From Gammaproteobacteria bacterium (GTDB lineage: Bacteria; Pseudomonadota; Gammaproteobacteria; Xanthomonadales; Wenzhouxiangellaceae), in NCBI GenBank assembly GCA_003565625.1, contig PXBD01000064.1, positions 1 through 40,050 of the forward strand: a stretch of 40,050 nucleotides of DNA. The letters are read 5' to 3'. The position numbers and the translations under genes are program-made. Positions 1-40,050 of the stretch are shown here, piece after piece (the first letter of the stretch is position 1; the number at the start of each line of letters is the position of its first letter). Under the pieces are notes generated by a model. The model saw only the letters and a list, made by a program, of their open reading frames with translations, had not been told where the DNA came from and searched no databases.

Positions 1-1
1 C

Positions 2-265
2 GTGTTGCCGCGACAGCTAAGCTTCAAACATACCCTCCGGGTTTGGGTGGCCTGGAGTCAACGGCAGTTCGTCTCTGATGCACCGGAAGACACAACAGGC
101 CTGCTCGGTCTGATCGCGCAGATCCGGGTTGGTAACAGACCTGGCCGAGTTGAGCCCCGGCATGTCAAGCGAAGACCGAAGCCTTTTCCACGGTTACAGA
201 CCACGCGAGAAAAAGCAGACGAAAACATAAAGATGTACGGTCGACCTCGAAGGGCTGCGGCTTAA
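2..265 (+). CDS. IS4-family transposase, C-terminal end (cut by window edge)
   Basis: The reading frame is open from the left edge and encodes 87 residues ending in TAA. It carries phrases typical of the end of IS4-type (DDE) transposases: a PRQLSFKHTLRVW segment near the start, then VGNRPGRVEPRHVKRRPKP in the middle, followed by a basic tail. The catalytic residues would lie upstream, outside the window, so whether the element is intact cannot be judged. The right end of the element probably lies in the 30 bases after the stop codon. No terminal repeat can be verified because the other end is not visible. The stop is only 33 bases upstream of the HigA-like gene, exactly where a higB toxin gene would be expected, so the insertion may have displaced it. 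Confidence 0.75.
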   Translation: MLPRQLSFKHTLRVWVAWSQRQFVSDAPEDTTGLLGLIAQIRVGNRPGRVEPRHVKRRPKPFPRLQTTREKADENIKMYGRPRRAAA

Positions 266-298
266 ATCAGTGCCATTCGATTATCATTGAGGTGCCCC

Positions 299-586
299 AT
301 GCTTATGCACAATCCACCACATCCCGGTGAGATCATTCGAGAGCTTTGTCTCGAGCCGCTAGATCTATCTGTCACCGAGGCTGCCAAGGCCTTGGGCGTC
401 AGCCGGAAAACCTTGAGCGCCATCGTCAATGGACGAGCTGGAATCAGTCCCGAAATGGCTGTTCGGTTGTCGATTGCTTTTGATACTACGTCAGAGAGTT
501 GGCTAAACCAACAAACCCAGTATGATCTTTGGAATGCTGAGCAGCACCGTAAAGAACTGCAGGTCAAACGTCTTGTGGCAGCCTAG
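299..586 (+). CDS. higA: HigA-like XRE-family antitoxin, orphan
   Basis: This small protein (95 residues from ATG 299) has the HigA/VapI layout: an N-terminal [11 protein letters not shown] motif and a helix-turn-helix ([21 protein letters not shown]). A C-terminal extension, [20 protein letters not shown], is characteristic of the family. HigA binds the HigB mRNA interferase and the operon promoter. A GAGG at 289-292 is spaced six bases from ATG 299; ATG 305 and an upstream TTG at 287 are alternatives. No higB precedes it, because the IS4 remnant ends at 265. The gene is followed after 13 bases by an attC-like site, so it is probably the first visible cassette of the array. Function is confident at family level; whether it still neutralises a toxin elsewhere is unknown. 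Confidence 0.85.
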
Positions 587-598
587 CCAACGCCGATC

Positions 599-661
599 AC
601 ATAACAACCGGTTCAACTAGGACGCGGGCTTCGCCCGCGCCGGTCAACCAAAACGTTGGGC
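599..661 (+). other. attC site 1
   Basis: The R'' core is ACATAAC (599-605) and the R' core is GTTGGGC (655-661). The centre is a GC-rich hairpin, GCGGGC-TTC-GCCCGC, around 624-638, with imperfectly complementary L'' and L' arms (GGTTCAAC against GGTCAACC). The site is 63 bases long, within the short attC class. It follows the higA stop by 13 bases. Confidence 0.8.
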
Positions 662-676
662 TTCAAAGTTGTCGCG

Positions 677-712
677 TTGACAGGCTGTAGCCACAGGGCT
701 ACACTAAGTTTG
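677..712 (+). promoter_or_regulatory. Promoter and palindromic operator of the toxin-antitoxin cassette
   Basis: A consensus -35 TTGACA (677-682) is separated by 17 bases from a -10 TACACT (700-705). A perfect inverted repeat, TGTAGCC-ACAG-GGCTACA (686-703), fills the spacer and overlaps the -10, as expected for an autorepression operator bound by the antitoxin or toxin-antitoxin complex. Transcription should start at about 712, the GTG start codon of the toxin, which implies a leaderless mRNA. A cassette with its own promoter does not depend on the distant integron promoter. Confidence 0.7.
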
Positions 713-1002
713 TGGTGAGGGTACGGAAAACTGAGGTTTTTGCCAAGTGGCTGGACGGGCTGCGAGATGCTCGAGCCAAAGCCCGAATCCTTCTGCGGCT
801 CCGGCGGCTTTCTCTCCGGAACTTTGGCGACTGGAAGCCTGTTGGCGATAGTGTTTCTGAGCTGAGAATTGATTATGGTCCTGGCTACCGGGTTTACCTC
901 ACTCGCCGGGGAAATTCTGTAGTCATTCTTCTGGCTGGTGGCACCAAAAAATCTCAGAGTCGTGATATCAAACGGGCCATTGCATTGGCTCAGGAGTTGT
1001 AA
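712..1002 (+). CDS. HigB/Gp49-type toxin of a cassette-borne toxin-antitoxin pair
   Basis: This 96-residue protein belongs to the RelE/ParE-like Gp49 toxin group, the putative addiction module killer family seen with HI1419. The signature is the opening VRKTEVFAKWLDGLRD, then ARILLRLRRLSLRNFGDWKPVGDSVSELRIDYGPGYRVYLTR split along the fold, and a GGTKKSQSRDIKRA tail. Related toxins act as ribosome-dependent or free mRNA endonucleases. No ATG occurs near the start. GTG 712 sits exactly where the TTGACA/TACACT promoter should initiate, so a leaderless start is likely, with GTG 715 as the alternative. Toxin precedes antitoxin by six bases, the usual order for this family. The gene lies inside an integron cassette (656-1387), a common location where such pairs stabilise arrays. 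Confidence 0.88.
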   Translation: MVRVRKTEVFAKWLDGLRDARAKARILLRLRRLSLRNFGDWKPVGDSVSELRIDYGPGYRVYLTRRGNSVVILLAGGTKKSQSRDIKRAIALAQEL

Positions 1003-1008
1003 CCAACA

Positions 1009-1332
1009 ATGAGCAAGACTCGAACCTCTGAATTTGATGTAGCTGAGTATCTTCGCACGGACGAAGAAATAGAGGCCTATCTGGAGGCCTGTTTCGAGGA
1101 TCCTGAAGCAGATGCTGCCTTTATTGCCAAAGCACTTGGCGATATTGCCCGAGCCAAAGGCATGACCCAGGTTGCCCGAGATGCGGGCCTTTCCCGGGAA
1201 AGTTTGTATAAAGCTTTATCCGGTGAACGATCTCCTGAGTTCGACACAATCTTGAAGGTCACTCGAGCCCTGGGCATCCAGTTACATGCGGGCATCGCAG
1301 CCCAACAAAATGCTCAAGCGGACGTGGGGTAA
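1009..1332 (+). CDS. Antitoxin of the cassette-borne toxin-antitoxin pair (HI1420-type)
   Basis: This 107-residue XRE-type protein matches the 'addiction module antidote' family paired with HI1419-like toxins. It has an N-terminal segment DVAEYLRTDEEIEAYLEACFED, then FIAKALGDIARAKGMTQVA, and a helix-turn-helix AGLSRESLYKALSGERSPEFDTILKV across its two middle stretches. ATG 1009 has AGGAG at 992-996 at a long 12-base spacing, so translation probably also depends on coupling to the toxin stop codon at 1000-1002. The last eleven codons (from 1300) are written by the attC site itself, because the R'' core GCCCAAC lies in frame within the gene. That shows gene and recombination site have fused and explains the low-complexity AAQQNAQADVG ending. 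Confidence 0.88.
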   Translation: MSKTRTSEFDVAEYLRTDEEIEAYLEACFEDPEADAAFIAKALGDIARAKGMTQVARDAGLSRESLYKALSGERSPEFDTILKVTRALGIQLHAGIAAQQNAQADVG

Positions 1333-1393
1333 CTTCCGGGCCGGATAAGCCGGGCTGGGTCTGTGTCCGCGCCGCTTAGCATAGATGTTATAC
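1300..1393 (+). other. attC site 2
   Basis: R'' is GCCCAAC (1300-1306), the exact complement of the GTTGGGC that opens this cassette; R' is GTTATAC (1387-1393). The arms ATGCTCAAGCGG (1310-1321) and CCGCTTAGCAT (1373-1383) are complementary apart from one extra C on the left arm. That unpaired base is the kind of extrahelical base that sets strand choice in attC recombination. The site overlaps the 3' end of the antitoxin gene. Confidence 0.82.
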
Positions 1394-1408
1394 GCTCAAA
1401 AACACAGT

Positions 1409-2050
1409 ATGCATGTCGTATGTTTTGACATAGACGGGACGCTTGTACAGTCAGCGAGCTTCGACGGAGAGCTATACGAGGAGGCGATCCGGGCCGCTTT
1501 GGGAGTGGAGCTTCACACCGATATCTCTCGGTACAATAATGTGTCGGATAGTGGGATTCTCGCTGAGCTCCTTGGGGATTTTCCAGATACCGAGAGAGTT
1601 CGTTTGGCTCGAGAGGTCCGAATTGACTTTCTCAACCGCACCACGCGGTACGTCGCGGAGAATCCGCAACTGATACGGGAAGTGCCGGGGGCCGTCGCGT
1701 TAGTAGAGGTACTGCAAAACACGCCGATGATAGGGGTTTGCGTTGCGACAGGCGGCTGGGCTGAAACCGCTGCATTGAAACTCCGCTCTATCGGTCTCGA
1801 GCCCAGCAGCCTGGCTATTGCGACTAGCTCTGATGCTATGAGTCGTACCGAAATCATGCGTCTAGCGGAGTCACGAGTAACATACGGACCGGTGACGCGA
1901 CGAACATACTTCGGTGATGCGATCTGGGACAAAAGGGCTGCGGCAGAACTTGGCTACGATTTTATAGCGATTGGGGGCGGTGTGAGCCACCACGTGGCCT
2001 TTCCGGACCTTCGAGACGTTGAGGGTATTCTTAGGGAGTTGGGCGTATAA
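1409..2050 (+). CDS. HAD-superfamily hydrolase (cassette gene)
   Basis: A 213-residue protein with the haloacid dehalogenase fold. Motif I is FDIDGTL (nucleophile and acid Asp near the start), motif II is VATGG in the middle, and motif IV is YFGDAIWD near residue 165. An alpha-helical cap follows motif I, as in phosphoglycolate phosphatase-like members. Likely activity is phosphate monoester hydrolysis; the substrate cannot be told. ATG 1409 (MHVVCFDIDGTL) is chosen because homologues begin just before motif I. An in-frame ATG at 1385 would start inside the attC R' core. The stop codon TAA lies in the R'' core of the cassette's own attC. Codon use is clearly less GC-biased than in the core genes to the right, consistent with acquisition. 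Confidence 0.82.
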   Translation: MHVVCFDIDGTLVQSASFDGELYEEAIRAALGVELHTDISRYNNVSDSGILAELLGDFPDTERVRLAREVRIDFLNRTTRYVAENPQLIREVPGAVALVEVLQNTPMIGVCVATGGWAETAALKLRSIGLEPSSLAIATSSDAMSRTEIMRLAESRVTYGPVTRRTYFGDAIWDKRAAAELGYDFIAIGGGVSHHVAFPDLRDVEGILRELGV

Positions 2051-2131
2051 CAAATCGCTCAAGTTCGCTCCGGCCCTTCGGCCCTCCGCCGGACGCGGCT
2101 AACGCCGAGCCGCTTGGCTCAAACGTTATGT
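2045..2131 (+). other. attC site 3
   Basis: R'' is GTATAAC (2045-2051), the exact complement of the GTTATAC opening the HAD cassette; R' is GTTATGT (2125-2131). The left arm contains ATCGCTCAAG and the right arm CTTGGCTC, with an internal CCGGCC-CTTC-GGCC-like hairpin. The first 25 bases are nearly identical to those of attC 4, suggesting both come from the same species-level attC pool. Confidence 0.85.
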
Positions 2132-2162
2132 AACAACACTTTCAAACCCAAGGAGCATCATA

Positions 2163-2657
2163 ATGAAAAGAGAAAAAACCAGTGATACCGTCCAGCAGAT
2201 TCCACAGGAATGTATCGTTCGCATCCCTCCATGGGTATGGTTTCTGCTGTCACTTTTGGCCGGGCTAGGGCTGCATCGAATTGTGCCACTGGGGTTCATG
2301 CCACCAGAGGCAGGGTCAATATTTGGGTGGGTTATCGTTGGCTTGGGAATGGCCATTCTTGCATTGTCGGAGCGACAGTTCGCTCGTCACAGAACTTCTC
2401 ATGACAATCGAGGGATCACGTCCGCTCTTATCACTACAGGTCCGTTCCGGCTCTCAAGGAATCCTGTGTACCTTGGGCTCATGATAATGCTCGTCGGACT
2501 CGCGGTGACTTTCAACGTGCTGTGGCTTCTGATATCAATGCCATTGGCTTTTCTTGTCATTCAGTTTCATGTTGTGCCGAAGGAAGAGGCATGTCTACAA
2601 CAGCTGTTTCCCAACACCTATACGGGCTATCAGAGTTCGGTACGGCGCTGGCTATGA
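2163..2657 (+). CDS. Isoprenylcysteine carboxyl methyltransferase-like membrane protein (cassette gene)
   Basis: This 164-residue protein has about four hydrophobic segments and the C-terminal signature of the ICMT/PEMT-like family: TTGPFRLSRNPVYLGLMI for cofactor binding, then a VVPKEEACLQQLFP segment before the end. Bacterial members are mostly uncharacterised small membrane methyltransferases, so the substrate is unknown. ATG 2163 follows AGGAG (2151-2155) at seven bases. The gene begins 32 bases after the crossover point of attC 3 and stops 14 bases before attC 4, the tight packing of an integron cassette. Similar methyltransferase-like genes are familiar cargo in chromosomal cassette arrays (family knowledge). 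Confidence 0.82.
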   Translation: MKREKTSDTVQQIPQECIVRIPPWVWFLLSLLAGLGLHRIVPLGFMPPEAGSIFGWVIVGLGMAILALSERQFARHRTSHDNRGITSALITTGPFRLSRNPVYLGLMIMLVGLAVTFNVLWLLISMPLAFLVIQFHVVPKEEACLQQLFPNTYTGYQSSVRRWL

Positions 2658-2671
2658 AAGTCTGACTAATC

Positions 2672-2755
2672 GCATAACAAATCGCTCAAGTTCGTTCCGC
2701 GCTTCGCGCTCCACCGGACAGGGCGAACCTGCTCCGCGTGGTCCAAACGTCACGG
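2672..2755 (+). other. attC site 4, degenerate right core
   Basis: R'' is GCATAAC (2672-2678), matching the complement of the cassette's opening GTTATGT at six of seven bases. The left arm ATCGCTCAAGTTCG is shared with attC 3. The right end reads CCAAACGTCACGGGC, so where GTTRRRY is expected there is GTCACGG (from 2749). The bases after the crossover G belong to whatever flanks the array, so this end marks the array boundary or a decayed site. Confidence 0.65.
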
Positions 2756-3286
2756 GCTAGAACGAACTCGGCAATAGCCAGGTTTTCGGGACTGATAGGC
2801 AAAAGCTACCATGATTCGTTTCCGGCGAAGCATGACGCTTGTTCGTTGGCTAGTGGAGATTCCCGGCATGGGTGAAACGTGCTATCAGATTTGAATCCCG
2901 GCAGGGTCTCAAGATCGTGCTGGTCGCGTACGCCAAGTTCCGTTTCTTGGATTGACGGTTTGCCCGGATGGAAATCGTCGTGCAGGAACCGGTAGGTTAC
3001 CTGGCCCGGGTAGAAGATGTCGATCTCCGTCGACTGCAGTTCAGCGTCATCAATGTCGCCCTCGACCCGACGGGCGACGATGTCTGCCTCTTCAACCGCA
3101 AGCCCCAGGGTCTGCGGCAGCGCGGATGGCCCCGCGGCTGCCGCTGGGTGTGCGCAGGAACCGTTGCGGTAGGCGGATTTGCTACTGATGTCCAATCAAC
3201 TTGCCATGCCGCTGGCGGTTGATTTCGCCTGCCGTAGAATTCCTCAGGGCGCATACTGTAAGGCAGTAATCAAGGACGAATGATCC
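2756..3286. other. About 530 bases without an assignable gene
   Basis: No ORF here has a recognisable domain. The best coding-like stretch is a + frame from ATG 2968 to 3222 (84 residues). Over 3061-3120 its G/C content by codon position is about 75, 40 and 90 percent by hand count, which resembles real genes of this chromosome. That frame has an upstream stop at 2953 and a tail that looks random after about 3120. A minus-strand ORF at 2806-3195 looks like its shadow. It may be a decayed gene between the cassette array and the core chromosome. AAGGA at 3272-3276 is the ribosome site of the next gene. Confidence 0.3.
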
Positions 3287-4252
3287 ATGCGCGTATTTAC
3301 CAATCCGGTCGGCCCAGGCACGCTCTGGTTCGACAACCTGGCCACGGCCGACGGCACGCCGGTGGGCTACGATCCGCAGGCGCGAACCTTCGTTGCCTCG
3401 CCACCCTACTGCGCCAACCGCGAGGTCATCGGCTGCAACTGGATCGCGCCGGAGCCTGGTGCATTTTGCCGGTCTTGTGCGATGACGGCGCTGGCGCCGG
3501 ACCGCTCGATATTCAATGCCATGCCGAACTGGGCGCTGACCGAGGCGGCCAAACGCTGGGTGCTGGACAATCTGGGCCGCTGGAGTTGGTTCCGGCCGGA
3601 AGACCGCGGCACCCGCCCGGTTTTCCACATGCTCGCTGAAGGTCCGACCCCGGTGTCCATGGGGCATATCGAGGGCGTGGTGACGATCAGCGTGGCCGAG
3701 GCCGACGAGGTGGTCAGGACCACCCGGCGGCAAGCGCTGGACGAGCCCTACCGCACCATGATCGGCCACATGCGCCACGAAATAGCCCACATGCTGTGGT
3801 GGCGCCTGAGCCTGCGTGCCGATTTTCTCGAAGCATTTCGCGCCCTGTTCGGTGATGAACGGACCGACTATCAGGCGGCATTGCAACGCCACTACAATGA
3901 CGGCCCGCCGCCAAACTGGCGCGATCATTACCTGACCAGCTATGCCTCGGCCCATCCGCACGAAGACTGGGCCGAGACAGCGGCCAACCTGTTGCACCTG
4001 ACCGATATTGCCGACAGCTTTGCTGCTGCTGACCTGCACGCACCGGTCTTGCCTGAATCCGGCTGGGACGCCTACGCAGAAACGGATGCCGCACGGTTGA
4101 TTCACGTTTCCGCTACGCTGGCTATCGGTATCAATCATGTCAACCGCTCTATGGGGTTGTCGGATCTTTATCCATTCGTGGTCACTAGCGCGGCCTACCG
4201 CAAGCTGGCCTTCGTCCACGAGTGGTTGCGCCGAGGTGCACTGGGGAGGTAA
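3287..4252 (+). CDS. Putative zinc-dependent metallopeptidase with N-terminal zinc ribbon
   Basis: A 321-residue protein resembling the COG4307/zinc_peptidase family. Near the N-terminus C42, C50, C61 and C64 form a zinc-ribbon-like set. A gluzincin-type HEIAH motif is at residues 164-168, and HPHEDWAETAANLLH further on probably supplies the third metal ligand. No signal peptide is visible, so it is probably cytoplasmic. The family's substrate is unknown. ATG 3287 has AAGGA ten bases upstream. It heads a likely three-gene unit: the cytosine deaminase starts five bases after its stop with a strong ribosome site, and a SixA-type phosphatase follows. Confidence 0.82.
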   Translation: MRVFTNPVGPGTLWFDNLATADGTPVGYDPQARTFVASPPYCANREVIGCNWIAPEPGAFCRSCAMTALAPDRSIFNAMPNWALTEAAKRWVLDNLGRWSWFRPEDRGTRPVFHMLAEGPTPVSMGHIEGVVTISVAEADEVVRTTRRQALDEPYRTMIGHMRHEIAHMLWWRLSLRADFLEAFRALFGDERTDYQAALQRHYNDGPPPNWRDHYLTSYASAHPHEDWAETAANLLHLTDIADSFAAADLHAPVLPESGWDAYAETDAARLIHVSATLAIGINHVNRSMGLSDLYPFVVTSAAYRKLAFVHEWLRRGALGR

Positions 4253-4256
4253 TCGA

Positions 4257-4850
4257 GTGACAACGCTATTCAACAACCAGACAGTCATTGCCGAACCCGT
4301 CCTTGCGGTGATTGCGCACATGCCGACTGCAAGCCTGCCGGTGCTGATGGGCGATGACTTCAGTCGGCGCTTGAGTGATGCCGACTTCATGCGAATTGCC
4401 GCGTTGTTGGCGCAAAAAAGTTATGACGAAGGCGGTTGCCCGATCGGCGCGGTCATCGTCGATAACGAAAGCGGCCGAATAGTTGGCAAAGGCCACAACA
4501 CTCTGGTGCAGGAGAATCATCCCTACAACCACGGCGAAACGGCCGCCATTCGCGATGCCGGGCGAATCGACTTTGGCCGGACTACCTTGTTCACCTCTCT
4601 GAGCCCCTGCGAGATCTGTGCCGCGCTGGTTCACATGCGCGGGTTCGCGCGCGTGGTGGTGGGTGATGTCACCAACGCTTCGGGCACGGAACCGCTGCTG
4701 CGCGCCAGGGGAGTTCGGGTGGATATCCTCGAAGACAAGCGCGCTATCGAACTCTACGCGCGCTTCCGTACGGAAAAGCCTGATCTGGATCGTGAGGACT
4801 GGATAGGCGCCGGTGCTGTAGGTCGTCCGGTGGGCTCGAGTCAGTCATGA
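4257..4850 (+). CDS. Yeast-type (FCY1-like) cytosine/nucleoside deaminase
   Basis: A 197-residue zinc-dependent deaminase of the cytidine deaminase fold. The metal site is H92-G-E94 (NHGETAA) and P117-C118-xx-C121 (LSPCEIC). The closest pattern I know is fungal cytosine deaminase: CPIGAVIVD, GKGHNTLVQ, SLSPCEIC, RVVVGD, and an ending with an acidic DREDWIG, comparable to the DWFEDIG tail of FCY1. It differs from bacterial CodA, an amidohydrolase. The predicted reaction is cytosine to uracil plus ammonia, with other small N-heterocycles possible. GTG 4257 is chosen for GGGGAGG at 4243-4249, seven bases away; the frame is open further upstream into the previous gene. An N-terminal extension of about 35 residues precedes the usual family start. 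Confidence 0.82.
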   Translation: MTTLFNNQTVIAEPVLAVIAHMPTASLPVLMGDDFSRRLSDADFMRIAALLAQKSYDEGGCPIGAVIVDNESGRIVGKGHNTLVQENHPYNHGETAAIRDAGRIDFGRTTLFTSLSPCEICAALVHMRGFARVVVGDVTNASGTEPLLRARGVRVDILEDKRAIELYARFRTEKPDLDREDWIGAGAVGRPVGSSQS

Positions 4851-4911
4851 CAACCATCGGTTTGATGGGCGAGGTGAGCCGGGTAACGATGGCGCTGGCG
4901 CTGGAGTGATG

Positions 4912-5424
4912 ATGAAACGGCTGTTTCTGATTCGGCACGCCAAGTCCAGCTGGAAGCACCGTGGCCTGCGCGACCACGATCGTCCGCTCAACGGCCGCGG
5001 GCGGGGACAGCTCGAACTCATGCGGGATGTGGTTCAGGCCCAGGGTGCCCTCGACGGGCCGGTGTTCTGCAGCACCGCCCGGCGTGCCCGCCTGACCGTG
5101 GAGGGTTTGCTGGCCGGTGCGGTGCAGCCGCGCGTCGAGTTTGATTCGCGCCTGTACACCTTCGACTACCGCGACCTGCTGGATTGGCTTGGGCAACGTG
5201 ACGAGGACCGCATCACCCTGGTCGGCCACAACCCCGCCTTCGAAGATCTGGTCGACCACCTGTTGCCCGACGCGCCGGGTCACCTGCCAACCTGCGCCTT
5301 TGTGCACCTTGAGCTACCGGCCGACAACTGGAACGATGGGGATAAGAAGCCGGGCCGTCTGCTGTGTTTTACAACCCCGAAGGATCTGTTGGGCAAATGC
5401 AGGAATCAGGTAATACTGTCTTGA
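4912..5424 (+). CDS. SixA-like histidine phosphatase
   Basis: This protein of about 170 residues has the phosphoglycerate-mutase-like core of SixA. It opens with LIRHAKSSW, where H9 is the phospho-acceptor. It then has DRPLNGRGRGQ, CSTARRARLT with the phosphate-binding Arg, and the second catalytic His in LVGHNPAFEDL (H106). SixA of E. coli removes phosphate from phosphohistidine in ArcB or the PTSNtr phosphocarrier; the target here is unknown. Starts at GTG 4906, ATG 4909 and ATG 4912 are all in frame; GGAG at 4903-4906 best fits ATG 4912. The 3' end overlaps the convergent gene on the other strand by 19 bases, so no terminator separates them. Confidence 0.85.
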   Translation: MKRLFLIRHAKSSWKHRGLRDHDRPLNGRGRGQLELMRDVVQAQGALDGPVFCSTARRARLTVEGLLAGAVQPRVEFDSRLYTFDYRDLLDWLGQRDEDRITLVGHNPAFEDLVDHLLPDAPGHLPTCAFVHLELPADNWNDGDKKPGRLLCFTTPKDLLGKCRNQVILS

Positions 5425-7418
5425 AGGTCGGCCGTGGCGGCTGCTGTCCAGCGCGCCTCGGCCCAGCTGGATTTCATGTGTTCGGCCACACGCTCTAGCT
5501 CCTCGGCGCTGACGCTTGCCAGCTCGCCGTGCTCCAGCGGATCGTAATGAAAGATGTACAAGCGCGAGGCGAACTGCTCGAACGGCAGTGACGACTCTCC
5601 ATAGCGCTCACCATTGCCGGCGGTGCTCACCACGACGTTGTTGCCCCAGTCCTGGCCGCTGTCATTGTTCGGGTTGTAGAAGAACACCCGCATCAACTGC
5701 TGTGGGTCCAGCGTCACGCGCAGAATGGTGATTGCATGCCAGCCGATAAAGCGCGCCGAACTGTCGGTGATTGCAATCCCGGCCGGCTGGGGGTGGATCA
5801 GAGGCTGGTTGCCGTTGTAGTAGGGATGGTAGCTGGCGTAGAAGTGACGCAGGAATTCACCGAGATCGGCGACCTGTCCGGACGCAACATCGACATTGAT
5901 GCGAAAGCCCCGACCTGCCCACCAGCCGTGAAATTCCGGATTGACCCAGCGATGCGGATCGCCGCTGCGGCCAATACACAATCGCCCCATTTCGGCATAG
6001 ATTCGGTCAAGGTGTGGAACCACCAGGGTAGAAACCGGGTCGAGATCCAGTGGCGCGGCAGGAGCCAGCCCCGCCCCGCTCTCACGCGATGACACCGGTT
6101 TGCCCTCGAAATGCATGATGATTTCATGATCTCGCGCGGCCCAGGCCACCATCTGCAAGAGGTAGTCTGGATCGTTATAGGCCCACATCGACAGGGCCCG
6201 GGCAGACTGGCAGGTGGGGTTGTTCCCCTGGCCAACGCCCAGCGGCTGGCCCAGTATGCACAACACGCCCTGCAGCAAGCGCACGTCGGGATCCACGCTT
6301 TCGCCGAAACTGATGCTCAGCCGTTGCCGGGCTTCCGCGCACAAACGCAGGTTCAGCTGTCGCCACAGCGCCGGGGCCAGTGGTTGCTGGTACAGAATCC
6401 CCCGTTCCAGCATCAGCGCCAGGCCATAGACGGCTTGGGGCGTATGCGGGGTCACTGCGGCCTGAATCAGGCTGTGAACGAGGTCACGATAGCAGAGCAG
6501 ACAGTCACGCCCGGTCGAAGACAGCCCCAGCGCTTCTGCCAGCAGATGGTCGCCGTGGTCCAGCAGGTGCCGGATCAATTCCGCGTGGTAGGCCGAGACC
6601 AGCCCGGTGTCATGCATGGCGCGCGCGCAGCCGCCGGCTTCGAGCTGCAGCGCACCGGTGTCCATGCTCCCCAGTCGCTGCAGGTAGATTTCCAGCCCAG
6701 GGTCTTCGCGGCTGGCCTGGGTGGGGCCGAACAGGCTGCTGATGAGACGATCGGCCCCCTGCCCGCTGCCGGCCAGGTCGATGGAAGGGTTGGCCTGGCA
6801 AATGGCGATTTGGGTGATCATCTGCCGTACCGGTTCGGTCTGGATGGGACGCTGCTGCACGATCCGCCAGATCTCTTCGATCAACTGGTCGACGATGTCC
6901 TCGAAGCCGATTCTGGCGGCCATGTGCCCAAGCAGGCCTTGAGCCAGTCCAGCCAGACGGCCTTGCGTTTCACGCTGCGCCTCCCCGGGAGGTGTGAACA
7001 GCAGGGTCAGGTTTGTGGCAAGGACCTGGGACAGGTAGTGATGAGCCTGTTCTGCCGAGATGACGGGATGTCGGTACTGTCCCCCGGCTACCGCCAGCAG
7101 GCGCAGTTCGCTGATCGCCTCAATCACCACGATGTTGGGGTCCGGGCTGGTCAGCGAAGTGCTGGTCAGGGACGGCACCAGCGTGTTCGGCTGCGCCCAG
7201 TCTGAGCCGGCGAACAAGCCTGCCTGCTCGATGGCCTCGGCGCGTTCCTCCACTGCGGCGAACCCGCCTTCGCTCAGCAGTACCTTCCGGCCCGCATCCA
7301 GCACGCGCTGGATGCGGGCCGGCTTGGCAAAGTCCAGGGCATCGTCGAGAACGGCAATGGCCGTATCCAGGCGCGCCAGCGCAGCCGCCGAAGCGGCCGA
7401 TGGTTCAAACGTAGAAAT
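5406..7418 (-). CDS. Unknown protein with C-terminal papain-like Cys-His-Asn domain, partner of ATP-grasp protein
   Basis: About 670 residues, no signal peptide. The N-terminal 380 residues look alpha-helical and match nothing I recognise. The C-terminal part contains QGNNPTCQSARALSMWAYND (Cys about 403), IGWHAITILRV (His about 561) and FFYNPNNDSGQDWGNN (Asn about 582). Order and spacing fit the catalytic triad of papain-fold cysteine peptidases or amidases. The gene directly follows an ATP-grasp ligase, so the pair may make and break, or make and process, an amide bond. No in-frame ATG/GTG/TTG lies at a sensible distance from a ribosome site. A perfect AGGAGG (7425-7430, minus) stands six bases before ATT at 7418, giving an N-terminus of (M)STFEPSAA. 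Otherwise ATG 7466 lies inside the upstream gene. The function is inferred only from motif order. Confidence 0.7.
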   Translation of the reverse strand: MSTFEPSAASAAALARLDTAIAVLDDALDFAKPARIQRVLDAGRKVLLSEGGFAAVEERAEAIEQAGLFAGSDWAQPNTLVPSLTSTSLTSPDPNIVVIEAISELRLLAVAGGQYRHPVISAEQAHHYLSQVLATNLTLLFTPPGEAQRETQGRLAGLAQGLLGHMAARIGFEDIVDQLIEEIWRIVQQRPIQTEPVRQMITQIAICQANPSIDLAGSGQGADRLISSLFGPTQASREDPGLEIYLQRLGSMDTGALQLEAGGCARAMHDTGLVSAYHAELIRHLLDHGDHLLAEALGLSSTGRDCLLCYRDLVHSLIQAAVTPHTPQAVYGLALMLERGILYQQPLAPALWRQLNLRLCAEARQRLSISFGESVDPDVRLLQGVLCILGQPLGVGQGNNPTCQSARALSMWAYNDPDYLLQMVAWAARDHEIIMHFEGKPVSSRESGAGLAPAAPLDLDPVSTLVVPHLDRIYAEMGRLCIGRSGDPHRWVNPEFHGWWAGRGFRINVDVASGQVADLGEFLRHFYASYHPYYNGNQPLIHPQPAGIAITDSSARFIGWHAITILRVTLDPQQLMRVFFYNPNNDSGQDWGNNVVVSTAGNGERYGESSLPFEQFASRLYIFHYDPLEHGELASVSAEELERVAEHMKSSWAEARWTAAATADLQDSIT

Positions 7419-8628
7419 CGAGTTCCTCCTGGCGCTTGAGCAGCTGGTGCATTTCCTTGGCTTCATCGCCGACGAAATACACCAGCCCCCAGTGGGTTCC
7501 AAACGCGGTGCGCTTGGTCACCGTTTCTTCTATTGGCGGCGTCAGTTCATGCGACTCGAAGTAAGGGTGGTTCTCCGTCTCTTCGGGAATTTCCAGTTTG
7601 CTGACCACCCGCCTGCGCGGATAGACACCGAAGCATCCGGCGTGGGTCTTGGCATCGACCACCTCGCGCGGAAAAAAGGCTTCGATTTCTTCATCCGTGG
7701 TTTTGGGATCGAAAGCCAGGATCAGCCCCTGATAGGCGTTGAAGCCATAGGCTCGTTCGAGCAGTTCGAACACCTTGAAACCAGGCGGCCGATAGGCCAC
7801 TTCACCAAAATACATCTCGCCGTCGCTGGTCACGAAGTATTCCGGATGGATGAAGCCGAACTCGATATCAAAAGTCCGGATCAGTTTTTCCACCTGGCGG
7901 GTAATCTGCTCGCGGTAGGCTTCCAGCTCTGGCGAGGCCGGGACATACACCGAATATCCCAGAGTGACATATTCCGAGATGTTCAGGAACCGGACCTTGC
8001 CGTTATGAATCCACGCCTCGACGGCAAACTCCCAGCCGTCCAGGTGTGATTCCATCAGCGCGGGAAATTCTTCCTCGGGAATGGTGTCGACGTCGTCCGG
8101 GGTGCGGATCACGCGATGTCCCAGGCAGCCGGCCTTATCAAAAGCCTTGAAGTGAATCGGGTCGTTCGGGTCGCCATCAAGCTTGAGCAGAGTCTGGTTG
8201 ACCCGGCGCAAAAACCGGATCACGTCTTCCTTGTCATGGGCTTCTTCGAAGATCCCAACACGAATCCCGCCGAGTTGGGCGCGTCGCTTCATCAGCGACT
8301 TGTCGCGCATCAGCATCGACTGTCCGAGCAGACGCGGATTGTTCATCAGCACTGAATTGATGGCCCCGGCCCATTCCACGGTTTCTTCAAACAACGGGAT
8401 AGCCACATCTACGCCCATTTCCTTGAGTTGCTCGGCAATCTCCATGGAACGGTCGTTAAGCCGTTCGAAGTTCCATGCCACATACGGAATATCGTGCTCG
8501 CTGCAATACTCTTCTGCCCAGTCGGGCGCAACCACTACGTAGCGGCGATCAAACTTCGCGGCCGCCTCTATGGCGTTCAAGCTCCAGCCAAGCAGGGCGA
8601 TATAGCCTTTATCCGGATCGTAATCCAT
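7405..8628 (-). CDS. ATP-grasp domain ligase-like protein
   Basis: A 407-residue soluble protein with an ATP-grasp organisation. The N-terminal Rossmann-like part (YIALLGWSLNAIEAAAKFD, then VVVAPDW) precedes an ATP-binding core containing LLKLDGDPNDPIHFKAFDKAG. The metal-binding end is EFGFIHPEYFVTSDGEMYFGE followed by VAYRPPG. ATP-grasp enzymes activate a carboxylate as acyl phosphate and join it to an amine or thiol. ATG 8628 follows AAGGAG at 8637-8642 (minus) with an eight-base gap. The stop overlaps the likely start region of the papain-like partner by 14 bases, so the two are co-translated. A perfect palindrome lies in the upstream region at 8663-8683. The substrate is unknown; neither amino-acid ligase nor RiPP-type modification can be told from sequence alone. 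Confidence 0.8.
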   Translation of the reverse strand: MDYDPDKGYIALLGWSLNAIEAAAKFDRRYVVVAPDWAEEYCSEHDIPYVAWNFERLNDRSMEIAEQLKEMGVDVAIPLFEETVEWAGAINSVLMNNPRLLGQSMLMRDKSLMKRRAQLGGIRVGIFEEAHDKEDVIRFLRRVNQTLLKLDGDPNDPIHFKAFDKAGCLGHRVIRTPDDVDTIPEEEFPALMESHLDGWEFAVEAWIHNGKVRFLNISEYVTLGYSVYVPASPELEAYREQITRQVEKLIRTFDIEFGFIHPEYFVTSDGEMYFGEVAYRPPGFKVFELLERAYGFNAYQGLILAFDPKTTDEEIEAFFPREVVDAKTHAGCFGVYPRRRVVSKLEIPEETENHPYFESHELTPPIEETVTKRTAFGTHWGLVYFVGDEAKEMHQLLKRQEELDFYV

Positions 8629-8662
8629 GATCGGGGCTCCTTGTTTGAGTGTTCTGAATGGT

Positions 8663-8683
8663 TTGATTCGTGGCGCGAATCAA
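8663..8683. promoter_or_regulatory. Perfect palindrome between divergent genes, possible operator
   Basis: The arms TTGATTCG (8663-8670) and CGAATCAA (8676-8683) are exact reverse complements around TGGCG. It lies midway between the ATP-grasp gene (minus) and the lipoprotein gene (plus). A TTGACA at 8684-8689 touches its right edge but has no good -10 at 17 bases. It could be an operator for either gene; a terminator is less likely because both genes point away. Confidence 0.5.
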
Positions 8684-8771
8684 TTGACAGAAAAGCATAC
8701 ACTACGCCCCGAACGCTCGCTGTTGATGCGTTGAAATCGGTCTGGTGGCCGGAATTGATGGAGTAGAAAAA

Positions 8772-9230
8772 ATGCGTCTGATCCTGCTGTTTCCGATCCT
8801 GCTGCTCGCTGGTTGTGCCGCTCTTTCGCCCTACCCTGAGCGCCCGTCGGTGAGCGTGACTTCGTTCGCGCTGGCGCCGGAGTCGACAGGCCTGGTCCCT
8901 CGCTTCCGGGTTGGATTGAACGTGTCCAACCCCAACCGCCGTGATCTGCCGCTGGTGGGCATGAGTTATTCAGTGGAGCTGGAAGGCACCCGCATTCTGA
9001 GCGGGGCGACCGCGGATCTGCCGACGGTGCCGGCCTACGGTTCGGCTGATTTCAGCATCGACGTAACCCCCGATCTGCTGGGTAGTGCACGCCTTGCCAC
9101 CGACCTCATGTCCCGTCAGCGCGATCACCTGTCCTACAGTTTCAACGCCCGGCTTGACGTCGGCGGTTGGGTGCCCGATATCCGGGTCGATCAGGCCGGC
9201 CGCCTTGAATTAACGCCGCCAGGTCGCTGA
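8772..9230 (+). CDS. LEA14-like (LEA type 2) lipoprotein
   Basis: A 152-residue lipoprotein: MRLILLFPILLLAGC gives a classical signal with lipobox LAGC (Cys 15). The body resembles the water-stress/hypersensitive-response (WHy/LEA14) beta-sandwich, with FRVGLNVSNPNRRDLPLVGMSYSVELEG split over the first strands, an ILSG turn, and a VPAYGSADFSIDV strand. Such proteins are widespread in proteobacteria with unclear function, probably on the periplasmic face of a membrane. ATG 8772 is chosen for GGAG at 8760-8763 and because it puts the signal peptide at the N-terminus. The gene ends 21 bases before the acetyltransferase gene, so the two may be co-transcribed. Confidence 0.82.
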   Translation: MRLILLFPILLLAGCAALSPYPERPSVSVTSFALAPESTGLVPRFRVGLNVSNPNRRDLPLVGMSYSVELEGTRILSGATADLPTVPAYGSADFSIDVTPDLLGSARLATDLMSRQRDHLSYSFNARLDVGGWVPDIRVDQAGRLELTPPGR

Positions 9231-9251
9231 ACGCGGTCTGCGGGGGGCTGC

Positions 9252-9803
9252 ATGGGCACGCGCGACCCAGTGTCGATCCGGTCGGCCGGGCCGGGCGATG
9301 CGGCGGCCATCACCGAGATTTATCGCCACTACGTGCTGGCGAGTGCGGCCACCTTCGAGGAATCCGCGCCCCGCGAGGTTGATATGGGCCGGCGTCTGGA
9401 GGCTGTGATCGGCCGCCAACTGCCCTGGTTGGTGGCTGAGCAGCAAGGCCGGGTCAATGGATATGCCTACGCCACGCCCTGGCGGGAACGCAGTGCCTAC
9501 CGCTATTCAGTCGAAGTCAGTGGCTATGTCGATCCGGAGTTCGTGCGTGCGCGGACCGGTACGTTGCTGTACCAAGCATTGATCGACCGCCTGGTCGAGC
9601 TCGGAACGCACAGCGCGATTGCGGTGGTCACCCTGCCCAACCCGGCCAGCGTGGCGTTCCATGAGAAACTCGGGTTTGTGAAGGTGGCTCACCTGGAACA
9701 GATCGGGTTCAAGTTCGGACGCTGGCTGGATGCAGGCTACTGGCAGCGCTTGCTCGATGAACGGCCGGGGAATCGGGTGCTGGCTTATACAAGTAAAGCC
9801 TAA
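9252..9803 (+). CDS. GNAT N-acetyltransferase, phosphinothricin acetyltransferase-like
   Basis: A 183-residue GNAT protein of the Pat/MnaT type. It opens with VSIRSAGPGDAAAITEIYRH and VLASAATFEESAP, typical of this group. A VNGYAYATPWRERSAYR strand precedes the YVDPEFVRARTGTLLYQALI acetyl-CoA loop region. The C-terminal motif is NPASVAFHEKLGF. Relatives acetylate phosphinothricin, methionine sulfoximine or other amino acids. The usual acetyl-CoA loop (R/Q-GxG-x-G/A) is altered here to RARTGTLL. ATG 9252 is preceded only by a weak GGGGGG. The next gene's apparent promoter lies inside its 3' end. Confidence 0.85.
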   Translation: MGTRDPVSIRSAGPGDAAAITEIYRHYVLASAATFEESAPREVDMGRRLEAVIGRQLPWLVAEQQGRVNGYAYATPWRERSAYRYSVEVSGYVDPEFVRARTGTLLYQALIDRLVELGTHSAIAVVTLPNPASVAFHEKLGFVKVAHLEQIGFKFGRWLDAGYWQRLLDERPGNRVLAYTSKA

Positions 9804-9818
9804 TATAATGACGGTATG
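9804..9818 (+). promoter_or_regulatory. -10 element placing a leaderless start
   Basis: TATAAT (9804-9809) lies six bases (GACGGT) from the ATG at 9816, so transcription should begin at the start codon. No clear -35 is visible and there is no ribosome site. The same 15-base arrangement recurs at 20409-20423. Confidence 0.5.
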
Positions 9819-10847
9819 ACTAGACAAAAGAATTTGCGTTTCTTCCTGGCCGGCATCGGTTTGCTGCTGGCCACCAGCCTGCAGGCGACAGACTGGATTA
9901 CCGTCGAGCGCGGCCCGCTGGTCGAGCAGTTGCGCCTCGACGGCGTGATCGAGGCGGTGCAGCAAAGCACGGTCTCGGCCCAGACCAGCGGCGCCGTGGT
10001 CGAGCTGCCTTTCGACGTCGACGATGTTGTCGACGCCGGGGTTCTGATCGCCCGCCTGGATGACAGCGAGCAACGCGCGCGCTTCAACCAGGCCGGCGCA
10101 GACCAGGCGGAGGCGGAATCCGGTCTGGACGATGCCCGGCGCCAGTTCGAGCGCATCGAGTCGCTGCATGAGCGCGGCGTGGCCACCCAGGCCGAGTTTG
10201 ACAATGCCCGCAACGCCCTGGTTTCTGCTCGTGCCCGTTTGTCGCGGGCTGAAGCTGCAGTCGCCGAAGCCACTGAGCAGCTCGAATACACCCGAATCAA
10301 TGCGCCGTATAGCGGTATCGTCACTGCACGCCATGTGGAGATGGGCGAGGCGGTGGCGCCCGGCACGCCACTGCTCAGTGGTTTCTCGCTGGAGGAATTG
10401 CGCGTGGTGGTATCCATTCCGCAGCAGTTTGCCGAGCTCGCCCGTCGCGAGCGTCGTGCCGAAGTGTCTCTGGACGACGGCCGGGTGCTGCCGACCGGGC
10501 GCATGACTTTCTTTCCCTACGCCGATCCAGCCACCCATACCTTTCGCCTGCGCATGGAGCTGGAGGAGCCCGACGGCACCTTGTTTCCCGGCATGCTGGT
10601 TCGGGTCGGTGTGCCGGTCAGCGAACGTTCTGCCTTGTTGATCCCCGAGTCGGCCCTGTTCCGGCGCGGCGAGCTGCGCGCGGTCTACGTGCTCGATGCC
10701 AAAGAGCAGCCCCGCCTGCGCCAGGTCCGCATCGGCAGCCGGGTCGACGGACACCTGGAGGTGCTGGCCGGTCTGGAGGAGGGCGAGCGGATCGCCGCTG
10801 ATCCCCGGCGGGTGTTTGCCCAGGCTGCCGGGGGCCGGGACTCTTGA
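9816..10847 (+). CDS. RND efflux periplasmic adaptor (membrane fusion protein)
   Basis: A 343-residue adaptor of an RND pump. An N-terminal signal peptide (basic MTRQKNLR, hydrophobic FFLAGIGLLLATS, LQA cleavage) leads into the first half of the lipoyl domain, QQSTVSAQTSGAVVELPFDV. The alpha-helical hairpin runs at about 85-160 (RARFNQAGADQAEAESGLDD onward). The second lipoyl half is YTRINAPYSGIVTARHVEMG. Beta-barrel and membrane-proximal domains follow (LFPGMLVRVGVPV, ALLIPESALFRRG). At 343 residues it is compact compared with AcrA (about 400). The stop codon overlaps the TTG start of the pump gene (TTGA), so the subunits are translationally coupled. No outer-membrane factor gene accompanies them. 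Confidence 0.9.
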   Translation: MTRQKNLRFFLAGIGLLLATSLQATDWITVERGPLVEQLRLDGVIEAVQQSTVSAQTSGAVVELPFDVDDVVDAGVLIARLDDSEQRARFNQAGADQAEAESGLDDARRQFERIESLHERGVATQAEFDNARNALVSARARLSRAEAAVAEATEQLEYTRINAPYSGIVTARHVEMGEAVAPGTPLLSGFSLEELRVVVSIPQQFAELARRERRAEVSLDDGRVLPTGRMTFFPYADPATHTFRLRMELEEPDGTLFPGMLVRVGVPVSERSALLIPESALFRRGELRAVYVLDAKEQPRLRQVRIGSRVDGHLEVLAGLEEGERIAADPRRVFAQAAGGRDS

Positions 10848-13800
10848 GCGAGCGTTCTCCGGGCCTGGGTATTTCCGGGCGTATTGCGCGAGCGTTCCAG
10901 GACGCCCACGTCACCCCACTGCTGGCTTTTGTCGGTCTGCTGGCCGGGCTGATCGTCGTCATCATCACGCCCAAGGAGGAAGAGCCCCAGATCGACGTCA
11001 CCATGGCCGATGTCATCGTCGCCTTCCCCGGCGCCAGCGCCCTGCAGGTTGAAAACCTCATTGCAACGCCGGGCGAGCGCATCCTCGACGAAATCGAGGG
11101 CGTGGAATACATCTACTCGATGTCGACCCACGGTCGGGCCGTGATCACGGTGCAGTTTGAAGTCGGCATCCCGCGCCAGGAGGCGCTGCTGCGTCTGTAT
11201 AACCAGGTCTGGTCCAACCAGGACTGGTTCCCGGCGGATTTGGGTGCCGGCCCGCCGGTCGTCAAACCGCTGGGCATTGACGATGTCCCGATTCTCAGCC
11301 TGATCCTGTACGACCCGGTCGGGCGCCAGAGCAGCGAAGACCTGACCCGCCTGGCCCGGGCGCTGGAGGTCGAACTCAAGCGCGTTGCCGGCACCCGCGA
11401 TGTCTACACCATCGGGGCAGTCCCGGACCGGGTCGACATTCACTTCGACCCGGCCCTGCTGGCCGGGTACGGGCTGAGCGTGGCTGATCTGGGCGAGTCC
11501 ATCCGGGCGGCCAACGGCGGCGGCTCGGAAACGCGGATTACCCGCGATGGTGTCTCCATCCCGATCGAGCCGGGTACGCCGTTGACTGAAGTCGATGCCA
11601 TTGCTCGCCTGGTCGTGGGCATGCGCGACGGGGCCGCGGTGTACCTGGATGATGTCGCCAGCATCCGGCGCGGCGAGACCGTGCCAGATGCCCTGGTCCA
11701 GGTCGGTTTCGGCCCCGGCGCACAAGCCCATCACGGGCAGGCGTTCCCTGCCGTCACCGTGGCCATCGCCAAAAAGCCTGGTGAAAACGCGGTGGTGATT
11801 GCCGATGCCATCCAGGAACGGGTCGAGATGTTGCGCGGCCGGGTCATTCCGGACGACACGGGTGTTCTGGTCACGCGCGACTACGGCAAGACCGCCGGCG
11901 AAAAGTCGCGCAAGCTGATTACCGACCTGGTCATGGCCACGCTGTCGGTGGTGTTGCTGGTGCTGGCGGCCATGGGCTGGCGCCAGGCGCTCATCGTCGG
12001 GCTGTCGGTCATCGTCACCCTGCTGTTGACCCTGGTGTTTTCCTGGGCCTGGGGCTTCACCCTGAACCGGGTTTCGCTGTTTGCGCTGATTTTTTCGATC
12101 GGCATCCTGGTCGACGATGCCATCGTCATCGTCGAAAACATCAGCCGACGGCTGCGGGTCAGCGGGCGGGGCCTGCGCGAAGTCATCCCGGCCGCCGTCG
12201 ACGAGGTCGGCACGCCAACCATCATGGCAACCCTGACCGTGACGGCGGCGCTGCTGCCCATGGCGTTTGTTACCGGGCTGATGGGGCCGTACATGAGCCC
12301 GATTCCGATCAATGCCTCGGCCGGGATGGTGATCTCGCAAATCGTTGCCTTTGCCCTGGCGCCGTGGCTGGCGGTGCGCCTGCTGCGCCACGAGAAAGGC
12401 CAGGATCGCGGCAGCGACGGCGGTGGCGGCAGTTCGGCGGCGCGCGGGGTCAACGTGCACGTCCAGCGGCTGTTTCGCCGCCTGCTCAGCCCGTTTCTCG
12501 GCGACCATGCCTGGCGCCGGCGCGGCCTGGCCGCGGGGGTGGTCGGCCTGACCCTGCTGGCGGCTTCTTTGCCGGTGTTCATGGCCGTTATCCTCAAGAT
12601 GCTGCCATTTGACGACAAATCGGAGCTTCAGGTTGTCATCGACATGCCCGAGCACACGCCCGTGGAGCAGACCCTGCGCGTGCTCACCGAGATGGGGTAT
12701 CTCCTGGAAGGGGTCGACGAGGTGTCGGATTGGCAGGCCTATGCCGGCACGGCTGCGCCGATCAATTTCAACGGTCTGGTGCGCCAGTACTACCTGCGTT
12801 CCGAGCCCTGGCAGGGGGATCTGCAGATCAACCTGGTCGATGATCGCGACCGCCAGTCGCACGACATCGCCCTGGATCTGCGCGCCCCGCTGACCGAAAT
12901 TGGACAACGACACGGTGCGGCGGTCAAGATCGTCGAAGTGCCGCCGGGACCGCCGGTGCTCTCCCCGGTGGTGGCCGAGGTCTACGGGCCCGACCACGAA
13001 ACCCGTACCCGGCTGGCCCTGGAGCTGGCCGAGCGCATGCACGACATCGACGGCCTGGTCGATATCGACACCACGGTCACGGCGCCGACCGAACGCTGGC
13101 AGGTGGTGGTGGACCGCGACCGGGCGGCTCGCCTGGGGGTTCACCAGGCCCAGGTTGTTGAACTGCTCGAAACCGCGCTGGGCAACCGCAGCGTAAGCTA
13201 CCTGCACGACCCGTACGCCAAGCATGCCGTGCCGATCCGGGGGATTCTGGAAGAAGGCTTGAAAGCCCAGTTGCCGGCGCTGAAATCGCTGAGCGTGCGC
13301 AACCACGACGGCGAACTCATCCGGTTGGCGGAAATCGTGCGCTTCGAACCATCCGACTGGCCGGGCGTGATTCATCACAAGAACCTGCTGCCGGTGACCT
13401 ACGTGACTGCCGACATGGCCGGCGCCGTGGATTCACCCCTGTACGGCATGTTCCGGCTGGCCGCCGAGCTGCGCGACGACCCCGATGGTCCCGACCAGTA
13501 TTACATTCGCCAGCCCGACTGGCCTGATCAGCCGGCGCTGAAATGGGACGGTGAATGGCAGATCACCTATGAGACCTTCCGCGACATGGGCATTGCCTAC
13601 GCCGTTGGCGTCTTCGCAATTTTCCTGCTGCTGGTTGCCCAGTTCCGGGCCTACGGCATGCCGCTGATCGTCATGGCGCCGATCGCCCTGACCCTGATCG
13701 GCATCATGCCCGGCCATGCCCTTCTCGGCAAGGAGTTTACTGCCACCAGCATGATCGGCATGATTGCCCTGGCGGGCATCATCGTGCGCAACTCCATTTT

Positions 13801-14077
13801 GCTGGTGGTGTTCATTCGCCAGCTGCTGGAGGAGGGCAAATCGCTGGAAGAGGCGGTGATTCTGGCTGGCGCGGTGCGGATCAAACCGATTGCGCTGACC
13901 GCCATTTCGGCCATGGTCGGGGCTGCCTTCATTCTGACTGACCCGATTTTCAGCGGCCTGGCGATTTCGCTGATCTTCGGGCTGGCGGTGTCGACCCTGC
14001 TGACCGTGCTGGTCATCCCGCTGTTGTACTATGCCTTCATTGGCGAGCGTGAGGTAGCCCACCTGCGTCGCAGTTGA
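10844..14077 (+). CDS. RND efflux pump, inner-membrane permease
   Basis: A 1077-residue RND (AcrB-like) pump with the usual two-fold repeat: a first transmembrane helix (VTPLLAFVGLLAGLIVVII), a periplasmic porter half, six helices, a second periplasmic half and a final membrane bundle. The proton-relay aspartates lie in SIGILVDDAIVIVENISRR near residue 424. In the tenth helix, where AcrB has Lys940, this protein has Arg in IIVRNSILLVVFI (about residue 980), as in several non-AcrB RND subfamilies. The substrate is unknown. The start is TTG 10844, overlapping the adaptor stop by four bases. A strong intrinsic terminator follows at 14108-14136. A second-half linker rich in Gly and Ser (about residues 525-535) is unusual. 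Confidence 0.92.
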   Translation: MSERSPGLGISGRIARAFQDAHVTPLLAFVGLLAGLIVVIITPKEEEPQIDVTMADVIVAFPGASALQVENLIATPGERILDEIEGVEYIYSMSTHGRAVITVQFEVGIPRQEALLRLYNQVWSNQDWFPADLGAGPPVVKPLGIDDVPILSLILYDPVGRQSSEDLTRLARALEVELKRVAGTRDVYTIGAVPDRVDIHFDPALLAGYGLSVADLGESIRAANGGGSETRITRDGVSIPIEPGTPLTEVDAIARLVVGMRDGAAVYLDDVASIRRGETVPDALVQVGFGPGAQAHHGQAFPAVTVAIAKKPGENAVVIADAIQERVEMLRGRVIPDDTGVLVTRDYGKTAGEKSRKLITDLVMATLSVVLLVLAAMGWRQALIVGLSVIVTLLLTLVFSWAWGFTLNRVSLFALIFSIGILVDDAIVIVENISRRLRVSGRGLREVIPAAVDEVGTPTIMATLTVTAALLPMAFVTGLMGPYMSPIPINASAGMVISQIVAFALAPWLAVRLLRHEKGQDRGSDGGGGSSAARGVNVHVQRLFRRLLSPFLGDHAWRRRGLAAGVVGLTLLAASLPVFMAVILKMLPFDDKSELQVVIDMPEHTPVEQTLRVLTEMGYLLEGVDEVSDWQAYAGTAAPINFNGLVRQYYLRSEPWQGDLQINLVDDRDRQSHDIALDLRAPLTEIGQRHGAAVKIVEVPPGPPVLSPVVAEVYGPDHETRTRLALELAERMHDIDGLVDIDTTVTAPTERWQVVVDRDRAARLGVHQAQVVELLETALGNRSVSYLHDPYAKHAVPIRGILEEGLKAQLPALKSLSVRNHDGELIRLAEIVRFEPSDWPGVIHHKNLLPVTYVTADMAGAVDSPLYGMFRLAAELRDDPDGPDQYYIRQPDWPDQPALKWDGEWQITYETFRDMGIAYAVGVFAIFLLLVAQFRAYGMPLIVMAPIALTLIGIMPGHALLGKEFTATSMIGMIALAGIIVRNSILLVVFIRQLLEEGKSLEEAVILAGAVRIKPIALTAISAMVGAAFILTDPIFSGLAISLIFGLAVSTLLTVLVIPLLYYAFIGEREVAHLRRS

Positions 14078-14107
14078 TTTGATAATGCCGATGAACCGGA
14101 TCTCCCA

Positions 14108-14136
14108 CCCCGTTCGGCAACGTGCGGGGTTTTTTT
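14108..14136 (+). terminator. Intrinsic terminator of the RND operon, overlapping the next gene's 5' end
   Basis: The stem CCCCGTTCG (14108-14116) pairs with CGTGCGGGG (14121-14129) around a GCAA tetraloop, with one T-T mismatch and one wobble. T7 follows directly at 14130-14136. It lies 30 bases after the pump's stop codon. Confidence 0.85.
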
Positions 14137-14209
14137 CTTCTTCGCCCTGGTATTTGGCGGCTTCGCGGCGTCCACTGCACAGGCCGGGGACAGCTCGTGG
14201 CACCTGGCC

Positions 14210-14704
14210 GTGTACGGGGGCAAGGCCGGCGAAGAGCGCATGCTCGACATCATGACCCGTTTCAACACCGGTTTTCGAGACGCCTGGCTGGTGGCCCTGG
14301 CGCCCGGGTACCTCCATCGCGAAACCGAGCGCTGGCGGCTGGAGTGGGAAGCGCAGCTTGTCAGGCATTTCGGTGACCAGGATCACTGGGAGTTCAACGC
14401 CGCCTGGCTGGCGCGCTGGATGAACTTTCTCTGGGATCATCATGTCGATACCCGCGCTGCCCTCGGTCTGGGCTTGTCGTGGGCGAGCGAGATTCCGGAC
14501 ATCGAGCCACGCGCCAAACTTGACGAAGGGGTGAGTACGCGTCTGCTCGGTTACGTGGCCATCGAGATCGAGCTGGCGCCGCCCGGCAACGACAGCTGGT
14601 CGGGTTTCGTTCGTCTGCACCACCGTTCGGATGCCTTTGGTCTGTTCCACGACCAGCGCGGCGGCTCCAATTTCATCACGCTGGGCCTGCGGCGCCGACT
14701 GTAG
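14210..14704 (+). CDS. Outer-membrane beta-barrel protein, PagL-like ending; 5' end frameshifted
   Basis: From GTG 14210 the frame encodes 164 residues of alternating beta-strand character. It ends in a barrel-type terminal strand (FITLGLRRRL) after SGFVRLHHRSDAFGLFHDQR. The His-Arg-Ser element is reminiscent of lipid A deacylase (PagL)-like proteins, but assignment is tentative. The mature protein really starts earlier: in the same frame 14140-14209 encodes a signal peptide end, FALVFGGFAASTAQA then GDSSWHLA. No start codon exists upstream in that frame. The preceding ATG 14091 (MNRISHPVRQRAGFF) is in another frame and would join perfectly if the T7 at 14130-14136 were T8 or T5. The gene is therefore frameshifted, misassembled at the homopolymer, or expressed by slippage. 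Confidence 0.7.
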   Translation: MYGGKAGEERMLDIMTRFNTGFRDAWLVALAPGYLHRETERWRLEWEAQLVRHFGDQDHWEFNAAWLARWMNFLWDHHVDTRAALGLGLSWASEIPDIEPRAKLDEGVSTRLLGYVAIEIELAPPGNDSWSGFVRLHHRSDAFGLFHDQRGGSNFITLGLRRRL

Positions 14705-14714
14705 CAGTCCGGAT

Positions 14715-16220
14715 TCAACGACCGGTCATGGCCTCGGCCGGCACCAACCGGCATGAGTCCAGCGTGCGTCCGTCGATTTCGGCACGAGCACCATCGCCCG
14801 AGGTTTCAAAGAGCAGATCCATTTCCTCGAAGCGCTCGCCGTTGCCGCTCTCGACCCGGTCGAGAACATGGACGAACTGATCCCAGTGCAAGGCGGCGTG
14901 AGCCGGGCCGATCCGCACCGTCAGCGAATCACCGCCGCAGTCATATTCGCGCTGTTCCACGGTAATCGCCCGCCCGGCGTGCAGGTAGGGGGTAAAAGAC
15001 GCCAGGGTGCCCTCATGGTCGGCGGGCTCGAGTTCAAGCAGGTGGGTCATGAGCGCGTACAGATCGACCGCCCGAACCGCGGGGCTGCGACTGCCGGCGG
15101 CAAATGCGGGGCCATGGGCAACGAAGCCACCGTGCATTTCGTGCAGGGCCGGATCCCAGCCGTGCATGCCATACAGGGAAAACTGGCGCCGACCGGCCAT
15201 GTGGGGACGGTTCGAAATCATCCACTCCAGGTCGGCTTCGGCCACCACGTCGGGCACGCGGTGGTGGCTGCCGAACCGGTAGCGGGCCGGCACATCCTCA
15301 CGCGCCCAGACCCGCATGTGCGGATGGGCACCGTCGAGTGCCTCCACGATTTCTTCGGCTGGCATGTCGGTGGCCCAGATCTGGGCCGCCGGCCCCCAGT
15401 CCGAGACCCGCACCTTGCCCAGATCCAGGTATTCATCCAGCATGATGTAGCGGTCGAAGTCGACCCAGCTCATGCCGTGATCGGAGACCACGATGATGTG
15501 CATGTTGTCAAACAGGTCACGCTCTTGAAGCTCGTCGAACAGGATTTCCAGATGCTCATCGATGTCGATCAGCGCATCCCGCACCGGCTCGGCCCTCGGC
15601 CCGTGGCGATGGCCCATCGAATCGACCGCGCTGAAATACAGGGTCAGCAGCGTCGGCCGCTCGGCAGCCGGTTTGTCCAGCCACTCGAGGATAGTGTCTA
15701 CCCGCTCGCGATGCGGCACATCGTTGGAGTAGGGTTTCCAGTAGCTGGGGCGTACGCCGTGAATCCGGGCCTCCGAGCCTGGCCAGAAAAAAGTGCCGGC
15801 CCGCAGGCCCTGGTTTTCTGCGGTAACCCAGATCGGCTCACCACCGGAGTACCAATAGCCGTCGCCGACCGCGTCGCGATCGCGCAGCGAAAAGCGCGCG
15901 TCGCGGGGCGGGTCCCACATGCTGTTGGCGACGACCCCGTGGGTGCCGGGGTACCGTCCGGTGACCAGCGTGTAATGGGTTGGAAAGGTCTTGGTCGGGA
16001 AACCATGCAGCAGGCTGTCGGCCTTGAGGCCACCGTCAACCAGGCGGTTCAGAGCCGGGATCTCCGCCAGATCCCAGTAGTCGTGGCGGAAGCCGTCGAT
16101 GGAAATCAGCAGCAGCGGCGGTGGCCGGTCTTCGGCGGGGACAGATGGTGTGCCCTGGCAACCACTCAGGGTCAGCAGGCCAATCGAAAGCAGCAGCAGG
16201 AGGAGCGGAACTCGGAGCAT
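14715..16220 (-). CDS. NPP-type phosphodiesterase/nucleotide pyrophosphatase lipoprotein
   Basis: A 501-residue member of the alkaline phosphatase superfamily, ectonucleotide pyrophosphatase/phosphodiesterase branch. A lipoprotein signal ends at lipobox LSGC (Cys 21). Metal and nucleophile sites are visible: ISIDGFRHDYW (Asp 42), PTKTFPTHYTLVTG (nucleophile Thr 78), YFSAVDSMGHRHGP, VVSDHGM and a late GMHGWDPALHEMHG. It probably hydrolyses nucleotide or phospholipid-like phosphodiesters on the periplasmic or outer-membrane side. A C-terminal extension of about 90 residues with two Cys (YDCGG, LDSCRL) may form a disulfide. A perfect TATAAT lies on the minus strand at 16250-16255, 30 bases before ATG 16220, without a clear -35. 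It converges with the barrel gene, the stops being 10 bases apart. Confidence 0.88.
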   Translation of the reverse strand: MLRVPLLLLLLSIGLLTLSGCQGTPSVPAEDRPPPLLLISIDGFRHDYWDLAEIPALNRLVDGGLKADSLLHGFPTKTFPTHYTLVTGRYPGTHGVVANSMWDPPRDARFSLRDRDAVGDGYWYSGGEPIWVTAENQGLRAGTFFWPGSEARIHGVRPSYWKPYSNDVPHRERVDTILEWLDKPAAERPTLLTLYFSAVDSMGHRHGPRAEPVRDALIDIDEHLEILFDELQERDLFDNMHIIVVSDHGMSWVDFDRYIMLDEYLDLGKVRVSDWGPAAQIWATDMPAEEIVEALDGAHPHMRVWAREDVPARYRFGSHHRVPDVVAEADLEWMISNRPHMAGRRQFSLYGMHGWDPALHEMHGGFVAHGPAFAAGSRSPAVRAVDLYALMTHLLELEPADHEGTLASFTPYLHAGRAITVEQREYDCGGDSLTVRIGPAHAALHWDQFVHVLDRVESGNGERFEEMDLLFETSGDGARAEIDGRTLDSCRLVPAEAMTGR

Positions 16221-16249
16221 GGCAGGACGTGAGCGGGCGATGATGCTGA

Positions 16250-16255
16250 ATTATA
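16250..16255 (-). promoter_or_regulatory. Possible -10 element for the phosphodiesterase gene
   Basis: TATAAT on the minus strand, 29 bases upstream of ATG 16220. No convincing -35 is seen 16-18 bases further upstream, so this is a weak call. Confidence 0.35.
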
Positions 16256-16382
16256 GTCGGCGCCGGCCGCCGTGGCGGTGACCGATTCGTGAATCCACCG
16301 GACATCCATTCCATCAGGAGTGGCGGGTTGGATCAATGGATTCCGTAATAAGCTGAGAGTGAAATTGAGGAGTACAGGTCTG

Positions 16383-17000
16383 ATGCCCAAGTTTTTGCTG
16401 GGTTGTTTGGTAGTGCTGGCCGTGCTGGCTGTGGGTGGTGGAACGGCCGGGTATTTCATGGTCATCAAGCCGGCCTACGAATTTGCCACCGACGTGGGCG
16501 GTTTCGCGACCGAGTTTGCCGAGCTCAACGAGCAGATTCAGCGCCAGCCTCGCTATCAGCCCCCGGCCGACGGGGCGGTCAGCGACGATCAGTTCGAGCG
16601 TTTTCTGGCGGCGCAGCGCGACATCCGAATCGGCATGGCCGGCCGTTTGACCGAGCTGAAGGAAAAATGGGAAGAGATGCAGGCCGAGATCGACCAGGCC
16701 GATCGCGATGCCAACATCGTTGAGTTGGTGACCGCCTACCGGGATCTGGGTGAATTGATCCTCGACGCCAAGCGCAACCAGGTGCAGGCCCTGAATGCGC
16801 ACGATTTCTCGCTCCAGGAATATCTCTACGTGCGCAACCAGACCTTCCGCGCGCTGGGTGAGGATGTGGCCGTGGCGAGCTTTGGAGACCAGGGCGGTCC
16901 GCAGCGGGTTCGCCAGGTGCCCGACGAGGTCCTCGAGATGGTCCGCCCGCACCGTGAGGAGTTGATGGAAGGCTACGCCCTGGCCTGGTTCGGCATGTAA
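16383..17000 (+). CDS. Membrane-anchored protein of unknown function
   Basis: This 205-residue protein is not one I recognise. The N-terminus MPKFLLGCLVVLAVLAVGGGTAGYF is a signal anchor or uncleaved signal. The rest is hydrophilic and largely helical, with heptad-like stretches (ELNEQIQRQ; AGRLTELKEKWEEMQAEIDQ), so it probably forms a periplasmic coiled-coil. ATG 16383 is preceded by GAGGAG (16367-16372) ten bases away. A GTG at 16320 would add 21 residues before the hydrophobic segment and is less convincing. It lies 69 bases upstream of the AsmA gene on the same strand and may share its envelope role. Confidence 0.6.
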   Translation: MPKFLLGCLVVLAVLAVGGGTAGYFMVIKPAYEFATDVGGFATEFAELNEQIQRQPRYQPPADGAVSDDQFERFLAAQRDIRIGMAGRLTELKEKWEEMQAEIDQADRDANIVELVTAYRDLGELILDAKRNQVQALNAHDFSLQEYLYVRNQTFRALGEDVAVASFGDQGGPQRVRQVPDEVLEMVRPHREELMEGYALAWFGM

Positions 17001-17069
17001 GCGGGAACACCTTCGGCACCTTGCGCGCCGTCGGCGGTCGAATGGTTTTTATTCCGGAGGCCCCGACTG

Positions 17070-19076
17070 GTGCGCAACGTTCTGATTTTCGCCGGCTTGG
17101 TTCTGGCGCTGGCGGCAGCGCTGGCGGCGGCCCTGTTTTTGCTGGTCGACCCCGACGACTATCGCGAAGAAATCGCTCAGCGCGTCAGCGCTACTCTGGG
17201 CCGCGAGGTGCAGCTGCAGGGCCCCTTGCGCCTGCGGCTTTTTCCCGCGCTTGCGTTGGACCTGAGCGACGTGGTGGTCGGCAATCCGCCCGGTTTTCCG
17301 GAAGCGCCCGACCTGGCCCGCGTGGGCACCGCCTCGGCCTCGGTGGCGCTGTGGCCGCTGATCCGCGGCAACCTGGAAGTCGGAACCGTGACTTTGCGCG
17401 ATGCAAGCCTGGCGCTGGTCACCAGCGCGGACGGGGTCCATAACCTTGACGGCCTGCTGGCCGATCCTGACGAGCCATCGGCCAGGGAGGCAGCGCCGGA
17501 TCTGGCGCGCGTGTCGCTGGCCGGTCTGCGCTTTGAAAACGTCTCGCTGCACGTGTCCGACCTGGGTTCCGAGCACCGCCTGCAGATCCGGATCGACTCA
17601 CTCCAGATGGACGCGTTTCGACCGGATATTCCCATCCCGCTGCGCTTTCGCGCCAGCCTCGGGAACGGGCACCAGGACTGGCTGCGCGACTTCAGCTTCG
17701 AGGGCACGCTGGACATCGCCGCCGACCTCGGCCGGGTCCGGCTCGATGGCTGGCGGGCCGAGTTCGAGCTGCCGCTTGCCGCCGCCCGTGGCGAGGCCCA
17801 AGGCAGTCTGGAGGTGGACTTGTCCGCCGCTCCACCGACCCTGCGGTTCAGCGCGCTGTCCAGCGCGTTGCACACCGACCAGCAGTCCCTGAGCTTCGAG
17901 CTGGGCCAGCCGATGGCGCTGCGCCTGGGCGAGGCGCTGGCCGGGCAGATCGATGCCGCCGAGTTGGGCCTCAATGGTCAGCCGCTGTCGATTTCCGGCG
18001 ACTTCGCCCTGGCGGATTCGCCACGGGCCAGCCTGGCCGTTGCCGGATCGGTGCTGGATTTGCGCCCGTTCCTGGCAGCCGATGGTGACATCCGCGCCGG
18101 CCAGCTATCGGACGCTTCGCCGGAGATGGATTTTTCCGCCCTGGTCGGCCCGGTCTTGCGGCTGAGCCTCGATCTGGATCGGGTCATTGTCGACGAGAAC
18201 CTGGTGCTTACCGAGGTGGCCGCCCGCGCCGGTCTCGAGGGTGGGGTTCTGACCCTGGCTCCGCTGAACGCAAGGCTCCTCGGCGGGGCCTTTGCCGGTG
18301 AGGTCGAGACCGATTTCACCGTTGTCCCGCCGCGGACCCGGATCGCACCGCGCCTGACCGGCGTCCAGACCAGCGAACTCGTTGGGCTGCTCAGTCCGGC
18401 CGCGCCGCTGCGCGGTCTGGGCGAGCTGGAGCTGGATTTCCAGTTCAGCGGCCTGGGCCGGGAAGCCATCCTGGCCAGCCTCGACGGCAGCGGCCGTTTT
18501 GCTCTGGACGAAGGGGCGCTGCTGGGGGTGGATCTGAACCGCTTGATCGAGGAAAAGCTGACCGTCAGCACGCTGTCCAGCGTCCAGGAGGTATTTTCCG
18601 GCGAGACGCCGTTTCGCAGTTTGTCCGGTTCGATCCAGGCCGAGAATGGAGTTTTTTCCCTGCCCGACCTGCAGCTGCAAGCAGAGCGCTTTGTTGCCTC
18701 CGGTCGCGGTGAGCTGGACCTTGCTGCCGGCCAGCTGGCTTACCGCCTCTACCTGCAACTGGGTGAGGCGCTCATCGAGCGTCTCCCGCGCCAGCTGGCC
18801 CGGGCAACGCAGGGGCTGATTCCGCTGACGATCGCCGGGCCGCTGCATCGGCCCGTGGTCCGGGTGGATCTGGTGGGTATCGCTGAAGGTGCGTTGCAGC
18901 GCGAACTCCAGGACCGCCTGTTCGAGCGTCACCGCCCGGCCAACGACGATGCCGAAGACGCCGATGCGGACGATGGGCAGGAACAGCGCCGAGCCCGAAC
19001 CAGCGATCTACTCCTGCAGGGCTTGCGCGATCGGCGCGAACGCGAGCCCCCGCCGGATGATCCTTCCGATCCCTGA
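17070..19076 (+). CDS. AsmA-family protein
   Basis: A 668-residue AsmA-like protein: an N-terminal membrane anchor (VLIFAGLVLALAAALAAALF), then the family signature DPDDYREEIAQRVSATLGREV and LQGPLRLRLFPALALDLSDV. The long beta-rich middle ends in the AsmA C-terminal part (GSGRFALDEGALLGVDLNRL; FRSLSGSIQAENGVFSLPDL). AsmA-like proteins are inner-membrane anchored with long periplasmic beta-structures, related to lipid-transfer bridge proteins such as TamB and YhdP; the exact role here is inferred. The tail after about 625 is charged and low-complexity (NDDAEDADADDGQEQ). GTG 17070 has GGAGG at 17056-17060, nine bases upstream. The stop is five bases from the stop of the convergent DUF418 gene. 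Confidence 0.88.
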   Translation: MRNVLIFAGLVLALAAALAAALFLLVDPDDYREEIAQRVSATLGREVQLQGPLRLRLFPALALDLSDVVVGNPPGFPEAPDLARVGTASASVALWPLIRGNLEVGTVTLRDASLALVTSADGVHNLDGLLADPDEPSAREAAPDLARVSLAGLRFENVSLHVSDLGSEHRLQIRIDSLQMDAFRPDIPIPLRFRASLGNGHQDWLRDFSFEGTLDIAADLGRVRLDGWRAEFELPLAAARGEAQGSLEVDLSAAPPTLRFSALSSALHTDQQSLSFELGQPMALRLGEALAGQIDAAELGLNGQPLSISGDFALADSPRASLAVAGSVLDLRPFLAADGDIRAGQLSDASPEMDFSALVGPVLRLSLDLDRVIVDENLVLTEVAARAGLEGGVLTLAPLNARLLGGAFAGEVETDFTVVPPRTRIAPRLTGVQTSELVGLLSPAAPLRGLGELELDFQFSGLGREAILASLDGSGRFALDEGALLGVDLNRLIEEKLTVSTLSSVQEVFSGETPFRSLSGSIQAENGVFSLPDLQLQAERFVASGRGELDLAAGQLAYRLYLQLGEALIERLPRQLARATQGLIPLTIAGPLHRPVVRVDLVGIAEGALQRELQDRLFERHRPANDDAEDADADDGQEQRRARTSDLLLQGLRDRREREPPPDDPSDP

Positions 19077-19080
19077 TGGC

Positions 19081-20343
19081 TCACTGGCGTTCGATTTGGC
19101 GACGCATGGGCTGGCGCTGCAGGTAGGTCAGGCTGCGCCACAACCATTCGGCCGGTCCAAAGCGAAAGTGGTGAAGCCAGAAATGGCTGAACATGACCTG
19201 CACGGCAAAGAACAGCAGTACGGCCAGCGGATGCCAGGCGCGCGGCAGCTGTCCCCACAGTCCAAGGCCGTGTCCATAGAAGGTCCAGGTCCAGAAAAGG
19301 GACTGGCACAGGTAGTTGGTCAGCGCCATCTGGCCGGCCGGAGCCAGAAACCGCAGGCGCTCCGCGCCCAGCGTGACCAGCGACAGGTAGGCCAGGCTCA
19401 GCAACAGCGCCCCGATCGTGGCGGCGGTCATGCCCAGGGCTACCTGGGGTGCGGGAATGCTCCAGTTGGCTCCGTAGAGCAAGCTGGCGCCGATCAAGGC
19501 CAACGGCAATCCGAGGATCAGCCCGCGCGAACGCCAGCGTCGGAAAAACAGGCGGTGTTGCTGGGGCCGAAGCAGCCGGTCGGTGGCAATCAACCAGCGC
19601 CCGATCAGGAAATAGCCGAGGACCGGCGGCACCCAGAAGGCAAAGTTGGCCAGCGTGAAGCGGGCATCTTCCAGGCGCTGGCCGACGTTGGCAATCCAGC
19701 TTCCGGTGGCGTGGGTCTCGGCGGCGGCGAGCACGCGACCGTGCAGCGCGCTGGCATCGGCCTCGAACCCGGCCATGATGTCTGCCTGCAGGTCCGGGTC
19801 ACCCTGGGTGCTCCAGATCGCCAGCGTCCCCATCCACATCAACAGCATGGGCGTGGCAATGAAAGCCAGACCCCATTTCCACAGGCGTTGGATGGGGGTG
19901 CGACGAAACAGCAGCACCATCACGAAGGCGCTGAGGGCGTAGACCACGAGGATATCGCCGGCCCAGACCAGCAGCATGTGCGCGGCCCCGAAGACCAGCA
20001 AAATCAGCAGGCGACGCAGGTACAGCAACCAGAACGGGGCCTGCCGCGCCTCGGCCCGCTCCAGCATGAGCGCAAAGCCGGCGCCAAAGAGCATGGAAAA
20101 CAGTGGGTAGAACTTGCCTTCGGCCAGGGCCCGGATCAGCCAGTCAGTTCCGGCATCAAGGCCGCTCAGTCCCGGCTCGACGCCCAGGACAATGGCCTGG
20201 ATCGGTCGCGTGAACCACTCGAAGTTGACCAGCAGGATGCCGAGCAGGGCAAAGCTGCGCAATACATCGAAATGTTCCAGGCGTTGCTGGGTGGGCGCGA
20301 GCCGGTTTGAGTCCACTCTCTTGCGGCTTCCGGATATCAACAT
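19081..20343 (-). CDS. DUF418 (YeiB-like) membrane protein
   Basis: A 420-residue polytopic membrane protein with about nine or ten hydrophobic segments. Family marks are the opening RLEHFDVLRSFALLGILLVNF, FSMLFGAGFALMLERAE, the long FWVPPVLGYFLIGRWL region, and the C-terminal DUF418 segment (LTNYLCQSLFWTWTFYGHGL to a late WLHHFRFGPAEWLWRSLTY). Function is unknown; distant similarity to acyltransferase-3 topology is often noted. ATG 20343 is used; a TATGAT on the minus strand 12 bases before it suggests a very short leader. It diverges from the chorismatase gene across 77 bases. Confidence 0.88.
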   Translation of the reverse strand: MLISGSRKRVDSNRLAPTQQRLEHFDVLRSFALLGILLVNFEWFTRPIQAIVLGVEPGLSGLDAGTDWLIRALAEGKFYPLFSMLFGAGFALMLERAEARQAPFWLLYLRRLLILLVFGAAHMLLVWAGDILVVYALSAFVMVLLFRRTPIQRLWKWGLAFIATPMLLMWMGTLAIWSTQGDPDLQADIMAGFEADASALHGRVLAAAETHATGSWIANVGQRLEDARFTLANFAFWVPPVLGYFLIGRWLIATDRLLRPQQHRLFFRRWRSRGLILGLPLALIGASLLYGANWSIPAPQVALGMTAATIGALLLSLAYLSLVTLGAERLRFLAPAGQMALTNYLCQSLFWTWTFYGHGLGLWGQLPRAWHPLAVLLFFAVQVMFSHFWLHHFRFGPAEWLWRSLTYLQRQPMRRQIERQ

Positions 20344-20408
20344 TCGGTTCGCTCAATCATAGCGGAAGCGGCCGTGCGCGGTTGCGGCCTTCTTGGCATG
20401 GGTCGGGG

Positions 20409-20423
20409 TAGAATGACGATATG
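20409..20423 (+). promoter_or_regulatory. -10 element placing a leaderless start
   Basis: TAGAAT (20409-20414) is followed by GACGAT and then ATG 20421, the same layout as at 9804-9818. There is no ribosome site and no clear -35, so the mRNA probably begins at the start codon. Confidence 0.5.
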
Positions 20424-21401
20424 CCCCAAGCATCTCAGCCCTTGCCTGATCCCGAAGGCCACCACGTCCTGAAACTGGCGGCTTCAGGCAGTGTCCAGCA
20501 ATCATTGGCGAACTTCGTTTTCGGTGCCGCCAGCGCGGTCTGGCCGACCACCGGTATTGGTCTGGAGTGGCTGGGCGGGGATCTGCGCTGCGAGCAGTGG
20601 GTGGCAGATTCGCCGGTGCGGTTTGGTCACGGTGAGCGCTGGCACTGGTCGCGCAACGATGATCTGTTGATGGTGGCCATGCAGGCCGAAGACTTCGGCG
20701 ATCCGGCAGAGACCACGGCGCGCTTTTACCGTGAGTTGATCGCAACGGTGCGCTCGGCCGGGTACCCGCACTTGCTGCGAATCTGGAATTACCTGCCCGA
20801 CATCAACGGCGGCAGCGGGGACAACGAGCGCTACCGGCGATTCTGCATCGGCCGTGGGCAGGCCCTGGCCGAAGCGGGGCTGGAAGACCAGCGCATGTGT
20901 GCCGCTACCGCCATCGGCACGCTGGATGACCGGTTTCGGCTGTTTGCCCTGGCGGGCCGCTCACCGGGTCAGTCGGTCGAAAATCCGCGTCAGGTCAGCT
21001 CCTGGGACTACCCGCCAGCCTACGGTCCGCGCAGCCCGGCCTTTGCTCGTGCCACCGGCATGACCCTGCCGGATGGCCGGGTGGCGCTTCTGGTATCCGG
21101 AACCGCCAGCGTGGTCGGTCATGCCACCGCACACCCCGGTGATGTGCTGGCCCAGACCGACGAGGCGGTCAGCAATCTGGCGGCCTTGCTGCAAGAGGCT
21201 GCCGACGACCTTGAGCGCGCCGGTCTCGCCAGCTTTGGGTCCGAGTCGGCGGCGCGCGTGTATGTTCGCCATGCCGAGCACTGGCCTGTGGTGTATGAGC
21301 GCTTGCGCGAGCACTGGCCCGGCCTGCCGCTGGCCGGGTTCCATGGTGATATCTGCCGGCGTGATCTGCTGATGGAGATCGAAGCCTGGCACTGTGCCTG
21401 A
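20421..21401 (+). CDS. Chorismatase of the FkbO/Hyg5/XanB2 family
   Basis: A 326-residue protein with the conserved blocks of chorismate-converting hydrolases: AGYPHLLRIWNYLPDINGG, NERYRRFCIGRGQAL, an AATAIGT block, ENPRQVSSWDYPPAYGPRSP followed by AFARATGM, and a late GFHGDICRRDLLMEIE. FkbO and Hyg5 split chorismate to dihydroxycyclohexadiene carboxylate or 3-hydroxybenzoate. XanB2 of Xanthomonas gives 3- and 4-hydroxybenzoate for the xanthomonadin pigment and ubiquinone. Which product forms here cannot be read with certainty. No aryl polyene genes lie nearby, so a ubiquinone or signal role is possible. The mRNA appears leaderless. The creatininase-family gene follows after 15 bases and is likely co-transcribed. 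Confidence 0.85.
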   Translation: MPQASQPLPDPEGHHVLKLAASGSVQQSLANFVFGAASAVWPTTGIGLEWLGGDLRCEQWVADSPVRFGHGERWHWSRNDDLLMVAMQAEDFGDPAETTARFYRELIATVRSAGYPHLLRIWNYLPDINGGSGDNERYRRFCIGRGQALAEAGLEDQRMCAATAIGTLDDRFRLFALAGRSPGQSVENPRQVSSWDYPPAYGPRSPAFARATGMTLPDGRVALLVSGTASVVGHATAHPGDVLAQTDEAVSNLAALLQEAADDLERAGLASFGSESAARVYVRHAEHWPVVYERLREHWPGLPLAGFHGDICRRDLLMEIEAWHCA

Positions 21402-21416
21402 TGATGGAGTGACAAC

Positions 21417-22139
21417 GTGAAACTGCAATTGGCCACCTGGCCCGAAATCGAAACCTACCTGGAACGCTCCCGCAGCATCATCGTGCCGATCGGTTCTACC
21501 GAGCAGCACGGGCCTACCGGCATGATCGGCACCGATGCGCTGTGTCCGGAAATCGTGGCCGACGGCATGGCCGAAGAAAAAGAACTGCTGATCGGCCCTA
21601 CGCTGAGCATTGGCATGGCCCAGCATCACCTCGCGTTTCCCGGCTCGGTCAGCCTCAGGCCCAGCACCCTGATCCGGGTCGTCTCGGACGTGGTGGAATC
21701 GCTGGCCGGTCACGGGTTCGAGCATTTTTTCTTTCTCAACGGCCACGGCGGCAACATCGCCACGGTGCAGGCGGCGTTTTCCGAGATCTGGGCCTCGGCC
21801 AGCTTCGCCGGCCGCGACAGCGGCCTGCGTCTGCAGTTGCACAATTGGTTTCAGGGCCCGCGCGTGGTCCGACTGTCGCGCGAGCTGTATGGCGACGGCG
21901 ACGGCAGCCACGCCACGCCGTCAGAGATTTCGCTGGTGCTGTCGGGCTATCCGCAGGCTGAGCGTGATGTTGCCCTGGAGCCGAAAATGCCGCCCAGCGG
22001 CTCGATCCGCGATGCGCGCGATTTCCGCCGCCAGCACCCCGACGGGCGCATGGGCGCACGCTCCGACCTGGCCACCGCCGAACACGGCCGGCGCCTGCGC
22101 GATGCGGCCGTGGCAGATGCGCTCGAGGTTTTCGGGTAA
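21417..22139 (+). CDS. Creatininase-family amidohydrolase
   Basis: A 240-residue protein of the creatininase/MftE/ArfB family. Metal ligands are visible in IVPIGSTEQHGPTGMIGTD (Glu, His, Asp), the FFLNGHGGN block (His), and a later GDGSHATPSEISLVL (Glu). A TLSIGMAQHHLAFPGSVSLRP segment is typical. Family members hydrolyse cyclic or linear amides (creatinine, formamidopyrimidines, mycofactocin precursor peptide); the substrate is unknown. GTG 21417 has GGAG (21406-21409) seven bases upstream. It follows the chorismatase by 15 bases and ends 43 bases from the end of the convergent his operon, with a shared hairpin between. Confidence 0.87.
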   Translation: MKLQLATWPEIETYLERSRSIIVPIGSTEQHGPTGMIGTDALCPEIVADGMAEEKELLIGPTLSIGMAQHHLAFPGSVSLRPSTLIRVVSDVVESLAGHGFEHFFFLNGHGGNIATVQAAFSEIWASASFAGRDSGLRLQLHNWFQGPRVVRLSRELYGDGDGSHATPSEISLVLSGYPQAERDVALEPKMPPSGSIRDARDFRRQHPDGRMGARSDLATAEHGRRLRDAAVADALEVFG

Positions 22140-22147
22140 CCAATCAA

Positions 22148-22173
22148 GGGGGCGGCAGCACCTGCCCCGCCCC
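22148..22173. terminator. Hairpin between convergent genes, probable bidirectional terminator
   Basis: GGGGGCGGCAG (22148-22158) pairs with CTGCCCCGCCCC (22162-22173) with one bulge and a three-base loop. No long T-tract follows on either side, so Rho may assist. It separates the creatininase gene from hisIE. Confidence 0.5.
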
Positions 22174-22182
22174 TGCGCGCCT

Positions 22183-22803
22183 TTATCCTCGCCGCCGCTG
22201 CAGTTCCGCCACAACTTCGTCCAGTGAACTCCCGGCCGCGGTCAGGCAGACCAGCAGATGGTAGAGCAGATCGGCCGCTTCCTCGTTGAGCTTGTTGCCG
22301 GTGACCGCAGCCAGCGCGGTTTCCACGCCCTCTTCGCCGACTTTCTGCGCGCACCTTGCCAGGTCACCTTGCAGGAGGCGGGTGGTATAGCTTTTCTCCG
22401 GATCGCCGTCGCGGCGCGATTCGATCAGTGCCTGCAGGCGCGGCAGCAGGCCCACCGGCGGCCAGGCAGTATCGCCGAAGCAGGTAGCGCTGCCGAGGTG
22501 ACAGGTCGGTCCGCGCGGGATGGCCTGGACCAGCAGCGTGTCGTGGTCGCAGTCGCCGGCCACATCGACCAATTCAAGCACGTTGCCCGAGGTTTCGCCC
22601 TTGGTCCACAGGCGTTTCTTGCTGCGCGAGAAAAACGTTACCTTGCGCTCAGTCAGGGTCTGCTCCAGGGCCTCGGCATTCATGTAGCCGAGCATCAGGA
22701 CGCGCCCGTCGCGCGCGTCCTGGATCACCGCCGGCAACAGCCCGTCGCCCTTGCTCCAGTCCAGACGTTTTACTTCTTCGGCAGTCAACATGCTTTTATC
22801 CAT
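22183..22803 (-). CDS. hisI: Bifunctional phosphoribosyl-AMP cyclohydrolase / phosphoribosyl-ATP pyrophosphohydrolase
   Basis: A 206-residue HisIE fusion catalysing steps two and three of histidine synthesis. The N-terminal HisI half shows LMLGYMNAEALEQTL, FFSRSKKRLWTKGETSGN and the zinc/magnesium site DCDHDTLLVQ with GPTCHLG. The C-terminal HisE half (from about residue 118) shows SYTTRLLQG, KVGEEGVETALAA and NEEAADLLYHLLV. The length matches enterobacterial and xanthomonad HisIE. It is the last gene of the operon, 37 bases after hisF; that gap carries a ten-base tandem repeat. ATG 22803 is used; ATG 22791 is possible. Confidence 0.95.
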   Translation of the reverse strand: MDKSMLTAEEVKRLDWSKGDGLLPAVIQDARDGRVLMLGYMNAEALEQTLTERKVTFFSRSKKRLWTKGETSGNVLELVDVAGDCDHDTLLVQAIPRGPTCHLGSATCFGDTAWPPVGLLPRLQALIESRRDGDPEKSYTTRLLQGDLARCAQKVGEEGVETALAAVTGNKLNEEAADLLYHLLVCLTAAGSSLDEVVAELQRRRG

Positions 22804-22810
22804 TTTTACC

Positions 22811-22830
22811 TGCGTCCATCTGCGTCCATC
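22811..22830. repeat. Tandem ten-base repeat in the hisF-hisI gap
   Basis: TGCGTCCATC occurs twice in direct succession (22811-22820, 22821-22830) in the only sizeable gap near the end of the his operon, flanked by CCGCGG. Similar 'GGATGGACGCAGATGGACGC' phrases are familiar from intergenic regions of unrelated bacteria (recollection, not searched). Confidence 0.6.
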
Positions 22831-22840
22831 CGCGGTGAAG

Positions 22841-23608
22841 TCAAAACCGTGTCACGACCCGCCGCTCGGCCAGCCAGGCCTTCAGCTCCGGAATCGCGAT
22901 CTGGCCGGAATGAAACACCGTGGCCGCCAGCGCCCCGTCGACGTCGGCCTGCTGGAAGACTTCCAGGAAATGGGCTTCTTCGCCGGCCCCGCCCGAGGCG
23001 ATCAGCGGCACTTTGCACAGGGCGCGGATGTGGGCCAGCTGGTCAATGTCGTAACCGGAGCGCACGCCGTCTGAGTCCATGCAGTTGAGCACGATTTCGC
23101 CGGCGCCCAGGCGCTGGACCTCCTCGACCCAGTGCTCGGTGTCGCGGCGCGGGTCGACCATGTTGTCCGGGTCGCCGGTGTACTGGCGTACGCGCAGATG
23201 GCTGCCTTCCCGGATCGAGTCGATGCCCACAACGACGCACTGCGACCCGAACGCTTCGGCCAGTTCCGAGATCAGGGCCGGTCGCTCCAGGGCTGGCGAG
23301 TTGACCGAAACCTTGTCGGCGCCAGCGTGGAGTACCGCCCGTGCGGTGTCGACGTCGCGGATGCCGCCGGCCACGCAAAACGGGATGTCGATGGCCGCGG
23401 CCACTTTTTCCACCCAGCCGACGTCGACGCTGCGCCGCTGCGGCGAGGCGGTGATGTCATAGAACACCAGTTCATCGGCGCCCTCGTCGCGGTAGCGCGC
23501 GGCCAGCTCGACGATGTCACCCATTTCGCGGTGGTTGCGAAAGCGGACGCCCTTGACCACGCGGCCGTCGCGCACGTCCAGGCAGGGGATGAGTCTTACC
23601 GCGACCAT
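22841..23608 (-). CDS. hisF: Imidazole glycerol phosphate synthase, cyclase subunit
   Basis: A 255-residue (beta-alpha)8 barrel. With HisH it converts PRFAR and glutamine-derived ammonia into IGP and AICAR. Visible marks are [20 protein letters not shown] (catalytic Asp near residue 11), [31 protein letters not shown], the second catalytic Asp in VVVGIDS, and LIASGGAG with a [12 protein letters not shown] phosphate site. ATG 23608 is chosen from the family N-terminus; the longer open frame upstream is only the hisA shadow. It overlaps the hisA stop by 13 bases. Confidence 0.96.
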
Positions 23609-24330
23609 CGCCGAATCGCCGTCATGGAAACCCGGCCTTCGAGCAGCGCGCGCCCGACGATGCAGGCCGACACCCCGGTGCGCGCGGCACTGTCGAGGTC
23701 GTCTTCGCTGCCGATGCCGCCGGACGCCTGGGTGCGGATGGCCGGGAAGCGGCTGACCAGGGCCCGGTACAGCTCCACGCTCGGGCCGCTGAACATGCCG
23801 TCGCGTTCGATATCGGTGCACAGCAGGTGTTCGAGGCCGGCCTGCTGGAGCTTTTCAACCAGGGCGAACAGTTCCATCGAGCCGGATTCGGTCCAGCCGG
23901 CCGCTTTCGGCATCCAGCCGCCGGCGGCGTCCGGGCTCACGTCCAGGCCGGCGACGATGGGATCCGGGCCCAGATCGGCCAGCCACTGCGCGACCAGCTC
24001 CGGCTCGCGGACGCACAGGCTGCCCAGGACCACGCGCTGAGCGCCGGCTTGCAGGCGCGCTTCCAGGTCGGCCAGCGAGCGCACGCCGCCGCCGGTCTGG
24101 ACCGCGATGTCGACCTCGCTGCAGATCCGGCGAATGATGTCGAGGTTGGCCTGGCCGCCATCGCGGGCGCTGTCGAGGTCGACGATGTGGATCAGGCTGG
24201 CGCCGGCGGTCTGGTAGTTTTCGGCCAGCCGGACCGGGTCGTTGTCGTAATGGGTTTCGCGCGCGTAGTCGCCCTGCTCCAGGCGCACCACCCGGCCGCC
24301 GCGCAGGTCGATGGCGGGAATCAGCTGCAC
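23596..24330 (-). CDS. hisA: ProFAR isomerase
   Basis: A 244-residue (beta-alpha)8 barrel catalysing the ProFAR to PRFAR Amadori rearrangement. Marks are [20 protein letters not shown] (catalytic Asp 8), [49 protein letters not shown] with the second catalytic Asp, and [13 protein letters not shown] 24330 is preceded by GGAGG seven bases upstream (minus strand); the open frame continues upstream but is not HisA-like. It lies 58 bases after hisH and overlaps hisF. Confidence 0.95.
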
Positions 24331-24388
24331 GTTGCCGCCTCCGGGTTGGGTCGTGGCCGGGGATTTGTGTTCATTGCGCTCGCTTTGC

Positions 24389-24979
24389 TCATGAGGACAG
24401 GAAGTTGGCCAGCAGCCGGGCGCCGGCGGCGGCGGACTTCTCCGGGTGAAACTGGCAGGCGGCAAAATTGCCCCGGCGGACCACGGCAGCGAAGCGCTGA
24501 CCATGCTCGCTGGTTGCGACCGCGTGGTCGACCGGCGCGGCGAAGCTGTGAACGAAGTAAAACCATTCGTCACCCGACAGGCCCCGGGCCAGCGGGTCGC
24601 CGGCATCGCTCCAGGCCAGCTGGTTCCAGCCCATGTGCGGCAGGCGCAAGCTGGCATCGACCGCAAGTTTGCCCACCGTGCCGGGGATTTGGCCCAGGCA
24701 TTCGGCATCGCCCTCGTCGGAGCGCTCGAACAACAGCTGCAGACCGAGACAGATGCCGAGTACCGGCTGGGTCAGTCCGCGCACCACCTCGACCAGGCCA
24801 GCCTCGCGCAGCGCGTTCATCGCCCAGGCGGCCGCACCCACGCCGGGCAGAATGACCCGTTCGGCGGCGCGGATTTCGGCCGCATCGCGGGTCAGCACGC
24901 TCTCGGCACCGAGGCGGTTGAGGGCGTGGACCACCGAGCCGAGGTTCGCCCCGCCGGAGTTGATCACCGCAATTGTCAC
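24389..24979 (-). CDS. hisH: Imidazole glycerol phosphate synthase, glutaminase subunit
   Basis: A 196-residue class I glutamine amidotransferase supplying ammonia to HisF. It opens VTIAVINSGGANLGSVVHAL, has the oxyanion strand ILPGVGAAAWAMNAL and the nucleophile in VLGICLGLQLLFERSD. The His-Glu pair sits near the end (NFAACQFHPEKS). GTG 24979 overlaps the hisB stop codon in GTGA, so the two are coupled. The stop is followed by 58 bases before hisA, the only loose joint besides hisF-hisI. Confidence 0.95.
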   Translation of the reverse strand: MTIAVINSGGANLGSVVHALNRLGAESVLTRDAAEIRAAERVILPGVGAAAWAMNALREAGLVEVVRGLTQPVLGICLGLQLLFERSDEGDAECLGQIPGTVGKLAVDASLRLPHMGWNQLAWSDAGDPLARGLSGDEWFYFVHSFAAPVDHAVATSEHGQRFAAVVRRGNFAACQFHPEKSAAAGARLLANFLSS

Positions 24980-26046
24980 AGCAGCCCCTTGGTCGAAGGC
25001 ACGCCGGCATGGTCGCCCCTGGCCAGGGCCGGACGCAGGGCACGCCCCACACCCTTGAAGCAGGCCTCGACCATGTGATGGGTGTTTTCGCCCGACAGTT
25101 CGATGTGGATGGCACAGCGCAGGGTCTGGGCCAGCGAGGCAAAGAAATGGCCAACCATCTCGGTGTGCAGCCCGCCGACCGATGCGCGCGGAAACTCGCC
25201 GTGGAGCACGAACGCGGGGCGTCCGGACAGATCGACGGTGACCTTGGCCAGGGATTCATCCATGGGCAGGACGAAGCCGTAGCGGCCCACGCCGACGCGG
25301 TCGCCCAGGGCCTGGTCAAGGGCCTGGCCCAGCGCCAGCGCGCAGTCTTCGACGGTGTGGTGTTCGTCTACATGCAAATCCCCCTGGCAGTCCAGTTCCA
25401 GGCTGAAACCGCCGTGGGCGGCCACCTGTTCGAGCATGTGGTCGAAAAAGCCGATCCCGGTTTCGATCCGGACCGGTTTGGGCGCATCCAGGTTGACCGC
25501 GACACGGATGCCGGTCTCGGCGGTCCGACGGTCGACGGCGCCGGTGCGAGGCTGCTCTAAAAGAGCGGCGGCGATGCTTGGCCAGTCCTGCCCCTCCGGC
25601 CCGACCCGGTACCCGGTCAGCCCCATGTTGGCAGCCAGCTCCAAGTCGGTCTCGCGGTCGCCAATCACCGCCGACTGGGTCCGGTCCAGGGTCGGGTCGC
25701 GCAGGTAATTGAGCAGCATGCCGATGCCGGGCTTGCGGTTGGGCGAGTGGTCCTCGGGCAGGCTGGGGTCGATGTGGACGGCGTCGAACTCGATGCCCTG
25801 CGAGGCCAGGATCTGCAGCAGCAGCTGGTGAGGGCCGTCGAACTGCGCTTGCGGAAACGAGTCGGTGCCCAGGCCGTCCTGGTTGGAGACCATGACAAAG
25901 CGGAACCCGGCGCGCTTGAGGCGCAGCAGGGCCGGAATCACGCCGGGCATGAGGCGGAACTTGTCGAAGCTGTCGACCTGCTCGTCGGCCGGCTCTTCGA
26001 TCAGGCAGCCGTCGCGGTCGATGAACAGGATCTTGCGTGTGCTCAT
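24976..26046 (-). CDS. hisB: Bifunctional histidinol-phosphatase / imidazoleglycerol-phosphate dehydratase
   Basis: A 356-residue two-domain HisB of the gammaproteobacterial type. The N-terminal HAD phosphatase has ILFIDRDGCLIEEP (nucleophile and acid Asp), FVMVSNQDGLGTD and AVIGDRETDLELAANMG. The C-terminal dehydratase (from about residue 165) has IRVAVNLDAP, GIGFFDHMLEQVAAHGGFSL, the metal-binding DEHHTVEDCALALGQAL and ENTHHMVEACFKGVGRAL. ATG 26046 overlaps the hisC stop as ATGA, which decides the start; a longer open frame upstream is the hisC shadow. ATG 26055 is an alternative. Confidence 0.96.
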   Translation of the reverse strand: MSTRKILFIDRDGCLIEEPADEQVDSFDKFRLMPGVIPALLRLKRAGFRFVMVSNQDGLGTDSFPQAQFDGPHQLLLQILASQGIEFDAVHIDPSLPEDHSPNRKPGIGMLLNYLRDPTLDRTQSAVIGDRETDLELAANMGLTGYRVGPEGQDWPSIAAALLEQPRTGAVDRRTAETGIRVAVNLDAPKPVRIETGIGFFDHMLEQVAAHGGFSLELDCQGDLHVDEHHTVEDCALALGQALDQALGDRVGVGRYGFVLPMDESLAKVTVDLSGRPAFVLHGEFPRASVGGLHTEMVGHFFASLAQTLRCAIHIELSGENTHHMVEACFKGVGRALRPALARGDHAGVPSTKGLL

Positions 26047-27107
26047 GGCTGCCATTCTCTCAGGAACGATAAGAAAGGTTGCATTTCCTCCTCGCTGCCG
26101 ATGGTGATGCGAACACAGCCGGGCAGGGTCGGCTGGGCGGACTGATCCCGCAAGCGGATGCCGTTGGCCAGGGCGTCGGCCACCAGCCCTGGCGCATCCG
26201 CCACCCGCACCAGGACGAAATTCGCCCGGCCCGGCCAGAGCGCCTGAATGGCTGCATGTTCGCTCAGTTCGGCCACCAGCTTCGCCTTGAGCTGGGCCAA
26301 CCGTTGGCGCTGCTGGTGCTGGCGCGCCAGTGCGTCCGGTTGCAGGGCTGCCAAAGCGGCCATCACCGAGGGCGTGGGCAGTGGGTAGGGGGCAATGATA
26401 CGGCGCAGCAGGTCGACCACGCTGGGGTCGGCGATGACGGCACCGATGCGGCAACCGGCCAGGGCGCAGGCCTTGGACAGGGTGCGCAGCACGACCAGGT
26501 TGGGCTGACTGCCGACCCACTCGGCCAGCGAAGGCCGGTCGCAGAACTCGATGTAGGCCTCATCGATCATGACCAGCCCGTGGTCGGCAACCCGGCGGGC
26601 AAGCTCGAGCACGGTCCCGGCTTCGATCAGGTTGCCGGTCGGGTTGTTGGGCGAGCACAGAAAATACAGCCGGCACGGTGGTGCCTGCTCGATGGCCGCC
26701 GTATCAAGGTACCAGTCGTCCTTGTCCTCGATCAGCGGTACCTCGACCACCTCGGCGTTCTGGACTTTCGCGCTCAAGGCATACATGCCGAAACAGGGCG
26801 GGCAGACCAGGACCCGGTCCTGGCCGGCGCGGCAGAACACCCGGACGAGCAGATCGATGCCCTCGTCGCTGCCGCGCGTGATCAGCAACTGTGCCGGTTC
26901 AACTCCGTAGACCTCGGCAAGGCGTTCTTTCAGCTCGGCCGGCTGGGGGTCGGGGTAGCGGTTCAGCTGCAGGCCGTCGTCGCCTTCCGGGGGCCACGGG
27001 TTTTCGTTGGCGTTGAGCAAGACTCCTGCGCTGTCGCCCAGGGAGCGAGCCGAGGCATACGGTTGCAGGGCCCGGATTTCCGGGCGCGCGAGGTCAACCG
27101 GGTTCAT
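26043..27107 (-). CDS. hisC: Histidinol-phosphate aminotransferase
   Basis: A 354-residue class II PLP aminotransferase. Marks are LLNANENPWPPEG, NRYPDPQPAELKERLAEVYG, the SDEGIDLLVRVF block, LCSPNNPTGNLI, VMIDEAYIEF and the PLP lysine in LRTLSKACALAGCRIGAVI. The C-terminal Arg region is NFVLVRVADA to GCVRITIG. It converts imidazole-acetol phosphate and glutamate to histidinol phosphate. ATG 27107 overlaps the hisD stop (ATGA) and its own stop overlaps the hisB start, so translation is coupled on both sides. Confidence 0.96.
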   Translation of the reverse strand: MNPVDLARPEIRALQPYASARSLGDSAGVLLNANENPWPPEGDDGLQLNRYPDPQPAELKERLAEVYGVEPAQLLITRGSDEGIDLLVRVFCRAGQDRVLVCPPCFGMYALSAKVQNAEVVEVPLIEDKDDWYLDTAAIEQAPPCRLYFLCSPNNPTGNLIEAGTVLELARRVADHGLVMIDEAYIEFCDRPSLAEWVGSQPNLVVLRTLSKACALAGCRIGAVIADPSVVDLLRRIIAPYPLPTPSVMAALAALQPDALARQHQQRQRLAQLKAKLVAELSEHAAIQALWPGRANFVLVRVADAPGLVADALANGIRLRDQSAQPTLPGCVRITIGSEEEMQPFLSFLREWQP

Positions 27108-28420
27108 GCCGGAGAATGGCCTTCCAGTTTGGCCAGGCGCAGGGTGATGGCCAGGCGATGAGCCTCGAGACCTTCATGCGCGGCCAGGCGGGCGCCCGGC
27201 GGGCCGAGCTGCCGGAGGCCGTCGGGGGTGGCTTCCTGCACCGTCATGCGGCGCATGAAGTCGGTGATCGACAGACCGCCGATCGAGCGCGCCCAGCCGG
27301 CGGTCGGCAGCACGTGGTTGGTGCCGGAGATGTAGTCACCCAGGGATTCGGGCGTGTAGTGGCCGAGGAACACCGAACCGGCAGACCGGATTGTGTCGCA
27401 GAGGGCGTGCGGGTTGCGGGTGCTGATGATCAGGTGCTCCGGCGCGTACTCGTTGCTGATCGCTACTGCTTCTTCGAGGTCAGCGGCAACGATGATGGCC
27501 CCGTGACCCAGCGCGACGCGCGCGGTTTCCGCGCGCGGCAGGCCCGGAGTCAGGCGCTCCAGTGACTGGTTTACGGCCCCGGCGAAATCCGCGCTGTCGG
27601 TGATCAGAAAGGCCTGCGAATCGGGCCCGTGCTCGGACTGCGAGAGCAGATCCATGGCGACGAAATCCGGATCGGCCGAGTCATCGGCAATCACCATCAC
27701 CTCGGACGGCCCGGCCGGCAGGTCCTGGGCGGCACCGGCGGCAGTTTCGGCCACCTGGCGCTTGGCCTCGGTAACAAAACGGTTGCCGGGACCAAAAATC
27801 TTGGCCACCCGGGGCACCGATTCGGTGCCGAAGGCCATGGCCGCGATGGCCTGGGCGCCGCCGGAAACCAGCACGGTGTCGATGTTCAGTCGGTGGGCGA
27901 TGGCGAGTACGGCGTCATCCGCGCGGCCCTGGGCGTTCGGTGGTGTGGCCAGCACGATGTTGCTGCAGCCGGCCAGGCGAGCGGGGACGGCCAGCATGAT
28001 GGCGGTCGACGGCAGCGGGGCGGAGCCTGCAGGCACGTACAGGCCAACCGGATCGAGCGCCTGCCAGCGCGCCTGGCAGGTCACGCCGGGTGCGGTTTCC
28101 ACGCTCAGGTTGTCGGGCTTGCCGGCGGCATGAAAACGGCCGACGGTGTCGATGGCGGTGTCGATGGCTGCCATCAGTTCCGGGTCCAGCGCCGCGGCCG
28201 CCGCGGCCATTTCCTCCGGCTTGACCAGCAGGCTGGCCGGTGCCCGGCCGTCGAACTTGCGCCCGAAATCCAGCAGCGCGGCATCCCCCCGGGCGCGCAC
28301 CTCGGCGATAATGCCGGCCACGGCCTGGCGCAGTTCGGCGTTGCTTTCCATGGCCGGGCGGGCCAGCAACTCGGCGAGAGCCTCGCGACCCAGGTCGCGG
28401 GCAGTGACGATGTTCATCAT
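27104..28420 (-). CDS. hisD: Histidinol dehydrogenase
   Basis: A 438-residue zinc enzyme catalysing the last two NAD-dependent oxidations from histidinol to histidine. Marks are VGLYVPAGSAPLPSTAIMLA, PPNAQGRADDAVLAIAHRL, VSGGAQAIAAMAFGTESVP, KIFGPGNRFVTEAKRQVA, GPSEVMVIADDSADPDFVAM, DLLSQSEHGPDSQAFLI, NEYAPEHLII and GDYISGTNHVLPTAG. Start ATG 28420 is the first of two adjacent ATGs and overlaps the hisG stop as ATGA; the upstream open frame is hisG shadow. Confidence 0.96.
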   Translation of the reverse strand: MMNIVTARDLGREALAELLARPAMESNAELRQAVAGIIAEVRARGDAALLDFGRKFDGRAPASLLVKPEEMAAAAAALDPELMAAIDTAIDTVGRFHAAGKPDNLSVETAPGVTCQARWQALDPVGLYVPAGSAPLPSTAIMLAVPARLAGCSNIVLATPPNAQGRADDAVLAIAHRLNIDTVLVSGGAQAIAAMAFGTESVPRVAKIFGPGNRFVTEAKRQVAETAAGAAQDLPAGPSEVMVIADDSADPDFVAMDLLSQSEHGPDSQAFLITDSADFAGAVNQSLERLTPGLPRAETARVALGHGAIIVAADLEEAVAISNEYAPEHLIISTRNPHALCDTIRSAGSVFLGHYTPESLGDYISGTNHVLPTAGWARSIGGLSITDFMRRMTVQEATPDGLRQLGPPGARLAAHEGLEAHRLAITLRLAKLEGHSPA

Positions 28421-29307
28421 GCGAGCATTTTCTCCACGGGTAGAACCAGCACCGCCGAGGCGCCGGCACGTTTGAGTTCTTCCAGATGCTCCCAGAATAC
28501 CTGCTCGGTGCAAACGGCATGCACGGCGACCTTGTCACCCTGGCCTTCCAGGGTGAGCACCGTGGGTGATTCGGCCCCGGGCAGGATGGCAGAGATTTCG
28601 GCCAGGCGTGCGCGCGGCGCGTGCAGCATCACGTACTTGCTTTCAGCGGCCCGTCGTACTCCTTCAATGCGGGTCAGCAGGGTGGCCAGCAGCTGTTCGG
28701 CCGGTGCGTCCAGAACCCGCGGGCTACGGTAGACGGCTGCCTGGCTGCTCAACACCTCGTCAGTGGCTTTCAGGTGATTGGCGCGCAGCGTTGTTCCGGT
28801 CGAAACCAGGTCGACAATTGCCTCGGCGGTGCCGAGGCTGGGCGCGATCTCGACGGCGCCGTTGAGCGTGACGATGTCGGCGTCTACGCCCTGCTCTTGC
28901 AGCCAGCGGCGGGTCAGCTGCGGGTAGCTGGTGGCGAGTCGTTTGCCGTCCAGATCGGCAGGGGCGTTGTAGGGCATATCCTCCGGCACGGCCAGCATCA
29001 GGCGGCAGTGGCCGAAATCCAGCCGGGCCAGCGCTTCCAGGTCGGCCGCAGGCTTGCGTTCGCGGGCCTCGAGGATTTTTTCCTGGGCGACATTTTCACC
29101 AACGATGCCAAGTTGGCAGACGCCTTCGAGCAGCAGCCGCGGGATATCGTCGTCGCGTACCAGCAGAAGGTCTACGGGCAGGTTGCGGCCGTACCAGAAC
29201 AGCTTGTCCTTGGACTTGGCAAACGCCAGGCCCGAGCGCTCGAGCAACTGCAGGGACTGCTCCGACAGGCGGCCGGATTTCTGGATGGCGATCTTCAGTC
29301 GAGTCAT
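28417..29307 (-). CDS. hisG: ATP phosphoribosyltransferase, long form
   Basis: A 296-residue HisG of the long type with a C-terminal ACT-like regulatory domain (about 225-296: AAESKYVMLHAPRARLAEIS onward), expected to be feedback-inhibited by histidine without a HisZ partner. Catalytic-domain marks are LKIAIQKSGRLSEQSLQLLE, LLVRDDDIPRLLLEGVCQLG, IVGENV and the PRPP loop EIAPSLGTAEAIVDLVSTGTT in two pieces. It catalyses the first committed step. ATG 29307 overlaps the stop of the TrpR-like gene (ATGA), so repressor and first enzyme are made from one coupled message. Confidence 0.95.
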   Translation of the reverse strand: MTRLKIAIQKSGRLSEQSLQLLERSGLAFAKSKDKLFWYGRNLPVDLLLVRDDDIPRLLLEGVCQLGIVGENVAQEKILEARERKPAADLEALARLDFGHCRLMLAVPEDMPYNAPADLDGKRLATSYPQLTRRWLQEQGVDADIVTLNGAVEIAPSLGTAEAIVDLVSTGTTLRANHLKATDEVLSSQAAVYRSPRVLDAPAEQLLATLLTRIEGVRRAAESKYVMLHAPRARLAEISAILPGAESPTVLTLEGQGDKVAVHAVCTEQVFWEHLEELKRAGASAVLVLPVEKMLA

Positions 29308-29621
29308 GTTGGGCTCTTTTGCTTGATTCGTTCGAGTGCGAGGCGGTAGCCGCCGTTGCCGTCTTCAAGAAAGCGGGCCACGCGGCCAATGGTGGTCACG
29401 CTTACCCCCGTGCGGTCATGAATCTCGCGATAGGGCATGCCCTGGTCGAGATACTTCACCACCCGCCAGCGATCGACCAGTGCCTCTAGTTCGGCCGGCG
29501 TGGTCAGGTCGCGCAGCAGTGCCCGGCATTCCTCGGCTGTTTCCATGGCCAGAAAGGCCTCGGCCAGGCTGGAACGGGCGGCACGGTTGGCCTGCAGATG
29601 TTGAGGCGGTAGTTGCTTCAT
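29304..29621 (-). CDS. TrpR-family (YerC/YecD-like) repressor, probable histidine-responsive regulator
   Basis: This 105-residue protein has the Trp-repressor fold signature of the YerC/YecD group: AFLAMETAEECRALLRDLTT, PAELEALVDRWRVVKYLDQG, the helix-turn-helix YREIHDRTGVSVTTIGRVAR, and a tail FLEDGNGGYRLALERIKQ. In E. coli TrpR the co-repressor is tryptophan; TrpR-like proteins that head his operons have been predicted to respond to histidine (HisR). Its position as first gene of the his operon, with an ATGA overlap to hisG and a palindromic trpO-like site on its own promoter, supports an autoregulated his repressor. No Shine-Dalgarno precedes ATG 29621. Confidence 0.85.
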   Translation of the reverse strand: MKQLPPQHLQANRAARSSLAEAFLAMETAEECRALLRDLTTPAELEALVDRWRVVKYLDQGMPYREIHDRTGVSVTTIGRVARFLEDGNGGYRLALERIKQKSPT

Positions 29622-29627
29622 TTCAAT

Positions 29628-29675
29628 AATGTACTAGCACGTTAATACATTAACGCACTATGCAGCCACCGTCAA
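29628..29675 (-). promoter_or_regulatory. his operon promoter with palindromic TrpR-type operator
   Basis: On the minus strand TTGACG (29675-29670) is followed at 17 bases by TAATGT (29652-29647). A perfect palindrome CGTTAAT-AC-ATTAACG (29640-29655) covers the -10, extended by TAG at 29635 and CTA at 29658 in symmetric positions. A second, overlapping pair, AATGTA (29628-29633) and TACATT (29646-29651), adds a half-site. GTACTAG and TTAAC words recall the E. coli trp operator. The mRNA would have a leader of about 19 bases, leaving no room for a his attenuator. Confidence 0.72.
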
Positions 29676-29760
29676 GGTTTTCCTGTTTTCGTATGGTTCG
29701 GTGGCTATACTCCGTTGGAAAGAGAGCATCCAAGAGGGTACTGCGATCACCGTTCCTGTC

Positions 29761-32313
29761 GTGCCAGACTGGATCATCCGGCTCGGCCTGCTGATCCTGC
29801 TCGCTGCTCCCGCCACGGGAGCCGTCGGCGATGTGGTGGTGCTGGATCCGGATCAGCCTCGGATCAATCCGACCGAGGCCGTTGAGTTCCTGGCAGAGGG
29901 CCAGCAGGTGTTGAGTCTGGAGCGGGTTCTGGCCGACGACCTGGCCGGCGCCTGGGGGCCCGTGTCTGGCGAAATCAACTTCGGCTACCGCGAAGATTTC
30001 ATCTGGTATCGCTTTCGGGTGGCCAATCCTGGGCCAGACGAGGCCCGGCACTATCTCGAGATTTCCTACCCGTTGCTGGACGATGTCGAGTTCCTTCAGG
30101 TTCACGACGGCAAGCTGCTGTTCGACGCCCTGACCGGCGATGCGCTGCCGCATGCCGCCCGCCCTCTGGCCTACCGGACCTTCGTGTTCCCGTTCGAGGT
30201 GCCGGCCGGAGAAGAGCACAAACTGTTGCTGCGCGTCGGAACCAGTGGCTCCCACCAGGTTCCACTGACCATCTGGCAGGCTGAGGCCTTCGCCGTCTCC
30301 AACAGTCGGGACATGATGATCCGCGGGATCCTGTACGGGATGCTCGCGATCATGGGTTTGTTTACCCTGCTGTTGTTTGTCGCGATTCGCGAACGCAGCC
30401 TGCTGTTCATTTCCGGCGTGCAGTTCGTGTTGCTGGTGGCGATGTCGAGCCTCCACGGGACGTTCTTTCAGTACGTGATCCCGACCCGGCCGTGGTTGCA
30501 CGAATTGTTGATCCTGGTCACGGTCCCGCTTTCGACCTTCTTCTTTGCCGCTTTTTCGATCGAGTTCCTGCGGGCAAAGGCCCGGGCGCCGGGCGTTTTC
30601 CGGGTTCTTGTCGCCTGCGCGATGGTCAGCCTGCTGGCCGCAATCGGTGGTTTGTTCCTGCCTTACGCCCTGTCGACCCGCCTGTCGGTCAGCATTGTGG
30701 CCCTGGGATGCCTGGTGATCCTGATCAGCGGCCTGGTGCTGGCCTGGCGCGGCGAGCGCGACGCCAAGCTGTTCGTGATTGCCTGGTTCGCGCTGCTCGG
30801 CGGAACCGTAGGCCACATTCTGAGTTTGTCCGGTGCCCTGCCCACCGCCCTGAACATGGGGTTTGCCATGGAAACCGGGGCGGTGCTGGCATCGCTGGTT
30901 CTGAGCTTTGCTCTGGGAGATCGCTTTCACAAGGAGCAGCGCGAACGAATCGAGCTGTTACGGGCCCGCGAAGAAGCCGAGCGCGCCGTGCTGGAGTCGG
31001 CGCGCAGGCATCATGTCACCGGACTGCCAAACCGGGTGGCCCTGGAAGAGGCCCTGCACCAACTGCTTGATGAAAGTGCCGAGGCGGCGCCGCGACTGGC
31101 GCTGGTTGTTCTTCATCTGCAGGAATTCAAGGACATCAACAATACCCTTGGTCATGAACAGGCCGACGTCGTGCTGGCCGGGCTGGCCGAGCGCCTGAAC
31201 CGCCAGGTACTGAGCCTGCCTGACCACTTGCCCTTGCAGCACGCAAATGGCGGTGTCTGCGGCCTGGCTCATGTCGAGGGCGTGACCTTTGCCTGTTTGT
31301 TCCAGCAGACGCATGCGGCCACCTTGACCGGTCTGATGCAGGTGCTGATCCGCAACCTGCAGCAGCCGATCGAGTATCGGGAGCTGCGCCTGACGGTCTC
31401 GGCGCTGGCCGGATGCGCCCTGTATCCGGACGACAGCCAGGATGTACCGACCTTGCTGCGGCACGCCTTCATCGCGTTTGGAAAAGCTGCAGGCCAACCC
31501 GACAACATTGCGCTGTACGTGGAAGAGGGTTCGGAGTTCACCGAACGTCGTTTGCGGCTGGTAACCGACCTGTCCGAAGCCATTCGCCGGGATCAGCTGG
31601 AGCTGTATTTTCAACCCCAGATCAGGATCGACAATGGCTCCCTGTACGGGTTCGAGGCATTGCTGCGCTGGCAGCATCCCGAATTTGGCTGGGTTCGGCC
31701 GGATGAGGCGGTGGCCCTGGCCGAAAAGACCGGGCTGATCCAGGTCCTCACTGAGTGGGTCTTTACCCAGGTTCTGGTGTTTCTTCAGCGCATGGAGGAC
31801 GCCGGCCACCTGGTCAGCTGCTCGATCAACGTCAGCTCCCTGAACCTGCGCGAACCGCAGCTCGTGGCCCGGTTTCGGCAGATGCTGGCGCGTTCAGGTG
31901 TTGCCCCGCATCGGGTGGTGCTGGAGCTGACCGAGACCGCAGCGATGGCCGACCCGGAAACGTCCCTGGCGGTTTTGCAGGCGCTCAATGATGCCGGGAT
32001 GCGCCTGGCGATTGATGATTTCGGAACCGGTCATTCGTCGCTGGCCTATATTCGACGCCTGCCGGTACACGAAATCAAGATCGACCGCTCGTTCGTGATG
32101 GAGATGGATCGTTCACCGGAGGATGTCACCATCGTCGAAACGACAGTAAAGATGTGCCACAACCTCGGCTACATGGTGGTAGCAGAAGGCGTCGAATCCG
32201 AGGCGTCCATGAAGTTGCTGGCCGATATGGGCTGCGATGTGGCGCAGGGGTACGGTATTCTGCGCCCGGCTCCGCTGGATGCCGTCATGGACTGGCTGGC
32301 CCGGCGCAGTTGA
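29761..32313 (+). CDS. 7TMR-DISM membrane protein with degenerate GGDEF and active-type EAL domains
   Basis: About 850 residues. A signal peptide (PDWIIRLGLLILLAAPATGA) precedes a periplasmic 7TMR-DISM extracellular domain (EINFGYREDFIWYRFRVANP; PFEVPAGEEHKLLLRVGTSG). Seven membrane helices follow at about 180-380, then a short coiled-coil (KEQRERIELLRAREEAERAV). The GGDEF domain keeps HVTGLPNRVALEEAL but its active loop reads HVEGVTFACLF, so cyclase activity is unlikely. The EAL domain retains YGFEALLRW, INVSSLNL, ELTETA, IDDFGTGHSSL, IKIDRSF, VAEGVES and AQGYG, expected for c-di-GMP hydrolysis. GTG 29761 is chosen for the signal peptide; GTG 29701 would add 20 residues and overlap a TATACT (29706-29711) that may be the -10. 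It diverges from the his operon. Confidence 0.85.
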   Translation: MPDWIIRLGLLILLAAPATGAVGDVVVLDPDQPRINPTEAVEFLAEGQQVLSLERVLADDLAGAWGPVSGEINFGYREDFIWYRFRVANPGPDEARHYLEISYPLLDDVEFLQVHDGKLLFDALTGDALPHAARPLAYRTFVFPFEVPAGEEHKLLLRVGTSGSHQVPLTIWQAEAFAVSNSRDMMIRGILYGMLAIMGLFTLLLFVAIRERSLLFISGVQFVLLVAMSSLHGTFFQYVIPTRPWLHELLILVTVPLSTFFFAAFSIEFLRAKARAPGVFRVLVACAMVSLLAAIGGLFLPYALSTRLSVSIVALGCLVILISGLVLAWRGERDAKLFVIAWFALLGGTVGHILSLSGALPTALNMGFAMETGAVLASLVLSFALGDRFHKEQRERIELLRAREEAERAVLESARRHHVTGLPNRVALEEALHQLLDESAEAAPRLALVVLHLQEFKDINNTLGHEQADVVLAGLAERLNRQVLSLPDHLPLQHANGGVCGLAHVEGVTFACLFQQTHAATLTGLMQVLIRNLQQPIEYRELRLTVSALAGCALYPDDSQDVPTLLRHAFIAFGKAAGQPDNIALYVEEGSEFTERRLRLVTDLSEAIRRDQLELYFQPQIRIDNGSLYGFEALLRWQHPEFGWVRPDEAVALAEKTGLIQVLTEWVFTQVLVFLQRMEDAGHLVSCSINVSSLNLREPQLVARFRQMLARSGVAPHRVVLELTETAAMADPETSLAVLQALNDAGMRLAIDDFGTGHSSLAYIRRLPVHEIKIDRSFVMEMDRSPEDVTIVETTVKMCHNLGYMVVAEGVESEASMKLLADMGCDVAQGYGILRPAPLDAVMDWLARRS

Positions 32314-32346
32314 GCGAAATTGACCACGAAAAGCACTTGGAGCGAC

Positions 32347-32898
32347 ATGAGATCACTGTTTGCAGGGTTGTTGTTGGTACTGCTGAGTGGCTGCGCGATC
32401 TTTCAGAGCGGGCCGCCGTTGCCAACCGTTGATCATGTCGACCTCGACCGCTACATGGGCGAGTGGTATGTCATCGCCAACATTCCCTACTTCGGCGAGC
32501 GCGGCAATGTGGCCGGGCGGGCTATTTATCGCCCGCGTGAAGATGGCCGCATGGACGACATCTACCTGTACCGAAAAGGCGATTTCGACAGCCGCGAGCG
32601 CACCATGGAAGGCGTGGCCTGGGTGGTGGATGAGGAAACCAATGCGCGCTGGAAAGTCCGCTTCTACTGGCCGTTTACCTTCGCTTACTACATTGTCGAT
32701 CTGGATCCGGATTACCAATGGAGCCTGGTCGGGCATCCGTCGCGCAACTACGCCTGGATCATGGCGCGCGAGCCGCGCATGGATGCCGAACTTTACCAGC
32801 GCCTGCTGGCCCGCTTCGACGACCTCGGCTTCGATTCAACCGAGCTGAAAAAAGTGCCGCAGTTTCCCGAACAGCTCGGCCGGCCGGGCTTCCAGTAG
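32347..32898 (+). CDS. blc: Blc-type outer-membrane lipocalin
   Basis: A 183-residue bacterial lipocalin with a lipoprotein signal (MRSLFAGLLLVLLSGC, Cys 16). The lipocalin GxW motif is DLDRYMGEWYVIANIPYFGE. The strand pattern continues through YRPREDGRMDDIYLYRKG, KVRFYWPFTFAYYIVDLDPD and WSLVGHPSRNYAWIMAREP, and it ends in a helix (LYQRLLARFDDLGFDSTELK). Blc binds fatty acids and lysophospholipids and is anchored in the outer membrane. ATG 32347 has GGAG at 32339-32342; the open frame from 32320 places extra residues before the signal. It follows the EAL protein by 33 bases, probably in one transcript. Confidence 0.9.
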   Translation: MRSLFAGLLLVLLSGCAIFQSGPPLPTVDHVDLDRYMGEWYVIANIPYFGERGNVAGRAIYRPREDGRMDDIYLYRKGDFDSRERTMEGVAWVVDEETNARWKVRFYWPFTFAYYIVDLDPDYQWSLVGHPSRNYAWIMAREPRMDAELYQRLLARFDDLGFDSTELKKVPQFPEQLGRPGFQ

Positions 32899-32899
32899 C

Positions 32900-32925
32900 C
32901 CGCGGCCGGATCAGGAGGCCGGCGG
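32900..32925. terminator. Hairpin between lipocalin and EamA genes
   Basis: CCGCGGCC (32900-32907) pairs with GGCCGGCGG (32917-32925) with one bulged base, just after the lipocalin stop and overlapping the end of the convergent EamA gene. There is no T-tract, so its terminator role is a guess. Confidence 0.35.
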
Positions 32926-33804
32926 CTGGGCTGGCGGTGGGCGCCGCCGGAAGCGCATTCTGAGCGTGATCCACAACACCCCGGCCAGGACCATGCCGCC
33001 GCCGAGCATCAGGCGCGGTCCCGGACGGTCGCCCCAGAACACGATCCCCAGCACCACCGCGAGCACAGGCACCAGCAACAGGTAGGGCGTGACCGTGTTG
33101 ACTTCGTGCCGCTGGATCAGCCAGTAAAAGCCGCCGTGGCCGACAATGGATGCACCAATCGCGGAGTAGGCGATGGCGCTCCAGACCGAAGGCCTGGCCA
33201 GTGCTTCGGCGGAGGGCAGCATCGACTCACCCAGTACCAGGGTCAGCCCGATCAGCAGCGGCAGCGACAGCAGCGCGTTCCAGGCCTGAAAATTGAGCAC
33301 GCTGATGCCCTGCAGGCGGCGCATCAGCATGGTCCCAATGGCCAGGGATAACGCAGCCAGCAGCACCAGCACCACCACATCCATCTGGGCCAGGACGAGC
33401 GGATCCAGGCCCATTACCAGCACTCCGGCAAACGCGACCAGGATGCCGGCCGTGGTCCGCCAGCCGATGCGCTCGCCCAGTACCATGACCGCCAGCAGCG
33501 TCGACATCGGTACATACACCTGCATCAGCAGGGCGATGGAGGAAATGTCGCTGGATCGGCCCAGGGCAACGAACAGCAGGGCGAAATGGATGCCGCCCAT
33601 GAACCAGCAGGTCAGCACCAGTCCACCCCACTGGCTGCGCGCCGGCAGCTTGAGCAACGGCGCCAGCAGCACCAGCACCATGGCGAAACGAATCACCGTA
33701 AAACTGAGTGGCTCGACCTGGCCGACAACCCAGGCTGCAGCAATGAAATTGCCGGCCCAGGTCAGGCAGATCAGGCCCAGCAGCAGGAAATGAGATGCCG
33801 GCAC
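32911..33804 (-). CDS. EamA-family (DMT superfamily) transporter
   Basis: A 297-residue protein with ten predicted helices in two EamA repeats: FLLLGLICLTWAGNFIAAAW and PLSFTVIRFAMVLVLLAPLL begin the first; GTMLMRRLQGISVLNFQAWN with GHGGFYWLIQRHEVNTVTPY and PVLAVVLGIVFWGDRPG form the second. Such proteins export or import small metabolites; the substrate is unknown. GTG 33804 is the start; it diverges from the DUF1295 gene, with 109 bases between. The C-terminus is basic then Pro-rich (RMRFRRRPPPAQPPAS). Confidence 0.88.
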   Translation of the reverse strand: MPASHFLLLGLICLTWAGNFIAAAWVVGQVEPLSFTVIRFAMVLVLLAPLLKLPARSQWGGLVLTCWFMGGIHFALLFVALGRSSDISSIALLMQVYVPMSTLLAVMVLGERIGWRTTAGILVAFAGVLVMGLDPLVLAQMDVVVLVLLAALSLAIGTMLMRRLQGISVLNFQAWNALLSLPLLIGLTLVLGESMLPSAEALARPSVWSAIAYSAIGASIVGHGGFYWLIQRHEVNTVTPYLLLVPVLAVVLGIVFWGDRPGPRLMLGGGMVLAGVLWITLRMRFRRRPPPAQPPAS

Positions 33805-33913
33805 CAGGAAAAGGCTTCGAAGTCAATTCGCCATTGTGCATCAGACCAGGCCCAACGAGGGTGTTGCCTGGCGATCATTGCGGTCTCACGACAAGGCTGC
33901 CAAACTTCGTGCC

Positions 33914-34681
33914 ATGTTATTCCTCTCATTGCTGTCGGTCGCCGCGGTCATGGCGCTGCTCTGGGTCTGGCAGACCCGTTCGGGTCGCGCCGACTGGGTG
34001 GATGTGTTCTGGGCCGGAAGCATCGGAGTACTTGCGCTGGCCTATGCGATATTCGGCGACGGGGCGCTGGAGAAACGCATCCTGGTGGTGCTGGTGGCCG
34101 GCACCTGGTCGTTTCGGCTGACCCATCACCTGGCCGTTCGGCTGGCCGGGCATGATCACGAAGATGGCCGCTACCAGGCGATGCGCGAGCACTGGGGCCG
34201 GCGCGCGCCGTTCTGGTTGTTCGTTTTTTTCATGGGTCAGGCGCTGATCGCCTGGCTGTTTTCGCTGCCGGCCTGGGTGGTGGCCAATGACCCTTCGGGC
34301 CAGCTGACATTCTGGGTAGGGCTGGGCGTGATGGTGTGGTTTGTCAGCCTGGCCGGAGAGTCTCTGGCCGACCGCCAGCTGGCGGCATTCCGGCGTGATC
34401 CGGACAACCGCGGTCAGGTCTGCCAGGTCGGCTTGTGGCGCTACTCGCGCCACCCCAACTACTTTTTCGAGTGGCTGCACTGGTTCAGCTACCCGCTGAT
34501 CGCGATGGGCGCCCCGCACCAGTGGATCGCCTGGCTGGGGCCGGTCCTGATGCTGCTGTTCCTGTACCGGGTGACCGGAATTCCCTACACCGAAAAGCAG
34601 TCGCTGAAATCGCGCGGCGAGGCCTACCGCGAATACCAGCGCACCACTTCGGCGTTCTTTCCGTGGCCTCCCAAGCAATAG
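33914..34681 (+). CDS. DUF1295 (steroid 5-alpha-reductase-like) membrane protein
   Basis: A 255-residue polytopic membrane protein of the DUF1295 family. Marks are WVDVFWAGSIGVLALAYAI, AGTWSFRLTHHLAVRLAGHDHEDGRY in two pieces, WGRRAPFWLFVFFMGQALIAW, and the family C-terminal cofactor region CQVGLWRYSRHPNYFFEWLHW with SLKSRGEAYREYQRTTSAFFPWPP. The fold is shared with steroid 5-alpha reductases and ICMT-type methyltransferases; the reaction is not established. ATG 33914 is taken because the hydrophobic first helix begins there. The frame is open to 33836, and no ribosome site is evident for either start. Confidence 0.87.
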   Translation: MLFLSLLSVAAVMALLWVWQTRSGRADWVDVFWAGSIGVLALAYAIFGDGALEKRILVVLVAGTWSFRLTHHLAVRLAGHDHEDGRYQAMREHWGRRAPFWLFVFFMGQALIAWLFSLPAWVVANDPSGQLTFWVGLGVMVWFVSLAGESLADRQLAAFRRDPDNRGQVCQVGLWRYSRHPNYFFEWLHWFSYPLIAMGAPHQWIAWLGPVLMLLFLYRVTGIPYTEKQSLKSRGEAYREYQRTTSAFFPWPPKQ

Positions 34682-34710
34682 GTCCGGCGCTTCCTCACCG
34701 GTCAAGCGTG

Positions 34711-34927
34711 TGGGCAAGGCGAGTACGCTGAGCGCTCGTGCGACTTGTCCTGACGCCAAGCTGCGCTTGCCGCCAGGATTCCCTGTGCTACTCGGCGCGG
34801 GCGGGGCTCGCCTCAACTCACTCCGGGCCTGACGGCCCTGCGCTCAGACACACGGCGAGCCTTTCTCCGCCCGCGCCTGCGTTGCTCGGCGGCGTCGAAG
34901 TCGCACTCAGCGCACTCACCTCGCCCA
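34711..34927. repeat. 217-base quasi-palindromic intergenic element
   Basis: The outer ends are imperfect inverted repeats of 24 bases (34711-34734 against 34904-34927), with about 20 matches; the words TGGGC, GCGAGT and CGCTGAG are shared. A second pair further in, CGCGGGCGG-GGCTCGCC near 34796-34812, mirrors GGCGAGCC...CCGCCCGCG near 34854-34875. At the centre lies a perfect GGGCC-TGAC-GGCCC hairpin (34825-34838). There is no ORF of note. It fills almost the whole gap between the DUF1295 gene and the natB-like gene, and resembles a MITE-like or long REP-type element. Confidence 0.65.
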
Positions 34928-34937
34928 CCCCCTCGTC

Positions 34938-36107
34938 TTAATCCGACGTAAAAATCAGCTTCGGCCGGTTGTACAGGGTCCCGGCAATCGCAGCCAGAAC
35001 CAGGGCCAGGGCGGTGGTCGAGGCAATCGACAGCAGCATCCAGCCGGCGTTGAGCGGCTCCCCGCGGACCAGCTCCAGGATCAGCACGTTCTGACTCAGC
35101 AGCGGAACCAGCGTCATCCAGGTCTCGGTTCGGGTCGGGTCGATCATGATCCAGAAGCTCGGGATCATCGGAATCAGGATGACCATGCCCATGTAGCTCT
35201 GGGCCTCACGGTAGCTTTTGGCGAACGAGGCCAGAATGATCAGCAGGGCCGCAGCCAGCAGTGCCGCCGGTGCCACCAGCACAAACGCCCAGGCGGCGAC
35301 GCGGAAATCCAGGTTCAGCGTCATGTCCATGTCGGCGGTCGGCAGAAAGCTCATGGCATAGACAAAGGCGACCAGCCCCAGCGCCAGGGTCAGCAGGGCA
35401 AAAAAAGTGGTCGCCAGCAACTTGCCGGCCATGATTTGCCAGCGCGGCAGCGGGTTGATCAACAGGGGCTCGAGTGATTTCCGTTCGCGTTCCCCGGCGG
35501 TGGTGTCGGTGGCCATATGCATCGAGCCCATGAACACCGTGATCATGATGAAGTAAGGCAGAAAGGCGAGCAGCATGCCGCCGCGCGATTCCGGCGTCGA
35601 CAAATCGACCACGGAGATCTGCAGCGGGCGGGTCAGGTCCGGGTGCACGCCGCGCAACTGCAGTCGGTTCTGGCTGATCTGCGCCGAGTAGGCATTGAGA
35701 TAACCGCGGACGCGCGCGATGCTGGCCCCGGTGTAGCGCAGCGACTGATCGGCAATCAGCTCTAGCGGCGCCGGTCGTCCGGCAGTCCAGGCGTCCCCGA
35801 ATTCCGGCGGAATGCGCAGGATGATTTCCTCTTCCTCGCGTCGGACGGCGCCTTCCGGGTCGCTTGGTGGATCCTTGATGATCACTCCCTCGCGCTCCAG
35901 AAACCCCGTCAGCGATGCGGCGTGTTCGGCCCCGATCACCGGCAACTCCAGCGCTGCCTCCATGCGCTCGGTTGCCTGTCGGGTCATGAAAGAAATCATG
36001 ACGGCAAAAATCACCGGGCCGAGCAGTGGCCCGAGAATGAGGGTGCTGACGATGACCCGGCGATCGCGCAGGTTGTCCAGCACTTCCTTGAAAAACACCT
36101 GGATCAT
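34938..36107 (-). CDS. ABC-2 type permease, NatB-like
   Basis: A 389-residue ABC-2 permease. One helix lies near the N-terminus (VIVSTLILGPLLGPVIFAVMI), followed by a large extracytoplasmic domain (about 45-175) and then a bundle of five or six helices. The segment DTTAGERERKSLEPLLINPLPRWQIM is characteristic of NatB/YhaP-type permeases. NatAB of Bacillus exports sodium; the substrate here is not determinable. ATG 36107 overlaps the stop of the ATPase gene (ATGA), so the subunits are coupled. It is the last gene of a three-gene operon. Confidence 0.88.
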   Translation of the reverse strand: MIQVFFKEVLDNLRDRRVIVSTLILGPLLGPVIFAVMISFMTRQATERMEAALELPVIGAEHAASLTGFLEREGVIIKDPPSDPEGAVRREEEEIILRIPPEFGDAWTAGRPAPLELIADQSLRYTGASIARVRGYLNAYSAQISQNRLQLRGVHPDLTRPLQISVVDLSTPESRGGMLLAFLPYFIMITVFMGSMHMATDTTAGERERKSLEPLLINPLPRWQIMAGKLLATTFFALLTLALGLVAFVYAMSFLPTADMDMTLNLDFRVAAWAFVLVAPAALLAAALLIILASFAKSYREAQSYMGMVILIPMIPSFWIMIDPTRTETWMTLVPLLSQNVLILELVRGEPLNAGWMLLSIASTTALALVLAAIAGTLYNRPKLIFTSD

Positions 36108-36844
36108 GCCAGCAGCCCCTCGTCGGAACCGATCAGGTGGACAAACGCGTCCTCGAGGTTGTCGCGCCCGGATCGGCGGAGCAGCTCAGCGGCCGTGCCC
36201 TCCGCGGCCACTCGCCCCCTGGCGATGATGACGATGCGATCGCACAAGGCCGCGACCTCCTGCATGATGTGGGTCGAGAGCACCACGCAACGACCCTCGG
36301 TCTTGAGCTGGCGCAGGAAGCCGCGCAGCGCGCGCGTGGTCATGACATCGAGGCCATTGGTAGGTTCGTCGAGCAGGACCGTGCGCGGGTCATGGATCAG
36401 GGCACGTGCAATGGCCACCTTGACCCGCTGGCCCTGGGAGAATCCGGTGGTGCGCCGGTCGATGAATTCATGCATGTCCATCACGCCGGCCAGGTAGTCG
36501 ATCCGCCTGGCGATCGTGGCCTTGTCCAGGCCCTGCAGACGACCGTAGTAGGCGATGTTCTCGCGCGCGCTCAGGCGGTCGTAGAGGCCGCGCGAATCCG
36601 GCACCACGCCGAGCGCACGCTTGACCTGCAGCGGCTCTGCTTCGGGGTCGATCCCATCAATGCGCATACTGCCCGCATCTGGTTTGAGGAGCGTGTAGAG
36701 CATGCGCAGCGTGGTGGTCTTGCCGGCGCCATTGGGGCCCAGCAGGCCGGTGATCTGGCCATCGGGTGCACGAAAACTGACCTCGTCAACAGCCACGACG
36801 CGACCCTTGTCGAAGGTCTTGCGTAATCGGGTCGCTTCAATCAT
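36104..36844 (-). CDS. ABC transporter ATPase, NatA-like
   Basis: A 246-residue ABC ATPase. It has Walker [18 protein letters not shown]-loop region [20 protein letters not shown], signature [18 protein letters not shown] (FSQGQ in place of LSGGQ, as in NatA-type proteins), Walker [13 protein letters not shown] and the H-loop [10 protein letters not shown]. It works with the NatB-like permease downstream. ATG 36844 overlaps the stop of the alpha/beta hydrolase gene. Confidence 0.92.
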
Positions 36845-38304
36845 GGTGCCGGCCCCAGCAGGTTCAGGAAAAACGGCTCCGGACCGAGCCGGACCATGCA
36901 GCTGGTGTCGAGTTCATCGAAACTGGCAGTCGTCATGAACTCGGTGCCGATCCGGCTGATGCAGGGTTGGGTCAGCACAATGTGGCCGCGCCCGCGTGCC
37001 ACCAGGTGCAGACTGTTGGAGAACTGGGCATGAGCTTCGTCGCCGTATTCCGGAGGTGTCACCGGATCCAGTTCTCCGGACAGGATCAGGATCGGAACGT
37101 CGCTATCAAACGCTTGATGGAAGTCGTCCGGCCGGTCGCCCAGCGGCCAGTCGCTGCAGACCGCGTCGTAGACTTCCTTCATGGAATTGCCCAGCAGGGT
37201 GTCTTCCTGCTCGGGCATTGCCGGCCAGCCCGGCCAGTCTTCGCTGCAGCCGACCGCAAAATTCAGGCCGATCGCAATCAGCTCGGTCATTTGGTCGGTC
37301 ACGATCAGCGCCTGGCTGGCCAGGCGGGCGGGGTCCCCGCTGGTGGCGGCTTCATGCACCAGCTTGGGGATCAGCGTCTGCGTTTGCGGAGCATAGGCCA
37401 GGAAGCGCAGCGCTCCGGCCAGTGTGGGGCGGGTGAACGGCAACTCCATGACCTCGCCGGTGCGCGGGTGCGTCAGCTCGATGAGCGGGCCGTTATCGGA
37501 TGCGTGGTAGCGCTCCTTCAGCAAGCGAAACGACTCCGGCAAGTCGGGGAACGTCTCAGCACAGCGGGGCTGTTCGGCGCAGGCTGTGAACAGGCCTTGC
37601 AGCGCTCGATCCAGCATCAGACCGTGTTCGGCGCCCAGGTGCAGCCGGGTCGGGACCACGCCGTCCAGAATCACGCTGCGTACCCGATCCGGATACTGGC
37701 GCAGGTAGACCTGGGCCATGCGCGTGCCGTACGAGCCGCCGATCAGGTTGATCTGTTCGAATCCATAGCGCTCGCGCAGCGCCTCGAGATCGCCGGCGCC
37801 GTCGCTGGTGGTGTAGAAGCGCAGGTCGGCATCCCACCGGCGTCGACATTCGGCCAGCTGATCGGTGAGCTGGTCCGGGCTCGGGTCCAGCCAGGCGGCC
37901 TCGTCGTCGTCAAAAGCGCAGTCCAGCCGGTTCGAGCCGCCGGTGCCGCGCTGGTCAAGAAAAACCAGGTCGCGCTCTCGGTTGATGTCGCGCAGGGCGT
38001 GGCGCATGATCGGCAGGGTTTCGCGCGCCGACTGGCCCGGCCCGCCGGCGAGGAAAAACACCGGGTCGGGTTGGGCGCGCGGAGCGCGCGCCGGCAGCAC
38101 GGCGTAGGCCAGTTCCAGCTGTCGGCCGTCGGGGTCGGATCGGTTTTCGGGCACCTCGAAGGTGCCGCAGCGCGCGCTGGCGGTAATTCGGCCACCGCCA
38201 GCCGCCAGTTCGCAGTCGGTCAGGCCAGCGTAGCGATCCTCTGCCGACGCCAGAACCGGCACCAGCAACAAGCCCAGCCAGAAAAAAGAAATTCGAATGT
38301 GCAC
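36841..38304 (-). CDS. Secreted alpha/beta hydrolase, tripeptidyl/proline aminopeptidase-like
   Basis: A 487-residue secreted hydrolase with an N-terminal signal peptide ([20 protein letters not shown]). The alpha/beta hydrolase core has the oxyanion stretch [31 protein letters not shown], nucleophile Ser 191 in [20 protein letters not shown], Asp 413 in [13 protein letters not shown] and His 441 in [12 protein letters not shown]-like C-terminal domain with several Cys follows. Relatives are exported aminopeptidases. It is the first gene of the operon with natA and natB, coupled by an ATGA overlap, so its product may handle something the transporter exports, or the reverse (inference). Confidence 0.88.
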
Positions 38305-38389
38305 GCTCCTCAGATCATCTTGCGGTAGTGACGATACACTGCCAGACTACTTTAGCGATTCGCCCTGACGACAATATGTGCCATCGGTC

Positions 38390-39349
38390 ATGAATGCCCT
38401 GGAAGTCCGCCAGCTCAAAAAAACCTACAAAAACGGTGTCGAAGCCCTGAAGGGGATCGATCTGGAAGTCGAAGAGGGCGACTTCTTCGCCCTGCTCGGT
38501 CCCAACGGTGCCGGCAAATCGACCCTGATCGGCATTATCTCTTCGCTGGTCAACGCCACTTCGGGGGAGACCCGGGTGTTCGACATCAGCGTGCAGAACG
38601 ACCGTTCACGGGCGATGGCCGAAATCGGCCTGGTGCCGCAGGAAATCAACTTCAACCAGTTCGAGAAACCGTTTGACATCGTCGTCAACCAGGGCGGCTA
38701 CTACGGCGTGCCGCGCAAGCTGGCCAAGGAGCGCGCCGAGCGTTACCTGAACCAGCTGTCGCTCTGGGACAAGGCTTTCGGCCCGTCGCGCCAGCTTTCC
38801 GGCGGCATGAAGCGTCGTCTGATGATTGCCCGGGCGATGGTTCACCAGCCCAGGCTGCTGATTCTCGATGAGCCGACCGCCGGCGTCGACATTGAAATCC
38901 GGCGCTCGATGTGGAGCTTCATTCGCGAGATCAACGCCGCCGGCACCACCGTGATCCTGACCACCCACTACCTGGAAGAGGCCGAAAGCCTGTGCCGCAA
39001 CATCGCCATCATCGATCATGGCGATATTGTCGAAAACACCACGGTCAAGACCCTGCTGGGCAAGCTCGACGTCGAAACCTTCATTCTTGACTTGCGCGAA
39101 CCGGTCGAGCGCCCGCCGCAGGTCGACGGCATGGACATCATTCTGGCCGACTCCACCACCCTGGAGGCCAGTATCCCGAAGTCGCGCAGCCTCAACCGCC
39201 TGTTCAAGGCGCTGGAAGAAGAAGGCATGGAAGTCAAGTCCATGCGCAACAAGGTCAATCGGCTCGAGGAGCTGTTCGTGCGCCTGGTTCACCCGTCAGG
39301 CAACCCGGCGGCCGGCGCAAAAGTCGATTCAGCGGAGGATGCGGCATGA
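38390..39349 (+). CDS. yadG: ABC transporter ATPase, YadG-like
   Basis: About 319 residues. It has Walker [21 protein letters not shown]-loop LVPQEINFNQFEKPFDIVVN, signature PSRQLSGGMKRRLMIARAM, Walker B LLILDEPTAGVDIEIRRSMW and H-loop ILTTHYLEEAESLCRN. The YGVPRKLAKERAERYLNQL stretch is typical of YadG. A C-terminal regulatory domain of about 90 residues follows. With YadH it forms an ABC-2 exporter of unknown substrate. ATG 38390 is used; GTG 38378 would add four residues. The stop overlaps the yadH start (ATGA). Confidence 0.92.
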   Translation: MNALEVRQLKKTYKNGVEALKGIDLEVEEGDFFALLGPNGAGKSTLIGIISSLVNATSGETRVFDISVQNDRSRAMAEIGLVPQEINFNQFEKPFDIVVNQGGYYGVPRKLAKERAERYLNQLSLWDKAFGPSRQLSGGMKRRLMIARAMVHQPRLLILDEPTAGVDIEIRRSMWSFIREINAAGTTVILTTHYLEEAESLCRNIAIIDHGDIVENTTVKTLLGKLDVETFILDLREPVERPPQVDGMDIILADSTTLEASIPKSRSLNRLFKALEEEGMEVKSMRNKVNRLEELFVRLVHPSGNPAAGAKVDSAEDAA

Positions 39350-40050
39350 CCGAGAAAGTATCGGCACGCTCGTACTGGATCGGCTATCAGACCATCCTGA
39401 TCAAGGAAACCACCCGGATCGTGCGGATCTGGCCGCAGACCCTGCTGCCGCCGGTGATTACCATGAGCCTGTACTTCGTCATCTTCGGCGCCATCATCGG
39501 CCGTCGGGTCGGTGAAATGGGCGGCATGCCCTACATGGACTTCATCGTCCCCGGTCTGATCATGCTGACCGTGATTACCAACTCCTACGGCAACATCACC
39601 AGTTCGTTCTTCGGGGCGAAGTTTGGCAAGCACGTCGAGGAGCTGCTGGTCTCGCCGCTGCCGCCGTGGATCATCCTGGCCGGTTACGTGTCCGGGGCGG
39701 TGTTCCGGGCCATCATCGTCGGCATCCTGATCTGGATCGTGGCCGCCGTTATGGGCGCCGGGACGGTGGCCTATCCGCTTTTCACCATCGTTTTCATGAT
39801 CCTCACCGCAGTGGGCTTCGCCCTGTTCGGGATGATCGTCGCCATCTACTCCGAGACCTTTGACCAAATCAATGTTTTGCCGAGCTTTTTTCTCATGCCC
39901 CTGACCTTTCTGGGTGGGGTTTTCTTATTGCTCATCCGCCCGGAAGGAGGCCCCGGTGACTTCAAACACCTCTTCCAAATTGATGGGCGGTGGCTTGCCT
40001 TCTTCAATGGCGGAGATGAATGCGGCAATTTCATCTCCATGCCCTTTGTC
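39346..40050 (+). CDS. yadH: ABC-2 permease YadH-like, homology broken near 39924
   Basis: From ATG 39346 the first 193 residues match YadH: SYWIGYQTILIKETTRIVRI, TLLPPVITMSLYFVIFGAII, FIVPGLIMLTVITNSYGNIT, GKHVEELLVSPLPPWII and ETFDQINVLPSFFLMPLTFL followed by GGVF. After about 39924 the frame stays open to the window edge but no longer resembles YadH (about FYSISLLPPFW expected). Instead the opposite strand encodes an oxidoreductase tail. Codon use also changes from about 39861 (TTT, CAA, AAT, TTG instead of the usual G/C-ending codons). The gene is thus truncated by a rearrangement or by an assembly join. Confidence 0.8.
   Translation, partial: MTEKVSARSYWIGYQTILIKETTRIVRIWPQTLLPPVITMSLYFVIFGAIIGRRVGEMGGMPYMDFIVPGLIMLTVITNSYGNITSSFFGAKFGKHVEELLVSPLPPWIILAGYVSGAVFRAIIVGILIWIVAAVMGAGTVAYPLFTIVFMILTAVGFALFGMIVAIYSETFDQINVLPSFFLMPLTFLGGVFLLLIRPEGGPGDFKHLFQIDGRWLAFFNGGDECGNFISMPFV
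39925..40050 (-). CDS. Gfo/Idh/MocA-type oxidoreductase, C-terminal tail (cut by window edge)
   Basis: Read on the minus strand from the right edge, 41 codons end in TAA at 39927-39925. The peptide contains KGHGDEIAAFISAIEEGKPP, then INLEEVFEVTGASFRADEQ. This closely resembles the last helix-turn-helix of Gfo/Idh/MocA sugar dehydrogenases, where an xHxxEixxFxxAIxxGxPxPi segment is standard. Codon use is less GC-rich than the rest of the window. It overlaps the open frame that continues from yadH, which is probably not translated here. Confidence 0.65.
   Translation of the reverse strand, partial: DKGHGDEIAAFISAIEEGKPPPINLEEVFEVTGASFRADEQ

Follow-up and report, generated by a model that had tools for sequence, protein, structure and literature searches.

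An attC array at a contig edge is very probably the distal end of a sedentary chromosomal integron

Introduction

Does the row of small genes and paired repeats at the left edge of this contig form an integrase-less cluster of attC sites (CALIN), or is it one end of a chromosomal integron whose integrase lies elsewhere in the genome? The window, i.e., the whole stretch of 40,050 nt analysed, begins at the edge of contig C5 in a draft genome of 2.8 Mb, and the sequence-only reading had left both answers standing. Here, its leftmost 2.9 kb is read as the far end of a sedentary chromosomal integron, a reading given a probability of about 0.93. CALIN tend to be overestimated in draft assemblies (PMC9024848). 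In Xanthomonas, sedentary chromosomal integrons have intI downstream of ilvD, and this intI is often inactivated by deletion or point changes, with arrays more stable afterwards (PMC12444791). The features of the window are given in Table 1, where compared genomes are denoted by G numbers and contigs by C numbers.

Table 1. Features of the window, with strand and the evidence for each.
Feature	Position	Strand	Evidence
Right end of IS4-type insertion sequence, cut by contig edge	1..278	+	C-terminal transposase frame 2-265
Last three codons and stop of higB	279..290	+	compared by eye with the intact higBA cassette in G026 (L063)
HigA antitoxin	299..586 (ORF 287-586; likely start 299)	+	TIGR02607 114.5 bits, cut-off 47.7
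attC site 1	599..661	+	R'' ACATAAC, R' GTTGGGC; R3 34.2 bits, genome E 7.3e-5
HI1419-type RelE/ParE-family toxin	712..1002	+	TIGR02683 128.6 bits
HI1420-type antidote	1009..1332	+	TIGR02684 128.9 bits; PF21716
attC site 2	1300..1393	+	R'' GCCCAAC, R' GTTATAC; R3 63.2 bits
HAD-family hydrolase cassette gene	1409..2050 (ORF 1385-2050; likely start 1409)	+	PF00702 33.0 bits
attC site 3	2045..2131	+	R'' GTATAAC, R' GTTATGT; R3 82.5 bits, E 4.6e-18
PEMT/ICMT-like membrane methyltransferase-type cassette gene	2163..2657	+	PF04191 44.4 bits
attC site 4	2672..2755	+	R'' GCATAAC, degenerate R' GTCACGG; R3 36.7 bits, E 1.5e-5
Relic of reversed ParE/RelE cassette	2753..2878	-	tblastn 40-42% over 55 aa to C19 toxin
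Chromosomal flank	2894..4252	+	2894-3122 conserved in G004 (90% to G004 C79)
Zinc metallopeptidase gene	3287-4252	+	PF15887; 88-90% in G017, G012, G014
Distal-flank synteny genes	14715..23821		phosphodiesterase, unnamed gene, AsmA, chorismatase-like, creatininase, hisI, hisA

The attC sites

No Rfam match in the window reached its gathering score, and attC covariance models were therefore built for this analysis. Because free prediction in RNAalifold, on six sites, returned no R'' or L'' pairs, the structure was set by hand. Model R1, made from three of the four window sites and three sites of contig C19 of the same genome, recovered the held-out site 2 unaided with 36.2 bits. A first alignment had placed this site at 1327-1393, which was ruled out, as the covariance model puts its start at 1300, within the 3' end of the HI1420 antidote gene.

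Model R3 was trained on 50 sites of relatives, without any sequence of this genome. Its search of the 2.8 Mb genome returned seven attC sites, four in the window (E-values of 4.6e-18 to 7.3e-5) and three on C19, each set close to the left end of its contig. Of 4,193 first-look candidates, the 150 best were scored, and these included no further match at E<=1. When the window and C19 only were searched, the next match had 15.7 bits at 12704-12779. All four sites claimed for 599..2755 fall exactly inside it, with 34.2-82.5 bits, well above the next match, so that the outcome of all four below threshold did not occur. R''/R' cores had been claimed at every site, which is correct for sites 1-3; site 4, the last one found in the array, has GTCACGG instead of GTTRRRY, and its R' is consequently degenerate. 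Site 1 matches the attC of the C19 HicA cassette at 88%.

When folded as lone-strand DNA and compared with shuffles, the window sites had z of -2.62, -0.89, -0.96, and -1.17 and the C19 sites -3.50, -0.61, and -2.35, so three of the four window sites, and four of seven overall, are not clearly better than shuffles. Covariation was weak in the first six sites (three pairs changed on both sides vs. 2.1 shuffled; score reached by 5 of 500 shuffles). In the 50 sites, aligned by fitting to the tested structure, it was clear: 57 cells were changed on both pair sides vs. 28.9 shuffled, and none of 500 shuffles was as high. The support for these predicted attC sites is comparative and does not come from single-strand energies.

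Contig C19 and the right flank

The window's contig is without an integrase gene, as the sequence-only reading had it, but the array as a whole is not integrase-less in the plain sense: contig C19 carries hemL, attI, three cassettes, and near hemL a truncated intI without its C-terminal catalytic part. The end of this contig falls within an attC. The predicted protein has 267.1 bits to TIGR02249 (cut-off 265) over profile positions 1-222 of 315, and no PDB match past residue 224 of 275. Compared with nine full-length relatives, its C-terminus is missing and YGSGLG stands for YGSGLR (box-I Arg to Gly); the missing C-terminal 30% of the profile is the region of the relatives' conserved RHSFATHLLE and IYTH stretches. 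With the C-terminal catalytic part missing and the box-I Arg replaced by Gly, the integrase can probably no longer catalyse. Read by eye, a junction resembling attI is situated about 250 bp from intI, and relatives have a similar one upstream of their intI. The first C19 cassette, also read by eye, begins with GTTATGC, which is the reverse complement of the GCATAAC of its own R''. The C19 attC sites are on the strand opposite to intI, and the array is divergent from it. In all ten genus relatives with an intI locus read, hemL is near intI, within about 0.3 kb in eight.

Homologues of window genes (kept only with at least 45% identity and E<=1e-15) were found on the far flank of the hemL-intI array in all three single-contig genomes of the genus. 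The matched genes lie at 14.7-17.0 kb of the window, and at 14.7-24.0 kb for one genome: the distal-flank genes of Table 1 are collinear past the array end in G018, and the first two of them also occur there in G026 and G027. Two of these three relatives match only two window genes, with 52-61% identity, and in all three 7-16 kb separates the last attC from the first homologue. No close relative of the window metallopeptidase is present in the single-contig relatives (G026 has one of 40%). In G017, about 8.8 kb of other genes (crcB and more) lies between the HAD gene and the metallopeptidase, and attC sites are also on a further contig. Given hemL, intI, and attI on C19 and the far-flank homologues in three of three genomes, the window most likely holds the distal integron end, and of the two options first offered this one has far more support. 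C19 and C5 are not joined by any contig; judged by synteny and the like attC sites, the two most likely belong to one array.

The same data bear on a stand-alone CALIN, a locus of its own apart from the hemL integron that was seeded by an off-site insertion or is the remnant of an older integron. Such a locus would agree with a contig lacking intI, and relatives do have attC away from the main array (G018 at 1.69, 1.91, and 3.38 Mb), but it would have to be reconciled with the right-side homologues past the distal end of the hemL integron, seen in every single-contig genome of the genus, and with R3 having found sites in this genome only at the two array-bearing contig ends. This origin is considered quite improbable.

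Cassettes and their ends

All genes had been described as facing one way. The five window genes with family matches do so, but the RelE relic is on the opposite strand, and one C19 cassette is reversed as well. HigA has 86% over 93 aa to the G026 cassette. In relatives, the HAD and HI1419/HI1420 cassettes are again found next to attC sites, in differing orders; a fixed order without recombination sites was not found. Relatives of the HAD gene have an attC on either side in G012 and one 3' of the gene in G019; none was detected in 12 Photobacterium loci with model R2 at E<=0.1, nor after the HAD gene of G017 with filters off (best 4.7 bits). A GTATAAC core sits 3' of that G017 gene. The PEMT-like gene has matches at E<=1e-20 in nine of 250 genomes of the order, its own included and no other genus member, and a weaker 36% relative in G026 lies past the array end. 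Positions 2663-2820 of the window have 77% DNA identity to C19 780-622; an attC belonging to the RelE relic was not found. PADLOC returned only weak partial matches, for two of six proteins.

Each complete cassette was claimed to open with the reverse complement of the R'' of its own attC. In the window this is exact for GTTGGGC/GCCCAAC and GTTATAC/GTATAAC and 6/7 for GTTATGT/GCATAAC, as claimed. Chance had been called very unlikely; for these three cassettes by themselves it is only moderately so (about 0.012 with openings drawn from the 32 seen). Of 32 cassettes from seven arrays or array parts, 28 are exact, while shuffling the R'' partners gave 3.9 on average and none of 10,000 shuffles reached 28. 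The rule is a simple sequence-only signature that can help to locate cassette ends without a model. Several gene kinds of the window are common in genomic islands. An ordinary row of island genes, toxin-antitoxin and accessory, separated by palindromes that arose by chance, would suit these gene kinds and the unremarkable folding of three window sites, but it is refuted by the rule and the R3 genome search. Two of the cassettes, which relatives have next to attC sites but in a different order, also speak against it, and its probability is negligible.

Proposed structure and history of the array

For the hemL integron, the proximal order would be hemL, arsP-like permease, thioredoxin-like genes, truncated intI, and attI, followed by the HicA, 124-aa-protein, and reversed ParDE-like cassettes. 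The assembly gap would then hold at least the rest of the IS4-type element and of higB. Beyond it would come HigA, HI1419/HI1420, HAD, PEMT-like, and decayed reversed RelE cassettes, and the chromosome. The assembly would have split the integron at the IS4-type element that cuts higB.

The right end of this element is 92% similar to G022 C82 and, over 124 bases, 95% similar to the end of C89, another contig of this genome; the similarity ends at about 278-283. The G022 relative (162 aa, cut by the contig end) is above the cut-off of DDE_Tnp_1 (PF01609), but has 57.6 bits to NF033592 (IS4), below the cut-off of 115. The element resembles the IS4 family in a transposase C-terminus related to DDE transposase and in at least two right ends in this genome; it differs in that the window holds the right 278 bases only, the left end is not seen, and the IS4 score is below cut-off. 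The higB of G026 (L063) ends in the same residues as the window remnant. The remainder of higB, expected past the element, was not seen in the assembly.

In the past, an active IntI would have recombined the folded bottom strand of attC with attI or another attC. This capture step is taken from what is known of the family, and the cassette-end signature is what capture leaves. As the integrase is probably without catalysis, the array is probably frozen, and the higB cut by the element, the broken R' of the last attC, and the toxin-antitoxin cassette reduced to a relic suggest that it is decaying. Another integrase may act in trans; the other tyrosine recombinases found in the genome score below the IntI cut-off. 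One recombinase, on C45, has 42 bits to PF00589, and model R1 gave 15.3 bits (E 0.2) at the contig end. Toxin-antitoxin cassettes may slow the loss of the array.

Relation to known integrons

The window's contig resembles a CALIN as defined by IntegronFinder (PMC9024848) in having at least two attC and no intI, but it differs in that this genome has intI and attI close to the end of a different contig. What looks like an integrase-less attC cluster in a draft assembly can thus be one end of a full chromosomal integron that the assembly has split. With the Xanthomonas integrons described in PMC12444791, the array shares a single chromosomal site across the genus and an inactivated intI, but its proximal neighbour is hemL and theirs ilvD. 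The integron is a real finding of a well-known kind, and inactivated integrases have already been reported in Xanthomonas.

The locus points to a genus with full-length and broken integrases at one site. That the hemL integron is genus-wide and ancestral, so that stages of its life can be compared side by side, is given about even odds; if true, these stages would form a natural series in which to ask whether an array whose integrase has died is kept in place by its toxin-antitoxin cassettes. G027 has 38 attC sites and a full-length intI; at the other end of the series, the present genome has an intI broken in two ways, a higB cut by an IS, a decayed last attC, and a cassette reduced to a relic.

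Position of the Array in the Chromosome

The array reaches the left edge of contig C5, which is the entire window (40,050 bases) in an assembly of 2.8 Mb and 95 contigs. Most likely it forms the distal part of a sedentary chromosomal integron whose integrase is inactivated; the array is real, well supported, and ordinary in kind. The sequence-only reading had offered either a CALIN or the distal part of a chromosomal integron, and the latter is much better supported by synteny. In every one of the ten genus relatives read (G001, G002, G005, G007, G017, G018, G019, G024, G026, and G027), hemL is close to intI: no more than about 0.3 kb separates them in eight, and the distance is about 1.8 kb for G024 and about 4 kb for G002 (coordinates read by eye). 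G013 also bears intI and is outside this count. No hemL match was found at the 12 intI loci from outside the genus covered by that search, which were taken with flanks of at most 1.5 kb.

For three single-contig genus members, the comparison covered 19.9 kb, starting at the far array end and running outwards. Homologues of two window genes (14.7–17.0 kb) stand beyond it in G026 and G027, and in G018 homologues of window genes at 14.7–24.0 kb are collinear. Because such homologues occur there in 3/3 genomes, the window is assigned to the distal flank. G017 has comparable parts: hemL and intI lie near a contig end (L057), and its contig C15 carries an array that extends to the edge of the contig, a relative (69%) of the window HAD hydrolase gene, and the metallopeptidase, the last two separated by about 8.8 kb of other genes; further attC sites are on C30. 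In the window, a chorismatase FkbO/Hyg5-like gene adjoins one of the creatininase family; hisI and hisA lie alongside, and homologues are collinear in G018.

Coordinates of features in the window, on C19 (locus L010), and in relatives
Feature	Location	Remark
Insertion sequence, right end	window 1–278	
attC site 1	window 599–661	R1 training
attC site 2	window 1300–1393	held out from R1
attC site 3	window 2045–2131	R1 training
attC site 4	window 2672–2755	R1 training; R' GTCACGG
Next R3 match	window 12704–12779	15.7 bits
Chorismatase-like and creatininase-family genes	window 20421–22139	
attI-like junction	C19	first element going away from intI
HicA and partner gene	C19	after attI-like junction; HicA PF07927
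124-aa protein, unnamed	C19	after HicA cassette
ParD/ParE-like pair	L010 139–692	genes face against array; TIGR02574; ParE weak, below cut-off
intI reading frame	L010 1962–2789	
ArsP-type permease and thioredoxin-like genes	L010 2860–4327	
HAD gene of G017	L070 11812–12570 (-)	
PEMT-like relative of G026	L119 5845–6285 (-)	36%

attC Sites and Cassette Openings

Covariance model R1 was trained on six sites, three from the window and three from C19, another contig of the same genome, with R''/R' and L''/L' structure set by hand. It recovered the held-out site at 36.2 bits. Over the whole genome it found seven sites at E ≤ 2.3e-5, followed by a weak match on contig C23 (19.8 bits, E 0.54), among the best 150 of 2,095 first-look candidates scored. 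Model R3 was trained on 50 sites from ten loci in nine genomes, all relatives and none the window's own, in an alignment fitted with R2, which had included sites of the window's genome. Among the best 150 of 4,193 candidates, R3 found the same seven sites, no eighth at E ≤ 1, and no C23 match. All four window sites first claimed from the sequence alone were recovered by R3; the next match, with window and C19 searched alone, is listed in the table.

The opening seven bases are the reverse complement of the R'' core of the cassette's own attC in 28 of 32 cassettes, and at most one base off in 31; these cassettes come from seven complete or partial arrays (those of the window, C19, G018, G026, G027, G002, and G017). 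Shuffled R'' partners gave a mean of 3.9 exact matches and never reached the observed number in 10,000 trials; inside a single site, exact agreement between R'' and R' occurs in 1/36 only. When a cassette is excised as a circle, its two half-sites meet there, and the own-core rule is the trace expected from this. The earlier statement that chance is very unlikely holds over the 32 cassettes, but for the window's three alone the chance is about 0.012, and the wider set was needed.

Integrase and Proximal Array

The sequence-only reading had suggested looking for intI and attI to the left of the window; a truncated intI and an attI-like junction are present on C19 (10,521 bases), separate from the window contig. 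The intI product matches positions 1–222 of 315 of TIGR02249, and the nearest PDB chain, 2a3v, an IntI, covers residues 4–224. An alignment to nine full-length relatives shows YGSGLG in this product versus YGSGLR in 9/9, and similarity ends at about residue 225, ahead of their RHSFATHLLE and IYTH stretches; the altered or missing residues are presumably catalytic. Permease and thioredoxin-like genes lie between intI and hemL, and the 3' end of intI may have been lost when these genes arrived.

No family match was found for the HicA partner gene on C19. The ParD/ParE pair is 96/92% identical to a G018 cassette, and array copies of this cassette (88–96%) occur in G018 (L061) and G017 (L126). Base 1 of C19 falls inside an attC. 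In two genomes, contigs (L067 and L010) come to an end at junctions (GTTA) of cassettes or attI, a hint that assemblies are broken by attC or attI sites that resemble one another.

The insertion-sequence right end at the window edge is found again where contig C89 ends (95%) and also in G022 (92%), and this element probably caused the assembly break at the array. It lies three codons ahead of the higB stop (by eye against the intact higBA cassette of G026), so HigA is without its toxin gene on the window side.

The far end of the array appears decayed. Beyond site 4 and as far as 2820, the DNA shares 77% identity with the beginning of the reversed ParDE-like cassette on C19 and with its attC; a RelE fragment reaches 2878, and sequence shared with G004 starts at 2894.

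Cassettes and Integrons in Relatives

The cassettes move. Relatives do not keep the same genes in fixed order without recombination sites, because window cassettes recur among them in other settings, with HAD and HI1419/HI1420 genes beside attC or intI. HAD relatives at E ≤ 1e-20 are in 9/43 family genomes, own included; that of G012 immediately follows a HigA-like gene (57%) and is flanked by attC on both sides, and that of G019 has attC after it. The HI1419/HI1420 pair adjoins intI in G033, which belongs to another genus in the family; G005 carries the pair as a cassette, and in G027 its first frame is broken. HigA is 86% identical to a G026 cassette.

Behind the G017 HAD gene lies a GTATAAC core resembling the one in window site 3; the models recognised no attC after this gene, and the core is perhaps a decayed site. 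Relatives of the HAD gene (34–39%) occur in 12 Photobacterium genomes (L076–L087), with no attC found by R2 near these 12 loci. PEMT-like matches at E ≤ 1e-20 are in 9/250 genomes of the order, own included (33–39% outside the window's own genome), and a weaker relative lies in a chromosomal stretch of G026 about 13 kb past the array end.

Published work reports that Xanthomonas integrons lie by ilvD, with intI often truncated or inactivated and arrays more stable (PMC12444791); CALIN are defined, and draft assemblies tend to overestimate them (PMC9024848); attC structure involves the bottom strand and extrahelical G (PMC2727003); and taxon-specific attC models are described (PMC8352920). No paper combining integron, hemL, and attC came up in a literature search.

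IntI above the curated cut-off was detected in 12/30 genus genomes, own included, and one or more attC sites (E ≤ 0.001) in 20/30 (maximum 38, in G027), many of these assemblies being drafts in which absence carries little weight. The genus also has scattered attC sites or clusters, as on contig C1 of G018, with sites at 1.69, 1.91, and 3.38 Mb, far from the main array.
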